Source: Pseudomonas alloputida
GTDB taxonomy: Bacteria > Pseudomonadota > Gammaproteobacteria > Pseudomonadales > Pseudomonadaceae
Direction of reading: 5' to 3'
Length of the DNA: 64,000 bases
Assembly: GCF_021283545.2 (NCBI RefSeq)
Contig: NZ_CP128540.1
Location: 1,895,501-1,959,500, forward strand
How positions within the stretch are numbered: position 1 is the stretch's first letter; every line of letters starts with the position of its first letter. The notes under the pieces are model-generated. The model saw only the letters and a program-made list of their open reading frames with translations, made no database searches and was not told the DNA's origin. The position numbers and the translations under genes were made by a program. This document shows positions 1 through 64,000 of the stretch, piece by piece.

Positions 1-1
1 T

Positions 2-92
2 CTTCGCGGGTAAACCCGCACCTACAAGGACCGCACAACATCGAAGGTCGGCTCAGCACCCTGTAGGAGCGGGTTTACCCGCGAAGAGGCCG
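2..92. repeat. Pair of inverted P. putida-type REP palindromes
   Basis: Two copies of the REP core lie in opposite orientation at about 2-27 and 62-92, just beyond the stop codon of the minus-strand ppnP gene. Each is itself palindromic (GCGGGTTTACCCGC). The placement after a gene end fits a transcript-stabilising or terminating BIME-like pair. The same core recurs at 23224, 23305, 23392, 27062, 28581, 40152 and 40177 in this window. Confidence 0.85.
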
Positions 93-106
93 GAACAGGC
101 CGGCGC

Positions 107-391
107 TTAGTCGCGGTATTCGCACAGGTAAGCGGTATCCACCTTCACCTGCAGCTGGAACTTGCTGTCAGCCGGCACGTTGAACTTGTCACCGGCGTTG
201 AAGGTTTCCCAGTTGTCGCTACCTGGCAGTTTCACGGTCAGCGCGCCCGATACCACATGCATGATCTCGCGCTTGGCAGTGCCGAATTCGTATTCGCCCG
301 GAGCCATGACGCCGACAGTGGCCGGGCCTTCTTCGCCCGAGAATGCGATCGACTTGACGGTGCCGTTGAAGTACTCGTTGACCTGGAACAT
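107..391 (-). CDS. ppnP: Pyrimidine/purine nucleoside phosphorylase PpnP (DUF1255, cupin fold)
   Basis: The 94-residue protein starts [15 protein letters not shown] and consists of one small cupin barrel, with the family motif region [18 protein letters not shown] at about residues 46-63. PpnP family members phosphorolyse a broad range of nucleosides to base plus ribose-1-phosphate in the cytoplasm. The reading frame is open well upstream on the minus strand, but the homologous protein begins at the ATG at 391, so the longer versions are rejected. It lies downstream of the exonuclease gene on the same strand with a 74-nt gap and is followed by a REP pair. Length and sequence match the family closely. 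Confidence 0.93.
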
Positions 392-465
392 GGGCGACTC
401 CTGAAAAGAGGTGCTGAAAAAGGGCTGGCCAGTATGCCCAAGCCCACAGGCGTCGTCATCTGCTT

Positions 466-1017
466 TCAGGGGCCGTTGGCGGGCAGGGTCAACGGTAATA
501 GTCGCGCCGTGTTGCGCGCATCTTCCAGGGCCCTGTGCTGTTGCCCGCAAAAGTGCATGCCGGCCAGTTGCAGGGCGCCGTTCAGGCCGGTGGGGCGCTG
601 CAGGTGGCGGGCCTTGGCAAAGCGTTGCTTGAGGTTGATGTGCGGCAATGTGCGCAGCAGGCTGTCGAGGCTGTACTGCTGCCACTCCTGGTGCAGTTGC
701 TGGCGGTCGTAGTCGCCCCAGCTGACCCAGGCCTGAAGCTGCCCGCGGTGGTGCCCCAGCCAGCGCTCGAAGCTTGCCCACACCTCGCGAAACGGCGCGG
801 CGCTGTCCACGTCGGCCTGGCTGATGTGGGTCAGCTCACGGCAGAACGGGGTCAGCTGCGGCCGCCGCCGTGGCTTTACAAAACGCTGGAAATGGTCGAC
901 CTCGCGGCCTTCGCGGGTAACCAGGCTTGCGCCGATTTCAATGACTTCCATCTCTGTAACCGGCCACCCACCATCGTCGGTGGTGGCTTCCAGGTCGATC
1001 ACCAACCAATGGCCCAT
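466..1017 (-). CDS. DEDDh 3'-5' exonuclease (Eri1/exonuclease RNase T-like)
   Basis: The protein has 183 residues. The first DEDD motif is VIDLEAT (D8, E10), and the C-terminal HRALEDARN at about residues 161-169 supplies the His and Asp of the DEDDh type. [11 protein letters not shown] at about 61-71 resembles the ExoII region. Family members trim 3' ends of RNA or DNA using two metal ions; the substrate here is unknown. The start at 1017 has a GGAG ribosome site 7 nt upstream. The gene diverges from the solute-binding protein gene across a 162-nt gap that should hold both promoters. ppnP follows on the same strand. Confidence 0.85.
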
Positions 1018-1179
1018 ACCAGGCTCCCCTGCAGATCCTGCTAGAGCGTAGCCAATGTCCGGGCATACGGCATCCTATGGCATTTTGCCGCCTGCTTTGG
1101 CACAAAGAGCAGGCGTCAGTAGTTGTGTCGCCCCTGGAAAACGCCTAGCTTAAGCGCATACAGGCATAAACCGTGATGA

Positions 1180-1989
1180 GTGTCCGTCTTGACTCCAGCG
1201 CCCGGCCTCAAGGCCTTGTCCACCCTGATGCTGCTGGCCGTGTTCTGGTTGGCGGCACCGGTATGGGCTGGCGAGGCGGTTGAAGTGAAGATTGGCGCAG
1301 CCCATTTCCCGCCTTACACAGTGCGCCCCGAGCAAGGTGCCGATACCGGTTTGCTGCCGCAGTTGGTCGATGCACTCAACCGGGCGCAGCAGCACTATCA
1401 CTTCGTTCTGGTGCCTACGTCTATCCAGCGGCGCTTCGGTGATTTCCAGCAGGGCCGCACCGACATGGCGATTTTCGAGAACCCACAATGGGGCTGGGAG
1501 CAGATTGCCCATCAGGCCGTGGACATGGGCCTGGAAGATGCCGAAGTGTTCGTCGCCCGCAAGGCAAACGGCAATGATCCGCATTATTTCGATGACCTGC
1601 GCGGCAAACGCCTGGCCTTGTTCAACGGCTACCACTACGCGTTTGCCAGCTTCAACGCTGACCCGGACTACCTGCGCAAGACATACAACGCAACCCTGAC
1701 CTACTCCCACGACAGCAACCTGCTGATGGTGCAGGCCGGCCGCGCCGATATTGCCCTGGTCACGCGTTCCTACCTCAGCGATTTCCTGGCACGCAACCCG
1801 GCGAGCAGGGCGCAGCTGGTGCCTTCACAACGCATTGACCAGGTCTATCACCACTACGCCTTGCTGCGCCCGGGGGCGCCTATCGGCGAGCAGTCGTTCG
1901 CTGCCCTGCTGCGTGGCTTGCGTGACAGCGGTGAACTGGCGCGCATCTTCGAGCCGTACCGAATCAAAGTGGCTGCACCGCAAGACTAA
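1180..1989 (+). CDS. Periplasmic solute-binding protein (SBP_bac_3-like, orphan)
   Basis: The 269-residue protein has a signal peptide (hydrophobic stretch at about residues 13-27 ending in a VWAGEA-type cleavage site). The rest reads as a bacterial extracellular solute-binding protein family 3 domain, with EVKIGAAHFPPYTV at the start of the mature protein and the typical two-lobe pattern (RRFGDFQQGRTDMAIFENP, then a lobe starting near GKRLALFNGYHYAF). The start taken is GTG at 1180; an in-frame ATG at 1228 would still leave a hydrophobic N-terminus. No ABC permease lies nearby, so it may serve another transporter or act as a sensor-type binding protein. Its stop codon overlaps the iron-starvation box of the next gene. 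Confidence 0.75.
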   Translation: MSVLTPAPGLKALSTLMLLAVFWLAAPVWAGEAVEVKIGAAHFPPYTVRPEQGADTGLLPQLVDALNRAQQHYHFVLVPTSIQRRFGDFQQGRTDMAIFENPQWGWEQIAHQAVDMGLEDAEVFVARKANGNDPHYFDDLRGKRLALFNGYHYAFASFNADPDYLRKTYNATLTYSHDSNLLMVQAGRADIALVTRSYLSDFLARNPASRAQLVPSQRIDQVYHHYALLRPGAPIGEQSFAALLRGLRDSGELARIFEPYRIKVAAPQD

Positions 1990-2010
1990 ATTCCCGCGTT
2001 GCGGCAACGT
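1987..2010 (+). promoter_or_regulatory. PfrI/PvdS iron-starvation box upstream of the acyltransferase gene
   Basis: The sequence reads TAAAT, then 16 nt, then CGT, an exact match to the PvdS-type promoter pattern. It begins inside the stop codon of the preceding gene and lies 43 nt before the ATG at 2053. This puts the acyltransferase gene under the siderophore sigma factor encoded at 3218-3748. Confidence 0.8.
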
Positions 2011-2052
2011 TCCCTGCAGTGTGCCTTTTCTTCATTTTCGTGAGTCAAGCCC

Positions 2053-3066
2053 ATGCCGTTCGATGCCGCTTCGCAGCCACAGTCACCGCCACGCTGGCGC
2101 AGCCTCAGTGCCGAGGAGGGCGACAGCTGGCTAAGCCTGGCCCTTGAAGGCCGCCCCCTGATCCAGTTGCGACTGGAGGCTGGCGCTTCTCTGCACGTTC
2201 ACCTTGAGCGCTTTTGCCCCGAGCGCCCCTACCAAGCCTTGTGGGCCGCCTGCTATTGGTTGCTGTCGCGCGATACGGCCTGCCAGCGCCTGACCTGGCA
2301 CCTGCCCGAAGTGTTGCCGCAGGCGTTGGCCAGTGGCCTGCTGCTGGCCGGTGAACAGCCTGGCCAGTACCTGTGCGAGCGCGCACTGTTCTGGCAACTG
2401 CCGCAGCCGTGGCTGGGCGAGTCGGTTGCCGGGGTATATCCGCAGCAGATGCAGATCAGCAACGGCAAGCGCCACCCGCGCCGGGCGCCCAAGCCGCGGG
2501 GCGAAGTGTACCGGCGCTTCGATGCGCGCTTGGGCAGTTGGGTATCGCTGCGTACCCTGGAGATCGAGCATGACCTGGAGCGTTTCAACCGCTGGCAGAA
2601 CAACCCTCGCGTGGAGGCGTTCTGGCAGGAGGGTGGCACGCTGGCGCAGCACCGCGAATACTTGGCCAAGCTCGAAGCCGACCCGCATACGTTGACGTTG
2701 ATCGGTTGTTTCGATGACGAGCCGTTTGCCTACTTCGAGGCGTACTGGGCCAAGGAGGACCGCATTGCCCCCTTCTACCCGGCCGATGACTACGACCGTG
2801 GTATCCATATGCTGGTGGGAGAGGAGAGCCACCGAGGGCCGCACAAGGTGGCCAGCTGGCTATCGGCGTTGGTGCACTACCTTTTCCTGGATGACCCGCG
2901 CACCCAGCGGGTGGTGGCCGAGCCGCGCGCCGACAATGGCAAGATGATTGGCTACATGCACGACCAATGTTTCCATTGCGACAAGGAGTTCGACTTTCCA
3001 CACAAGCGGGCGGCGTTGATGATTCTGGGGCGGGAGCGGTTTTTCGATCGTTGCAAGCTGACGTAG
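2053..3066 (+). CDS. Siderophore N-acyltransferase of the AlcB/IucB GNAT family (PvdY-like)
   Basis: The protein has 337 residues. The C-terminal half (about residues 155-335) is an AlcB/IucB-type GNAT domain with the conserved run FDDEPFAYFEAYWAKEDRI, then FYPADDYDRGIHMLVG and RVVAEPRADNGKMI. Family members transfer an acyl group, often acetyl from acetyl-CoA, to a side-chain hydroxylamine such as N5-hydroxyornithine. The N-terminal 150 residues are less conserved. An exact PfrI box lies just upstream, and pfrI and pvdL lie just downstream, so a role in pyoverdine maturation is likely. The residues encoded by the NRPSs visible here do not themselves require an acylated hydroxyornithine, so its substrate is open. 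Confidence 0.8.
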   Translation: MPFDAASQPQSPPRWRSLSAEEGDSWLSLALEGRPLIQLRLEAGASLHVHLERFCPERPYQALWAACYWLLSRDTACQRLTWHLPEVLPQALASGLLLAGEQPGQYLCERALFWQLPQPWLGESVAGVYPQQMQISNGKRHPRRAPKPRGEVYRRFDARLGSWVSLRTLEIEHDLERFNRWQNNPRVEAFWQEGGTLAQHREYLAKLEADPHTLTLIGCFDDEPFAYFEAYWAKEDRIAPFYPADDYDRGIHMLVGEESHRGPHKVASWLSALVHYLFLDDPRTQRVVAEPRADNGKMIGYMHDQCFHCDKEFDFPHKRAALMILGRERFFDRCKLT

Positions 3067-3067
3067 G

Positions 3068-3160
3068 GGCTAGTGTGGTGTTTCACAAATAACGACCATA
3101 ACTTGCGGCGTTTTTTGCGCTGCGAGTTATTGGCCGTATTTGCAAAACACCATACTAGCG
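3068..3160. repeat. Long imperfect inverted repeat between convergent genes
   Basis: Arms of about 39 nt at 3068-3106 and 3122-3160 are inverted copies of each other with a few mismatches and a 15-nt loop. They follow directly after the acyltransferase stop codon. The element could fold into a long stem in either transcript and is longer than an ordinary terminator stem. It abuts a second hairpin. Confidence 0.75.
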
Positions 3161-3211
3161 CTGCAAGCAAAAGCGAGAGCGATCCAGGTTCGCTCTGGCG
3201 TTTGCTTGCAG
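3161..3211. terminator. Strong hairpin between the acyltransferase gene and pfrI
   Basis: CTGCAAGCAAAAGCGAGAGC at 3161 pairs with the run ending GTTTGCTTGCAG at 3211, giving a stem of about 22 bp with one or two mismatches. It lies 6 nt past the pfrI stop on the minus strand, so it probably acts as a bidirectional terminator for the convergent pair. No clear T-tract is seen. Confidence 0.6.
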
Positions 3212-3217
3212 TCATCT

Positions 3218-3748
3218 TCAGGCCTGGCGACTGGCCGTCTTGCGGCAATGCACCAGCGCATCGCGGATCATGAAGTTGACCAAGGTCGGCGATACGCCCA
3301 GTTCCTTGGCAATGTCCTTCTGCGGCACGCCATTAAGGCGGTACATCTCGAAAGCATAGCGGGTGCGCGGCGGCAGTTCGTTCAAGGCCTCCGCGATGTC
3401 ATTCAGCGCGGCGCGGTTTATGTGGGTGGCTTCGGGCGAGGCGTTCTGCACCACCACGTTCATGCCTTCCTCTTCACTACCGGAGTACTTCAGCTCCATC
3501 GCCTGCTTGCGATAGTGGTCGATCGCCAGGTTGCGCACGATCTGGAACAGGTAGCTCAGCTGGGCCTTGAACGATGAGGTGATCTGCGGGGCGGTGCTGA
3601 GCCGGAAAAAGGCATCCTGTACCACGTCCTCAGCGCGTGAACGGCAGCCTGTGATACGGGCGGCGATCTTGACCAGGATGCTGCGGTTGTCGACGAAGGC
3701 CTGCAGTAATGGTGAATCGCACTTACTTGTGGATAGTTGTTCCGCCAT
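3218..3748 (-). CDS. pfrI: ECF sigma factor for iron starvation (PfrI/PvdS)
   Basis: The 176-residue protein starts MAEQLSTSKCDSPLLQAFVDN and follows PvdS/PfrI closely along its whole length. Sigma-2 carries RAEDVVQDAFFRL and sigma-4 carries LPPRTRYAFEMYRLNGVPQKD. PvdS-type sigma factors direct RNA polymerase to TAAAT-N16-CGT promoters of pyoverdine genes. The ATG at 3748 has an AAGGTGA ribosome site. The frame is open for a further 56 codons upstream, but that stretch contains the Fur-like box and does not resemble the family. The gene is divergent from pvdL. A Fur-like site upstream points to repression by Fe-Fur. The matching anti-sigma factor (PupB/FpvR-like) is not in the window. Confidence 0.95.
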   Translation of the reverse strand: MAEQLSTSKCDSPLLQAFVDNRSILVKIAARITGCRSRAEDVVQDAFFRLSTAPQITSSFKAQLSYLFQIVRNLAIDHYRKQAMELKYSGSEEEGMNVVVQNASPEATHINRAALNDIAEALNELPPRTRYAFEMYRLNGVPQKDIAKELGVSPTLVNFMIRDALVHCRKTASRQA

Positions 3749-3826
3749 GGAAATCACCTTGTCACAGAGGGGAGAGGAGGCGCCCAAGGTTGGGAAGCTT
3801 CCTACGACGTGCGACAAACTATGCAA

Positions 3827-3845
3827 GATGATAATAATTGTCAAA
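3827..3845 (-). promoter_or_regulatory. Probable Fur box in the pfrI promoter
   Basis: The 19 nt GATGATAATAATTGTCAAA match the classical Fur consensus at 12 of 19 positions. They lie 79 nt upstream of the pfrI ATG in an otherwise unusually AT-rich stretch of the 305-nt pfrI-pvdL divergent region. Iron repression of pvdS-type genes by Fur is known for the family. Confidence 0.7.
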
Positions 3846-3939
3846 TGCGAAATGTAATTAGTATCTGTGGGTTTCAGTTCTAAAGCGCGGCTGGCTTTGG
3901 GGGTATGCCTTATCAACCCTTAAAGCCTGACCTGCCTGC

Positions 3940-3963
3940 TAATTTCTTCCCCTGCCCATCCGT
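3940..3963 (+). promoter_or_regulatory. PfrI/PvdS box upstream of pvdL
   Basis: TAATT, 16 nt, then CGT: one mismatch from the TAAAT-N16-CGT pattern found exactly at three other places in this window. It lies 90 nt before the pvdL ATG at 4054. The spacing and position support a PfrI-dependent pvdL promoter. Confidence 0.7.
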
Positions 3964-4053
3964 TCCCCTGTGTACATCCCCGGTCGCCTACGTTGCCCGC
4001 CCACGTTAGCGGAGCAGCTGTCAGACCTAACCAGACACTGGCAGGAACACCCA

Positions 4054-7000
4054 ATGACGGACGCCTTCGAACTCCCGCTCTCGCTGGTCCAGGCCCTGGC
4101 GCAACGCGCCGCGCAGACCCCGGAAAGGATTGCCCTGCGCTTTCTCGCCGACACACCCGGTGAGCAGGCCGTGCTCAGCTACCGGGACCTCGACCAGCGT
4201 GCACGCACCATCGCCGCCGCCTTGCAGGGGCGCGCCAGCTTCGGTGACCGTGCCGTGCTGTTGTTCCCCAGCGGGCCAGATTACGTGGCGGCGTTCTTCG
4301 GCTGCCTGTATGCGGGCGTGATCGCGGTGCCGGCCTACCCGCCGGAGTCCGCGCGCCAGCAGCACCAGGAGCGTTTGCTGTCGATCATCGATGACGCCGA
4401 GCCGCGACTGCTGCTGACCGTGGCGGCGCTGCGCGACAGCCTGCAGGGCCTGGAAGCCCTGGCGGCGGACAACGCCCCCCAACTGCTGGCAGTGGATGGC
4501 TTGGACCCGGCCCTGGCTGCGAACTGGCGTGAACCCGTGCTCAAGGGCGATGACATCGCCTTCCTGCAGTACACCTCCGGTTCCACCGCGCTGCCCAAGG
4601 GCGTGCAGGTCAGCCATGGCAACCTGGTGGCCAACGAGCAACTGATCCGCCAAGGCTTTGGCATCGACCTCAACCCCGACGATGTGATCGTCAGCTGGCT
4701 ACCGCTGTACCATGACATGGGCCTGATCGGCGGCCTGCTGCAGCCGATCTTCAGTGGCGTGCCTTGCGTGCTGATGTCGCCGAGGTACTTCCTGGCCCGG
4801 CCGTTGCGCTGGTTGCAGGCCATCAGCGAATACGGTGGCACCATCAGCGGTGGCCCCGACTTCGCTTATCGCCTGTGCAGCGAGCGGGTCAGCGAGGCTT
4901 CGCTGGCCGGGCTCGACCTGAGCCGCTGGCGCGTGGCCTATTCCGGCTCCGAGCCTATCCGCCAGGACAGCCTGGCCACCTTTGCCGACAAGTTCCAGGC
5001 CTGTGGCTTCGACCCGCAGAGCTTCTTCGCCAGTTATGGCCTGGCCGAAGCCACCCTGTTCGTTAGCGGCAGCCGTCGTGGCCAGGGTATCGCCGCGCTT
5101 GAGCTGGATGCCAAAGCCTTCGCCGCCAACCGCGCCGAACCCGGCACTGGCAGCGTGCTGATGAGTTGCGGCTTCCCGCAGCCGGGGCACGCGGTACGCA
5201 TCGTCGAGCCGCAACAGTTGCAAGTGCTGGGCGACAACCAGGTGGGGGAAATCTGGGCAGGCGGCCCGAGCATCGCCCGGGGCTACTGGCGCAACCCAGA
5301 AGCCAGCGCTCGAACCTTCGTCGAAATGGACGGCCAGACCTGGCTGCGTACCGGCGACCTGGGTTTCATTCGTGAGGGCGAGGTGTTCGTTACCGGGCGC
5401 CTGAAAGACATGCTGATCGTGCGCGGACAGAACCTGTACCCGCAGGACTTGGAAAAAGCCCTCGAGCGTGAAGTCCAGGTGCTGCGCAAAGGCCGTGTGG
5501 CGGTGTTCGCCGTCGAGCACCAGGGCGAGGAGGGCATCGGTGTCGCGGTGGAGATCAGCCGCAACGTGCAAAAGGCACTCAAGCCCCAGGACCTGATCAA
5601 GACCCTGCGCCAGGTCGTCGCCGACGCCTGCCGACAGGCCCCGGCCGTGGTCCTGCTGCTGAACCCCGGCGCGCTGCCAAAGACCTCCAGCGGCAAGTTG
5701 CAGCGCTCTGCCTGCCGGCTGCGCATGGACGATGGCAGCCTGGACTGCTATGCCCGTTTCCCTGAGGTGAGCGCAGCCGGTATCCGTGCAACCGCTGGCG
5801 ACGAGCTGCAAGCACGCATCGCCGCTGTGTGGCGCGACATCCTCAAGGTAGAGGCGGTGGCCGCGGACGACCACTTCCTGCTGCTGGGCGGTAACTCCAT
5901 CGCCGCCACCCAGGCCACAGCGCGCCTGGCCGATGAGTTGGGTATCGACCTGAGCCTGCGTACCCTGTTCGAGGCGCCGGTACTGGCCGACTACAGCAAG
6001 GCTGTGGCACAGATCATCGCCGATGGCGCTGCAGCCACCACGGCCATCACCACGCTGGAGCGCGCCCAGGCGTTGCCCCAGTCGCTGGCGCAAAACCGCT
6101 TGTGGCTGCTGTGGCAGCTGGAACCGCAATCAGCGGCCTACAACATTCCTGCCGGCTTGCACCTGCGTGGCGAGCTGGATGTCAACGCTCTGCACGTGGC
6201 CTTCCAGGCACTGGTGGCGCGCCATGAATCGCTGCGTACCGTGTTCAGCGAAGAGAATGGCCAGGCGCTGCAGCGTATCCTGCCGCAGCAGCCGCTCAGC
6301 CTGCACCGCCTGGACCTTGAAGGGCACTCGCCCGAGCAGGTTGCCGCGCAGCGTGAAACCGAGGCCCGCCAGCCGTTCGACCTCACCCAGGGGCCGCTGT
6401 TGCGGGTAACCCTGGTGCGCCTGGGGGACGAAGAGCATCAGCTGTGGGTGACCCTGCACCACATCGTTGCCGACGGCTGGTCGCTGAACATCCTGCTCGA
6501 AGAATTCGCCAAGCTGTATGCCGCTCGCTGCCAAGGCCTGGAGGCCAACCTGGCGCCGCTGCCGCTGGGTTACGCCGACTACGGCAGCTGGCAGCGGCAA
6601 TGGCTGGCTGACGGTGAAGCCGAGCGCCAGTTGCAGTACTGGAAGGCACACCTTGGTGGTGAGCTGCCGGCGCTCGACCTGTGCACTGACCACCCGCGCG
6701 CCAGCCAGCGCGAACACAGCGCCGCGCGCTTCAGCCTCAAGGTGCCAGTCAGGCTTGGCGAAGCGCTCAAGGGCCTTGCCCACCAGCAGCAGGCCAGCCT
6801 GTTCATGGTCCTGCTGGCCGGTTGGCAGGCGCTGCTGCAGCGCTACAGTGGCCAGGCCGATATCCGCGTCGGCGTGCCCAACGCCAACCGCCCGCGCCTG
6901 GAAACCCAAGGCATGGTCGGTTTCTTCATCAATACGCAGGTGCTGCGCGCGCGATTCGATGGCCGTCACTCGTTTACCCAGTTGCTGACCCAGGTACGTC

Positions 7001-10000
7001 AGGCCACCTTGCAAGCCCAGGCTAATCAGGACTTGCCCTTCGAACAGCTTGTCGAAGCCCTGCCCGATGCGCGCGAACAGGGCCTGTTCCAGGTCATGTT
7101 CAACCACCAGCAACGCGACCTGTCAGCCCTGCGGCGCCTGCCAGGGCTGTTGGCCGAAGAGCTGGCGTGGCACAGCCGCGAAGCCAAGTTCGACTTGCAG
7201 TTGCACAGTGAGGAGGACCATCTGGGCCGCCTGAGCCTGGCCTTCGACTATGCCGCGGAGCTGTTCGAAGCCAGCACCGTCGAACGTCTGGCCCATCACC
7301 TGCTGGCGCTGCTGGAACAGGTGTGTGCCGCGCCGCAGCAGGCGCTGGGCGACGTGCAATTGCTGGATGAGCCCGGCCGTGCGCAGCTGCTGGGTTGGGG
7401 CCAGGCACCGGCCGCCGCAGCGCAGCACCTGTTGGTCGAACAACTCAATGAGCAGGTACGCCTGACGCCGCAGCGCACCGCCCTGGTTTGGGACGGGGGC
7501 AGCCTGGATTACGCCGGGCTGCACCAGCAAGCCAACCGCCTGGCCCACTACCTGCGTGACAAAGGCGTCGGCCCCGATACCTGTGTGGCCATTGCCATCG
7601 AGCGCTCACCGCAATTGCTGGTCGGCCTGCTAGCCATTCTCAAGGCCGGCGGTGCCTACGTGCCGCTGGATGTCGATTACCCTGCCGAACGCCTGGCCTA
7701 CATGCTGGCCGACTGCGACGCCCGTTTGCTACTGAGCCACAGCAGCCTGCTGGGCAAGCTGCCGCAGGTCGACGGTGTCAGCGCCATTGCCCTCGACCAG
7801 TTGCACCTGGACAGCTGGCCCAGCCATGCCCCCGGCCTGCACCTGCACGGCGATAACCTGGCCTACGTTATCTATACCTCCGGCTCCACCGGGCAGCCCA
7901 AGGGCGTAGGCAATACCCATGCGGCGTTGGCCGAGCGCCTGCAGTGGATGCAGACGACCTATGCGCTGAATGACAGCGACGTGCTGATGCAGAAAGCGCC
8001 GATCAGTTTCGACGTCTCGGTGTGGGAATGCTTCTGGCCGCTGGTCACCGGCTGCAAGCTGGTGCTCGCCGGCCCTGGTGAACATCGCGACCCGCAGCGT
8101 ATCGCTGCCCTGGTGCAGGCTTATGGGGTGACTACGCTGCACTTTGTACCGCCGCTGTTGCAGGTGTTCGTCCAGGAGCCGCAGGCAAGTGCCTGCAGTA
8201 GCTTGCGCTGGGTGTTCTCGGGTGGCGAAGCGTTGTCCGCCACGCTGCGTGACCGCGTGCTGCAGGTGCTGCCGCAGGTGCAACTGCACAACCGGTATGG
8301 CCCGACTGAAACCGCCATCAACGTCACCCACTGGCACTGTCAGGTGGTGGACGGCGAGCGCTCGCCCATCGGCCGCCCGCTGGGCAATGTGCTGTGTCGC
8401 GTGCTGGACGATGAGCTGGAACTGAGCGCCCCCGGTGTGCCGGGCGAACTGTACCTCGGTGGCGCGGGCCTGGCCCGTGGTTACTTGGGCCGCCCCGGCC
8501 TCACTGCCGAGCGCTTCGTACCCCAGGCCGACGGCAATGGTCAGCGTCTGTACCGCAGTGGCGATCGCGCCCGCTGGCAGGTTCAGCTGGAGGCCCTGGA
8601 ATACCTTGGCCGCCTCGACCAGCAGGTCAAGGTGCGCGGTTTCCGCGTCGAGCCCGAGGAAGTGCAGGCCTGCCTGCTGGCACAGGCGGGTGTGGAACAG
8701 GCGCTGGTGCTGATACACAAGGACGCCATTGGCGCGCAACTGGTCGGCTATTACAGTGGCAGCGCCCAGCCTGCCGAGGTGCTGGCCGTACTGGCTGAGC
8801 AATTGCCAGCCTACATGGTGCCGGCGCAACTCATCCCTTTGGCACAGATGCCATTGGGCCCCAGCGGCAAGGTCGACCGCAAGGCACTGCCTGCCCCAGT
8901 GTGGCAGCAGCGTGAGCATGTCGAGCCACGAACCGAGCTGCAACAACAGGTCGCGGCCATCTGGCGCGACGTGTTGAATCTGCCGCGCATTGGCCTGCAG
9001 GACGACTTCTTCGCCCTCGGTGGTCACTCGTTGCTGGCTACCCAGATCGTTTCGCGCACCCGCCAGGCCTGCGATGTCGAGCTGCCGCTCAAGGCCCTGT
9101 TCGAAGCCAGCGAGCTGGGCGCCTTCTGTGCCGAGATCGCCCGCCTGCGCGCGGCCGGCGAGCGCAACCTGCAAGGTGCAATCACCCGTGTCGACCGCCG
9201 TCAGGCAGTGCCGCTGTCGTACTCGCAGCAGCGAATGTGGTTCCTCTGGCAGATGGAGCCGGACAGCCCGGCGTACAACGTCGGCGGCATGGCACGCCTG
9301 CGCGGCACCCTGCACGTGGACGCCTTCGAGCGTGCGCTGCAGGCGCTGATCGTGCGCCACGAAACCTTGCGCACCACGTTCCCCAGCATCGACGGCGTGC
9401 CGTACCAGTGCGTGGCCGAAGACAGCGGCCTGCATCTGGACTGGCAAGACTTCAGCGCTTTGTCAGACGATGCCTGCCAGCAACGTTTGCAACAACTGGC
9501 CGACGACCAGGCGCACCAGCCCTTCGACCTGGAGCGGGGGCCGCTGCTGCGCGCCTGCCTGGTCAAGGCCAACGAGCGCGAGCACTTCTTCGTGCTGACG
9601 CTGCATCACATCGTCACCGAAGGCTGGGCCATGGACATCTTCGCCCGCGAACTGGGCGAGCTGTACGAAGCCTTTGTCGATGACCGCGAGTCGCCACTGG
9701 CGCCGCTGCCGGTGCAGTACCTGGACTACAGCGTGTGGCAACGGCAATGGCTGGAAAGCGGCGAGGGCGCTCGACAACTGGCCTACTGGAAGCACCGCCT
9801 GGGCGACGAGCACCCGGTGCTGGCGTTGCCTGCCGACCGCCCGCGTCCGGCAGTCCAGAGCCACCGTGGCGAGCTGTACCGCTTCGAACTCGATCCGGCA
9901 CTGGTGGCCCGTGTGCATGCTTTCAATAGCCAGCGCGGCCTGACCCTGTTCATGACCATGACCGCCACCCTGGCCGCCTTGCTGCACCGTTACAGTGGCC

Positions 10001-13000
10001 AGCGCGACCTGCGTATCGGCGCGCCGGTGGCCAACCGCATCCGCCCGGAAAGCGAAGGCCTGATCGGCGCTTTCCTCAACACCCAGGTGCTGCGCTGCGA
10101 GCTGGACGGCCAGATGACCGCCAGCGCGCTGCTGGAGCAGGTTCGCCAGGCTGCCATCGAAGGCCAGTCGCACCAGGACCTGCCGTTCGACCAACTGGTA
10201 GAGGCCCTGCAGCCCCCACGCAGCAGTGCCTACAACCCGCTGTTCCAGGTGATGTGCAACGTGCAGCGCTGGGCCTTCCAGCAAAGCCGCACGCTGGCCG
10301 GCATGCAGGTGGACTACCTGGTCAACGATGCCAGCGCCACCAAGTTCGACCTGTACCTGGAGGTGACCGACCTGGACGGCCGGCTGGGCTGCTGCCTGAC
10401 CTACAGTCGCGACCTGTTCGACGCGCCGCGCATCGCGCGCATGGCCGAGCACTGGCAACAACTGCTGGTCGGTTTGCTCGACAACCCGCAACACCGCCTG
10501 TGCGAACTGCCAATGCTGAGCAGTGCCGAGCAACAAGTGCTTACAGGCCAGTTGCAGGGCGAACACGATTTCGACCTTGGCCAGACCCTCCATGGTCTGT
10601 TCGCCGCCCAGGCCGCGCGCACGCCACAGGCTGGCGCGCTGACCTTCGCCGGCCAGCACTTGACCTACGCCGAGCTCGACCAGCAGGCCAACCGCCTGGC
10701 GCGTGCCCTGCGCGAACGGGGTGTCGGCCCGCAGGTGCGCGTGGGCCTGGCGCTGGAGCGCTCGCTGGAAATGGTCGTCGGCCTGCTGGCCATCCTCAAG
10801 GCCGGCGGCGCCTATGTACCGCTCGACCCCGAGTACCCGCTCGACCGCCTGCGCTACATGATCGAAGACAGCCGCATCGGCTTGCTGCTCAGCCAGCGTG
10901 CGCTGCTGCACACCCTGGGCGAGCTGCCTGAAGGCGTGGCCAGCTGGAGCCTGGAAGACGATGCCGCCAGCCTGGCGGCCTACAGCGATGCACCGCTGGA
11001 CAACCTCAGCCTGCCGCAGCACCAGGCTTACCTGATCTACACCTCAGGCTCCACCGGCAAACCCAAGGGCGTGGTGGTCAGCCATGGCGAGTTCGCCATG
11101 CACTGCCAGGCGGTGATCGCCGCATTCGGCATGCGCAGCGATGATTGCGAGCTGCATTTCTATTCGATCAATTTCGACGCTGCCAGCGAGCGCCTGTGGG
11201 TGCCGCTGTTGTGTGGTGCGCGCGTGGTACTGCGCGCCCAGGGTCAGTGGGGCGCCGAGGACATCTGCCAGTTGGTGCGCGAGCAGCAGGTGAGCATTCT
11301 GGGCTTCACCCCCAGCTACGGCAGCCAGCTGGCGCAGTATCTGGGCGGGCGGGGCGAACAATTGCCGGTACGCCTGGTGATTACCGGTGGCGAGGCGCTG
11401 ACCGGCGAGCACTTGCAGCGCATCCGCCAGGCCTTTGCGCCGCAGCAGTGCTTCAATGCCTACGGCCCGACCGAAACCGTGGTCATGCCGCTGGCGTGCC
11501 TGGCCCCAGAGGCCTTGCCAGCAGACCTTGGCAGCGTACCGATCGGCCGCGTCATCGGTAGCCGTACGGCCTACATCCTCGACGAGGATCTGGCCTTGTT
11601 GCCGCAAGGCGGTATTGGCGAACTGTACGTCGGCGGTGCCGGCCTGGCCCAGGGTTACCACGACCGGCCAGGCCTCACTGCCGAGCGCTTTGTCGCCGAC
11701 CCGTTCAGTGCCGAAGGCGGGCGCCTGTACCGTACCGGCGACCTGGTACGCCTGGGTACCGATGGCCTGGTGGAGTATGTCGGCCGTGCCGACCAGCAGG
11801 TGAAGATCCGCGGCTTCCGCATCGAACTGGGCGAAATCGAGAGCCGCCTGCTAGCGCACGAGGATGTCGACGAGGCCGTCGTGCTGGCGCTGGACTTGCC
11901 GGGCGGCAAGCAGCTGGTGGGCTATCTGGTGTGCAGGCAGGCCACCGCCGGTAACGACGTGCAACAACTGCTGCGCGAAGCGGTGAAAGCCGATGCCCGC
12001 CAGCACCTGCCCGACTACATGGTGCCTGCGCATCTGGTGCTGCTCGACAGCCTGCCGCTGATGGGCAACGGCAAGCTCGACCGCCATGCGCTGCCGCTGC
12101 CGGACCTTGAGCAGGCGCGGCAGCAATACCAGGCCCCTGGCAATGAGGTGGAAGCACAGCTGGCGCAGATCTGGCGCGATGTGCTCAACGTTGCCCGGGT
12201 CGGCGTGCAGGACAACTTCTTCGAGCTGGGGGGCGACTCGATCCTGTCGATTCAGGTGGTCAGCCGCGCCCGCCAGGCCGGCTTGCAATTCACCCCGCGC
12301 GACCTGTTCCAGCATCAGACCATCCAGACCCTGGCAACTGTGGTTCAGCTCAGCGAAGCCGCGAGCACGGTGGAGCAGGGTCTGCGCCAGGGCCAGGCCG
12401 GGTTGACGCCGATCCAGCACTGGTTCTTCGACAGTGACGTGCCACAGCCGCAACACTGGAACCAGACCGTGCTGCTGGAGGTGCGCCAACCCTTGGTTGA
12501 GGCCACCCTTGAACAGGCATTGGCTGCGCTGGTGCAACACCATGACAGCCTGCGCCTGCGCTTCAGCGACGCCCAGGGCCGCTGGCAGGCCCAGTACGTG
12601 CAGCCTGGCGCCGAGCAACTGCTGTGGAGCGCCACTGTCGCCGATTTCAATGATTGTCAGGCACTCTACACCGACGTGCAGCGCAGCCTGGACCTGCAAC
12701 AGGGGCCGCTGCTGCGCGCCTTGCTGGTGCGTGACGGGCAGGGCACCCAGCGGTTGCTGCTGGCGATTCATCACCTGGTTGTTGATGGCGTGTCCTGGCG
12801 GGTGCTGCTGGAAGACCTGCAGGCGCTGTACCGTGGCCAGCCTCTGCCGGCCAAGACCCACGCCGTCGGCGACTGGGCTGCGCGCCTGGCCAGCTACGCC
12901 GACAGCGATTCGCTGCGTGACGAACTGGCCTGGTGGCAAGGCCAGCTGGGCGGTGTGCGTCGCGAATTGCCGTGCGACCATCCGCAGGGCAGCAATTTGC

Positions 13001-16000
13001 ATCGCCACGCTCAAACCCTGGCCATCGGCCTGGACGTGGAGCAAACCCGGCAGCTGTTGCAACTGGCCCCGGCGGCTTACCACACCCAGGTCAACGACCT
13101 GCTGTTGACTGCTCTGGCGCGGGCCTTGTGCCGCTGGAGCGGCGATGAAGAAGTGCTGGTGCAGCTCGAAGGCCATGGCCGTGACGGGCTGTTCGAAGAC
13201 ATGGACCTGACCCGCAGCGTCGGCTGGTTCACCAATGCCTACCCACTGAGCCTGCGTCCGCTGCCAGGTGAAGACGACGCGGCGCGGGCCGGTTCGATCA
13301 AGCGCATCAAGGAACAACTGCGCCATGTACCGCACAAGGGCCTGGGCTACGGCGTACTGCGCTACCTGGCGGATGCCGCCGGGCGCGAGCAGATGGCGGC
13401 CTTGCCGCAGGCGCGCATCACCTTCAACTACCTGGGCCAGTTCGACCAGCAGTTCGACAGTGCGGCCTTGTTCCAGCCCCTGGAGGCCTCGGCCGGGTTG
13501 GCGCATGACCTCGATGCGCCGTTGCCCAACTGGTTGAGCGTCGATGGCCAGGTGTATGGCGGTGCTCTGCAACTGCGCTGGACCTTCAGCGCCGAGCGCT
13601 ACGACCAGCAGACCATCGCGCGTCTGGCTGAGGGCTATCGTCAGGAGCTGCTGGCGCTGGTCGCGCATTGCCTGGCCGATGGCAATGGCAGCTTCACCCC
13701 ATCGGACTTCCCGCTGGCGCACCTGACTCAGGAGCAGATCGACGCATTGCCGGTCCCGGCCGCGCAGATCGAGGACGTTTACCCGCTGACGCCGATGCAG
13801 GAAGGCATGCTGCTGCACACCCTGCTGGAGCCGGGCACTGGCCTGTACTACATGCAGGACCGCTACCGCATCAACAGCGCGCTCGACCCCGAGCGTTTCG
13901 CCCAGGCCTGGCAGGCCGTGGTGGCGCGCCACGAAGCGTTGCGCGCCTCGTTCAGCTGGAACAGCGGCGAGGCGATGCTGCAGATCATCCACAAGCCGGG
14001 CAACCTGGCGGTGGACTACCAGGACTGGCGCGGCCTGGCCGACGATGCCCAGGAGCAGCGCCTGCAGGCCCTGCACAAGCAGGAGCGCGAGGCCGGCTTT
14101 GCCTTGCTCAGCGAGGCACCGTTCCACCTGCGCCTGGTGCGCGTGGCCGAGGAACGCTACTGGTTCATGATGAGCAACCACCACATCCTTATCGATGCCT
14201 GGTGCCGCTCGCTGTTGATGAACGATTTCTTCGAGGTCTACCAGGCCCTTGGCGAAGGCCGTCAGGCCCAACTGCCGGTGCCACCGCGTTACCGCGATTA
14301 CATCGGTTGGCTGCAACGCCAGGGCCTGGACGACGCACGTGCCTGGTGGCAGGCCAACCTGGCCGGCTTCGAACGTGCCACAGCCATCCCGAGCGACCGC
14401 CCGCTGCGCCATGACCACGCCGGTAGCGGCATGGTCGTCGGCGATTGTTATACCCGCCTTGAGATGAATGATGGCGTGCGTCTGCGCGAACTGGCCCAGG
14501 CCCATCAGCTCACCGTCAACACTTTCGCCCAGGCGGCCTGGGCCCTGGTGCTGTCGCGCTACAGCGGCGACCGCGACGTGGCCTTTGGCGTAACCGTGGC
14601 CGGGCGCCCGGTGAGCATGCCGCAGATGCAGCGCACCGTCGGCCTGTTCATCAACAGCGTGGCCCTGCGTGTGCAGTTGCCTGCGGCGAGTGAGCGCTGC
14701 AGTGTGCGCCAGTGGCTGCAAGGCCTGCTGCAAAGCAACATGGAGCTGCGCGAGTACGAATACCTGCCGCTGGTGGCGATCCAGGCGTGCAGCGAGCTGC
14801 CCAAGGGCCAGCCGCTGTTCGACAGCCTGTTCGTGTTCGAGAATGCGCCGGTTGAAACCGCCGTGCTCAATCACGCCCAGCACCTGAACGCCAGCTCCGA
14901 CTCGGGCCGTACCCACACCAACTTCCCGCTGACGGCGGTGTGTTACCCGGGTGATGACCTGGGCCTGCACCTGTCGTTCGACCAGCGCTACTTCGACTAC
15001 CCGACCGTCGAGCGCCTGCTGGCCGAATTCAAGCGCCTGCTGCTGGCGCTGGTACAAGGTTTTGAAGGGGAGGTGAGCGAGCTACCGCTGCTGAGCGCCC
15101 AGGAGCAAGGCTTCCTGCTGGAGGACTGCAACCGGACCGAGCGGGTTTATCCGCTGGAGCAGAGCTACATCGCGCAGTTCGAAGCGCAGGTTGTGGCGCA
15201 TCCACAGCGTACCGTGGCCCGCTGCCTGGAGGCATCCTATGATTACGCCGGGCTGAACCTGGCGGCCAACCGCCTGGGCCATGCGCTGGTGGCTGCCGGC
15301 GTCTGCGTGGACCAGCCAGTGGCACTGCTTGCCGAGCGTGGGTTGCCGCTGCTGGGCATGATCGTCGGCAGCTTCAAGGCCGGCGCCGGCTACCTGCCGC
15401 TGGACCCGGGCCTGCCGGCGGCGCGCCTGCAAAGCATCATCCAGCTCAGCCGCACGCCAGTGCTGGTGTGCAGCGCGGCCTGCGCCGAGCAGGGGCGGCA
15501 GTTGCTCGGTGAGCTGGAGGCTTCGCTGCGGCCGCAACTGCTGGTCTGGGAAGACGTCCAGGCCAACCCGATCGCAAGCCACAACCCGGGCATCCACAGT
15601 GGCCCGGACAACCTCGCCTACGTGATCTACACCTCAGGCTCGACCGGCCTGCCGAAAGGGGTGATGGTCGAGCAGCGCGGCATGCTCAACAACCAGCTGA
15701 GCAAGGTGCCTTACCTGGCGCTCAGCGAGCAGGACGTGATTGCCCAGACCGCCTCGCAAAGCTTCGACATCTCGGTCTGGCAGTTCCTGGCTGCGCCGCT
15801 GTTCGGCGCCAAGGTAGAGATCGTGCCTAATGTCATCGCCCATGACCCGCAGGGCCTGCTGGCGCACGTGCAGGCCACCGGCATCACCGTGCTGGAGAGC
15901 GTGCCGTCCCTGATCCAGGGCATGCTGGCCAGCGACCACCAGGCCCTCGACGGCCTGCGCTGGATGCTGCCGACCGGCGAGGTCATGCCACCGGAGCTGG

Positions 16001-17007
16001 CGGCGCAGTGGCTGCAGCGCTACCCGCAGATCGGCCTGGTCAATGCCTATGGCCCGGCGGAGTGCTCGGATGACGTGGCGTTCTTCCGCGTCGATGCCGC
16101 CTCGACCCAAGGCAGCTACCTGCCAATCGGCACGCCAACCGATAACAACCGCCTGTACCTGTTCGGCGAGGACCAGGCGCTGGTGCCGCTGGGGGCGGTG
16201 GGCGAGTTGTGCGTGGCGGGTGCGGGTGTAGGCCGTGGCTACGTCGGTGACCCGGTGCGCACGGCACTGGCGTTCATTCCTCACCCTTACGGGGCACCGG
16301 GAGAGCGCCTGTACCGTACCGGTGACCTCGCACGGCAGCGCCTGGACGGTGTGCTGGAGTACGTCGGGCGCATCGACCATCAGGTGAAGATTCGCGGCTA
16401 TCGCATCGAGCTGGGCGAAATCGAGGCCCGGCTGCATGAGCAGGCGGAAATTCGCGATGCTGCTGTGGCGGTGCAGGAGGGAGTGAACGGCAAGCATCTG
16501 GTTGGCTACCTGGTGGCGCACCAGGGCGTCAGTGCCGATGCCGCGTTGCTGGAGCAGGTCAAGCAACGACTGCGTGCCGAGTTGCCGGAGTACATGGTGC
16601 CCTTGCACTGGGGCTGGTTCGACAGCTTGCCGCACAACGCCAACGGCAAGCTCGACCGCAAGGCCCTGCCAGCCATCGACATCGGCGGTCAGTACAGTCA
16701 GGCCTATCTGGCGCCACGCAACGAATTGGAGGACGTGTTGGCGGGTATTTGGGCCGATGTGCTCAAAGCCGAGCGGGTGGGAGTGCACGACAACTTCTTC
16801 GAGCTGGGCGGGCATTCATTGCTGGCCACGCAGATCGCTTCGCGGGTGCAGAAGCAGCTACAGCTGAACGTGCCGCTGCGGGCGATGTTCGAGTGCAGCA
16901 CGGTGGAGGCGTTGGCCGAGTATGTACAGGGGCTGCAGGGCAGTGCGCTGGATGATGACAAGGTCGACCGGCTCAGTGACCTGATGGCGGAACTGGAGGG
17001 GCTGTGA
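4054..17007 (+). CDS. pvdL: Pyoverdine chromophore NRPS PvdL
   Basis: The 4317-residue protein has the PvdL layout. An acyl-CoA ligase-like domain (about 1-560, TSGST loop near 175) is followed by an ACP (GGNS near 612). Module Glu has C (HHIVADG near 803), A (near 1274) and T (GGHS near 1655). Module Tyr has C (HHIVTEG near 1851), A (near 2329), T (GGDS near 2726) and E (HHLVVDG near 2906). Module Dab has a C domain of the type that follows E (HHILIDA near 3375), A (near 3859) and T (near 4251). There is no thioesterase, as expected for the first enzyme of the line. The last A domain code reads D-I-W-E-L-T-A-D-D, Dab-like; the first reads D-V-W-H-F-G-R-I-N, close to a Glu code. It would build the acylated L-Glu/D-Tyr/L-Dab chromophore precursor in the cytoplasm. 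The ATG at 4054 ([17 protein letters not shown]) is chosen by homology. Confidence 0.95.
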
Positions 17008-17013
17008 TGGGCA

Positions 17014-17033
17014 GGGGCGCTTGGCGCCCCTTT
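17014..17033 (+). terminator. Rho-independent terminator after pvdL
   Basis: The stem GGGGCGC-TTG-GCGCCCC is followed by TTT and begins 7 nt past the pvdL stop codon. Confidence 0.8.
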
Positions 17034-17143
17034 CATTGGTCGGGTTGCGCACACTGCGGCTGAGTCGTTCATCCGGATTTGCAGATCAATCAGGCAGTCG
17101 CTCGTTGCTGGCTATTTTCGTGAAGAGGCCCTCAAAGCTAGGG

Positions 17144-17980
17144 CTAATAATCGCCAAACGGTTCCCTTAGAACCCACTGGTCAACAATTGGCCGTCGTAC
17201 TCGAATATTAGTAAATGCATGTTCTTCAATTAAATAACTTTCCCTGGTTGCCTCATTTTTCCCATCCCATATTTTTTTGATCTTGCCCGCAGCCACAAGC
17301 ACATCGAAATCCTTGATGTACACACCAAATACACGAGCTTCACCTTTGTGAAGCTTGGCGGCTGCATTCGCATAGCGCTCGGCCACGCCATAGTTGCGTG
17401 TAAAATAAAACCCCTGCCCATGATCAACAATTTGATGTCGCTGGGGCTGAACGCCAGACTCTAAAGACCACGTAGAGCTCCTGATGCCACCATGATATCC
17501 TGCAAATACATAATCTGGCGGAAGATTGTTTGAGGTATGTGCAGGCGCGTGGACCGGTTCTAACATTGTCATCCGCACCTCGAGACGGTGATACTTACCT
17601 TCCCCTTTTAAGAGCGCCCCATGCCAATCTGGTATGGGGGCGCGACCTGAGAATGCCGAAGATAACCTTCGCCAAAAACGGAAATGCCCACTTGGATCCT
17701 GCCAGTTTATTGGGTCTCCCTGGCAATAACCATATGCATTCAGACCACCGCGCTTGAACGGGCTGAAACTGTCAGGCGAGTTGAAACGCATGAGCCCAGG
17801 GCTAAATGCCCGTAAACCGTTACCCAGCAAAAAATTACCAGTCATCGGGTCCGGTCGCTCACCGTTAAAACCCAGCAGGCCCGATGAGTTCGGGTGATAC
17901 CCATAAGGTGAGTAAATGGATGTGTTAGCGGCCGACATTTCGCTCGCCTCATCAATAGGATTCATGTAAGTAGGCACCAT
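17144..17980 (-). CDS. Short Rhs-core protein with ADP-ribosyltransferase-like C-terminus
   Basis: The protein has 278 residues from the ATG at 17980. An alternative start at residue 15 (17938) has a better ribosome site (GAGG). Residues about 24-97 are an Rhs-repeat-associated core (YSPYGYH, LLGFNGERPDPMTGNFLLGNG, RFNSPDSFSPFKRGGLNAYGYCQGDPINWQDPSG). The C-terminal half after the DPSG boundary is variable in this family. Here it shows FAGYHGG, GQGFYFT and AERYANAA, the spacing expected of an ART/PARP-like fold. No N-terminal Rhs shell repeats, secretion domain or cognate immunity gene is visible. Short single-core Rhs proteins of this kind are common in P. putida, so it may be a complete member of that class rather than a fragment. 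Toxic activity is inferred. Confidence 0.7.
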   Translation of the reverse strand: MVPTYMNPIDEASEMSAANTSIYSPYGYHPNSSGLLGFNGERPDPMTGNFLLGNGLRAFSPGLMRFNSPDSFSPFKRGGLNAYGYCQGDPINWQDPSGHFRFWRRLSSAFSGRAPIPDWHGALLKGEGKYHRLEVRMTMLEPVHAPAHTSNNLPPDYVFAGYHGGIRSSTWSLESGVQPQRHQIVDHGQGFYFTRNYGVAERYANAAAKLHKGEARVFGVYIKDFDVLVAAGKIKKIWDGKNEATRESYLIEEHAFTNIRVRRPIVDQWVLREPFGDY

Positions 17981-18166
17981 GATGTTTTTCTCGGCGTGGC
18001 TTTGCGGTCGACTTTGACAGTGTTCGTTAAAATGCGCTACTGATAAAAATAACAGGTTGTGTGGAAGGGGGCTGAAGCGGCCCTGTGTTTCTGGCTGACT
18101 TCACTTCCGTCGCGGTTTTAATCTGGGTGCTTTGCTGAATCCAGGATTTAATTTTTAGGATTTCCC

Positions 18167-18868
18167 CTAGGTCGATGCATTAATAAAGGCTTCATCCAGC
18201 GATTTGGCGTGGTGGCGTTCCATGAACTGTCCACCACTGTCAAACGCTTCCAGTCGCTTGTTTGCGAGCATATAAAATCGCTGGCAGTTTTTCGTGATTT
18301 CCTCTGTGTAATGAGAAGCTATCAGCACGCTCGCACCTTCCGCGCACGCGCTTTTTATACCGAGCCATATATAATGTCGAAATTCAGGGTCTACGCCAGC
18401 CGTTGGCTCATCAAGAATGATCAAGTCACTGTTTAAAAGCAACAAGGTCAGCGTGAAGTAGCTGCGAATTTCACCGTAGCTGCAATTGGCGGCTTTTTTC
18501 TTGGCGATTTCTGCATATCGCCTGGACAGTGACGGGGACCATTTGGCTAGTTTCGAGAGAATCTCTGTGTGATCTGGGGAAGCGTTGGGGGTTAGGCTGG
18601 TGATAAGCTTGCCCGCTTCGTTCATACGCAGTAACGGGGGCGGTGTAAGGATTTGGGTCAAATAGGCCTGACGCCTGGATAAATTGGAAATGGCACCTTT
18701 TGCCGGTTTTTTTATTTTGCAGATGAGGTCGAAAAGGGTTGTCTTTCCGGCCCCGTTGTTGCCCAGAATGCCGACCAGTTCCCCCGCTTTTATAGTGAGT
18801 TCAATGTCGTTCAGCAGCGGGTTTCCGCTGTATCCGAAGTGAAGGTTGTTTATAGTTAAAATGTCCAT
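18167..18868 (-). CDS. mcbF: ABC transporter ATPase, McbF-like (microcin export/self-protection)
   Basis: The 233-residue protein has Walker A GNNGAGKT (36-43), Walker B LIILDEP (149-155) and an H-loop His in IASHYTEE (186). The signature is CSYGE (129-133) rather than LSGGQ. The ATG at 18868 overlaps the permease stop by one base (TGATG), with GGAG upstream, so the two are translationally coupled. Position and size (McbF of E. coli is 247 aa) fit McbF, which with McbE exports microcin B17 and gives partial immunity. The frame is open far upstream but that part lies inside the permease gene. The following 186 nt to the Rhs gene hold no gene that I can see. Confidence 0.85.
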   Translation of the reverse strand: MDILTINNLHFGYSGNPLLNDIELTIKAGELVGILGNNGAGKTTLFDLICKIKKPAKGAISNLSRRQAYLTQILTPPPLLRMNEAGKLITSLTPNASPDHTEILSKLAKWSPSLSRRYAEIAKKKAANCSYGEIRSYFTLTLLLLNSDLIILDEPTAGVDPEFRHYIWLGIKSACAEGASVLIASHYTEEITKNCQRFYMLANKRLEAFDSGGQFMERHHAKSLDEAFINAST

Positions 18869-19611
18869 CAGTATCGGCTCCATATGGGTTGGATTCTGAA
18901 ATACCTTCCGGTCAGGTATGTCGAGGCTGCAGAGGCCGAAAGTGCAATCAGGAAACTGTTGAGAAGGGGCATTTCGCCATGGAAGATCTGCGCGCTTAGA
19001 AAGAGCGGGTTGATCAGCGTTAGCGCATGCGAAGCATCGTGCCCCAGCGTGGCGCCGGTGTATCCGGAGACCAGCATGAGAAATGACATGAGTGAGAAAA
19101 GTGTGCTGGCTGTGCTGAATTTTATCGGCAGCGCGGCGATTCCCAGGCCGATACAGGTGAACATGAGGTAGCTGGTGTAAAAGCATGCCATCAGATAGAG
19201 ATATTCAGGAAGTGAGTAGTGACCTCGTAAGGGTTTGGTCAAGAGGTAGAATAGTGTGGCGTAAAGCGAGCTCAATAAAAAATAACTGAGTGTGTGGGCA
19301 GTCAGGAATAGCTTGATTGCGCTGTGTTGGTAGATGAAGGACCGCGTGAAGCCACTTTCCCTCCTGCCGATGAGGTAGAAGCTGAATCCAAAGAACGCGA
19401 GGGTGGCAGAGATGTATGAGTAGAACCAGGCGGCTGAAGCGGTATAGGTCGAGGCTGCATGCGTTGGCTGGGTGATGATGAAGAGTATGCAAGGGGCCAG
19501 CGCTGACCAAAGAAGCGATGTGGGCTCCCTCAAGTGCTCAGTGGTCAAGATTTTTGTGATTGTCGTGATTTTTTTTGCGCTGCGTATAAAGTGGTTTGAA
19601 GTTAAATTCAT
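18868..19611 (-). CDS. mcbE: ABC-2-type permease, McbE-like
   Basis: The 247-residue membrane protein shows about six hydrophobic segments, for example SLLWSALAPCILFIIT near the N-terminus, YSYISATLAFFGFSFYLIG, SYFLLSSLYATLFYLL and STLFSLMSFLMLVSGYTGATLG. The length matches McbE (241 aa). Its ATG overlaps the end of mcbD by four bases (ATGA), and its stop overlaps mcbF. With the McbF-like ATPase it should form the exporter that carries the azole-modified peptide across the inner membrane. Primary sequence alone would only say ABC-2 permease; the McbE call comes from context. Confidence 0.82.
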   Translation of the reverse strand: MNLTSNHFIRSAKKITTITKILTTEHLREPTSLLWSALAPCILFIITQPTHAASTYTASAAWFYSYISATLAFFGFSFYLIGRRESGFTRSFIYQHSAIKLFLTAHTLSYFLLSSLYATLFYLLTKPLRGHYSLPEYLYLMACFYTSYLMFTCIGLGIAALPIKFSTASTLFSLMSFLMLVSGYTGATLGHDASHALTLINPLFLSAQIFHGEMPLLNSFLIALSASAASTYLTGRYFRIQPIWSRY

Positions 19612-20810
19612 GGGAATGGGACCATTTTGGAATTCTGGCTGCTGATGATTTCGTTGTAGAAAGGTGCGGAATAAGTGTTTTCGAGGTTGAAGTGTCTTGC
19701 GTTGTTCATGTGGAGAAAAAGATTGGGAGAGAAATATTTGCAGAGGTAAAGATTTGACTGTTTGTAAGGGGTGGAGGAGAGGTATAAGTACCCATTAAGT
19801 TGTAGCGCTCTTAGAGTCTTTAATAAATTTTGAATTGTTAGCTTTTTCGATAATGTAAGCTCATGGTTGTGTTGGGTGAATTTGACTTCGCTGGATATTT
19901 CTTTGAAAGTTTCATAGCTGTTGCAACTCAGGAAGTGCTTGAGGTAGGGGTCTTGGAGGGGGTTTTTTAGTTCGTGTTCGCTGTCGACTGATTGCATGAA
20001 TCTCAATGTTTGCCATAATTCAACTATCGACTTTTCTAATGCAATTCTTGAAGTGGCGGCATAAGCCATTCCTGCACAATATTTGACTTTGGCGTTAATG
20101 TCTTGACTGCCGTAGCATAAAAGGATGCAACTTCCTGGGAAACGTTGATCGGTGAGATTAAGGATGCAAAGTTCGCCAGATTTTTTCAGTTCTTGGAAAA
20201 GTGCTAGGCTTGCGCTCGCTGTCAGTGTAAGGCAGGCATCATCGAATTCAATTTCTGCAGTACAGGTTTTTGTAAGCCAGAATCGAAGTAGGAACTGTCG
20301 TTCCAAATTTTCTCTGATTGCGCCTAGTACTGCATTGTTGATCGTAATGTGTGCGCTGCAACCGCATGTGTCTCTAATAGGATAAAAACCGTTGTCGGTT
20401 GAGTTTTTACACTCTGAAATGGAAAGGCAGGCGGTGGGTACCTTGCAAGATGTGAAATCTGTGACTCTGTATACAGTGGTTCGGTCAAAGCAGTGTGATT
20501 GCAATGATGATTTCTCGCTTGAAATTAAAGTTTGAGAAAATGCCTTGGTGAATGCTTGGCACTCTTCAGTGGTCAGCCCGTCACCTAGTCTGCACGTGTC
20601 ATGCACAGGGATGTCCAAGTAGAAATGCTTGCGTTCAAAATGTTCGCCTAGGGCGCTGTCAGTTATGTCTGACGACCAGCCGCTACTCGAACCATAGGTG
20701 CGCCAGCGGCTGCCGCACTCAACGCTGTGTGGTAAATGATTTACTGCGCTGGGTCTAAGTAGCAAAAAGTCCGTAAATGTCGGGTGATGTATCTCGTTAT
20801 AAAAATTCAT
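19608..20810 (-). CDS. mcbD: YcaO-family cyclodehydratase, McbD-like
   Basis: The protein has 400 residues (McbD of E. coli is 396). YcaO features are SSGWSSDITDSALGEHFER (first nucleotide-binding segment, E56 and E59), CGCSAHITINNAVLGAIRE at 149-167 with ENLERQ, and a C-terminal PFP, the short Pro-rich tail typical of azoline-forming YcaO proteins. YcaO enzymes use ATP to phosphorylate the amide carbonyl and drive cyclisation of Cys/Ser/Thr to azolines. It should work in a complex with the McbB-like and McbC-like proteins on the precursor at 22528-22737. Its start is 4 nt after the mcbC stop. Codon use is markedly AT-richer than the NRPS genes, suggesting transfer. Confidence 0.88.
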   Translation of the reverse strand: MNFYNEIHHPTFTDFLLLRPSAVNHLPHSVECGSRWRTYGSSSGWSSDITDSALGEHFERKHFYLDIPVHDTCRLGDGLTTEECQAFTKAFSQTLISSEKSSLQSHCFDRTTVYRVTDFTSCKVPTACLSISECKNSTDNGFYPIRDTCGCSAHITINNAVLGAIRENLERQFLLRFWLTKTCTAEIEFDDACLTLTASASLALFQELKKSGELCILNLTDQRFPGSCILLCYGSQDINAKVKYCAGMAYAATSRIALEKSIVELWQTLRFMQSVDSEHELKNPLQDPYLKHFLSCNSYETFKEISSEVKFTQHNHELTLSKKLTIQNLLKTLRALQLNGYLYLSSTPYKQSNLYLCKYFSPNLFLHMNNARHFNLENTYSAPFYNEIISSQNSKMVPFP

Positions 20811-20814
20811 GAGC

Positions 20815-21606
20815 TCAACCTATTAACTGGATGCACACGGGTAAGAATAGAGACGGGTTAAGGTTCAAGTTTTTTGTTACTTGGTGGTCGGTATAGCCTG
20901 ACCAGGGTCTGCTGTTTAGTTGGAGTTCTTTGCATCGTAAATCGGTAATCATGTACATCGAGCCGGCCTCCATCAGGCTCAAGCGGTAGCCTCGATATCG
21001 ATATTTGAACAGTGCTTTGGGTAAGTATATTGAATATATAAGGGCCAGGGACGGTGAGCCTATATCAATACTTTCTGGAATGATTGCCTCGGTCAGCTGG
21101 TGGATGTCAATTGATGGGGTGTGAGCCTCCAGTGATCTCGATGATGGAAGTAAGTGCAGTGCGTCACTTTCAGTTGGCCATTGCTCAATCTTGTTGTTGA
21201 GATTGATGCAAAATACTTCTATTGGATAAAGTGCTCCGCCGCTTGGGTAGCCTCTTTTGTAGGTGGTAGGGCTTTTAGTTAAGAGCGGTGCAAGCAATGC
21301 TTGGACTATATCAAAGTGAAGAGGGCGTGCTTCAAATCGTTCGCATGAACTATTTCTTCGTAGCGGGTGTGGGCTCGCCAGAGGTGTAAGAGTCGGTTCT
21401 TTGTTTTTGCTTGGGGCTACAATGGTATTGAGTTTTAGTTCGTTTCCGGTAAGTTTTTCGAGGTCTTTTGGTGGTATTTGGTGCAGGGCGCTCAAGTGTT
21501 GAGTTGCTTTGTGTATCGTATAGTTGCCTTTGGCATGGAAAGCCAATGTCTCATCCATGACCTCAGGCGATAGAAATTTTAAGTACTCATCATGGCTTAT
21601 GTTCAT
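20815..21606 (-). CDS. mcbC: SagB/McbC-type FMN-dependent azoline oxidase
   Basis: The protein has 263 residues (McbC of E. coli is 272). Hallmarks of the SagB/McbC nitroreductase-like family are RRNSSCERF (83-91), YPSGGALYPIEV (120-131), KYRYRGYRLSLMEAGSM at about 201-217, and a C-terminal SLFLPVCIQLIG. It should oxidise azolines to thiazoles and oxazoles with FMN. The ATG overlaps the mcbB stop by one base (TAATG). It belongs to an AT-rich, translationally coupled operon. Confidence 0.9.
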   Translation of the reverse strand: MNISHDEYLKFLSPEVMDETLAFHAKGNYTIHKATQHLSALHQIPPKDLEKLTGNELKLNTIVAPSKNKEPTLTPLASPHPLRRNSSCERFEARPLHFDIVQALLAPLLTKSPTTYKRGYPSGGALYPIEVFCINLNNKIEQWPTESDALHLLPSSRSLEAHTPSIDIHQLTEAIIPESIDIGSPSLALIYSIYLPKALFKYRYRGYRLSLMEAGSMYMITDLRCKELQLNSRPWSGYTDHQVTKNLNLNPSLFLPVCIQLIG

Positions 21607-22469
21607 TATTTAACTCCTCTGCATTGACACAATGGCCAGTGGACGCTGGGGTCCTCGGTGGTGACTCCAGTCTCCAGGTTGATTGTTCTGGATAATAGAA
21701 CTTGATCTTGAGTGGTTTTCGATTTTGGGGCTTTAGTGAGTTTGCTTATAAATGAAACAATGGTGCCTATAATCAAGGATTTTTGGAGCTCATCAACGTG
21801 TATCTTGGGTAAATCCAGTTTGCTGCTGCAGCAAAAAGACCAGATTTTGCACCAGTGGTGCTGGCTTGCTCTCAGCTTTTCGTAGTGAGTAATGCGGTCA
21901 AGTGTGCAAAATGCACACGGGTTTCCAATCGCGGGGATATGCATTTCCGTTAAGTGGAAGTGATTGCCACTGATAAAGCCAACGGTGGCTCCGCAGTGAG
22001 GGTTCGATACCAATAGATTTAAATAATTGGCTTTTAGTGAGTGCGGGCTAAGTTTAGTGCAGGCGAATACGAATAGCGTTGGCTTACGGGTCGTATGGGG
22101 TGTATATTCTGAATATTGCCTTATTTCTAAAGATCCGCTGTGTTTGCTTTCTAGAAGATTCTTTGTTTCGTCTGAAATTTCTAAGTCGTGGTAGATGAGG
22201 GTGTGCTGGAAGAACGGTGGGTCAGTGGGTTCTCCTATAATGGATAGACTTTTTAAGAAGTTCATAGCGCTGGAAGGCTGAAGATGAACTTTTCGTAGAA
22301 TTTTTTCAAGCGCGTGGTGCTGAATATATTTGGATTGACTCTCCTCAATAAGTTGTAATGCCCTTATTATTTTAGGTTCGGTGATCCTGGTGAAGCCGCT
22401 GGATGAAAAAACCATAGGATCACTGTCGAAATTCAGTATTTCGTAGTTGTAAACTCTGAGTGTTTTCAT
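21606..22469 (-). CDS. mcbB: McbB-like E1/precursor-recognition protein of the azole synthetase
   Basis: The protein has 287 residues (McbB of E. coli is 295). The N-terminal 100 residues look like the winged-helix leader-binding (RRE-type) region, including RALQLIEESQSKYIQHHALEKIL. The C-terminal part holds a likely zinc site from PCAFC (C185, C188) and LCQC near the C-terminus (C281, C283). The spacing resembles McbB and other E1-like partner proteins of YcaO enzymes. It would bind the leader of the precursor and activate the YcaO subunit. Its ribosome site (GAGGTG) sits in a small hairpin. Annotation as McbB rests mainly on size, cysteines and position directly after the precursor gene. 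Confidence 0.82.
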   Translation of the reverse strand: MKTLRVYNYEILNFDSDPMVFSSSGFTRITEPKIIRALQLIEESQSKYIQHHALEKILRKVHLQPSSAMNFLKSLSIIGEPTDPPFFQHTLIYHDLEISDETKNLLESKHSGSLEIRQYSEYTPHTTRKPTLFVFACTKLSPHSLKANYLNLLVSNPHCGATVGFISGNHFHLTEMHIPAIGNPCAFCTLDRITHYEKLRASQHHWCKIWSFCCSSKLDLPKIHVDELQKSLIIGTIVSFISKLTKAPKSKTTQDQVLLSRTINLETGVTTEDPSVHWPLCQCRGVK

Positions 22470-22472
22470 TTG

Positions 22473-22489
22473 GCACCTCGAAAAGGTGC
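22473..22489 (-). promoter_or_regulatory. Hairpin sequestering the mcbB ribosome-binding site
   Basis: GCACCT and AGGTGC pair across a TTTCG loop on the minus strand, burying the GAGGTG that lies 5 nt before the mcbB ATG. It may keep translation of the enzymes below that of the precursor. Confidence 0.45.
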
Positions 22490-22526
22490 GGGCGCCCGCG
22501 CAAGAACTCGTGTGCGCCCGCTTTTT
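22488..22526 (-). terminator. GC-rich hairpin between mcbA and mcbB (possible partial terminator)
   Basis: GCGGGCGC and GCGCCCGC (22488-22495 and 22514-22521) can pair across 18 nt. The run of five T follows the stem on the plus strand, so classic termination would be of plus-strand transcripts. In the mcb direction it lies right after the precursor stop and could attenuate readthrough or protect the mcbA message 3' end. Confidence 0.4.
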
Positions 22527-22527
22527 G

Positions 22528-22737
22528 TTACAGGGTTACCGGGTCGTTGTTAATGCCGTTATTTCCACCACTGCCGCCAGAGCCGCCGCTGCCTCCCTTG
22601 CAGCCACCTCCGCCTCCGCAACCACCACTACCACCACAACCACCGGCGCTGCCAGACCCTCCGAAGAACTCCGCTTCCATATCGCAATGTGTATCGGAAG
22701 CCAATTCCATGACGCTAATACCATATTGATTTTCCAT
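22528..22737 (-). CDS. mcbA: Microcin B17-like precursor peptide (linear azole-containing peptide)
   Basis: The product is a 69-residue peptide, the same length as E. coli McbA. The ATG at 22737 has a strong AAGGAGA site 6 nt upstream; an upstream ATG at 22770 lacks one. Leader (about 1-25): MENQYGISVMELASDTHCDM then EAEFF. YGISV is comparable to the FGVVL segment of the McbA leader that binds the synthetase. Core (about 26-58): Gly-rich, with C34, C40, C46 and S28, S30, S37, S50, S53, S56, mostly separated by two glycines; the tail is NNGINNDPVTL. These Cys and Ser are candidate thiazoles and oxazoles. There is also a leader Cys (C18). It is the first gene of a six-gene mcb-type operon. The bioactive product and target are unknown. 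Confidence 0.88.
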   Translation of the reverse strand: MENQYGISVMELASDTHCDMEAEFFGGSGSAGGCGGSGGCGGGGGCKGGSGGSGGSGGNNGINNDPVTL

Positions 22738-23160
22738 AGGTGTCTCCTTGTTTTTGTTGTGGCCCGACATGTGCGGGCATCAGGAGGTTTAGGCGTTAGA
22801 TTCTTCAACGTCAATCTTTCGGTGGAGGGTAAGTGGCTTGGAATGGTATTGGAGTTTTTGGTTTAAAGCCGTTTTCGTGGGAAAGTTCTTCAGAAGGGTC
22901 TTACTTTGATCTGATAATGGTTTTTAGTTTTCAGTGCTTCTTATATTTATGTAAGAAGCTTCTGATTCTGGCGTGCGAAAGCTCTGTGGTGAGCGTGTGA
23001 GTGTTCTTTGTTATGCGCGGTGTGAAGTTTTAATAAGGGGCGCGAGCATGCTGATGTTTGACATCAGCATGCTCCGAAGAATTGTTTCTAGATATTTTGA
23101 GTTGCAGGGTTAGACCTGCGTGGGGATAGATTTGCCGGGTCGTGAGATTGATTTCGGGAG
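22738..23160. other. Non-coding region upstream of the mcb operon with two palindromes
   Basis: No credible gene is seen in these 423 nt. The AT-rich part nearer the operon should hold its promoter. A perfect 13-bp inverted repeat with a 5-nt loop lies at 23044-23074 (GAGCATGCTGATG and its complement), and an 8-bp one at 22936-22959 (GCTTCTTA/TAAGAAGC). Neither is followed by a clear T-run in the operon direction. They may be operators or the terminator of something lost. Confidence 0.5.
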
Positions 23161-23223
23161 ATTTACTGCTTGCGAAAGAACGGCCTGCGTCCAATCACCA
23201 ATGTGTCTCCACCCCCGATCAGC

Positions 23224-23414
23224 GTAGGAGCGGGTTTACCCGCGAATACAGTGGCGGCGGCAACGGTGAACGGCTGGTGGAAATTGGCCAGCAGGTCCGG
23301 CCCTTTCGCGGGTAAACCCGCTCCTACGGCCGACCGCGCAGGCCTTGCGATCACGGGCCTGGCGCAAAACCCAGCCGTTAGCGCGAGCCCCGTAGGAGCG
23401 GGTTCACCCGCGAA
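23224..23414. repeat. Cluster of three REP elements
   Basis: REP cores lie at 23224-23246 (forward), 23305-23327 (reverse) and 23392-23414 (forward, one base changed: GGTTCACCC). They fill the gap between the mcb upstream region and dsbG and mark the return to host-like sequence. Confidence 0.88.
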
Positions 23415-23485
23415 CACCGGCGTAGCCGGTGCCATGCCCCACGTCGCCTGCTTCACGGCGCTCGATCTGTGCCCCACCACATGCA

Positions 23486-24244
23486 CTAGCGCTTGCCCAG
23501 AATCTTCCCAAGCATCTCCGGCCGTGGTGCCCCTTGCTGGCTTTGCAGGTTGCCTTGCTCATCCTGATAGAAAATGGCCGGAGTCGCCTGCAACCCCATC
23601 TCTTCCATCAACGCCATGTTCGCCGCCAGCTTCTGTTGCACAGCCTCTGGCACCTGCTCGAGTGCCTTCAGCGTGCTGGCCTTGCCGGCCTTTTCATGCT
23701 GCTGCAGGGCCTTGACCGGGTCTTTCGCCGCCAGCAGCGCCGCCGACTTGCCCGGGCTGTCCTCGCGGATGATGCCGACCATGATATGGCGCAACTGCAC
23801 CTTGCCCGACTCCACCCAGGGCCGCGCCTGTTCCCAGAACATGTTGCAGTACGGGCAGTTCGGGTCGCTGAACAGGTACACCTTGCGCGGCGCATCGGCC
23901 TTGCCGTCGGCGATCCACGCGGTTTTTTCCATTTTCGCCCAGATTTCCTTGCTCATCGGCGCGTATACCAGCTTTTGCAGCGGCTCGGCGCTCAGGTCCT
24001 TGCCCTGTTCGTCGAACAGGCTGCCGACCAGCACGTGCTTGCCGTCGGGGGTCAGGTACAGGGCCAGGGCGTTGTTCTGGTACTCGGCGGCATAACCGCG
24101 CAGGCCGTTGGGCGCATCGAAGCTGCCCTTGATCACGGCGCCCTTGGCTTGCAGCTGCTGAACCGCCTTGGGCAGTTCTTCGGCTTGCAGGGCAGGGGTG
24201 GCCAGCAGGGTCAGGGACAGGGGCAGCAGTGCAGTCAATCGCAT
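23486..24244 (-). CDS. dsbG: Periplasmic disulfide isomerase/chaperone DsbG
   Basis: The 252-residue protein has a signal peptide cleaved near LQA-EEL (residue 21), an N-terminal DsbC/G dimerisation domain (about 22-85), and a thioredoxin domain with active site CPYC (130-133) and a cis-Pro loop in LQATPAIFY. The family keeps cysteines reduced or isomerises disulfides in the periplasm. The ATG at 24244 is chosen for the signal peptide; the open frame upstream overlaps the TlpA-like gene. It is the last gene of a dsbD-tlpA-dsbG operon, one base after its neighbour. Confidence 0.92.
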   Translation of the reverse strand: MRLTALLPLSLTLLATPALQAEELPKAVQQLQAKGAVIKGSFDAPNGLRGYAAEYQNNALALYLTPDGKHVLVGSLFDEQGKDLSAEPLQKLVYAPMSKEIWAKMEKTAWIADGKADAPRKVYLFSDPNCPYCNMFWEQARPWVESGKVQLRHIMVGIIREDSPGKSAALLAAKDPVKALQQHEKAGKASTLKALEQVPEAVQQKLAANMALMEEMGLQATPAIFYQDEQGNLQSQQGAPRPEMLGKILGKR

Positions 24245-24245
24245 G

Positions 24246-25082
24246 TCAGTTTCCTTGTGCGGCAGGGGCGGGCGCAATGGCCCGGTCGAAAGGTTCCAGG
24301 GCGTGGCGCAGGCTGGCCCGGGACAGTTCGCCCAGGTGGCTGCCAACCAGCCGCCCGTTGGCGTCGTAGAACAGGGTGGTGGGCAAGGCCATGGAGCCGA
24401 CGCGCTGGGCCAGCAGGCCGGTGCCGTCGAACAGCACGTGGGTCAGGCTCAGGCCGGTGGTGGCGAGGAAGGTGCTGACGTTTTCCGGGGTCTCGCCCTG
24501 GTTCACGAACAGGAAGGTCACGTGCGGGTAATCGCTTTGTGCCTGTTGCAGCACTGGCATCTCACGCCGACACGGTGGGCACCAGGTGGCCCAGATGTTG
24601 ATGACCAGCGGCTTGCCGCGGTAGCTGTGCAATGCCACGGCCTGGCCGCCGGCGTTGTTCAGGCTCAGTTCGGGCAGCTCGGTGCCTTTGCTGTACAGGT
24701 GGCCGCCGAGGCTGGCCAGGCCCCAGAACAGTGCCCCGCTGAACAGCGCCCAGCCTAGCGGGCGGCGCAGGCCGGGGTGGCGCCAGCCCTGCCAGAGGGC
24801 TCCGAGCACGATGCCGGCAAGGCCCGACCAGAACAGGAAGCCGCCGTCACGGATGTCGATGATTTGCAGCGGGTCGTCCTGATACATCGGCCAGTAGGCC
24901 AGCACGAAGCCGGCGCGGGCACACAGCAGGCCGATCAGGAACAGGTTGAACAGCGCCGATTCCGGGCTCTCGCCGCCACGTCGGGCGACCCACCAGCCGA
25001 CCACGCTGGCGATCACCAGGGCGGTGAGCATCAGCAGATGGTTGAGGGCCATGGTCAGTGGCCCGAGTGTTACGGTCAGCAT
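24246..25082 (-). CDS. Membrane-anchored TlpA-like thioredoxin with Lgt-like N-terminal domain
   Basis: The protein has 278 residues. The N-terminal 125 residues contain about four membrane segments; the stretch CARAGFVLAYWPMYQ...IIDIRDGGFLFWSG resembles the prolipoprotein diacylglyceryl transferase (Lgt) fold but is too short for a working Lgt. The C-terminal periplasmic thioredoxin domain has WCPPC (167-171) and the TlpA-like GKPLVINIWATW run. It should receive electrons from the DsbD homologue encoded just upstream. The ATG overlaps the dsbD stop by one base (TGATG). The gene makes a tightly coupled operon with dsbD and dsbG. Confidence 0.88.
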   Translation of the reverse strand: MLTVTLGPLTMALNHLLMLTALVIASVVGWWVARRGGESPESALFNLFLIGLLCARAGFVLAYWPMYQDDPLQIIDIRDGGFLFWSGLAGIVLGALWQGWRHPGLRRPLGWALFSGALFWGLASLGGHLYSKGTELPELSLNNAGGQAVALHSYRGKPLVINIWATWCPPCRREMPVLQQAQSDYPHVTFLFVNQGETPENVSTFLATTGLSLTHVLFDGTGLLAQRVGSMALPTTLFYDANGRLVGSHLGELSRASLRHALEPFDRAIAPAPAAQGN

Positions 25083-26797
25083 CAGCCTTGGCTCCTGGTC
25101 TGGCCCCAGTGTTGCTGGAACGCTGCTGCGTCCACCTCACCGGTGATGCGCCGCGCGCGGCGTTCTTCACCTTCCGGGCCGATCCAGATGATGCTGGGCG
25201 GGCCGGGTACCTGGTAGCGCTGCAGCAGGGCTTTGCTGGCCGGGCTGTCGGCCGTCACGTCCAGGCGCAGCAGGTGTACGCCGGCCAGGCCGGCCTGTAC
25301 GTCGCTGCGTGCGAATACCTGTTTTTCCATGACTTTGCACGACACGCACCAGTCGGCATAGTAGTCGAGCATCACCCACTGGCCGCGGGCTTTGGCCGCA
25401 TCCAGCTCACGTTGCAGGTCTTCGGGGCGGCTGACGGTGACGAAGCGGTCTTCGGCGTGTTGGCTTGGGGCTGTCGCGGCGACGCCACCGGCGAACGGGC
25501 GTAGTGGCTGCCAGAGGTCGTCGCCGCCTGCTGCCGCACCGACCAGCAACAAGCCACCCCACAGCGCGCCGAGCAACGGCACTGCACGCAATGCCGGCAG
25601 CCGTTGCAGGGCCGGCCAGGCGGCCCAGGCCAGGGCGATCAGCCAGGCGCCGCTCAGTGCCAGCAGCAAGGTCGCAGGCAGCAGGCTGCGCACGGTGTAC
25701 AGCGCCATGGCCAGGAACACGAAACCGAACACACCCTTGACCCGGTTCATCCACGCACCCGGGCGCGGCAGATAACGGTTGCCCAGGGTTACGAGCAACA
25801 GCAGCGGCACGCCCATGCCCAGGCCGAGGCTGAACAGCACCAGCGCGCCTTGCAGCACGTCGCCGCTCTGCGCGATGTACAGCAGCGCACCGGCCAACGG
25901 CGCAGTCATGCACGGGCCGAGTAACAGGCCGGACAACGCCCCGAGCAATGCCGCACCATACAGGTTGCCGCCACGGGTACCTTGCCCGGCGCGGTCCAGG
26001 CGGTCGCGCAGGGCGGCAGGCAGTTGCAGTTCGAAGACGCCGAACATCGGCAGGGCCAGCAGCACGAACAGCCCCGCCAGGCTGCCCAGCAGCCAGGGTT
26101 GCTGCAGCCAGGCCTGCAGGCTGGCACCCAGCAGGGCAGCAACCACCCCCAGCCCGGCGTACACCAGGGCCATGCTCAGCACATAGACCCCGGCCAGCAG
26201 CCAGCCGCGCCGGGCACTGGCGCCATTGCCCAGCACCAGCCCGGCAAGGATCGGCAGCATCGGCAACGAGCAGGGGGTGAAGGCCAGCAGCAGGCCAAGG
26301 CCGAAGAACGCCAACAGGCTCCAGGCCAGGTGGCCTTGCTGAAGGCCGCTGGCCAGCGCCTGGTCGCTGGCTTGCTCGGCGGCCGGCGTTACGGTGCCGC
26401 CCAAGTCGATCGAGGTGGTTTGCGGCGGGTAGCACAGGCCGGCGTCGGCGCAGCCCTGCCAGCCCAGGCGCAACTGACCCTGGGCGTTGGCAGGCAATAG
26501 CAGTTCAAGCTGGTCGCGGTATACCGCGCTGTCGCCGAAGAACTCGTCGTGATGGTTGAGTGCCGGTGGCAGTTGCGGGTGTTGCTCGGTGGGCAGGCCA
26601 TCGAACTTCAGGCGCTTCTGGTACAGGTAGTAGCCCGGCTTGATCTGGAAGTACAGGCGCATCTGGCCGTCGGCCTGGCGGTCGTGGGTGAGCACGAAGG
26701 CTTGGTCAACCGGCAGGAAGTCTGGTTTCACATCGAACGGGTTGGCTTGCAACGGGCCGGCCAGTAGGAGTGTGAGGAAGAGCAGGAGAACGCGCAT
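25082..26797 (-). CDS. dsbD: Thiol:disulfide interchange protein DsbD
   Basis: The protein has 571 residues with the complete three-part layout: signal peptide (about 1-18); N-terminal DsbD-alpha domain with the paired cysteines of GCADAGLCYPP; a central eight-segment membrane domain (TPCSLPMLPILAGLV and GPCMTAPLAGALLY carry the reactive cysteines); and a C-terminal thioredoxin domain with WCVSCK near residue 485. It carries electrons from cytoplasmic thioredoxin to periplasmic partners, here probably the TlpA-like and DsbG proteins encoded downstream in the same operon. Length is normal for the family. Confidence 0.95.
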   Translation of the reverse strand: MRVLLLFLTLLLAGPLQANPFDVKPDFLPVDQAFVLTHDRQADGQMRLYFQIKPGYYLYQKRLKFDGLPTEQHPQLPPALNHHDEFFGDSAVYRDQLELLLPANAQGQLRLGWQGCADAGLCYPPQTTSIDLGGTVTPAAEQASDQALASGLQQGHLAWSLLAFFGLGLLLAFTPCSLPMLPILAGLVLGNGASARRGWLLAGVYVLSMALVYAGLGVVAALLGASLQAWLQQPWLLGSLAGLFVLLALPMFGVFELQLPAALRDRLDRAGQGTRGGNLYGAALLGALSGLLLGPCMTAPLAGALLYIAQSGDVLQGALVLFSLGLGMGVPLLLLVTLGNRYLPRPGAWMNRVKGVFGFVFLAMALYTVRSLLPATLLLALSGAWLIALAWAAWPALQRLPALRAVPLLGALWGGLLLVGAAAGGDDLWQPLRPFAGGVAATAPSQHAEDRFVTVSRPEDLQRELDAAKARGQWVMLDYYADWCVSCKVMEKQVFARSDVQAGLAGVHLLRLDVTADSPASKALLQRYQVPGPPSIIWIGPEGEERRARRITGEVDAAAFQQHWGQTRSQG

Positions 26798-26945
26798 GTC
26801 TTCGCCTTGGCAGATCTGGGAATGGGGCCATGCTGGCTGGGGTTGATTAAATGAAGGTTAACGCGGGTGTTGGGGGTGGGTCAGGAGTAGTAAGAGTTTG
26901 TTCTGGGTTTGCAGGGTCTTTGTTGTTGGATTTTCGAGGGGAGGC

Positions 26946-27006
26946 GGCGTTGGAATTTTGAGGGGGCGGCGTTGGAATTTTGAGTGGACGGCGTTGGAAT
27001 TTTGAG
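26946..27006. repeat. Three tandem copies of GGCGTTGGAATTTTGAG
   Basis: The 17-nt unit occurs at 26946-26962, 26968-26984 and 26990-27006, a 22-nt period. It lies upstream of dsbD within the 358-nt gap before the transposase gene, next to an inverted copy of the 32-bp unit found on the far side of the IS. The rest of the gap holds no gene that I can see. Confidence 0.8.
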
Positions 27007-27097
27007 GTGTTTGCCGGAGGATTTTCAGCGCCTGTGAGATCGAGCGCCGCCCGCGCGGCGCTTCGCGGGTAAACCCGCTCCTACGTTTGTTTCGGCC
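27007..27097 (+). repeat. Left arm of a roughly 91-bp inverted repeat (REP-containing) around the IS
   Basis: This arm contains one 32-bp unit (27007-27038), a GC-rich linker and a REP core (27062-27084). Read in reverse complement it matches 28567-28658 with only a few differences. The transposon sits between the arms, so the pair predates the insertion. Confidence 0.85.
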
Positions 27098-27103
27098 AGT
27101 CCC

Positions 27104-28465
27104 GAGGGTGTCAGAAATTTTGTGTTCGGGCATAACATGAGTAAGAGGTGCATGTATGCCAACCAAAAAGAAACCCTTGCGTGACCTGCCCAAAATCCCC
27201 AAAGAGCTGCTGGAGCAGTTCGGTGAGGGCCTGATGACCGCAGAGGCTATCGAGGATGCCTCTGCGGCGTTCAAGAAGGCCTTGATCGAACGCGCTCTGC
27301 ACGCCGAACTTGGCCACCACCTGGGTTATCCGCCGGGCGCGCAGCGCCCAGAGGATGAAACCAACCAGCGTAACGGCAAGAGTGGCAAGACGGTTTTGAC
27401 CGGCGATGGCCCGCTGCGGCTGGAAATTCCTCGTGACCGAGACGGCAGTTTTGCGCCCATTCTCATCCCCAAGCATGAGCGGCGGTACACCGGTTTCGAT
27501 GACAAGATCATCGCCATGTACGCCCGTGGCATGACGGTCAGAGAGATCCGAGCCTTTCTGTCCGAGCAGTATGGAACAGAGGTCTCACCCGACTTCATCA
27601 GCTCTGTGACAGACGAGGTCATGGAAGAAATTGGCGCGTGGCAGCAGCGGCCACTAGAGCCCATGTACCCGGTCATTTTCTTCGATGCACTGCGGGTGAA
27701 GATCCGCGAAGAAGGCTTGGTGCGCAACAAGGCCATTTACTTGGCGCTGGGCGTTCTACCCGACGGGACGCGCGATATCTTGGGCATCTGGATCGAGAAC
27801 ACCGAGGGTGCGAAGTTCTGGATGAAGGTCTTTAACGATCTCAAGACACGTGGTGTCGAGGATGTGCTGATTGCCGTGACCGATGGCCTCAAAGGCATGC
27901 CAGAGGCTCTCAGCGCCGTGTTTCCAGAGACGACTCTGCAGACGTGCATCGTGCACCTGATCCGCAACAGCCTGGACTTTGCAGCCTGGGACAAGCGGCG
28001 GGCACTGGCCAAGGCGCTCAAGCCGATCTACCAGGCCATCAACGCCGAAGCGGCTGAGCAGGCACTCGATGAGTTTGAAAACGGGCCCTGGGGCAAGCAG
28101 TATCCAACGGTCGTTGCGGCCTGGAGACGCGCCTGGGATCGAGTGATTCCCTTCTTTGTCTTCCCACCAGCCATCCGGAAAGTGATCTACACCACCAACG
28201 CCATCGAGAGTATCAATGCCCAGCTGCGCAAGATCATCAAGACCCGAGGCCATTTCCCGAACGATGACGCAGCTACCAAGCTGATCTGGCTGGGGCTGCG
28301 AAACATCACGGCAAACTGGGGCTCAGCGGCGCATGATTGGAAAAGTGCGATGAATCAATTCGCGATTTTGTACGGAGATCGGTTCATCAGGCCGACCTGG
28401 TGAAAGTCAGGGCCTGCCTGACGGCAGGCCGTTACCGGCCCGCACACAAAAAATCTGACACTTCC
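27104..28465 (+). mobile_element. IS256-family insertion sequence, complete
   Basis: The element is 1362 bp. The terminal inverted repeats are about 22 bp: left 27104-27125 and right 28444-28465 share GTGTCAGA and TTTTGTGT, with five mismatches overall. The 8-bp direct repeat CCAGTCCC flanks it at 27096-27103 and 28466-28473, as expected of a target duplication for this family. It carries one intact transposase gene, so it may be active. The exact TSD suggests a fairly recent insertion. Confidence 0.9.
27156..28403 (+). CDS. IS256-family transposase (mutator type, DDE)
   Basis: The 415-residue protein begins MPTKKKPLRDLPKIPKELL. The catalytic triad is visible: D in FFDALRVKIREE (about residue 175), D in VTDGLKGMPEA (about 242) and E in TTNAIESINAQLRK (about 350). 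Family features include GLMTAEAIEDASAAFKKALIERALHAELGHHLGY near the start and TCIVHLIRNSL after the second Asp. The frame is intact and of normal length. It fills most of the element at 27104-28465. Confidence 0.95.
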   Translation: MPTKKKPLRDLPKIPKELLEQFGEGLMTAEAIEDASAAFKKALIERALHAELGHHLGYPPGAQRPEDETNQRNGKSGKTVLTGDGPLRLEIPRDRDGSFAPILIPKHERRYTGFDDKIIAMYARGMTVREIRAFLSEQYGTEVSPDFISSVTDEVMEEIGAWQQRPLEPMYPVIFFDALRVKIREEGLVRNKAIYLALGVLPDGTRDILGIWIENTEGAKFWMKVFNDLKTRGVEDVLIAVTDGLKGMPEALSAVFPETTLQTCIVHLIRNSLDFAAWDKRRALAKALKPIYQAINAEAAEQALDEFENGPWGKQYPTVVAAWRRAWDRVIPFFVFPPAIRKVIYTTNAIESINAQLRKIIKTRGHFPNDDAATKLIWLGLRNITANWGSAAHDWKSAMNQFAILYGDRFIRPTW

Positions 28466-28486
28466 CCAGTCCCTCCTGCACCAGTC

Positions 28487-28547
28487 GCGCGCGACCGCCT
28501 TGTTTGTACGACGCGATATCGAGACATGCCCCAAGGCGGTCGCGCGC
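28487..28547. repeat. Perfect 15-bp hairpin in the IS target region
   Basis: GCGCGCGACCGCCTT (28487-28501) pairs exactly with AAGGCGGTCGCGCGC (28533-28547), and TCCTGC/GCAGGA pairs lie further out at about 28474 and 28555. Together with the REP arms on either side it forms a nested palindrome that the IS has split at one edge. Confidence 0.75.
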
Positions 28548-28566
28548 AAATCCCGCAGGAATAATT

Positions 28567-28658
28567 GGCCCGAAACAAACGTAGGAGCGGGTTTACCCGC
28601 GAAGCGCCGCGCGGGCGGCGCTCGATCTCCCAGGCGCTGAAACTCTCCCGGCGAACAC
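28567..28658 (-). repeat. Right arm of the REP-containing inverted repeat around the IS
   Basis: This is the counterpart of 27007-27097 in opposite orientation: REP core at 28581-28603, GC-rich linker, then the first 32-bp unit at 28627-28658. Confidence 0.85.
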
Positions 28659-28722
28659 CTCCCAGGCGCTGAAAATCCCCCGGCGAACACCTCCCAGGCG
28701 CTGAAAACCTCCCGCCAAACAC
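28627..28722. repeat. Three tandem 32-bp units (CTCCCAGGCGCTGAAA...)
   Basis: Units start at 28627, 28659 and 28691, each CTCCCAGGCGCTGAAA followed by a variable tract and a C-rich CGAACAC-type end. A single inverted copy lies at 27007-27038. The rest of the 494-nt gap up to 28898 holds no gene that I can see and should contain the promoter of the downstream oxidoreductase operon. Confidence 0.85.
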
Positions 28723-28897
28723 CTACCCGCCAAAGCGCGAATTCCGCCCATTGCCCTATACACACCGCGACACATTGTCAGCTTGACTTTGCCTCTACCC
28801 ACCCAATTGCTGTAAAGTTGACGCCAAGGTCAGCTTTTCTCAAGCCAGGCCAAGAATCAAAAGAAAGGGCAGGCCCCAACTGCCCAGAGGATCAAGC

Positions 28898-31729
28898 ATG
28901 TCCAACCGTGATATTTCCCGGCGCGCCTTCCTGCAAGGCGGCCTGATCGCTGGTGTCGGCGTGACCATGGCGCCACTTGGCAGCCAGGCCTTCGCCGCGT
29001 TGATGGAGGAGCGCGTCACCACCTCGCCACAGAAGTGGATGAACCACGACGGCAAGGCGCGTTTCCGTAACGATGCCTTGTCCAAGGTCTGCGGCGACAA
29101 AGTGTTCGCCCGCGACATCCGCGCCAAGGACATGCCCGGCTGGCCCGCGCAGCAAGGTCATGCGCTGCTGCTCAAGGCGACCAAGGTCGACCGGATTTAT
29201 GCCGGCCATGACCTCAGCCTGCTCGGCAGCGACCTGCAGCCGGACCGCATCGTCACCGCCGCCGACCTCGAACAGGACGGCATTGCCTGGCCCGAGGCCC
29301 ATTCGCCCGACCCGCTGCTGCCGCCCGGCAAGGTGCCGATGTTCATCGGCTACCCGGTGGCGATCCTGATCTGGCATGACTTCGAGCGCTTCCGCCAGGC
29401 CAAGCGCAAGCTGCAGTTCAATCAGCAGGCGATCCGTTACGGTGCCCAGGCGCCGCTGTACCAGCGCGACCCTTATGGCAGCTTCCGCTTCGTGCGGGTG
29501 GGTGGCGCCACGCCGTTCGACGACGATGAGTTCTCCAGCCTGAAGAACTCCATGCTGTTCCCCACCATTCTCAACCGCAAGCCGGTGTGGTCGAAGCAGC
29601 CCAACCAGCACGGCGACCTGACCGAGCAGGGGTTGTTCTACGCCAAGCGCATGGCCGAGCAGCTGGACAACCCGCCCGAGGACTGGCTGGTGTTCGACGA
29701 GCGCTACAAGACGCCGTCCATCGAACCTGCCGCACTGGAGCCGGACAACGGCAACGGCTGGTATGACCCGGCCACGGGCACGCTGCACTTCGTGGTCGCC
29801 ACTCAGTGCCCGTTCGAAGTGGCGCAGGAATGCGTGCACATGATCAAACCGTCGCGCTTCGCCCTGAACACGCTGAACATGCACCCGGGCTATACCGTGG
29901 GCTATGGCTCAAAAGACAACAATATCTTCGTCTTCTATGCCGCGGTGGCTGCGCTGTACGGCGCCGGCGTGCCGATCCGCCTGGCCAACGACCGCTACGA
30001 GCAGTTCCAGAGCGGCATCAAGCGCCATGCCTTCGATATCCGCTACCAGCTGGCGGTGGACAAGAAGGACAACAGCTTCAAGATCTTCCGCGCCGACATG
30101 AGCTGCGACGGCGGCGGGCGCATCAACTACAGCCCGTCGGTGGCCGCCGTGGGCGCCACTGCTGCCCAGTCGATCTACTACATGCCACAGAACGACCTGT
30201 CGGTAACCGCCTACTACTCCCGTGGCGTCGAGGCCGGCTCCATGCGCGGTTACGGCACCCTGCAGAGCATGGCGGCCACCGAGATGATGGTGGATGAGAT
30301 CGCCGGCCGCCTGGGCGTCGATGCCATCGACCTGCGCCGCGCCAACGCGCTGAAGTCGGGCATGAAGAACACCCAGGGTGCGGTCCCGGCCGGCGCCCTG
30401 CGCCTGTACGAGATCCTCGACAAGGCCGCTGTGCACGAGTGGTGGCGCAACCGCGATACACGCAAGCAACAGATGGACGCCAAGGACCCGGACCACTGGT
30501 ACGGCGTCGGCTTCGCCATCTGCCAGAAGGACTTCGGTACAGGTTCCGAGGCGCCGATGGCCAGTGTCGAGTTCAGCGCCGATGGCCGCATCAGCCTGCG
30601 CCATATCGGCACCGAGCTGGGCACCGGCATGTCCACCTCCCAGGCTTTGGTGGTCAGCGATTTCCTCGGCCGTTCGGCCGACGAGGTGAAGACTGCAGTC
30701 ACCGAATGGCCAGAGCTGCAATTGAGCACCAGCGGAAACCCGTACCTGATCAGCCAGCCGGAGCAGGACGCCGCGCTGCGCAACCCGCGCTGGGTCGGCA
30801 AGCTGGCGTCGCCATCGTCGGCGACCAACTCGGCGTTCTACTTCAGCCATGCCACCCGCGAAGCGGCGCGTGTGCTGTTCAATCATGGGTTGTGGCCGGC
30901 GGCCATGGCGATCTGGAGCCAAGGCCCGCACGGCGGCCAGGCCAACCCGCTGGTGGTGCGCCGTGAAAATGCGGTGTGGGTCAACGGTGAGCTGACCGGC
31001 AACGGCCTGGCGCCGATTCCGTTTGCCCAGCTGGCGCAGAAGGCCCACGACATGGGGCTGGTTACCGGCGTGAGCGTGCACGGCTTCAACCGCTGGAGCT
31101 GGGCCGAGGCCGACTTTGTCATCGATGGCGTGCGCGAGCGCTTCCCGCTCGATGCCATGGCGGTGAAATACGGCGATGGTGCGGTGAATGCCAAGAAGGC
31201 GCAGATGGGCAGCCATGGCTATCACCTGCTCGACCGGCAGAATGCGGCCTACCCCGACACCCAGCTGAACAATGCCATGGTCACCTACTACAGCCCGGTG
31301 GCGACCATCGTCGAGGTCAAGGTCAACAAAGGCACCTTGGAGACGCAGGTGCTCAACCACCACAGTTGGGTCGAGTGTGGCCGGGTGCTGGTGCCGGAAC
31401 TGGTCAAGGGCCAGCTCGAAGGCGGTATCGCCATGGGCATTGGCCATGCACTGACCGAAGAAATGCCGTTGTACGAGGGTGGGCCCGGGGAGGGCGACTG
31501 GAACTTCAACCGCTACCGCCTGCCGCATGCGCGCGATGTGGCGGTGTGGCAGCAGACCAGCGAAATCCTCCCGCCGCTGTCACCGACCGACCCCTCCAAG
31601 GGCATCGCCGAAGTGGTGATGATCCCGGTCGTCGGTGCCATCGGCAATGCCGTCGCGCATGCCATCGGCAAGCGCGTGCGCGATCTCCCCATCACCCCAG
31701 CCCGTATCAAGGAGGCCCTCAATGGCTAA
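28898..31729 (+). CDS. Molybdopterin-binding subunit of a periplasmic molybdenum hydroxylase (IorB/aldehyde oxidase-like)
   Basis: The protein has 943 residues. It starts with a twin-arginine signal (SRRAFLQGGLIAGVGVTMAP), so the folded cofactor-loaded enzyme is exported by Tat. The body follows the xanthine dehydrogenase family molybdopterin subunit layout of isoquinoline 1-oxidoreductase beta: GSMRGYGTLQ at about residue 447, GTELGTGMSTSQALV near 570, and the C-terminal KGIAEVVMIPVVGAIGNAV, whose Glu corresponds to the catalytic base of the family. It would hydroxylate an aldehyde or N-heterocycle; the substrate is unknown. It is the first gene of a five-gene operon with a 2Fe-2S subunit, tri-haem cytochrome, XdhC and a MocA-like protein. 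Confidence 0.9.
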   Translation: MSNRDISRRAFLQGGLIAGVGVTMAPLGSQAFAALMEERVTTSPQKWMNHDGKARFRNDALSKVCGDKVFARDIRAKDMPGWPAQQGHALLLKATKVDRIYAGHDLSLLGSDLQPDRIVTAADLEQDGIAWPEAHSPDPLLPPGKVPMFIGYPVAILIWHDFERFRQAKRKLQFNQQAIRYGAQAPLYQRDPYGSFRFVRVGGATPFDDDEFSSLKNSMLFPTILNRKPVWSKQPNQHGDLTEQGLFYAKRMAEQLDNPPEDWLVFDERYKTPSIEPAALEPDNGNGWYDPATGTLHFVVATQCPFEVAQECVHMIKPSRFALNTLNMHPGYTVGYGSKDNNIFVFYAAVAALYGAGVPIRLANDRYEQFQSGIKRHAFDIRYQLAVDKKDNSFKIFRADMSCDGGGRINYSPSVAAVGATAAQSIYYMPQNDLSVTAYYSRGVEAGSMRGYGTLQSMAATEMMVDEIAGRLGVDAIDLRRANALKSGMKNTQGAVPAGALRLYEILDKAAVHEWWRNRDTRKQQMDAKDPDHWYGVGFAICQKDFGTGSEAPMASVEFSADGRISLRHIGTELGTGMSTSQALVVSDFLGRSADEVKTAVTEWPELQLSTSGNPYLISQPEQDAALRNPRWVGKLASPSSATNSAFYFSHATREAARVLFNHGLWPAAMAIWSQGPHGGQANPLVVRRENAVWVNGELTGNGLAPIPFAQLAQKAHDMGLVTGVSVHGFNRWSWAEADFVIDGVRERFPLDAMAVKYGDGAVNAKKAQMGSHGYHLLDRQNAAYPDTQLNNAMVTYYSPVATIVEVKVNKGTLETQVLNHHSWVECGRVLVPELVKGQLEGGIAMGIGHALTEEMPLYEGGPGEGDWNFNRYRLPHARDVAVWQQTSEILPPLSPTDPSKGIAEVVMIPVVGAIGNAVAHAIGKRVRDLPITPARIKEALNG

Positions 31730-32258
31730 CCGTCCACTGCAACTGACGCTCAACGGTCAACCGGTCGGGCCGGTCGAGGTTCCCGCGGACCTGGCGATGA
31801 TCGACTACCTGCACGAACACCAGAACCTCACCGGCTCGCGCCTGGGTTGCGGCCAGGGCATCTGCCACGCCTGCGTGGTGATCGTCGACAACCCCGACGG
31901 CACCAGCGAAGAAGTGCGCACCTGCATCACCGGTGCGCATTACTTCGAAGGCAAGAAGGTTCGCACCATCGAAGGCCATGCCAAGAAAGACGAGGCCGGC
32001 AACCTGACGCTCAACCCGATCCAGCAGAAGTTCGTCGACCTGTTCGCCTTCCAGTGCAGCTACTGCGCACCAGGCTTCGTCAATGCCGCTACCGTGCTGG
32101 TGGAAACGGCCCAGCGCCAGCCGTTGAAGAAGAGCGAAGTGGAGGACCGCATCGAGGCCAGCCTCGGTCACCACATCTGCCGCTGCACAGGCTATGTGCG
32201 TTACTACGATGCCACCCGCAAGGTGCTCAACGATCTCGGCCTGGTCAAGGAGGGTTGA
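31722..32258 (+). CDS. 2Fe-2S subunit of the molybdenum hydroxylase
   Basis: The protein has 178 residues. The N-terminal plant-type 2Fe-2S site is C43, C48, C51 and C68 (GCGQGICHAC...C), and the second, helical 2Fe-2S domain has CSYC (112, 115) and CRC (153, 155). It passes electrons from the Moco subunit toward the cytochrome encoded next. The ATG at 31722 overlaps the previous gene by 8 bases and has a strong AAGGAGG site; the open frame further upstream lies inside that gene. It has no signal peptide, so it probably travels with the Tat substrate as a hitchhiker. Confidence 0.93.
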   Translation: MANRPLQLTLNGQPVGPVEVPADLAMIDYLHEHQNLTGSRLGCGQGICHACVVIVDNPDGTSEEVRTCITGAHYFEGKKVRTIEGHAKKDEAGNLTLNPIQQKFVDLFAFQCSYCAPGFVNAATVLVETAQRQPLKKSEVEDRIEASLGHHICRCTGYVRYYDATRKVLNDLGLVKEG

Positions 32259-32260
32259 AC

Positions 32261-33472
32261 ATGGGCTTCGTACGTAGCGCCTCGGCGTTGGCCCTCGGGC
32301 TGGCTGTCAGCTCGTTTGCCTTGGCGGCCGACGATGCGCAGGTCAAGCGCGGTGAATACCTGGCCCGCGCGGCCGACTGCATGGCCTGCCACACCGCCGA
32401 AGGCGGCGCGCCGTATGCGGGCGGCCTGCCGATCCATTCGCCGTTCGGCACCATTTATGGCAGCAATATCACCCCGGACAAACAGTACGGCATCGGCAAC
32501 TACAGCGCCGACGAGTTCTTCGCCGCAGTCACCGAGGGCAAGCGCAAGGACGGCGCCAACCTTTATCCTGCGATGCCTTACACCTCGTACCACCTGATCA
32601 AGCGTGAAGATTCGGACGCGATCCTCGCCTACCTGATGACCATACCGCCGATCAACCGCCCGGCACCGCAGACCGCGCTGCGCTTCCCGTTCAATGTGCG
32701 CATGGGGCTCAGCGGCTGGAACATGCTATATGGCAAGAGCGTGCAACTGCAGCCGACCGAGGGCAAAAGCCCGGCCTGGCAGCGCGGCCAGTACATGGTC
32801 GAGGTCTTGGGCCATTGTGGCGAATGCCATACCCCGCGCAACCCGATCGGTGCGCTGCAGCAGGACCAACGCCTGAGCGGCGGCCTGCTGGGTGGCTACC
32901 TGGCGCCAAGCCTGCTGGCCCAGGACCTGGCCGAGCGCGGCTGGACCCAGCCGGACCTGACCACCTTCCTCAAGCACGGCATCAGCGCCCAGGGCAGCAT
33001 GTTCAACGAGATGTTCCCGGTGGTGCACCACAGCACCCAGCACCTGGAAGATGCAGACCTTGCGGCCATGGCCACCTACCTGCTGGGCGACCAGCCGCCG
33101 CCGGCCAAGGCTATCGAGTCCGTTGCCCTGGAGCAGATGAGCGACAGTGCCAAGCGGGGCCACCAGCAGTACCTAAATGTCTGCGCCGGCTGCCATGGGG
33201 TTGACGGTGAGGGCAAGCCGCACATCGCCGTGGCCATGCGCGGCAACACCGTGCTGCGTCAGGCCGACTCGCGCAATCTGGTCAAGGTGGTCCTCGAGGG
33301 CATCCGTGAACAGCAGTTCACCGGCTTCGAGCGCATGCAGCCGATGCCGGGCTTTGCCGACAAGCTTGATGACCAACAGGTGATAGATATGGTCAACTAC
33401 TTGCGCCAGGCCTGGGGTGGATTGCCCGGCGACCTGAACGTACAGCAGCTCGCCGAGCTGAAGGCGGAGTAA
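32261..33472 (+). CDS. Tri-haem cytochrome c subunit (alcohol/aldehyde dehydrogenase type)
   Basis: The protein has 403 residues with a signal peptide (about 1-22, ending ALA-ADD) and three CXXCH haem sites: CMACH (40-44), CGECH (near 186) and CAGCH (near 307). The layout is that of the cytochrome subunit of membrane dehydrogenases and of Moco hydroxylases of the IorAB type. It should accept electrons from the iron-sulfur subunit in the periplasm and hand them to the respiratory chain. It begins 2 nt after the previous stop. Confidence 0.93.
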   Translation: MGFVRSASALALGLAVSSFALAADDAQVKRGEYLARAADCMACHTAEGGAPYAGGLPIHSPFGTIYGSNITPDKQYGIGNYSADEFFAAVTEGKRKDGANLYPAMPYTSYHLIKREDSDAILAYLMTIPPINRPAPQTALRFPFNVRMGLSGWNMLYGKSVQLQPTEGKSPAWQRGQYMVEVLGHCGECHTPRNPIGALQQDQRLSGGLLGGYLAPSLLAQDLAERGWTQPDLTTFLKHGISAQGSMFNEMFPVVHHSTQHLEDADLAAMATYLLGDQPPPAKAIESVALEQMSDSAKRGHQQYLNVCAGCHGVDGEGKPHIAVAMRGNTVLRQADSRNLVKVVLEGIREQQFTGFERMQPMPGFADKLDDQQVIDMVNYLRQAWGGLPGDLNVQQLAELKAE

Positions 33473-33475
33473 AGC

Positions 33476-34447
33476 GTGCAGCATCTCGATCTACAGGTGA
33501 TCCGTCAGGCTTTGCAGTGGTCCTGCAACGGCGAGCGGGTATGGTTGTGCACAGTGCTCGCCACCTACGGCTCGGCGCCGCGTGCGCCGGGTTCGCTGCT
33601 GGCGGTGAACGCCAGCGGCCAGTGGCTGGGCTCGCTGTCCGGTGGCTGTGTCGAAGACGACTTTCTCGAACGCGTGGCCCTCGGGGAATTCCCGGAGCCG
33701 GTTGCCATCGTGCGTTATGGCGACGGCAGCGACCCGCGTTCGCGCGTTCGCCTGCCGTGTGGCGGTGTGCTGGAAGTGCTGGTGGAGAACCTGCCGGTTG
33801 AATGTGAGGTGCAGGCGCATCTGCGTGAGTTGGAACGTGCGCTGCTGGGCCAGCGCCGGGTACTGCGTGAGGTGAGCCTGCCTACGGGTACCCGCCAGCT
33901 GCTCGATGACCATAGTCAGGGGCCACGGGTGGAACGGGAAAATGCCCGGGTGCGCTTGCGTGTCGGCGCCGCCCAGCGGCTGCTGCTGGCCGGCTATTCC
34001 AGCGTGGCGCATTTTTGCGCCGAATTCGGCAGGGGGCTGGGTTTTGAGGTCATCCTTTGCGAGCCGCGTGACGAAGTACTCGACGGCGTAGTGCTGAATG
34101 GCATAGAGGTGCGCCGCGAGCTGCCGTCGGAATTCATCGCCAATGGCGGTTGCCATGCCGATACGGCAGTGGTGGCATTGACCCATGATCCAAAAATCGA
34201 TGACCTGGCCATGCTTGAAGCCGTGCGAACCGAAGCGTTCTACATCGGCGTGATGGGCTCCAAGGCCACCTCCGACAAGCGTCGCGAACGCTTGCAGCGA
34301 ATTGGTGGCCTGGGTTGCGACGAGCTGGCGCGCATCCATGCGCCGATAGGCCTGAACCTGGGCAGCAAGACCCCGGCCGAGATCGCCCTGGCGGTACTGG
34401 CCGATATCCTTCGTGCGCGCAATGGCATCGAGCGGGCGGCGCTGTGA
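33476..34447 (+). CDS. XdhC/CoxI-family molybdenum cofactor maturation protein
   Basis: The protein has 323 residues. The N-terminal XdhC_CoxI domain carries TYGSAPRAPGSLLAV and SGGCVEDDFLE. The C-terminal Rossmann-like domain carries VALTHDPKIDDLAML and YIGVMGSKATSDKRRERL, followed by IHAPIGLNLGSKTPAEIALAVLADI. XdhC binds Moco, assists its sulfuration and inserts it into XDH-type enzymes. The start is GTG at 33476, 3 nt after the cytochrome stop. It is in the same operon as the enzyme it should serve. Confidence 0.9.
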   Translation: MQHLDLQVIRQALQWSCNGERVWLCTVLATYGSAPRAPGSLLAVNASGQWLGSLSGGCVEDDFLERVALGEFPEPVAIVRYGDGSDPRSRVRLPCGGVLEVLVENLPVECEVQAHLRELERALLGQRRVLREVSLPTGTRQLLDDHSQGPRVERENARVRLRVGAAQRLLLAGYSSVAHFCAEFGRGLGFEVILCEPRDEVLDGVVLNGIEVRRELPSEFIANGGCHADTAVVALTHDPKIDDLAMLEAVRTEAFYIGVMGSKATSDKRRERLQRIGGLGCDELARIHAPIGLNLGSKTPAEIALAVLADILRARNGIERAAL

Positions 34448-35010
34448 GCGTGGTTGCGTTGGTATTGGCGGCAGGCAGCAGTGTGCGTTTCGGCGCTGAC
34501 AAGCGCCGTTCGCTGATGGCTGACGGTCGAAGCTTGCTGGTACACAGCGTAGAGAGCGCCTGCGCAGTGTTCGATGATGTGCGGGTGGTGTTGCGTGAAG
34601 GGGAGCGAGGCGTGGACCTGGGGTTGCCTGCGCGGTGCAGGGTGGTCTCCAGTCCAAATTTCACATTGGGCATGGGCCATAGCCTGGCGGCCGGTGCCGC
34701 TTCGCTGGCTGACAGCGAGGCGCAGGCAGTAGCGATTCTGTTGGGTGATATGCCCTGGGTGGCGTCCGCGACCCTGGATTTGCTTGCGCGCGAGGCCAGT
34801 GGGTCAACGATAGTCCTGCCTTGTCATGCTGGACGACAGGGCCATCCGGTGTTGTTCGGGCGCGATTTCTGGCCGGCGCTTGCCCGGTTGAAGGGTGATG
34901 AAGGGGCGCGTTCGGTGGTCAAGGCCAACCCGGCGGTTTGCGTCAGGCTAGAGGTGCAGGATGCCGGTGTGTTGCAGGATGTCGATAGGCCGGATGCGGT
35001 GCGCCCTTGA
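34444..35010 (+). CDS. MocA/MobA-like molybdopterin nucleotidyltransferase
   Basis: The protein has 188 residues. The N-terminal LVLAAGSSVRFGADKR is the NTP-transferase loop, and LLGDMPWV holds the metal-binding Asp. Close homologues are MocA (CTP:molybdopterin cytidylyltransferase). For an XDH-family enzyme, cytidylylation to MCD is the expected role. The GTG start overlaps the XdhC stop by four bases (GTGA). The gene ends 16 nt before the convergent immunity-like gene. Confidence 0.85.
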   Translation: MSVVALVLAAGSSVRFGADKRRSLMADGRSLLVHSVESACAVFDDVRVVLREGERGVDLGLPARCRVVSSPNFTLGMGHSLAAGAASLADSEAQAVAILLGDMPWVASATLDLLAREASGSTIVLPCHAGRQGHPVLFGRDFWPALARLKGDEGARSVVKANPAVCVRLEVQDAGVLQDVDRPDAVRP

Positions 35011-35026
35011 ATGCGTTCGTCAAAGG

Positions 35027-35653
35027 CTATTCATCTTCTTCGCCAGTGAGTTCATAGGGTTCGAGTTCGCTCAGTTGGGAAAGCAGCACCAGATGCTCCA
35101 CTGCCTTCAGCTTTTCAAGACGCTCAAGGCTGTCTGGGCCTCCCAGCATCAAGGCGGGGACAAAGCCATACATTTCGTCTGAGCCCAGGGTGCCGAGCCG
35201 TTCCCTGGCAGGTTCGAACAGGTCGTCGAAGTAGACGCACTCGGTCATCAGCCACATGAGCAAACCGTGGATCTTGTTGTCCCGTTCTTCGTCGCCTGAG
35301 CTGTGAGCGCCATCGAGGTAACGGGAATGGTAGGCCGCGATGGTCAGCACCGAACCGGTTTTCTCACCCCATAGGTACAGGTCGCCAAAAGCGCTGCGGG
35401 CGATGAGGTGATAAGTGTCGCATGCTTCGAAGTGCGTACCTGCCAACCAAGAGGCCACTACACCCTGGTATTCCTGAGGATTTACCAGCCAGAACAAGCC
35501 GCCGCCGTAGCCGCACCAGCCGTGGTCTTGCCAGTATTCAAGGAGGCGATTGGGGAGTTTGCCTTGGTAATGATCGACAGCCGCAGGGGGTACGGGTTGC
35601 TGGCCGATGGGGTCGCCGAAGGTTTCCAGGAAAATGCTGAAGATGACATCCAT
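35027..35653 (-). CDS. GAD-like/DUF1851 protein, Tdi1-like T6SS immunity (copy 1)
   Basis: The protein has 208 residues. The N-terminal GAD-like domain has PPAAVDHYQGKLPNRLLEYWQDHGW, and the C-terminal DUF1851 region runs from SDEMYGFVPALMLGG to AVEHLVLLSQLSELEPYEL. This is the domain pair of Tdi1, the immunity protein of the T6SS DNase Tde1. It is the most diverged and most GC-rich of the three tandem paralogues here. It is cytoplasmic, with no signal peptide or membrane segment. A solitary immunity function without its own toxin is inferred. Confidence 0.8.
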   Translation of the reverse strand: MDVIFSIFLETFGDPIGQQPVPPAAVDHYQGKLPNRLLEYWQDHGWCGYGGGLFWLVNPQEYQGVVASWLAGTHFEACDTYHLIARSAFGDLYLWGEKTGSVLTIAAYHSRYLDGAHSSGDEERDNKIHGLLMWLMTECVYFDDLFEPARERLGTLGSDEMYGFVPALMLGGPDSLERLEKLKAVEHLVLLSQLSELEPYELTGEEDE

Positions 35654-35675
35654 TCGTTTAGGTCCTTTTGTGTGC

Positions 35676-36293
35676 TCAGAAGTCAGAGAAGCTGTAGGGT
35701 TCGAGTTCGGTGATTTGAGACAGCAAAATCAAATGCTCTATTGCTTTAAGTTTTTCTAGGTTTTTGAGGTCGGGGCGCCCTCCCAGCATCAATGCAGGAA
35801 CAAAGGCATACATCTCATCTTCTTTCAAAATGCCCAGCTTTTTCTTCGCGGGCTCAAAAAAGTTTTCAAAATCGTTGTGTTCTTTTTTTCTTGATAGAAA
35901 GAAGCTTTGGACCTCTCTGGTTGCTTCGGTTTCAGTGAGTGTGCAGTTTTCACCTGTGTAACGGGACAGAAGACTTGTGATTTTTACTGAAAAGCCACTG
36001 TTCTCTCCCCAAAGATACAGGTCGCCGAAAGCGCTTCTGGCAATCAAGTGGTAAGTGTCCCGGTTTTCAAGGAGGGTGCCCTCGGTCCAGGATGAGACAA
36101 CGCCCTCATACTCCTGTGGATTAACCAGCCAGAATATACCTTCGCCAAAACCACACCATCCATGCTCTTTCCAGTATGCAAGTAACAACTCTGGAAGTTT
36201 TCCGTTATAGCGATCAATACTGGAGGGGGGCACCTCTCGACGCGAAAAAGGCGCGCCTATATTGTCAAGGAATATGGAGAATACCTCATCCAT
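35676..36293 (-). CDS. GAD-like/DUF1851 protein, Tdi1-like immunity (copy 2)
   Basis: The protein has 205 residues and shares almost every conserved block with its neighbours: PPSSIDRYNGKLPELLLAYW, FWLVNPQEYEGVVSS, FGDLYLWGENSGF, DEMYAFVPALMLGG and the ending ELEPYSFSDF. It is clearly AT-richer than copy 1, so it may have come in from elsewhere rather than by simple local duplication. It sits 22 nt upstream of copy 1 on the same strand. A frameshifted piece of the sensor kinase gene lies just before it. Confidence 0.8.
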   Translation of the reverse strand: MDEVFSIFLDNIGAPFSRREVPPSSIDRYNGKLPELLLAYWKEHGWCGFGEGIFWLVNPQEYEGVVSSWTEGTLLENRDTYHLIARSAFGDLYLWGENSGFSVKITSLLSRYTGENCTLTETEATREVQSFFLSRKKEHNDFENFFEPAKKKLGILKEDEMYAFVPALMLGGRPDLKNLEKLKAIEHLILLSQITELEPYSFSDF

Positions 36294-36412
36294 TTGCGAT
36301 GCCTCTTGTCGTTAGCACTTATGAAGTCTTACATTCATGTAAGTCGAGTGGATGCCGAATTTCGGCGATTTTTCCGCGGCCTCTTTGATGCTGGCTAGTC
36401 TGTTTCGCCATT

Positions 36413-36717
36413 GCCTTCGGGTACGCCTGAGCCTGATCCTCGACAGCGCCTTCGTGATCATCTGGGCGCTGGCCGCGGCGTGGATGCTGCGTGACTGCGC
36501 CAGCAGATGATGTTCTCCCTCGACCAGCGCCTGGCGGCGTCGGCGCGTATGGTCGCCGGGCTGATCGACCAGTTGCCGCAGCCGCTGACCGCCAAGGGCG
36601 GGGAGGCGCATTTTTCCGCCGACCAGTTCAGCGTACCGGATGGCATGGCCTGTCAGGTCAGCTCGCTGCGTGGCGAGATCCTCGCCAGCAACCACAAGCA
36701 CGATGGCGTCATGGACG
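36413..36717 (+). pseudogene. Duplicated fragment of the sensor kinase gene (5' part)
   Basis: These 305 nt are a near copy of 38810-39115, the first third of the histidine kinase gene at 38806. A one-base deletion just after the AAAWMLRD-coding stretch (near 36493) breaks the frame, and the copy stops abruptly at both ends. It lies between immunity copies 2 and 3, so it marks a past tandem duplication followed by deletion. It is not expected to be functional. The surrounding 36294-36412 and 36718-36770 hold nothing recognisable. Confidence 0.85.
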
Positions 36718-36770
36718 CCGGGACGAAGCCGTGCATCTCATCCGCCGCTTTTTCCCGGCCAATACTGTGT

Positions 36771-37388
36771 TTAGAAGTCAGAAAAGCTATAGGGTTCGAG
36801 GGTGGAGATCTGTGCAAGTAGTATTAAGTGCTCGACAGCTTTGACTTTTTCTAGGTGGGCAAGATCGCAGGGGCCACCGAATGCCAAGGCTGGAACGAAG
36901 CCATACATCTCATCATGATTGAGTTTGCCTAATTTGTTATATGCAGGATCGAATAAATCGCCAAAGTCGCTGGACTCCCGTTCGATCAATAGAAAGAAGC
37001 CTTGCACCTCCTTGTCAATGTTGCCTGCATCAAGTTCATTCACTCTGCCGCAGTATTGTGAAGTGTGGGCTACGATGTCTAATGAAAAACCGGAATTTTC
37101 TCCGTACAGATAGAGATCACCAAAGGCGCCCCGAGCGATGACGTGATAGGTATCTCGCCCTTCGAGCGCAGTGCCTTCTATGAATGAGGCGGCTACGCCC
37201 TCGTAGTCTTGCGGATTGACCGTCCAGAATATTCCATCACCATATCCGCACCATCCGTGCTCGGTCCAGTATTCCAACAGTTTCTTCGGCAATTTACCGC
37301 TGTAGCGCTCTATGCTAGAAGGAGGCACCTCCTGCCTGAAAATCGGCTCGCCCATCTCTTCTATGAAGAGGGAGAAAAATTCGTCCAT
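36771..37388 (-). CDS. GAD-like/DUF1851 protein, Tdi1-like immunity (copy 3)
   Basis: The protein has 205 residues (MDEFFSLFIEEMGEPIFRQE...EPYSFSDF) and is very similar to copy 2, including EVPPSSIERYSGKLPKKLLEYW, DTYHVIARGAFGDLYLYGENSGF and DEMYGFVPALAFGG. The ATG at 37388 has an AGGAG site. It directly follows the effector-like remnant by 11 nt, so this is the copy in the original effector-immunity position. The frame is open upstream but that part lies inside the effector gene. Confidence 0.82.
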   Translation of the reverse strand: MDEFFSLFIEEMGEPIFRQEVPPSSIERYSGKLPKKLLEYWTEHGWCGYGDGIFWTVNPQDYEGVAASFIEGTALEGRDTYHVIARGAFGDLYLYGENSGFSLDIVAHTSQYCGRVNELDAGNIDKEVQGFFLLIERESSDFGDLFDPAYNKLGKLNHDEMYGFVPALAFGGPCDLAHLEKVKAVEHLILLAQISTLEPYSFSDF

Positions 37389-37399
37389 TGTCGCGCTCC

Positions 37400-37867
37400 T
37401 CATCCGCCGATACGCGGCAAGCCCTCGACGAAGAACTCGGCGATGGAAGCCAGCCCCAGCGCGCCAAGGATCCAGCCGCTGACCTTGAGGCCCATGACCG
37501 CGCCTGCACCAGCGAGCGGAATGGTTCCGGCGCCGCCGGCGAATGCGCCTACCGTCGCGCCAAGCAGGCCACCGGTAATGGTGCTGCCGACGACGATCAT
37601 TGCCATCTGCTGCACGACCCTCAGCAGTTCGTCGATGATGCTGTTGATGTCGAGGTCGGCGAAGCGCTGGCGTAGCATGTGCGCCGCCTGCCATTCAGCG
37701 TGGTAGAAGGCTGTGCGGACAGCTTCGATCCGGCGCAGGTTGAGGCCCAGTGAGGCGACCTCTTCATTGAGGCTAGTGCGGAACTGGCCACCGCTTTGGT
37801 AGCCCACCATGGCGATGACACGTGACTCGATCTCGTGCCAGGAGGGCACGAGGTAATCCAGGTACAT
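37400..37867 (-). CDS. Glycine-zipper protein, probable N-terminal remnant of a T6SS effector
   Basis: The protein has 155 residues. The N-terminal half is helical and charged (YLDYLVPSWHEIESRV...). The C-terminal half (about 90-145) is a glycine zipper/hydrophobic stretch: STITGGLLGATVGAF, GGAGTIPLAGAGAVMGLKV and SGWILGALGLASIAEFF. Tde1-like DNase effectors carry such glycine zippers ahead of their toxin domain, and their partners are the GAD/DUF1851 proteins that follow here. The protein ends (GLPRIGG) without any toxin domain, so it looks truncated. The start at 37867 has GGAG upstream. It could instead be a complete small membrane protein. Confidence 0.6.
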   Translation of the reverse strand: MYLDYLVPSWHEIESRVIAMVGYQSGGQFRTSLNEEVASLGLNLRRIEAVRTAFYHAEWQAAHMLRQRFADLDINSIIDELLRVVQQMAMIVVGSTITGGLLGATVGAFAGGAGTIPLAGAGAVMGLKVSGWILGALGLASIAEFFVEGLPRIGG

Positions 37868-38125
37868 GAGGTGTCTCCCTGACAACGTGTGCAGGGGGAA
37901 ATCCCATCATGGATTCGGATCAGAGGTTTCTGGGTCGGTTGTAGGAAAATGCGACTTCGTTTCTGTTGTGTTCGAGAAGCTCGGGAATTGGGGTTGAGGC
38001 TGCGAGGGGCAGGGTGGCGTCCCGCGCGGCGCTCGATCTCCCCCCAACCCTGCCCAAAAGGTCCATAATCCCCCCTTAATCCGCCCAAGGTGCAATAACA
38101 GCCACACCACACCGGGAGCCCCACC
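37868..38125. other. Intergenic region with a degenerate repeat
   Basis: No gene is seen. GGGCAGGGT (38007-38015) pairs with ACCCTGCCC (38047-38055). The text between them contains CGGCGCTCGATCTCC, the same linker that flanks the REP arms around the IS at 28612. It separates the divergent effector remnant and response regulator. Confidence 0.55.
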
Positions 38126-38809
38126 ATGCACGTTCTGCTCTGCGAGGACGACGACCTGACCGCCGCCGGCATCTGCGCCGGTCTCACCGCCCAGGGCTTG
38201 ACCGTGGACCGTGTGGGCAACGCCGCCGATGCGCGGGCAATGCTGCAGGCCGCGCAGTTCGACGTGATGATCCTCGACCTCGGCCTGCCCGACGAAGATG
38301 GCCTCAAGCTGCTGCACCGCCTGCGCGAAAAAGGCGAGACCCTGCCGGTACTGGTGCTCACCGCCCGCGATGCCGTCACCGATCGTGTCGATGGCTTGCA
38401 GGCCGGTGCCGACGATTACCTGCTCAAGCCCTTCGATCTGCGCGAGCTTGCCGCACGCCTGCATACCTTGCTGCGGCGGGTGGCCGGGCGGGCGGTGAAC
38501 GTGATCGAGCACGGCCCGCTGCGCTATGACCCGAGTAGCTGCGAGGCGACCCTGGCCGGCCAGCATGTCGACCTGTCCCGCCGTGAGCAGGCCCTGCTCC
38601 AGGCGCTGCTGCAGAACCCCGGGCGCGTGCTGTCCAGCGAGCAGCTGAAAGACTGCGTGTATGGTTTCAGCGACGAAGTCGAGAGCAACGCCCTGAATGT
38701 GCACATCCACCACCTGCGTCGCAAGCTGGGTAACGGCATTGTCGAGACCGTGCGTGGCCTGGGCTACCGGCTGGGCCCGGCGCAGGCACCGCAAGAGGCC
38801 GCATCATGA
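38126..38809 (+). CDS. OmpR/QseB-family response regulator
   Basis: The protein has 227 residues. The receiver domain carries acidic residues E7/D8/D9, phospho-acceptor D51 in MILDLGLPDEDG, and K in YLLKPFDLRELAARL. The C-terminal winged-helix DNA-binding domain includes LSRREQALLQALLQNPGRVLS and ESNALNVHIHHLRRKLG...VRGLGYRLG. It overlaps the sensor kinase gene by four bases (ATGA). Sequence flavour is QseB/TctD-like; the signal and targets are unknown. Confidence 0.93.
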   Translation: MHVLLCEDDDLTAAGICAGLTAQGLTVDRVGNAADARAMLQAAQFDVMILDLGLPDEDGLKLLHRLREKGETLPVLVLTARDAVTDRVDGLQAGADDYLLKPFDLRELAARLHTLLRRVAGRAVNVIEHGPLRYDPSSCEATLAGQHVDLSRREQALLQALLQNPGRVLSSEQLKDCVYGFSDEVESNALNVHIHHLRRKLGNGIVETVRGLGYRLGPAQAPQEAAS

Positions 38810-40128
38810 GCCTGCGGGTACGCCTGAGCCTGATCCTCGGCAGTGCCTTCGTGATCATCTGGGCACTGGCCGCCGCGTGGATGCTGCGAGACCTGCGCCA
38901 GCAGATGATGTTCTCCCTCGACCAGCGCCTGGTGGCGTCGGCGCGTATGGTCGCCGGGCTGATCGACCAACTGCCGCAGCCGCTGACCGCCAAGGGCGGG
39001 GAGGCGCATTTTTCTGCCGACCAGTTCAGCGTACCGGATGGCATGGCCTGCCAGGTCAGCTCGCTGCGTGGCGAGATCCTCGCCAGCAACCACAAGCACG
39101 ATGGCGCCATGGACGACGAGCGCAGCGGGTTTCGTGACCAGACCATCGACGATGCGCTTTGGCGCACCTTTACCTACAACCACGGCGATGTGCGCATCAC
39201 CACGGCTGACCGGCACATGGAGCGCGAGGCGCTGAACCAGTCGATTCTGCTGGCGGCATCGGCGCCGGTACTGATGGCCCTGCTCGGCAGCCTGGGGCTG
39301 TTGTGGATCGGCCTTGGCAAGGGCCTGGAGCCGCTCAACCGCATGCGTGATGCGTTGCGCCGCAGGCGTGCGGACAGTGTCGAGCCGCTGCAGGTGGCGG
39401 GCATGCCCAGCGAGTTGCAGCCGTTGCTGGAGACCCAGAACCAGCTGTTCCTGCGCATTGCCCAGACCCTCGAGCGTGAGCGGCGCCTGACCGACGATGC
39501 CGCGCATGAACTGCGCAGCCCGCTGACCGCGATCAAGACCCACCTGCAGGTGGCGCGCATGACCGACGGTGCCGTGCGCGAGCAGGCGCTGGAGCATGCC
39601 GAGCAGGGCACTGACCGCATGCACCGCACGCTTGAGCAGTTGCTGATGCTGGCGCGGGTAGAAGGCAGCCTGTCGTTCGAGGATGGCGTGCAGTGCAGCG
39701 CCGAGCAGGTGGCCCGTCAGGCGGTGCAGGATGCCGGCGGAGGCGACAATCGGCGTATCCTGTTGCGTTTGCCAGAGGAGGCGACGCAGATTTACCTGGG
39801 GATGCCGGCACCGTTGGCGGTGGCAGCGCTGCGCAACCTGCTGGACAATGCCTTGCGCCATGGCGGCGATGAAGCCGTGGAGTTGGAGGTGCAGATGGCG
39901 GACGGCCAGGTGGGCTTCATGGTGCGTGACCATGGGCCAGGCATTGCTGAGGCGGACCTGGAGCACCTGACCGAGCGCTTCTGGCGCAATGGGCAGAGTG
40001 GTGGTTGCGGTTTGGGGCTGGCGATTGTGCAGGCGATCGTGCAGCGGTGTGCCGGTAGCCTGCGCTTTGACAGCCGTAGTGACGGCTTGCGGGTTTTGTT
40101 GCAGGTACCGGCGCGTCCTGGGCATTGA
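38806..40128 (+). CDS. Sensor histidine kinase (QseC/TctE-like)
   Basis: The protein has 440 residues. TM1 lies at about 9-27 and TM2 at about 146-168, enclosing a periplasmic sensor region of about 118 residues. Then come a short HAMP-like linker, the H-box AAHELRSPLTAIKTH with H234, N-box ALRNLLDNALRHGG, G1 VRDHGPGI and G2 GLGLAIVQAI. It should phosphorylate the response regulator encoded upstream. Its first third has been copied to 36413-36717. It ends just before a long REP palindrome. Confidence 0.93.
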   Translation: MSLRVRLSLILGSAFVIIWALAAAWMLRDLRQQMMFSLDQRLVASARMVAGLIDQLPQPLTAKGGEAHFSADQFSVPDGMACQVSSLRGEILASNHKHDGAMDDERSGFRDQTIDDALWRTFTYNHGDVRITTADRHMEREALNQSILLAASAPVLMALLGSLGLLWIGLGKGLEPLNRMRDALRRRRADSVEPLQVAGMPSELQPLLETQNQLFLRIAQTLERERRLTDDAAHELRSPLTAIKTHLQVARMTDGAVREQALEHAEQGTDRMHRTLEQLLMLARVEGSLSFEDGVQCSAEQVARQAVQDAGGGDNRRILLRLPEEATQIYLGMPAPLAVAALRNLLDNALRHGGDEAVELEVQMADGQVGFMVRDHGPGIAEADLEHLTERFWRNGQSGGCGLGLAIVQAIVQRCAGSLRFDSRSDGLRVLLQVPARPGH

Positions 40129-40140
40129 TGTTTATCGCCT

Positions 40141-40204
40141 GTGCTGGCCTCTTCGCGGGTGAACCCGCTCCTACGGGCGGGTTTACCCGCGAAGAGGCCA
40201 GCAC
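40141..40204. terminator. Long REP-derived palindrome after the sensor kinase gene
   Basis: Two REP cores in opposite orientation pair over about 27 nt (40141-40167 with 40178-40204), from GTGCTGGCCTCTTCGCGGGT to its complement. It lies 13 nt after the kinase stop and probably ends that transcript before the pvdH promoter. Confidence 0.75.
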
Positions 40205-40233
40205 AGACAAAAATAAAATCGCGTAACAACCGC

Positions 40234-40257
40234 TAAATCCTCCCCCCACTCAAGCGT
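40234..40257 (+). promoter_or_regulatory. PfrI/PvdS box upstream of pvdH
   Basis: TAAAT, 16 nt, CGT: an exact match, 46 nt before the pvdH ATG. Confidence 0.85.
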
Positions 40258-40303
40258 TTCCAAAGCGATAACCGCCCATCCGCTTGCTCGCGAGGATTTA
40301 CCC

Positions 40304-41704
40304 ATGTCCACCGCTTCCAGCCTTGCCCGGGTTGTACCGGCCAGCGTGCCGCAACCCTTGTACGAATTCACCGATTCGCCTTTGCTGCAACGCCAGCAAC
40401 AGCAGGAATCCAACGCCCGCAGCTACCCGCGGCGTATCCCGCTGGCGCTCAGGCGTGCCCGTGGCATCCACGTCGAAGACGTCGAAGGCCGCCAGTTCAT
40501 CGACTGCCTGGCCGGTGCCGGCACCCTGGCCCTGGGCCACAACCACCCGGTGGTGGTCGAGGCGATCCAGCGGGTGCTGGCTGACGAGTTGCCGCTGCAC
40601 ACCTTGGACCTGACCACCCCGGTCAAGGACCGCTTCGTCCAGGACCTGTTCGGCATCCTGCCCGAGGCGCTGCGCCGCGAGGCCAAGGTGCAGTTCTGTG
40701 GCCCGACCGGCACTGATGCAGTCGAGGCTGCGCTCAAGCTGGTGCGCACCGCCACCGGCCGCAGCACCGTGCTGGCCTTCCAGGGCGCCTACCATGGCAT
40801 GAGCCAAGGCGCGCTGAACCTGATGGGCAGCCATGGGCCGAAGCAGCCACTGGGGGCCTTGCTCGGCAACGGCGTGCAGTTCATGCCTTACCCGTACGAC
40901 TACCGCTGCCCGTTCGGCCTGGGCGGTGAGGCCGGGGTCAAGGCCAACCTGCATTACCTGGAAAACCTGCTGCTCGATCCGGAAAGCGGCGTGCCGCTGC
41001 CCGCCGCCGTGATCCTCGAAGTGGTGCAGGGTGAGGGCGGGGTGGTTCCGGCCGACATCGAATGGCTCAAGGGCGTGCGGCGCATTACCGAGCAGGCGGG
41101 CGTGGCGTTGATCGTCGACGAGATCCAGAGCGGCTTCGCCCGTACCGGGCGCATGTTTGCCTTCGAGCACGCCGGTATCGTGCCTGATGTGGTCACCTTG
41201 TCCAAAGCCATCGGTGGCAGCCTGCCGCTGGCGGTAGTGGTCTATCGCGACTGGCTGGACACCTGGAAGCCAGGTGCGCATGCCGGTACCTTCCGCGGCA
41301 ACCAGATGGCCATGGCCGCGGGCTCGGCGGTGATCAACTACCTGGTCGAGCATCGCCTGGCCGAGCATGCCGAGGCCATGGGGCAGCGGTTGCGTGGGCA
41401 TTTGCAGCGCCTGCAGCGGGACTATCCGCAGTTGGGTGATATCCGTGGCCGTGGCTTGATGCTGGGTGTGGAACTGGTCGACCCACAAGGCCAGCCGGAT
41501 GCTCTGGGCCACCCACCGGCTAATCGCGACTTGGCGCCGAAGGTGCAGCGCGAGTGCCTCAAGCGCGGGCTGATCCTGGAGTTGGGTGGGCGGCATGGGG
41601 CGGTGGTGCGTTTCCTGCCGCCGTTGATCATCAGTGCCGAGCAGATCGACGAGGTTGCCCAGCGCTTCAGCGCTGCAGTCGCCGCCGCCGTAGGCAGCGT
41701 TTGA
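40304..41704 (+). CDS. pvdH: L-2,4-diaminobutyrate:2-oxoglutarate aminotransferase PvdH
   Basis: The 466-residue class III aminotransferase has the PLP lysine in VTLSKAIGGSLPL (K301), the Asp pair in LIVDEIQSGFARTGRM, and the cofactor-binding start GTDAVEAALKLVRTATG. PvdH makes L-2,4-diaminobutyrate from aspartate semialdehyde and glutamate. Dab is needed twice by this locus: the last module of PvdL and the last module of the NRPS at 49475. An exact PfrI box lies upstream and the hydroxylase gene follows after 105 nt with no further box, so they are probably cotranscribed. Confidence 0.95.
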   Translation: MSTASSLARVVPASVPQPLYEFTDSPLLQRQQQQESNARSYPRRIPLALRRARGIHVEDVEGRQFIDCLAGAGTLALGHNHPVVVEAIQRVLADELPLHTLDLTTPVKDRFVQDLFGILPEALRREAKVQFCGPTGTDAVEAALKLVRTATGRSTVLAFQGAYHGMSQGALNLMGSHGPKQPLGALLGNGVQFMPYPYDYRCPFGLGGEAGVKANLHYLENLLLDPESGVPLPAAVILEVVQGEGGVVPADIEWLKGVRRITEQAGVALIVDEIQSGFARTGRMFAFEHAGIVPDVVTLSKAIGGSLPLAVVVYRDWLDTWKPGAHAGTFRGNQMAMAAGSAVINYLVEHRLAEHAEAMGQRLRGHLQRLQRDYPQLGDIRGRGLMLGVELVDPQGQPDALGHPPANRDLAPKVQRECLKRGLILELGGRHGAVVRFLPPLIISAEQIDEVAQRFSAAVAAAVGSV

Positions 41705-41809
41705 CGCCGCGCTGCATGCCACTGTTTGACGCGGTCGGCCTGCAAGGCTGGCCGCCAACCCAAGCGTGTCGACGGTCTCTACGGAGCCTGGCGACAAGGA
41801 GAGCGAAAC

Positions 41810-42793
41810 ATGAGTGTACTTGCCGGGATCAAGGCGCGGCCATTGATGCCCGAACGGGGCGCTTTACCGCTGCTGATCGAAGCGCCCGAACCGGGGCTTG
41901 GCTTGCTGGACGTCTTTGACGAACTCAAGGCTATCGTCGATGGCCACCTCGACCAGTGCGGCGGGGTACTGCTGCGTGGTTTCGACGTGGGCGGAGTCAC
42001 GGCCTTTCGCGAATTCGCCCAGGCCTTCGGCCACCCGCTGCTCAACTACGAGTTCGGCTCGACGCCGCGCAGCAATGTTACCCAAGGGGTCTACACCTCC
42101 ACGGAGTACCCCGCGCACCAGAGCATCCCGCTGCACAACGAGCAGGCCTACAGCCTCGACTGGCCGATGCGGATTTGGTTCTACAGTGTGATCGCCGCTC
42201 AGACTGGCGGTGAAACGCCAATTGCCGACAGCCGTGAAGTGTTCCGGCGCATGCCGGCCGACATACGCGAGCGCTTTGCCAGCAAGCGCCTGATGTATGT
42301 GCGCAACTACGGCAATGGCCTTGATGTGAGTTGGGAGCAGGTGTTCAACACCGAGGACCGCAGCGTAGTGGAGGCCTATTGCCGCGCGCACCACATCGAC
42401 TGGGAATGGAAGGACGACGGTGAGCTGCGCACGCGCCAGGTCTGCCAGGCCGTGGCCACGCACCCCTGGACGGGGGATCAGGTATGGTTCAATCAGGCCC
42501 ACCTGTTCCATGTCTCCAACCTACCGGCCGAGGTGCGCGAAAGCCTGCTGGAAATCGTCGACGAGGAAGACTTGCCGCGCAACGTCTACTACGGCGACGG
42601 CACACCGATCGAGAACGAAGTGCTCGAACGCATTCGCGCTGTGCTGGACGATTGCGCGATCAGTTTCCCCTGGCAGGAAAACGACGTGCTGATGCTCGAC
42701 AACATGCTCGCGGCGCACGCCCGGGCACCGTTCACCGGGCCACGCAAAGTGGTCGTGGCCATGGCTCAGGGGCACCGCGAAGCGGCGCTTTGA
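41810..42793 (+). CDS. SyrP-like Fe(II)/2-oxoglutarate aspartyl beta-hydroxylase
   Basis: The 327-residue TauD-fold protein has the iron-binding His and Glu in PLHNEQ (H109, E111), the distal His in NMLAAHARAPF (H303), and the following Arg in GPRKVVVAM for 2-oxoglutarate. SyrP-type enzymes hydroxylate Asp carried on an NRPS carrier domain. Two Asp-type modules occur downstream, and the known pyoverdine of related strains has one beta-hydroxy-Asp. The ATG at 41810 has AAGGAG 8 nt upstream. The neighbouring pvdH and NRPS genes make the pyoverdine role nearly certain. Confidence 0.9.
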   Translation: MSVLAGIKARPLMPERGALPLLIEAPEPGLGLLDVFDELKAIVDGHLDQCGGVLLRGFDVGGVTAFREFAQAFGHPLLNYEFGSTPRSNVTQGVYTSTEYPAHQSIPLHNEQAYSLDWPMRIWFYSVIAAQTGGETPIADSREVFRRMPADIRERFASKRLMYVRNYGNGLDVSWEQVFNTEDRSVVEAYCRAHHIDWEWKDDGELRTRQVCQAVATHPWTGDQVWFNQAHLFHVSNLPAEVRESLLEIVDEEDLPRNVYYGDGTPIENEVLERIRAVLDDCAISFPWQENDVLMLDNMLAAHARAPFTGPRKVVVAMAQGHREAAL

Positions 42794-42867
42794 GGCCACT
42801 GTGGCGAGTGCTTGCGGCTTGCCGCAGGCGCTCGCCAGCGCAGCGTCCGGGCATGGCGCTGCCGCGT

Positions 42868-42891
42868 TAAATTCGCCCTCCCTCCGCTCGT
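42868..42891 (+). promoter_or_regulatory. PfrI/PvdS box upstream of the first right-hand NRPS gene
   Basis: TAAAT, 16 nt, CGT: an exact match, 57 nt before the ATG at 42949, within the 155-nt gap after the hydroxylase gene. Confidence 0.85.
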
Positions 42892-42948
42892 TCTACTGGA
42901 AACGCTTTGGCCGCACGGCCGAGCTGCAGATCAGTAAGGACCCCGAGC

Positions 42949-45900
42949 ATGAACGCCCAAGACTCACTCAAACTGGCTCGACGCTTCATCGAGCTGCCCG
43001 CTGCCAAGCGACGGTTGTTTCTGGATGCCATGCGCGGGGAGGGCGTCGATTTCGCGCTGTTGCCGATCGCGCCTGGGGTCGAGGTTGCTGCCCGTGACGC
43101 GCTGTCATATGCCCAGCAGCGCATGTGGTTCGCCTGGCGGCTCGATGCCAAGAGTGCTGCCTACAACCTGCCCATGGCAGTCAAGCTCAAGGGGCCGATA
43201 GCGCCTGAGGCCTTGCAGCAGGCGCTGGACACCCTGGTGGCGCGACATGAATCGCTGCGCACGCTGTTTCCCGAGGTTGACGACCAGCCACGCCAACGCG
43301 TGCAGGCGCAGGCGTCGATCAGGGGCGAGATGTTGGACCTTTCCCACCTGCAGGGCGAGGCCCAGGCGCAGCAGGTCGAGGCCGCATGTGCTGCAGAGTC
43401 GGCGGCACCCTTCGACTTGGCCGCCGGGCCGCTGATGCGGGTGCGCTTGCTGCGCACCTCGGCCACCGAGCACCTGTTGCTGATCACTCTGCACCATATC
43501 ATCGCCGACGGCTGGTCGCTGGGTATCCTGATCGACGAACTGGTTCGGCTTTACGATGCCGCCGTGGCCGGCCAGGCGTCAGCACTTGCGCCGCTGGCCA
43601 TCCAGTATCGCGATTTCGCCCTGTGGCAGCGCAGCTGGCTGGAAGCCGGCGAGCAGGCGCGCCAGCTGGAGTACTGGTTGGATCATCTGGGCAACGACCA
43701 CCCCGTGTTGCAATTGCCGAGCGATCACCTGCGTCCGGCGCTGCCCAGCTACCGTGGCGAACGCCTGGAGCTGCAAATCGATGCAGCGTTGGCCCAGCGC
43801 CTGCAGGCCCTGGCCAGGCGGCACAACGTCACGCTGTTCGTGGTGCTGCTGGCCGCTTTCAAGACCTTGTTGTACCGCTACAGCGGCCAGTCGCGGGTAC
43901 GCGTCGGTGTGCCGATCGCCAACCGCAACCGCAGTGAAGTGGAGGGGCTGATCGGTTGCTTCATCAATACCCAGGTGCTGCAGACCGACATCGATCCGAC
44001 TCAGGGTGGTGCGCACCTGCTGAGCCAGGTCAAAGCCTGTGCGGCGCAGGCGCAATCGCACCAGGACGTGCCGTTCGACCAGCTGGTGGAAGCGCTGGGC
44101 CTGGAGCGCACCGGGGGCGTGAGCCCGCTGTTCCAGGTGCTTTTCAACCATCAGTCGATGGTCACCGACGTCGCCACTGTGCGCACCGCCTCGGGCCTTG
44201 AGCTGGAAAAACTCGAGCTGCGCAAGAGCACTGCACGCTTCGACCTTACCCTGGACACCGTGGAGGTTGCCGGGCAGCTTCGCGCCGCCTTCACCTTTGC
44301 CCTTGACCTGTTCGAGCGCGACACCGTCGAGGCCATGGGGCGTGATTGGCTGAGCCTGCTGGCCGCCCTCAGCCGCGATGACGTCGCTGCGCTGGGTGAC
44401 TGGCCGCTGGCGGGCGCACCTGTTGCCGCACCGCAGGTGCTGCCTTATGCCGGCCCGTTGCTGCACCAGCGCGTGACGGCCTTTGCCAAGGCGCAGCCGC
44501 AGCGCATCGCCGTTGTCAGTGCCGATGGCTCGCTCAGTTACGGCGAGCTCGACGCGCGCGCCGATCAGCTGTGTGCCCAGCTGCAAGCGCACGGTGTGGT
44601 CGCCGATCAGCCGGTGGGCCTGATCGCCGAGCGCTCGGTGAACCTGTTGGTTGGCCTGCTGGCGATTCTCAAGGCCGGGGGGGCGTATGTACCGCTGGAG
44701 CCGGGTCAGCCGCAGCAGCGAATGGCATTCATGCTGCGTGACGCACAGATCAAGGTCTTGCTCAGGGCCGAGGACGAGCCTGGCCCGGCCATCGGGGGCG
44801 TACAGTGCCTGGCGCTGAACGCGGCAGGTGGCGAGGCAGGGGTGCCCGTGGCGGTTCACTCCGGCAACCTGGCTTATGTGATCTACACCTCGGGCACCAC
44901 CGGTATGCCCAAGGGGGTCGCGGTGTCTCATGGGGCGCTGGCCAATTACCTTGAAGGCTTGTCCGAGCGGATTGCCCTTGGCGATCTGGAACACTTCGCC
45001 ATGGTCTCCACGCCTGCCGCCGACCTTGGGCATACCATGCTGTTTGGCGCGCTCTGGGCCGGCAAGACGGTACATCTGCTGCAGCGCGAGGCGGTGCTCG
45101 ATGCCGACGGTTTCGCCGCCTACCTGTCGGCAAACCACGTCGATGCGCTGAAAATCGTGCCTTCGCACCTGGGTGCGCTGCTCGATGCCTGCGCCGATGC
45201 CAGCGTGCTGCCGCAGCGTTGCCTGGTGCTTGGCGGCGAGGCCTGCCCGCCGGCACTGCTGGCGCGTATCGGCACCTTGCGCCCGGGCCTGAAGGTCTTG
45301 AACCATTACGGGCCGACCGAAACCACGGTAGGCGTGCTCACCGCCGAACTGGCGGCTGGCGAGGTAACGCATCTGGGCAGCCCGTTGCGCAACAGCCGAG
45401 TGCAGGTGCTCGACGCCACGCTGCAGGCGGTGCCCGGTATGGCCAAAGGCGAGCTGTGCATCGCCGGGGCCGGCCTGGCCCGTGGTTACCTCGCACGCCC
45501 TGGGTTGACCGCTGAGCGTTTCGTGCCTGATGCCCACGGCGAGCCTGGGGCGCGTCTGTACCGCACCGGCGATGTGGTGCAGCGTGATCGCCAAGGCCGC
45601 CTGTTGTACCTGGGGCGCGTCGATCACCAGCTGAAGATACGCGGCTACCGCGTCGAGCCGGGGGAGATCGAGGCGTGCCTGCAAGGCCTGCCGGATGTGG
45701 ACAAGGCGGTGGTGCGTGCCACCGGCCAGGATGGCAGTTTGCAGCTGCTGGCCTACCTGGTGGCGCCGCGGCTGCTGGCCCGCGAGCGTGATGCCGAGGC
45801 GGCACAGGAGGCCGTGCAGCAAGCGCTGAAGTTGCACGTGCAGGCGCACATGGTGCCAGCCCGCGTGTTGTTCCTCGACAGCCTGCCATTGACTGCCAAC

Positions 45901-48900
45901 GGCAAGGTTGACCTGGCCAGATTGCCGCTGCCGGACCAACAACACCCGGTGGCCAGCCACACACCGGCTCAGACGCCACTGCAGATCGACCTGGCCAACC
46001 TTTGGCAGGAAGTGCTGGGCTGTCCGCAGGTCGGCTTGGACGACAACTTCTTTGCCCTGGGTGGGCACTCGCTCATGGCCACCCAGATCGTCTCGCGCGC
46101 ACGCCGACAACTGGGCCTGGATATCCCGTTGCGCCTGCTGTTCGATACGGCCGACCTGCGCAGCTTCAGCCACAGGGTCAGCCAACTGGGCGAGGTGGCC
46201 GATGCACCGATCCAGGTGCTCGACCGCCAGGCTTGGTTGCCGGTGTCCCATGCCCAGTACCGCCAGTGGCTGTTCTGGAAAATCCATCCGCACAGCTCGG
46301 CCTACCACACGCCGATGGCCGTGCGCATCACCGGTGCCCTGGACCGTGAAGCGCTGGCCCAAGCGTTTTCGGCGCTGGTGTCACGGCATGAATCATTGCG
46401 TACCTGTTTCGAAGAGCAGCAAGGTGTGCCTGGCTTGCGCGTCCACGCCAATCTCGCGGTCACCCTTGAGCAGCAGCAGGCGCAAGCCTTTGACCCCGCG
46501 CAACTGTTGCAGCAGTTGCAGGCCGACATCCAGCAGCCATTCGACCTTGCCAACGGGCCGCTGATTCGCATGAAGCTGTATCAGCGTGGCGAGCAGGAGC
46601 ACCTACTGCTCGTGACCCTGCACCACATCGTCTCCGACGGCTGGTCGATGGGCGTGATGGTGCGCGAGTGCATTGCCGTCTACAACCACCATGCCGCAGG
46701 GGCAGCGCAGCCTGATTTCGCGCCTTTGCCGGTGCAATACGCCGACTATGCCAGCTGGCAACGCGAGCGCCTGAGCGAAGGCCAGATGCAAGCCCAGCTC
46801 GGCTACTGGCAGGCGCACCTGGAAGATGATTTCGCAGTGCTGCAGTTACCTGCCGACCGCCCACGGCCCGAGCTGCAAAGCTATCGGGGCGGACGTCTGG
46901 ACGTGCGCCTGCCCGCGCAGTTGACGGCGGACCTGCGGCGCCTGGCAGTGCGCTGCAACGCCACGCTGTTCCACGTCTTCCTAGCCTCGTTCGGCCTGCT
47001 GCTGGCGCGCTACAGCGGCAACGAGAAGATCAACATCGGCGTGCCCATGACCAACCGCAATCGCCTGGAGCTCGAAGGGTTGATCGGGTTCTTCGTCAAC
47101 ACCGTGGTGCTGCGGCTGAGTGTGGACTACAGCGTCAGTTTCGAGCAGTTGCTGGCCCATACCAAAGAAATCAGCCTGCAGGCCCAGGCCAACAAGGACC
47201 TGCCATTCGACGCTCTGGTCGAGGCGCTGCAGCCAGAGCGCGGCATGGGTTACAACCCGTTGTTCCAGGTGATGTACAACCACTTGCGCGATCTGGGTGA
47301 GCAGGTGACCGGGCAAAGCTTGAATGGCCTGCAGGTAGAGGAGGTGGACCTTGACGAAGGCACCGCGCAGTTCGATCTCTCGCTCGACACCGTGGAGCGC
47401 TCCGACGGCGTGTTGGCGACCTTCACCTATGCCGTCGACCTGTTCGACCCCTCACGCATACAGCGTATGGCCACGCACTGGCTGAACCTGCTGCAAGCGC
47501 TGTGTGCCCAGCCGCACGTCTGCGTTGATCGCCTGGCCCTGGCCACGGCCGACGAGCGCCGTCTGGTCGAGAGAGACTGGTGCCAGGGGCCTGCAGAGCA
47601 ATTGAGCGATACTGCCGTGGCCCGCCAGTTCGAAGCGCAAGTGCTGCGCGCACCGGATGCCGTGGCTGTCATCCATGAAGGCCAGGCCTGGAGCTATGCC
47701 GAACTCAACCGGCGCGCCAACCGCCTGGCCCATCGCCTGCAAGCGCTCGGCGCCGGGCCTGAGGTGCTGATCGGTGTGGCCCTGGAGCGTGGCCTGGGGA
47801 TGGTCGCGGGCTTGCTGGCGATCCTCAAGGTGGGCGCTGCCTATGTGCCGCTGGACCCTGACTACCCGGCCGAACGCCTGGCCTACATGATCGAGGACAG
47901 CGGCCTGGCCTTGCTGCTGACCCAGGCCAGCCTGAGTGAGCAGCTGGCGGTGCCTGCCTGCGTCACGCAGGTGTGCCTCGACGCGCTGCTCGAAGACGGT
48001 GACGCTTCCAACCCGCAGGTCGCCATCGACCCTGCCACGCTGGCCTACGTCATGTACACCTCGGGCTCCACCGGGCGGCCCAAGGGTGTGGCGATCACCC
48101 AGGGCGCACTGAGCCAGCATGCCCAGGTGTCGCTGGGCTTCTTCAACCTCAAGCCCAGCGATCGCATCCTGCAGTTCGCCACCTTCAACTTCGACGGCTT
48201 CGTCGAGCAGCTGTACCCGGCGCTGATCTGCGGCGCTTCGGTGGTGGTCCGCGGGCCGGAGTTGTGGGGCAGTGAGCGGTTCTACCGCGAACTGATCAGC
48301 AATGACATCAGCGTGGTAGATGTGACCACCGCCTACTGGTTCATGCTGGCCAAGGACTTTGCCGAGCACGGCCCTCGCGACTACGGCCGCCTGCACCAGT
48401 TTCACGCCGGCGGCGAAGCCATGCCGCCGGAGGGCTTGCTCGCCTGGCAGGCGGCGGGCCTTGGCCATGTAACGCTGCTCAATACCTACGGCCCGACTGA
48501 GGCGACCGTCACGGTTACCGCCCACGACTGCGCGCCTTACCTAGGTGCCACGGCGCAGGCGCTGCCACCGGTGATGCCGATCGGCCGGGTGCTGGCCGGG
48601 CGCAGCATCCACCTGCTGGATAACAGCGGCGGTGCTGTGCTCAATGGCGCGGTCGGCGAACTGATGATCGGCGGCGAACTGCTCGCCAGGGGCTACCACC
48701 AGCGCCCTGGCCTGACCGCTGAGCGCTTCATCCCCGACCCGTTCGGCGCCCCCGGCAGCCGCCTCTATCGCTCCGGCGACCTGGCGCGCTACCTCGCCGA
48801 TGGGCAGATCGAATATGCCGGGCGCATCGACCATCAGGTGAAGATTCGCGGCTTCCGCATCGAGCTGGGAGAAGTCGGCGCGCGCCTGCTGGAGCACGCC

Positions 48901-49473
48901 AGCGTACGTGATGCCCTGGTCATCGACGTCGATGGGCCGCTGGGCAAGCAACTGGTTGGCTACCTGGTGCCTGCGGTGGCAGACGTCGCCCAGGCCAGCG
49001 TGCAAACGCAACAGGAGCTTCTGGCGCAGTTGCGCACCGACCTTCGCAGCAGCCTGCCGGACTACATGGTGCCTGCCCACCTCATATGGTTGCCCGAGCT
49101 GCCCCTGAGCCCGAACGGCAAGCTGGACCGCAAGGCGCTGCCGCAACCCGATCTGGCCCAGCTTCAGGTGCGCTATGTGCCGCCGTACAGCGATACCGAA
49201 TGCAAGGTCGCAGCGATCTGGGCCGATGTCCTGCGCATCGAGCAGGTCGGGCTGGACGACAACTTCTTTGAACTGGGTGGTCACTCGCTGCTGGCGGCCC
49301 AGGCCCTCTCACGTATCAACAGCCAACTGGGCATCGATATGCCGATCCGTCTCATCTTCGAAACACCGGTTCTGCGGGCCTTTGCCCAGGCGCTGGAAGG
49401 CGCGGGCCAGGCCCTGACCGAAGAAGGCCTCGCCGGTATCGAACAACTGATGAATGAATTGACTGAGGCTTGA
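42949..49473 (+). CDS. Pyoverdine peptide NRPS, two modules (Asp, Orn/Lys-like)
   Basis: The 2174-residue protein has the order C-A-T-C-A-T. C1 (HHIIADG near 181), A1 (YTSGTTGMPKG near 646), T1 (GGHS near 1037), C2 (HHIVSDG near 1225), A2 (YTSGSTGRPKG near 1703), T2 (GGHS near 2109). The A1 code reads D-L-T-K-V-G-H-V-G, an Asp code. A2 reads D-G-E-D-H-G-T-V-T, which resembles codes for basic residues such as Lys or Orn. There are no epimerase or thioesterase domains. It should take the PvdL product and add the first two peptide residues. The ATG at 42949 has AAGGA 8 nt upstream. The next NRPS gene starts one base after the stop. Confidence 0.93.
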   Translation: MNAQDSLKLARRFIELPAAKRRLFLDAMRGEGVDFALLPIAPGVEVAARDALSYAQQRMWFAWRLDAKSAAYNLPMAVKLKGPIAPEALQQALDTLVARHESLRTLFPEVDDQPRQRVQAQASIRGEMLDLSHLQGEAQAQQVEAACAAESAAPFDLAAGPLMRVRLLRTSATEHLLLITLHHIIADGWSLGILIDELVRLYDAAVAGQASALAPLAIQYRDFALWQRSWLEAGEQARQLEYWLDHLGNDHPVLQLPSDHLRPALPSYRGERLELQIDAALAQRLQALARRHNVTLFVVLLAAFKTLLYRYSGQSRVRVGVPIANRNRSEVEGLIGCFINTQVLQTDIDPTQGGAHLLSQVKACAAQAQSHQDVPFDQLVEALGLERTGGVSPLFQVLFNHQSMVTDVATVRTASGLELEKLELRKSTARFDLTLDTVEVAGQLRAAFTFALDLFERDTVEAMGRDWLSLLAALSRDDVAALGDWPLAGAPVAAPQVLPYAGPLLHQRVTAFAKAQPQRIAVVSADGSLSYGELDARADQLCAQLQAHGVVADQPVGLIAERSVNLLVGLLAILKAGGAYVPLEPGQPQQRMAFMLRDAQIKVLLRAEDEPGPAIGGVQCLALNAAGGEAGVPVAVHSGNLAYVIYTSGTTGMPKGVAVSHGALANYLEGLSERIALGDLEHFAMVSTPAADLGHTMLFGALWAGKTVHLLQREAVLDADGFAAYLSANHVDALKIVPSHLGALLDACADASVLPQRCLVLGGEACPPALLARIGTLRPGLKVLNHYGPTETTVGVLTAELAAGEVTHLGSPLRNSRVQVLDATLQAVPGMAKGELCIAGAGLARGYLARPGLTAERFVPDAHGEPGARLYRTGDVVQRDRQGRLLYLGRVDHQLKIRGYRVEPGEIEACLQGLPDVDKAVVRATGQDGSLQLLAYLVAPRLLARERDAEAAQEAVQQALKLHVQAHMVPARVLFLDSLPLTANGKVDLARLPLPDQQHPVASHTPAQTPLQIDLANLWQEVLGCPQVGLDDNFFALGGHSLMATQIVSRARRQLGLDIPLRLLFDTADLRSFSHRVSQLGEVADAPIQVLDRQAWLPVSHAQYRQWLFWKIHPHSSAYHTPMAVRITGALDREALAQAFSALVSRHESLRTCFEEQQGVPGLRVHANLAVTLEQQQAQAFDPAQLLQQLQADIQQPFDLANGPLIRMKLYQRGEQEHLLLVTLHHIVSDGWSMGVMVRECIAVYNHHAAGAAQPDFAPLPVQYADYASWQRERLSEGQMQAQLGYWQAHLEDDFAVLQLPADRPRPELQSYRGGRLDVRLPAQLTADLRRLAVRCNATLFHVFLASFGLLLARYSGNEKINIGVPMTNRNRLELEGLIGFFVNTVVLRLSVDYSVSFEQLLAHTKEISLQAQANKDLPFDALVEALQPERGMGYNPLFQVMYNHLRDLGEQVTGQSLNGLQVEEVDLDEGTAQFDLSLDTVERSDGVLATFTYAVDLFDPSRIQRMATHWLNLLQALCAQPHVCVDRLALATADERRLVERDWCQGPAEQLSDTAVARQFEAQVLRAPDAVAVIHEGQAWSYAELNRRANRLAHRLQALGAGPEVLIGVALERGLGMVAGLLAILKVGAAYVPLDPDYPAERLAYMIEDSGLALLLTQASLSEQLAVPACVTQVCLDALLEDGDASNPQVAIDPATLAYVMYTSGSTGRPKGVAITQGALSQHAQVSLGFFNLKPSDRILQFATFNFDGFVEQLYPALICGASVVVRGPELWGSERFYRELISNDISVVDVTTAYWFMLAKDFAEHGPRDYGRLHQFHAGGEAMPPEGLLAWQAAGLGHVTLLNTYGPTEATVTVTAHDCAPYLGATAQALPPVMPIGRVLAGRSIHLLDNSGGAVLNGAVGELMIGGELLARGYHQRPGLTAERFIPDPFGAPGSRLYRSGDLARYLADGQIEYAGRIDHQVKIRGFRIELGEVGARLLEHASVRDALVIDVDGPLGKQLVGYLVPAVADVAQASVQTQQELLAQLRTDLRSSLPDYMVPAHLIWLPELPLSPNGKLDRKALPQPDLAQLQVRYVPPYSDTECKVAAIWADVLRIEQVGLDDNFFELGGHSLLAAQALSRINSQLGIDMPIRLIFETPVLRAFAQALEGAGQALTEEGLAGIEQLMNELTEA

Positions 49474-49474
49474 A

Positions 49475-52400
49475 ATGGACAAGACAACCGCAGAACGCAT
49501 CGCCAGACGTTTCGTAGCAATGCCGCTGGAGCAGCGCCGCCAGGTGGTCGAAAAAATGAGCGCTGGCGGCCAGAGCTTCCGCCTGCTGCCAATTGTCGCC
49601 AGCCGTCATGACGTGGCGCGTATCCCACTGTCCTATGCCCAGCAGCGGCTGATGTTCCTCTGGCAACTGGAACCGACCAGTGCGTTCTATAACGTACCGA
49701 TGGCGGTGACGCTCAGGGGCGAGATCGATGTCGGTGCCATGGCCCGTGCCCTGGAGCTGCTGGTGCAACGCCACGAGACCCTGCGAACTCGGCTGGTCAT
49801 GGACGAAGGGGAGTGCTATCAGCAGGTGCTGGAGCAGTCGCCGGTGGTCCTGGAGTGCGTCGAGGTCCAGGCGCACGACCTCGATGGCGCAGTGCGCGAC
49901 GAACTGCGTCGCCCCTTCGACCTGTTCGCAGACCCGTTGCTGCGGGTCAAGCTGCTGCGTGTGGGTGCCACCGAACACGTGCTCACGGTGTGCATGCACC
50001 ACATCATCAGCGATGGCTGGTCGAGCGAGCTGATGGTGCAGACGTTCGTGTCGTTCTATGACGCACTGCTGGCCGGGCAGGCGCCGAACCCTGAAGCGCT
50101 GCCGATCCAGTACGCCGACTACGCCATCTGGCAACGTGCCTGGCTGGAAGCCGGTGAGGGCGAGCGGCAATTGCGTTACTGGCAGACCCAGCTGGGCGAT
50201 GAACAGCCGTTGCTCGACCTGCCGCTGGACTACCCACGCCCTGCGCAGCCCAGCTACCAGGGCGCGGTGGTGCGCGCCGACCTGCCGCCCGCGCTGTCCA
50301 GCGCGTTGCGCAGCCTGGCTCAGGCCAATGGCCAGACCTTGTTCATGGTGCTGCTCGGCGCCCTGGCCGTGGTGCTGTCGCGCCACAGTGGCCAGCACGA
50401 CATCCGCATCGGCGTGCCCAATGCCGGGCGCAACCGCAAGGACCTCGAAGGGCTGATCGGTTTCTTCATCAATACCCAGGTCATGCGCGTGCAGGTGGAT
50501 GAACAGGCCACCTTCAGCGAGCTGTTCGCCCAGGTCCGCCAGGTGGTGGCCGAGGCCCAGTCGCATCAGGAGCTGCCGTTTGAGCAACTGGTCGATGCGC
50601 TGGCCCCAGAGCGCAACCTCAGCCATAACCCGCTGTTCCAGTTCAAGCTCAACCAGAACGTCGCGGGTGAAGCTGCCGGCGGCGAGCAGCGCAAGACCCT
50701 CAGCGGTCTGCAGGTCGAGGAGTACCCGTTGAGCGGCGCCGATGCGCGTTTCGACCTGGCCTTCGACTTCACCGATGGCGCCGACGGTATCCAGGCGTAC
50801 TTCACCTATGCAACCGACCTGTTCAAGGCCAGCACCGTCGAGCGCCTGGTGACGGCCCTGCACACGTTGTTGCAGGACATGGTCGCGGCACCTGCCAGCC
50901 GGCTGCTGGACTGTGTCGGTGATGCCGATGCGGTTTTGCACGGTGAGCCCGCGAGCTTCCCTTGCACGGACTTTCTCAGCCTGTTCCGCCGGGCGCTGGC
51001 CAATGCCGGCGAGCGCCCCGCGCTGCGTGCGGGCGCAGAGCAGTTGAGCTATGCCCAGCTCGATCAGCGTTCGAACCAGTTGGCGCACCACCTGCTGGCA
51101 ATGGGCGTCAAGCCGGGCGCAGTGGTTGCCTTGTGCCAAGAGCGCTCCATCGAATGGGTGACCGGCCTGCTGGCAGTGCTCAAGGTGGGGGCGGCCTTTC
51201 TGCCATTGGACAGCGCCCAGCCGGTCGAGCGCCTGGCTCAACTGGTGACGGACAGCCAGGCCGTGCTGATGGTGCACGACCCCAAGCTTGCCCTCGGTGG
51301 TTTCGCCGCGTGCCCGGTATTGCCTTTCGATGCTGCCGCCTGGCGACAGTGCCCGACGACGCCGCTGGCCATCGAGGTCTGCGCCGCCCAACCGGCCTAT
51401 GTCATCTACACTTCCGGCTCCACCGGCCAGCCCAAGGGCGTGGTCGTTGCCCACGGCATGCTGGCCAACTACGTGCAGGGCATCCTGCAGCGCCTGCAGT
51501 TGCCAGCCGACGCCAGCATGGCGATGGTCTCGACCGTGGCGGCGGACCTGGGGCACACCGTGCTGTTCGGCGCGCTGGCATCCGGCCGTCTGCTGCACCT
51601 GATGTCGCGTGAGCATGCCTTCGATCCGGACGTCTTCGCCAGCTACATGGCGGAGCATCAGGTCGACGTACTGAAGATTGTCCCCAGCCACCTGCAGGCC
51701 TTGCTCCAGGCCAGCGATGCAGCCAGCGTGCTGCCGCGCAAGCTGTTGATCGTCGGCGGTGAAGCGAGCCCGTGGTCGCTGGTGGAAAAGGTCCGCCAGC
51801 TCAAGCCGCTGTGCCGCATGGTCAACCACTACGGCCCTACCGAAACCACGGTGGGCATTCTCAGCCATGAAGTTGGCGCGAGCGAACCGGACCTGCGCTG
51901 CGTGCCGGTCGGGCAACCGTTGGCCAACAGTCATGTGTACCTGCTCGACAGTGGCCTGAACCCGGTGGGCGAGCGGGTTGCCGGCGAACTGTACTTGGGC
52001 GGACAGGGGGTTGCTCAAGGCTACCTCGGCCGGCCCGCCATGACCGCCGAGCGCTTCGTGCCGGACCCACACGGCGATGGCACGCGGGTCTACCGTACCG
52101 GCGACCGGGCTCGCTTGGCGCAAGGCCAGGTGGAATTCCTGGGCCGCGCCGATGATCAGGTGAAGATCCGTGGTTACCGCGTCGAACCGGGCGAAGTCGG
52201 TGAAGTGCTGCGCGGGATGGAGGGCGTGCACGAGGCCGTGGTCTTGCCGCTGGCACTGGAGAGCGACCCTGCACGTCTGCAGCTTGTGGGCTATTGCGTG
52301 ACCGCACCCGACGTGGCGGCCAGCGCATTGCTGACGCAACTGCAGGCCCAACTGCCGGACTACATGGTGCCGGCCCACCTGGTGTTGCTCGAACAGCTGC

Positions 52401-55400
52401 CGCTGACCGCGAACGGCAAGCTCGACAAGCGTGCCTTGCCCAAGCCCGAAGTGGCCGGCAAGGCTTACGTAGCCCCAGCAGGTGAGGTCGAGGAAAAGCT
52501 GGCGGCGATCTGGGCCGATGTGCTCAAGCTGGAACAGGTCGGTAGCACCGATAACTTCTTCGAGCTCGGTGGCGACTCTATCCTCAGTTTGCAGATCATC
52601 GCCCGCGCCAAGCGCCAGGGCATCAAGCTGACCCCCAAGCAACTGTTCGAAAAACAGACCGTCGCGGCCTTGGCCCAGGTGGCCAGGGTCATCCAGGACA
52701 AGCCGCAAGCCGCTGTGGTTCAGCCCGAGGCAGACGGCCCGCTGCCGTTGCTGCCGATCCAGGCGCGCTTCTTCGACACCGCCATCGCCCAACGCCATCA
52801 CTGGAACCAGTCGGTGCTGCTCAAGCCGCTGCAAACATTGCAGGCGCAGGCGTTGGACAAGGCGCTGCTGGCGCTGGTCGATGAACATGAGGCGCTGCGC
52901 CTGGCATTCACTGAGCACGCCGGAAAATGGCAGGCTGCACCGCGTACGACACCGGTGCAGGCCCTCCTGCAGGTAGTCACTCTGGACAGCCTTGCAGCGC
53001 TAGAAACCGCCGCCAACGAGGTGCAGGCCAGCCTCGACCTGGCCCGTGGCGAGCTGTTCAGGGCGACATTGTTCGAACTCGCCGATGGTCAGCAACGGCT
53101 GTTGCTGGCGGTGCATCACCTGGTGGTGGATGGGGTGTCTTGGCGCATCCTGTTCGAAGACCTGCAGACGGCCTACCAGCAGGCTAGCCTAGGGCAGGCG
53201 GTGAGCCTGCCGTCCAGGTCGGCACCCCTGCGCCAATGGGCGCGACAGCTTGATGACTATGCGCGCAGCGAAAACCTGCAGGCTGAACGTGATTACTGGC
53301 TCCAGGCCGCGCAGCAGCCCGCGGGCGAGCTGCCTTGCGATAACCCGCAAGGCGAATGCAACCTGCGCCAGGCGGCGCATGCCACCACCCGCCTGGACAA
53401 AGCCTTGACCCACAAGCTGCTCAAGGTCGCGCCAGCGGCGTATCGCACCCAGGTCAACGACCTGCTGTTGACGGCGTTGGCCCGCGCCTTGTGTGACTGG
53501 AGCGGCCAACCGTCGGTGAGTATCCTGCTCGAAGGCCACGGCCGCGAGGACCTGTTCGACGACCTCGACCTGAGCCGCACCGTTGGCTGGTTCACCAGTC
53601 TGTTCCCGGTGCAACTGACACCGCTGCCAAGCGTGGCGGCCAGCATCAAACACATCAAGCAGCAGTTGGCCGAGGTCCCGGCCAAAGGTATCGGTTACGG
53701 CGTGCTGCGTTACCTGGGCGAAGCCGCGTTCGCCCAGCGCCTGGCTGCGTTGCCGCAGCCGCGGGTGACCTTCAACTACCTCGGCCAGTTCGATGGCAGC
53801 TTCAGCGAGCAGGGCGGTGCGCTGTTCGTGCCCGCCAACGAGAGTGCCGGCCGTAGCCAGGACGAGGATTCACCGTTGGGTAACTGGTTGAGCGTCAATG
53901 GCCAAGTGTACGACGGTGAGCTGCGCCTGGACTGGACCTACAGCCGCGACATGTTCCACGAGGCGACCATCGAGCAACTCGCCAGCCGGTATCAGCAGGC
54001 GTTGCGCGAGGTCATCGAGCACTGCGTGGAACCTGAGGCGCAAGGCATTACGCCAAGCGACTTCCCACTGGCCGGGCTGAGCCAGCAGCAACTGGATCGC
54101 CTGCCGGTGGCCGCGCGCGATATCGAAGACATCTATCCGTTGTCGCCGATGCAGGAAGGGCTGCTGATGCACACCTTGCTCGAACCGGGTTCGGGCATCT
54201 ATCTGATGCAGTATTGCTACCGCGTCGACCACGCCATTGATGTCGGCGCGTTCAGCGAAGCCTGGAAAGCGGTCATTGCGCGCCATGACGTGCTGCGCAC
54301 CTCGTTTTGCTGGGACCTGGGTGAGCGCATGGTGCAGATCGTCCATCGCCGCACCGAGCCGGCATTGCGCCTGCTGGACTGGCGTCACCTGGCTGAAGAT
54401 CAGTACGAACAGGCCCTTCAGGCCGAACTGGAAGCGGAGCTGCGCCAGGGCTTCGATATGGCCACGGAAGTGCCGTTCCGCCTGCGCCTGATCCTGCTGG
54501 ATGCCGACCAGTTCGGCTTCGTCTTCAGCAACCACCATGTGCTGCTCGATGCCTGGTGTCGGATGGGCGTGGTCGATGAGTTCTTCAAGGTCTACCAGAG
54601 CCTGACCACCGGTGTGCCGGTACAACTGCCGACGCCGCCGCGCTACCGCGACTTCATCGCCTTGCTGCAGCGATGGGACCGTGAGGCTTCGCGTGATTTC
54701 TGGCGCAATGAGCTGCAAGGTTTCGAGCGGCCGACCGCGCTGCCGTTCGACCGCAGCGCCAGCGCCGAGCACAACCATGCAGCAGTGGCCGATGAGCTGG
54801 TGTACCTGACCCGCGAGCAAAGCGCGCAGGTGGCGCAGCGCGCCCAGGCGGCACAGTTGACGGTCAACACCCTGGTGCAAGGCGCCTGGGCACTGTTACT
54901 GCAACGCTACAGCGGCGACCGTGACGTGGTGTTCGGGGTGACCGTGGCCGGTCGGCCGGTGGAATTCCCCGAGATGCAGGCTACCGTCGGGCTGTTCATC
55001 AACAGCATCCCGCTGCGGGTCCGGTTGCCGGGCGCCGAAGCCGGCGTCACGGCCAAGGCGTGGCTCAAGTCACTGCTTGACCACAACCTCAACCTGCGCG
55101 AGCACGAGCACTTGCCTTTGGTGGATATCCAGGCGTGCAGCGAGGTCGGTAGCGGTCAGGCCCTGTTCGACAGCCTGTTCGTGTTCGAGAACGCGCCCGT
55201 GGAGTCCAGCGTTGGCGCCCAGGCTTCGACCATGAAGGTCAAGGCTGGGAGTTCGCGCACGCACACCAACTACCCGCTCACCGTGGTGGTGTACCCGGGT
55301 GAGGTGCTGGGCCTGCACCTGTCGTATGACCAACGCCTGTTCGACAGCGCGACCATCAGCGTGCTGCTGGCTGACTTCCGGGCTTTGTTGCTGGCCTTGA

Positions 55401-57361
55401 GCGAGCAGCTGGACGCGGACTTCCATGCTGTGGCCGCCGCCCTTCCTGGCAGTGCCCCGGAGGTGCCGACCGCGCTGCCCGAGGCCTACGAGCAGGGCTA
55501 TGCGCGGCTGTTCGACGCCACTGTGCAGCGTGCCGGGCAACTGCCTGCGGCCGCTTGCCAGGGCCGTGAATGGAGCTACGCCGAGCTGGATCAACGGGCG
55601 CGACGCCTGGCGGGTGTACTGCAGGGCAATGGTGTGAGCGTCGACCACCTGGTCGCTGTGCTCGGTGAGCGTGACCTGTCGTTGCTGGGCATGGTGGTCG
55701 GGGTGTTCCAGGCGGGTGCCGGTTATCTCTCGCTGGATCCGTCCTTGCCGGTGGCGCGCCTGGCCGATGTGCTGCGCTTGAGCCAGGCGCGGGTGCTGGT
55801 GTGCGATGAGCATTGCCTGGGCTTGGCCCAAGCGATGCTCGAAGGCTTCCAAGCGCCGCCGACCTTGTTGGTCTGGGAGCAGGTGCAGGCACACGCCGCG
55901 CCGGCACAGATGCTGCACCTGCCCATCAATGCCGCCAAGCTGCTGGCCTACGTGATCTTCACTTCTGGTTCGACCGGTGTGCCTAAAGGCGTCATGGTCG
56001 AACAGGCCGGCATGCTCAACAACCAGCTGAGCAAGCTACCGTACTTGGGCCTGCGGGGCAGCGACGTGATCGCCCAGACGGCCTCGCAGAGCTTTGATAT
56101 CAGCGTCTGGCAATTGCTGACGGCGGCCCTGTGTGGTTGCCGCGTGGAAATCTTCCCCGACGCCGTGGCGCAGGATCCGCAGGCGCTGCTGCAACAGGTC
56201 GAGGCCACGGGCGTGACCATCCTCGAATGCGTACCGGCGATGATCCAGGCCATGCTGGAACTGCCAGCCCGGCAATTGCCACGCCTGCGTTACCTGCTCA
56301 CCACCGGCGAAGCCATGTCACCGGCACTGGCCCGCCGCTGGCGCGAGCGCTACCCACAGGTCGAACTGGTCAACGCCTACGGCCCGGCGGAGTGTTCCGA
56401 CGACGTGGCGCTGTACCGCGTGCGTGATGACGCAAGCTCCGTGCACCTGCCGATCGGTGCCGCGACCGAGCACAACCGCCTGCATGTGCTCAACGACCTG
56501 CTCGAACCGATGCCGGCCCGGGCCACCGGCGAGTTGCATGTGGCCGGCGTAGGTGTCGGGCGCGGTTACCTTGGGGATCCGGTGCGCACGGCATTGAGCT
56601 TTGTCCCCGATCCGTTCGCCAGCCGCCCGGGTGAGCGCCTGTACCGCAGTGGCGACCTGGCGCACGTGTGCGCCGATGGGCAGACCCTGGAGTATGTGGG
56701 GCGCGCCGACTTCCAGGTGAAGATCCGCGGCTACCGCATAGAACTGGGCGAAATCGAATCGCGCCTGCTGGCCCATGAAGGTGTGCACAGCGCCGTGGTG
56801 GTGGATGCGCAGGTGGCCGGTGGCAAGCAGTTGGTGGCCTACTGGGTCGCCCGCGATGCCTCGGTCGCCGCAGCCGAGATGCGCAGCGTGCTGGCCGACT
56901 ATCTGCGTGCCAGCCTTCCGGGCTACATGGTGCCGGCACTGTGGGTGAGGCTCGACAGCCTGCCGCTGACTGCCAATGGCAAGCTCGACCGCAAAGCATT
57001 GCCGGCACCGGACCCGAGCACCGCTCAGCAGCGCTACCAGGCACCGGAAACGTCGTTGCAGCAGCAATTGGCGCAGGTCTGGAGCGAGGTGCTGGGCGTC
57101 GAGCGGATCAGTCTGGGCGATGACTTCTTCGAGCTGGGTGGGCACTCGCTGCTGGTGGTGCAGGTGGTGGCGCGTGTGGGCCGCGAACTGGGCATCGAAG
57201 TCAGCCTGCGATCGTTGTTCGAGCACCCGACCTTGGGAGCGTTCAGCGAGGCCGTCGCAGTGTTGCAAGGGCAGGGCGCGTCGATTCAGGACGAGTTGGC
57301 TAAATCCTTGGCCGCCTTGAAACGTCTTACTGCAGAGGAGATCGACGAGTTGACCCAGTAG
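49475..57361 (+). CDS. Pyoverdine peptide NRPS, two modules with epimerase (D-Asp, Dab)
   Basis: The 2628-residue protein has the order C-A-T-E-C-A-T. C1 (HHIISDG near 175), A1 ([11 protein letters not shown] near 646), T1 (GGDS near 1031, the form that precedes epimerases), E (HHLVVDG near 1214), a post-epimerase type C2 (HHVLLDA near 1687), A2 (FTSGSTGVPKG near 2163), T2 (GGHS near 2554). The A1 code reads D-L-T-K-I-G-H-V-G (Asp); A2 reads D-I-W-E-L-T-A-D-D, the same as the Dab domain of PvdL. No thioesterase is present. The Asp loaded here, followed by E, is the best candidate for the beta-hydroxylated residue. It is translationally linked to the previous gene (one-base gap). Confidence 0.93.
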   Translation: MDKTTAERIARRFVAMPLEQRRQVVEKMSAGGQSFRLLPIVASRHDVARIPLSYAQQRLMFLWQLEPTSAFYNVPMAVTLRGEIDVGAMARALELLVQRHETLRTRLVMDEGECYQQVLEQSPVVLECVEVQAHDLDGAVRDELRRPFDLFADPLLRVKLLRVGATEHVLTVCMHHIISDGWSSELMVQTFVSFYDALLAGQAPNPEALPIQYADYAIWQRAWLEAGEGERQLRYWQTQLGDEQPLLDLPLDYPRPAQPSYQGAVVRADLPPALSSALRSLAQANGQTLFMVLLGALAVVLSRHSGQHDIRIGVPNAGRNRKDLEGLIGFFINTQVMRVQVDEQATFSELFAQVRQVVAEAQSHQELPFEQLVDALAPERNLSHNPLFQFKLNQNVAGEAAGGEQRKTLSGLQVEEYPLSGADARFDLAFDFTDGADGIQAYFTYATDLFKASTVERLVTALHTLLQDMVAAPASRLLDCVGDADAVLHGEPASFPCTDFLSLFRRALANAGERPALRAGAEQLSYAQLDQRSNQLAHHLLAMGVKPGAVVALCQERSIEWVTGLLAVLKVGAAFLPLDSAQPVERLAQLVTDSQAVLMVHDPKLALGGFAACPVLPFDAAAWRQCPTTPLAIEVCAAQPAYVIYTSGSTGQPKGVVVAHGMLANYVQGILQRLQLPADASMAMVSTVAADLGHTVLFGALASGRLLHLMSREHAFDPDVFASYMAEHQVDVLKIVPSHLQALLQASDAASVLPRKLLIVGGEASPWSLVEKVRQLKPLCRMVNHYGPTETTVGILSHEVGASEPDLRCVPVGQPLANSHVYLLDSGLNPVGERVAGELYLGGQGVAQGYLGRPAMTAERFVPDPHGDGTRVYRTGDRARLAQGQVEFLGRADDQVKIRGYRVEPGEVGEVLRGMEGVHEAVVLPLALESDPARLQLVGYCVTAPDVAASALLTQLQAQLPDYMVPAHLVLLEQLPLTANGKLDKRALPKPEVAGKAYVAPAGEVEEKLAAIWADVLKLEQVGSTDNFFELGGDSILSLQIIARAKRQGIKLTPKQLFEKQTVAALAQVARVIQDKPQAAVVQPEADGPLPLLPIQARFFDTAIAQRHHWNQSVLLKPLQTLQAQALDKALLALVDEHEALRLAFTEHAGKWQAAPRTTPVQALLQVVTLDSLAALETAANEVQASLDLARGELFRATLFELADGQQRLLLAVHHLVVDGVSWRILFEDLQTAYQQASLGQAVSLPSRSAPLRQWARQLDDYARSENLQAERDYWLQAAQQPAGELPCDNPQGECNLRQAAHATTRLDKALTHKLLKVAPAAYRTQVNDLLLTALARALCDWSGQPSVSILLEGHGREDLFDDLDLSRTVGWFTSLFPVQLTPLPSVAASIKHIKQQLAEVPAKGIGYGVLRYLGEAAFAQRLAALPQPRVTFNYLGQFDGSFSEQGGALFVPANESAGRSQDEDSPLGNWLSVNGQVYDGELRLDWTYSRDMFHEATIEQLASRYQQALREVIEHCVEPEAQGITPSDFPLAGLSQQQLDRLPVAARDIEDIYPLSPMQEGLLMHTLLEPGSGIYLMQYCYRVDHAIDVGAFSEAWKAVIARHDVLRTSFCWDLGERMVQIVHRRTEPALRLLDWRHLAEDQYEQALQAELEAELRQGFDMATEVPFRLRLILLDADQFGFVFSNHHVLLDAWCRMGVVDEFFKVYQSLTTGVPVQLPTPPRYRDFIALLQRWDREASRDFWRNELQGFERPTALPFDRSASAEHNHAAVADELVYLTREQSAQVAQRAQAAQLTVNTLVQGAWALLLQRYSGDRDVVFGVTVAGRPVEFPEMQATVGLFINSIPLRVRLPGAEAGVTAKAWLKSLLDHNLNLREHEHLPLVDIQACSEVGSGQALFDSLFVFENAPVESSVGAQASTMKVKAGSSRTHTNYPLTVVVYPGEVLGLHLSYDQRLFDSATISVLLADFRALLLALSEQLDADFHAVAAALPGSAPEVPTALPEAYEQGYARLFDATVQRAGQLPAAACQGREWSYAELDQRARRLAGVLQGNGVSVDHLVAVLGERDLSLLGMVVGVFQAGAGYLSLDPSLPVARLADVLRLSQARVLVCDEHCLGLAQAMLEGFQAPPTLLVWEQVQAHAAPAQMLHLPINAAKLLAYVIFTSGSTGVPKGVMVEQAGMLNNQLSKLPYLGLRGSDVIAQTASQSFDISVWQLLTAALCGCRVEIFPDAVAQDPQALLQQVEATGVTILECVPAMIQAMLELPARQLPRLRYLLTTGEAMSPALARRWRERYPQVELVNAYGPAECSDDVALYRVRDDASSVHLPIGAATEHNRLHVLNDLLEPMPARATGELHVAGVGVGRGYLGDPVRTALSFVPDPFASRPGERLYRSGDLAHVCADGQTLEYVGRADFQVKIRGYRIELGEIESRLLAHEGVHSAVVVDAQVAGGKQLVAYWVARDASVAAAEMRSVLADYLRASLPGYMVPALWVRLDSLPLTANGKLDRKALPAPDPSTAQQRYQAPETSLQQQLAQVWSEVLGVERISLGDDFFELGGHSLLVVQVVARVGRELGIEVSLRSLFEHPTLGAFSEAVAVLQGQGASIQDELAKSLAALKRLTAEEIDELTQ

Positions 57362-57368
57362 CGCTCTG

Positions 57369-57440
57369 CGGGCCCGGTATGACCGGGCCCGGCTCGTCAA
57401 CTTCAGTACACCCAGAGCCGGCAGCCGTCCGGCTCTTTCA
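57369..57440 (+). terminator. Two hairpins between the second and third right-hand NRPS genes
   Basis: The first hairpin is CGGGCCCGGT paired with ACCGGGCCCG (57369-57391, perfect 10-bp stem, 3-nt loop). The second is AGAGCCGG paired with CCGGCTCT (57414-57436), followed by TTCATTT. The second looks like a weak intrinsic terminator. No PfrI box follows in the remaining 80 nt, so the next gene depends on readthrough or an unrecognised promoter. Confidence 0.6.
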
Positions 57441-57521
57441 TTTGTTCGGCAGCATCATGAGCCTGTCGCGGGCTGGCACGTTCCGCAGGCAAAGACCGGT
57501 GCCCTGGTAGGAGATGTTCAA

Positions 57522-64000
<6,479 letters not shown>

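Follow-up and report, generated by a model that had tools for sequence, protein, structure and literature searches.

The 64,000-nt stretch of Pseudomonas alloputida DNA analysed here (the window) carries a six-gene operon whose product, judging from its genes, is very probably a small peptide antibiotic with ring modifications, akin to microcin B17. We consider it likely that the operon makes and exports an antibacterial azole peptide, with McbEF serving as immunity, and that such loci are often reduced to immunity-only alleles. A further step, which we take tentatively and at slightly below even confidence, is to see here a contested toxin-immunity locus, with a peptide that does not act on gyrase, a near-invariant core, McbEF as the sole immunity and recurrent loss of mcbABCD in place. 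Six reading frames run on the minus strand from 22737 to 18167 in the order and with the lengths of mcbA-F of pMccB17, which agrees with the six-gene operon and the likeness to E. coli mcbABCDEF claimed in a preliminary description of this DNA:

22738..23152, minus strand: mcbA upstream region (sequence comparison with G081, locus L074)
22528-22737, minus strand: mcbA-like precursor, 69 aa (reading frame and protein library matches)
22488..22521, minus strand: hairpin between mcbA and mcbB (folding against shuffles)
21606-22469, minus strand: McbB-like protein, 287 aa (TIGR04424, PDB McbB)
20815-21606, minus strand: McbC-like azoline oxidase, 263 aa (PDB McbC, TIGR03605)
19608-20810, minus strand: McbD-like YcaO cyclodehydratase, 400 aa, C-terminus VPFP (Pfam, PDB)
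18868-19611, minus strand: McbE-like ABC permease, 247 aa, proposed export and immunity (McbE identity)
18167-18868, minus strand: McbF-like ABC ATPase, 233 aa, proposed export and immunity (Pfam ABC_tran)
17008..23485, no strand: insert between pvdL and dsbG, consisting of the operon and an Rhs tip

The functions proposed earlier for genes B to F are borne out by Pfam, TIGR04424, the PDB and comparison with pMccB17. The two proteins on which that proposal had been made to depend both find their families: the McbB-like protein matches TIGR04424 McbB (6.5e-45, 154 bits against a cut-off of 65) and McbB in the PDB (7.6e-11), with cysteines 185, 188, 281 and 283 invariant in an alignment of eight with E. 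coli McbB, and the McbD-like protein matches Pfam YcaO (4.1e-16) and McbD in the PDB (6.2e-54). The McbC-like protein resembles McbC in the PDB (6.3e-38) and TIGR03605 (2.3e-15, 56.5 bits, under its cut-off of 78.4), and its K201 and Y202 are invariant in an alignment of six. A YcaO cyclodehydratase with its partner protein, a SagB/McbC-type oxidase and an adjacent precursor with Cys and Ser in its core, by which a TOMM locus is recognised, are all present. Both exporter subunits are homologous to those of pMccB17: the permease, which has no match of its own in Pfam or NCBIfam and no significant solved relative, is 26.6% identical to McbE (233 columns, 3.5e-27), and the ATPase matches Pfam ABC_tran (1.2e-18) and is 33.2% identical to McbF. 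In the same genome, two TldD-family frames lie about 2 kb from each other, and there is a third such frame as well as one of the SbmA/BacA family.

In the reading we favour, McbB would bind the leader and work with McbD, which would turn the core Cys and some of the Ser into azolines, to be oxidised to azoles by McbC. A chromosomal TldD/TldE protease would cut off the leader and McbEF would export the product; with no McbG-type protein, McbEF would also be the producer's immunity. The mature product would be a linear azole-containing antibacterial peptide with at most three thiazoles (Cys34, Cys40, Cys46) and at most six oxazoles (Ser28, 30, 37, 50, 53, 56).

The precursor has a QYG motif in the leader, a Gly/Ser/Cys-rich core, GGSGSAGGCGGSGGCGGGGGCKGGSGGSGGSGG, and the tail NNGINNDPVTL. 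Resemblance by chance was rejected, as 49 library proteins, its own one included, match it at E <= 0.001. Across 23 loci the core is encoded by 23 DNA sequences that yield 9 peptides, and identity is 0.35 at third codon positions versus 0.96 at first and second positions (strict core pattern, which 7 of 30 loci failed to match). The core peptide is nearly invariant while third codon positions are not; it is strongly constrained. This near-invariance points to a conserved target. Because the product is distinct and its core so constrained, its target or binding mode is probably unlike that of microcin B17.

Likeness to the microcin B17 operon mcbABCDEFG of pMccB17 (NZ_ON989342.1) extends to the order of A-F, their lengths, the conserved residues and a Gly-rich core with Cys and Ser. 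The differences are the identity of only 19-33% in the B-F proteins, the chromosomal location, the missing mcbG and the core itself, which contains neither SC nor CS and hence neither fused bis-azole site (GSC, GCS); both sites are present in E. coli McbA in the same comparison. No mcbG, a pentapeptide-repeat gene, adjoins our operon by pattern search or by search with the PRP of genome G318. The latter search found no PRP beside 61 loci, and the pattern found none at 65 other loci, the best of which reached 0.243 and 5 pentads (a 103-aa frame in L064) against 0.268 and 9 pentads for the G318 PRP used as control. G318 has the sole B17-type core, and there a PRP adjoins an mcbF end. The operon is microcin B17-like, as had been proposed, but it is not microcin B17 proper, since it has neither an adjacent mcbG nor either bis-azole site.

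These data bear on whether the product poisons gyrase as microcin B17 does, with McbEF alone sufficing as immunity, a reading we consider unlikely. It would fit the set of six genes shared with the microcin B17 operon, the gyrase target of P. syringae mcb-like products given in part of PMC7136475, and the 23 of 49 library precursors in which a Cys-Ser bis-azole could arise beyond the third Cys. Nor does the missing GSC site alone exclude gyrase, because cleavage activity survives in an MccB17 fragment that lacks the polyglycine and one bis-heterocycle, according to a portion of PMC3622597. The same portion states, however, that changes of heterocycle residues harm MccB17, and a core without CS or SC, together with the confinement of PRP and B17-type core to G318, argues against gyrase.

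Microcin B-like clusters of P. syringae were reportedly described by Metelev et al. in 2013. They too are mcb-like operons in Pseudomonas, but in the part of PMC8719888 that treats them they have mcbG homologues, and G318 looks like that type. By gene content our operon fits instead the published mcbG-less Pseudomonas group (group 2 of PMC7136475; also PMC8719888 and PMC4603692), which is of the same genus and has A-F with no adjacent PRP gene. Precursors of that group are unlike those of clusters with a pentapeptide-repeat gene, a feature that our operon may share. As clusters of this class have been published (PMC7136475, PMC8719888, PMC4603692), the earlier suggestion that the cluster may be undescribed is tenable at most for the particular member and core found here. 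For the mcbG-less clusters a target other than gyrase has been proposed (PMC7136475). Action on the ribosome, as for klebsazolicin and phazolicin, which come from the same protein set with no mcbG, is suggested as a possibility, without proof, in that paper. By this analogy it could apply here, but we hold it as doubtful: our core is Gly-rich and nearly uncharged, and positive charges matter for phazolicin (PMC7136475).

We surveyed 398 Pseudomonas species genomes. McbB scored above cut-off in 27, 26 of them also with McbE; the remaining one, G318, has its mcbF end on another contig. mcbE was found in 57 genomes, and in 31 mcbE and mcbF are kept with no intact mcbB, making EF-only loci roughly as frequent as those with McbB. 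E and F are both open in 28 of these 31. An McbD tail stands as a scar just before mcbE at 9 of 30 loci, compared with 22 of 6200 random stretches (L080, with mcbD intact, was not counted as a scar and is labelled EF in the tree). At 20 of 30 loci (L102 left out) both flanks match those of a complete locus, although in four of the 20 (L094, L096, L099, L100) the best match on one side is under 700 bp; at three of the 31 loci (L077, L086, L090) a single flank is shared. In G081, the nearest relative, positions 22743-23152 of the window are 81% identical (L074), and mcbE directly follows this mcbA upstream region. The records L002/L063, L006/L065 and L003/L066 are the same, and L045, whose contig ends after mcbB, was left out of the E/F sets.

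Retention of EF has exceptions: no McbE accompanies the McbB remnant of G022, and at L009-L012 an McbB N-terminus is present but nothing matches C-F (L013 also has this N-terminus, but ends at a contig end, the match being too short to judge). Several loci counted as complete appear damaged, with a stop in mcbB (G021), E in two pieces (G245) or D matched only partly (G052, G037). In the order sample TIGR04424 hit our genome only (1 of 293), few others of the genus being there. Among 5426 E. coli genomes pMccB17 EF was found in 135 and BCD in 110 (110 and 101 at 80% coverage); these are separate tallies whose genomes may overlap, and they give no EF-only count.

EF-only loci could also be kept for another export job of McbEF, in which case their retention would say nothing of immunity. 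ABC ATPases of the McbF type are common, and three of the 31 loci (L078, L081, L093) have no scar and share no flank. We regard this as improbable, since 24 of the 31 either have both flanks in common with a complete locus or carry an McbD tail or an intact mcbD, and since two MccB17-resistant E. coli strains, in the part of PMC10926693 concerned, carry mcbG and an mcbF orthologue but lack the biosynthesis genes. Those loci likewise hold immunity genes without production genes; there they lie beside a transposase and are read as transfer, whereas the Pseudomonas loci have EF but no G, many of them at the site of a complete operon. It should be noted that EF alone may protect only partly, because E. 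coli relies on McbG in addition to EF (PMC10912980).

EF stays under purifying selection, with dN/dS of 0.07-0.17 in the five of eight EF-only pairs that are unsaturated. A tree of 58 loci (L084, L102 and L070, with E or F broken or truncated, left out) has 19 label changes, at least 13 of them forced by starred branches, with gain and loss not distinguishable. On the immunity reading, mcbABCD would have been lost many times and mcbEF kept, often at the same chromosomal place, and we propose that mcbEF is kept because relatives meet the peptide. If the locus is indeed contested, EF-only loci would record species that meet the peptide in nature, and mcbG-less peptides would bring with them a natural set of strains for testing, both producers and non-producers that are presumably immune, frequently with their loci at one and the same site. 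The survey of PMC7136475 starts from YcaO genes, which puts EF-only loci outside its reach, so the reach of the peptide may exceed cluster counts. We found no account of EF retention without mcbB in Pseudomonas in the literature searched.

On one side the operon is bordered by a pvdL-like NRPS gene (3970-17007), at its 3' end, and on the other by dsbG (23486-24346), with the Rhs tip as the next gene after mcbF; its earlier placing inside a pyoverdine locus was thus loose. Nor is the setting special, being common to relatives such as P. hunanensis (L002) and P. guariconensis (L006). GC content at 18-23 kb is 45-49% against about 65% in the surrounding NRPS genes, so the reported AT-richness is real, and in G045 and G025 the site is empty, pvdL and dsbG being about 140 bp apart. 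Both observations would suit a recently acquired foreign island. We find this very improbable and rejected recent acquisition: AT-richness is no proof of it, because a high AT content is common to all 29 operons measured (mean GC 0.44, against 0.63 in the flanks), and at the dsbG-pvdL site pump divergence tracks flank divergence (12 loci, Mantel r 0.68, 0 of 9999 permutations).

The described overlaps were recovered, with B and C sharing TAATG and D/E and E/F overlapping by ATGA and TGATG; the spacers are 4 nt (C/D) and 58 nt (A/B), and AAGGAG stands immediately 5' of the mcbA ATG. Promoter-like sites are not in excess (6 versus 7.0 in shuffles), terminator-like sites number 11 versus 7.3 (sd 2.5), and an Rfam search gave no match. 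The hairpin between mcbA and mcbB folds in all five loci tried (z -1.7 to -5.2), ours being the weakest, with 9 of 200 shuffles folding equally well.

The six minus-strand genes running from 22737 down to 18167 encode products of 69, 287, 263, 400, 247 and 233 aa, in an order identical to mcbABCDEF of the E. coli microcin B17 plasmid pMccB17 (reference NZ_ON989342.1). This match of order, together with protein identities of 19% for B, 33% for C, 30% for D, 27% for E and 33% for F (E-values 4e-14 or better in two-sequence BLAST), bears out the preliminary description of a microcin B17-like operon. The McbB-like protein scores 154 bits against TIGR04424 (cut-off 65), while C and D match McbC and McbD in a PDB search. 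Cys 185, 188, 281 and 283 of the McbB-like protein (eight aligned sequences including E. coli McbB) and K201/Y202 of the McbC-like protein (six sequences) are invariant, and presumably serve in zinc binding or catalysis. The McbD-like protein ends in VPFP, as McbD does; a C-terminal PxP is given as catalytic in azoline-forming YcaOs in an excerpt of PMC7136475. A hairpin at 22488-22521, between mcbA and mcbB, folds at the same place in the four relatives tried and may set precursor versus enzyme levels.

A precursor is present in all 33 loci supplied (two pairs are duplicates), and 31 of them, read by eye from the list, have in common the core G(G/A)SG(G/S)(A/Q)GGCGGSG(G/D)CGGGGGC(S/N/K)GGSGG; the exceptions are locus L045 of genome G318, which is B17-type, and the variant L069 of G051. 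A stricter pattern is matched in 23 of 30 loci, by 23 distinct DNA sequences that encode 9 distinct peptides. Since pairwise identity of this coding DNA across the 23 loci falls to 0.35 at third codon positions but is 0.96 at the first two, the core is under strong selection at the peptide level. Among the 49 library precursors the third Cys is followed by S (23 precursors), N (16) or K (8), with 2 left unclassified. A fused thiazole-oxazole could form there only with S, and P. alloputida has K.

Among 398 Pseudomonas genomes, one per species and evenly drawn from a larger group, TIGR04424 matches 30, of which 27 exceed the cut-off. McbE matches 57: 26 of the 27 McbB-positive genomes, two with McbB remnants (G023 and G175) and 29 with no McbB match; the 27th McbB-positive genome is a fragmented assembly in which an mcbF end is present. 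In all 29 McbE-positive genomes without an McbB match F adjoins E, and both genes are open in 28 of the 31 loci that have E and F without intact mcbB (EF loci; exceptions L070, L084 and L102). E thus occurs without an intact McbB in 31 genomes, and of the 27 McbB-positive genomes 26 also have E. Such an imbalance is predicted for an antibacterial peptide with EF as putative immunity: a producer could not drop immunity, and a non-producer meeting the peptide would benefit from keeping it. Orphan immunity as an idea is already known, an excerpt of PMC10926693 describing two resistant E. coli without biosynthesis genes, where the immunity genes are mcbG and an mcbF orthologue. For EF-only loci in Pseudomonas we found no account in the open-licence literature.

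In 9 of 30 EF loci (L080 set aside) a scar remains, an McbD tail no more than 120 nt ahead of mcbE, versus 22 of 6200 random stretches. In G081 the match to our sequence runs to 22743, 6 nt before the mcbA ATG, and after 9 nt resumes from 19615, 4 nt before mcbE; thus mcbABCD is gone and the region upstream of mcbA now precedes mcbE. In G091 mcbD is still intact. Both flanks match a complete-operon locus in 20 of 30 EF loci (L102 left out; one side below 700 bp in L094, L096, L099 and L100). Both flanks, a scar or an intact mcbD tie 24 of 31 EF loci to a complete operon. One flank is in common with a complete locus in L077, L086 and L090, and for L078, L081 and L093 neither scar nor common flank was found. 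Locus L072 of G023 (6650-8638) holds a precursor-like gene, the McbB N-terminus, mcbE and mcbF, with C and D absent, and looks like a stage of operon decay. Loss can extend beyond this, G022 and L009-L012 having only a piece of mcbB. In L009-L012 this is the McbB N-terminus with no C-F match; either EF was lost there too or these are small separate genes.

Upstream of the operon lies dsbG (375.7 bits, cut-off 124), and on the opposite side the end of a 4345-aa NRPS gene (full-length PRK05691 match, 8717.8 bits), which we take to be pvdL. The two flank a complete operon in P. alloputida, G289, G276, G163, L004, L005 and L008, an EF-only locus in G081, G077, G057 and G117, and the end of C followed by D, E and F in G091; in G045 and G025 the site is empty, with dsbG and pvdL ∼140 bp apart. 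Each of the 29 loci with GC measurements has an AT-rich operon (GC 0.39–0.50, mean 0.44, flanks 0.63), and EF distance tracks flank distance at the dsbG-pvdL site (12 loci, Mantel r 0.68, 0/9999 permutations). Of the earlier proposal of an AT-rich, probably acquired unit, the AT-richness stands, but recent acquisition is not shown.

Between mcbF and pvdL we also noticed a short Rhs-core gene (17144-17980; TIGR03696, 4.6e-19), whose C-terminal ADP-ribosyltransferase-like matches are weak, all below cut-off. Among the loci compared, this Rhs tip is matched (E 1e-10) in G091 only, at a different spot; a stretch of 82 aa in L080 is 60% identical to part of it. A REP-like palindromic repeat is present three times, in alternating orientation, at 23216-23417, with similar stretches in the empty site of G025.

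A tree built from 58 EF pairs, 30 complete and 28 EF-only, needs 19 changes of label, 13 of them forced by starred branches. Some loci labelled complete (in G021, G052, G037 and G245) have a damaged appearance. Labels do not cluster on this tree beyond shuffled ones (19 changes versus a mean of 19.5). The count itself is blind to gain versus loss; loss is favoured because the scars and common chromosomal places argue for it. EF dN/dS lies at 0.07–0.17 for EF-only pairs (unsaturated in 5 of 8), 0.07–0.15 for mixed pairs (all 8 unsaturated) and 0.09–0.13 for complete pairs (6 of 7 unsaturated).

G318 has a 168-aa pentapeptide-repeat protein (mcbG type) adjoining an mcbF end. With this protein as query none was found at E 0.01 beside 61 mcb-like loci, and by pattern none of 65 loci reaches its score. 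The B17-type precursor and mcbB of G318 lie at one contig end (L045), the mcbF end and repeat protein at another (L133); both are probably parts of a single B17-type operon divided between contigs. Excerpts of Travin et al. (PMC7136475) state that most pseudomonad mcb-like clusters lack mcbG, an absence common to them and the P. alloputida operon, that their precursors differ, and that the target is probably not gyrase. In the excerpted part of PMC8719888 the clusters are mcbG-less in every cluster-bearing strain, and the MccB17-type clusters listed in that of PMC4603692 include ones from P. putida and P. fluorescens. A non-gyrase target is not firm, however, because an MccB17 fragment minus one bis-heterocycle retains its action on gyrase, according to an excerpt of PMC3622597.

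Elsewhere in the window, three tandem genes at 35027-37694, with lower GC (52–57%), encode GAD-like/Tdi1-type T6SS immunity proteins (PF08887 and PF08906), and a Mutator-family transposase (PF00872) at 27156-28403 adjoins a dsbD-type gene.
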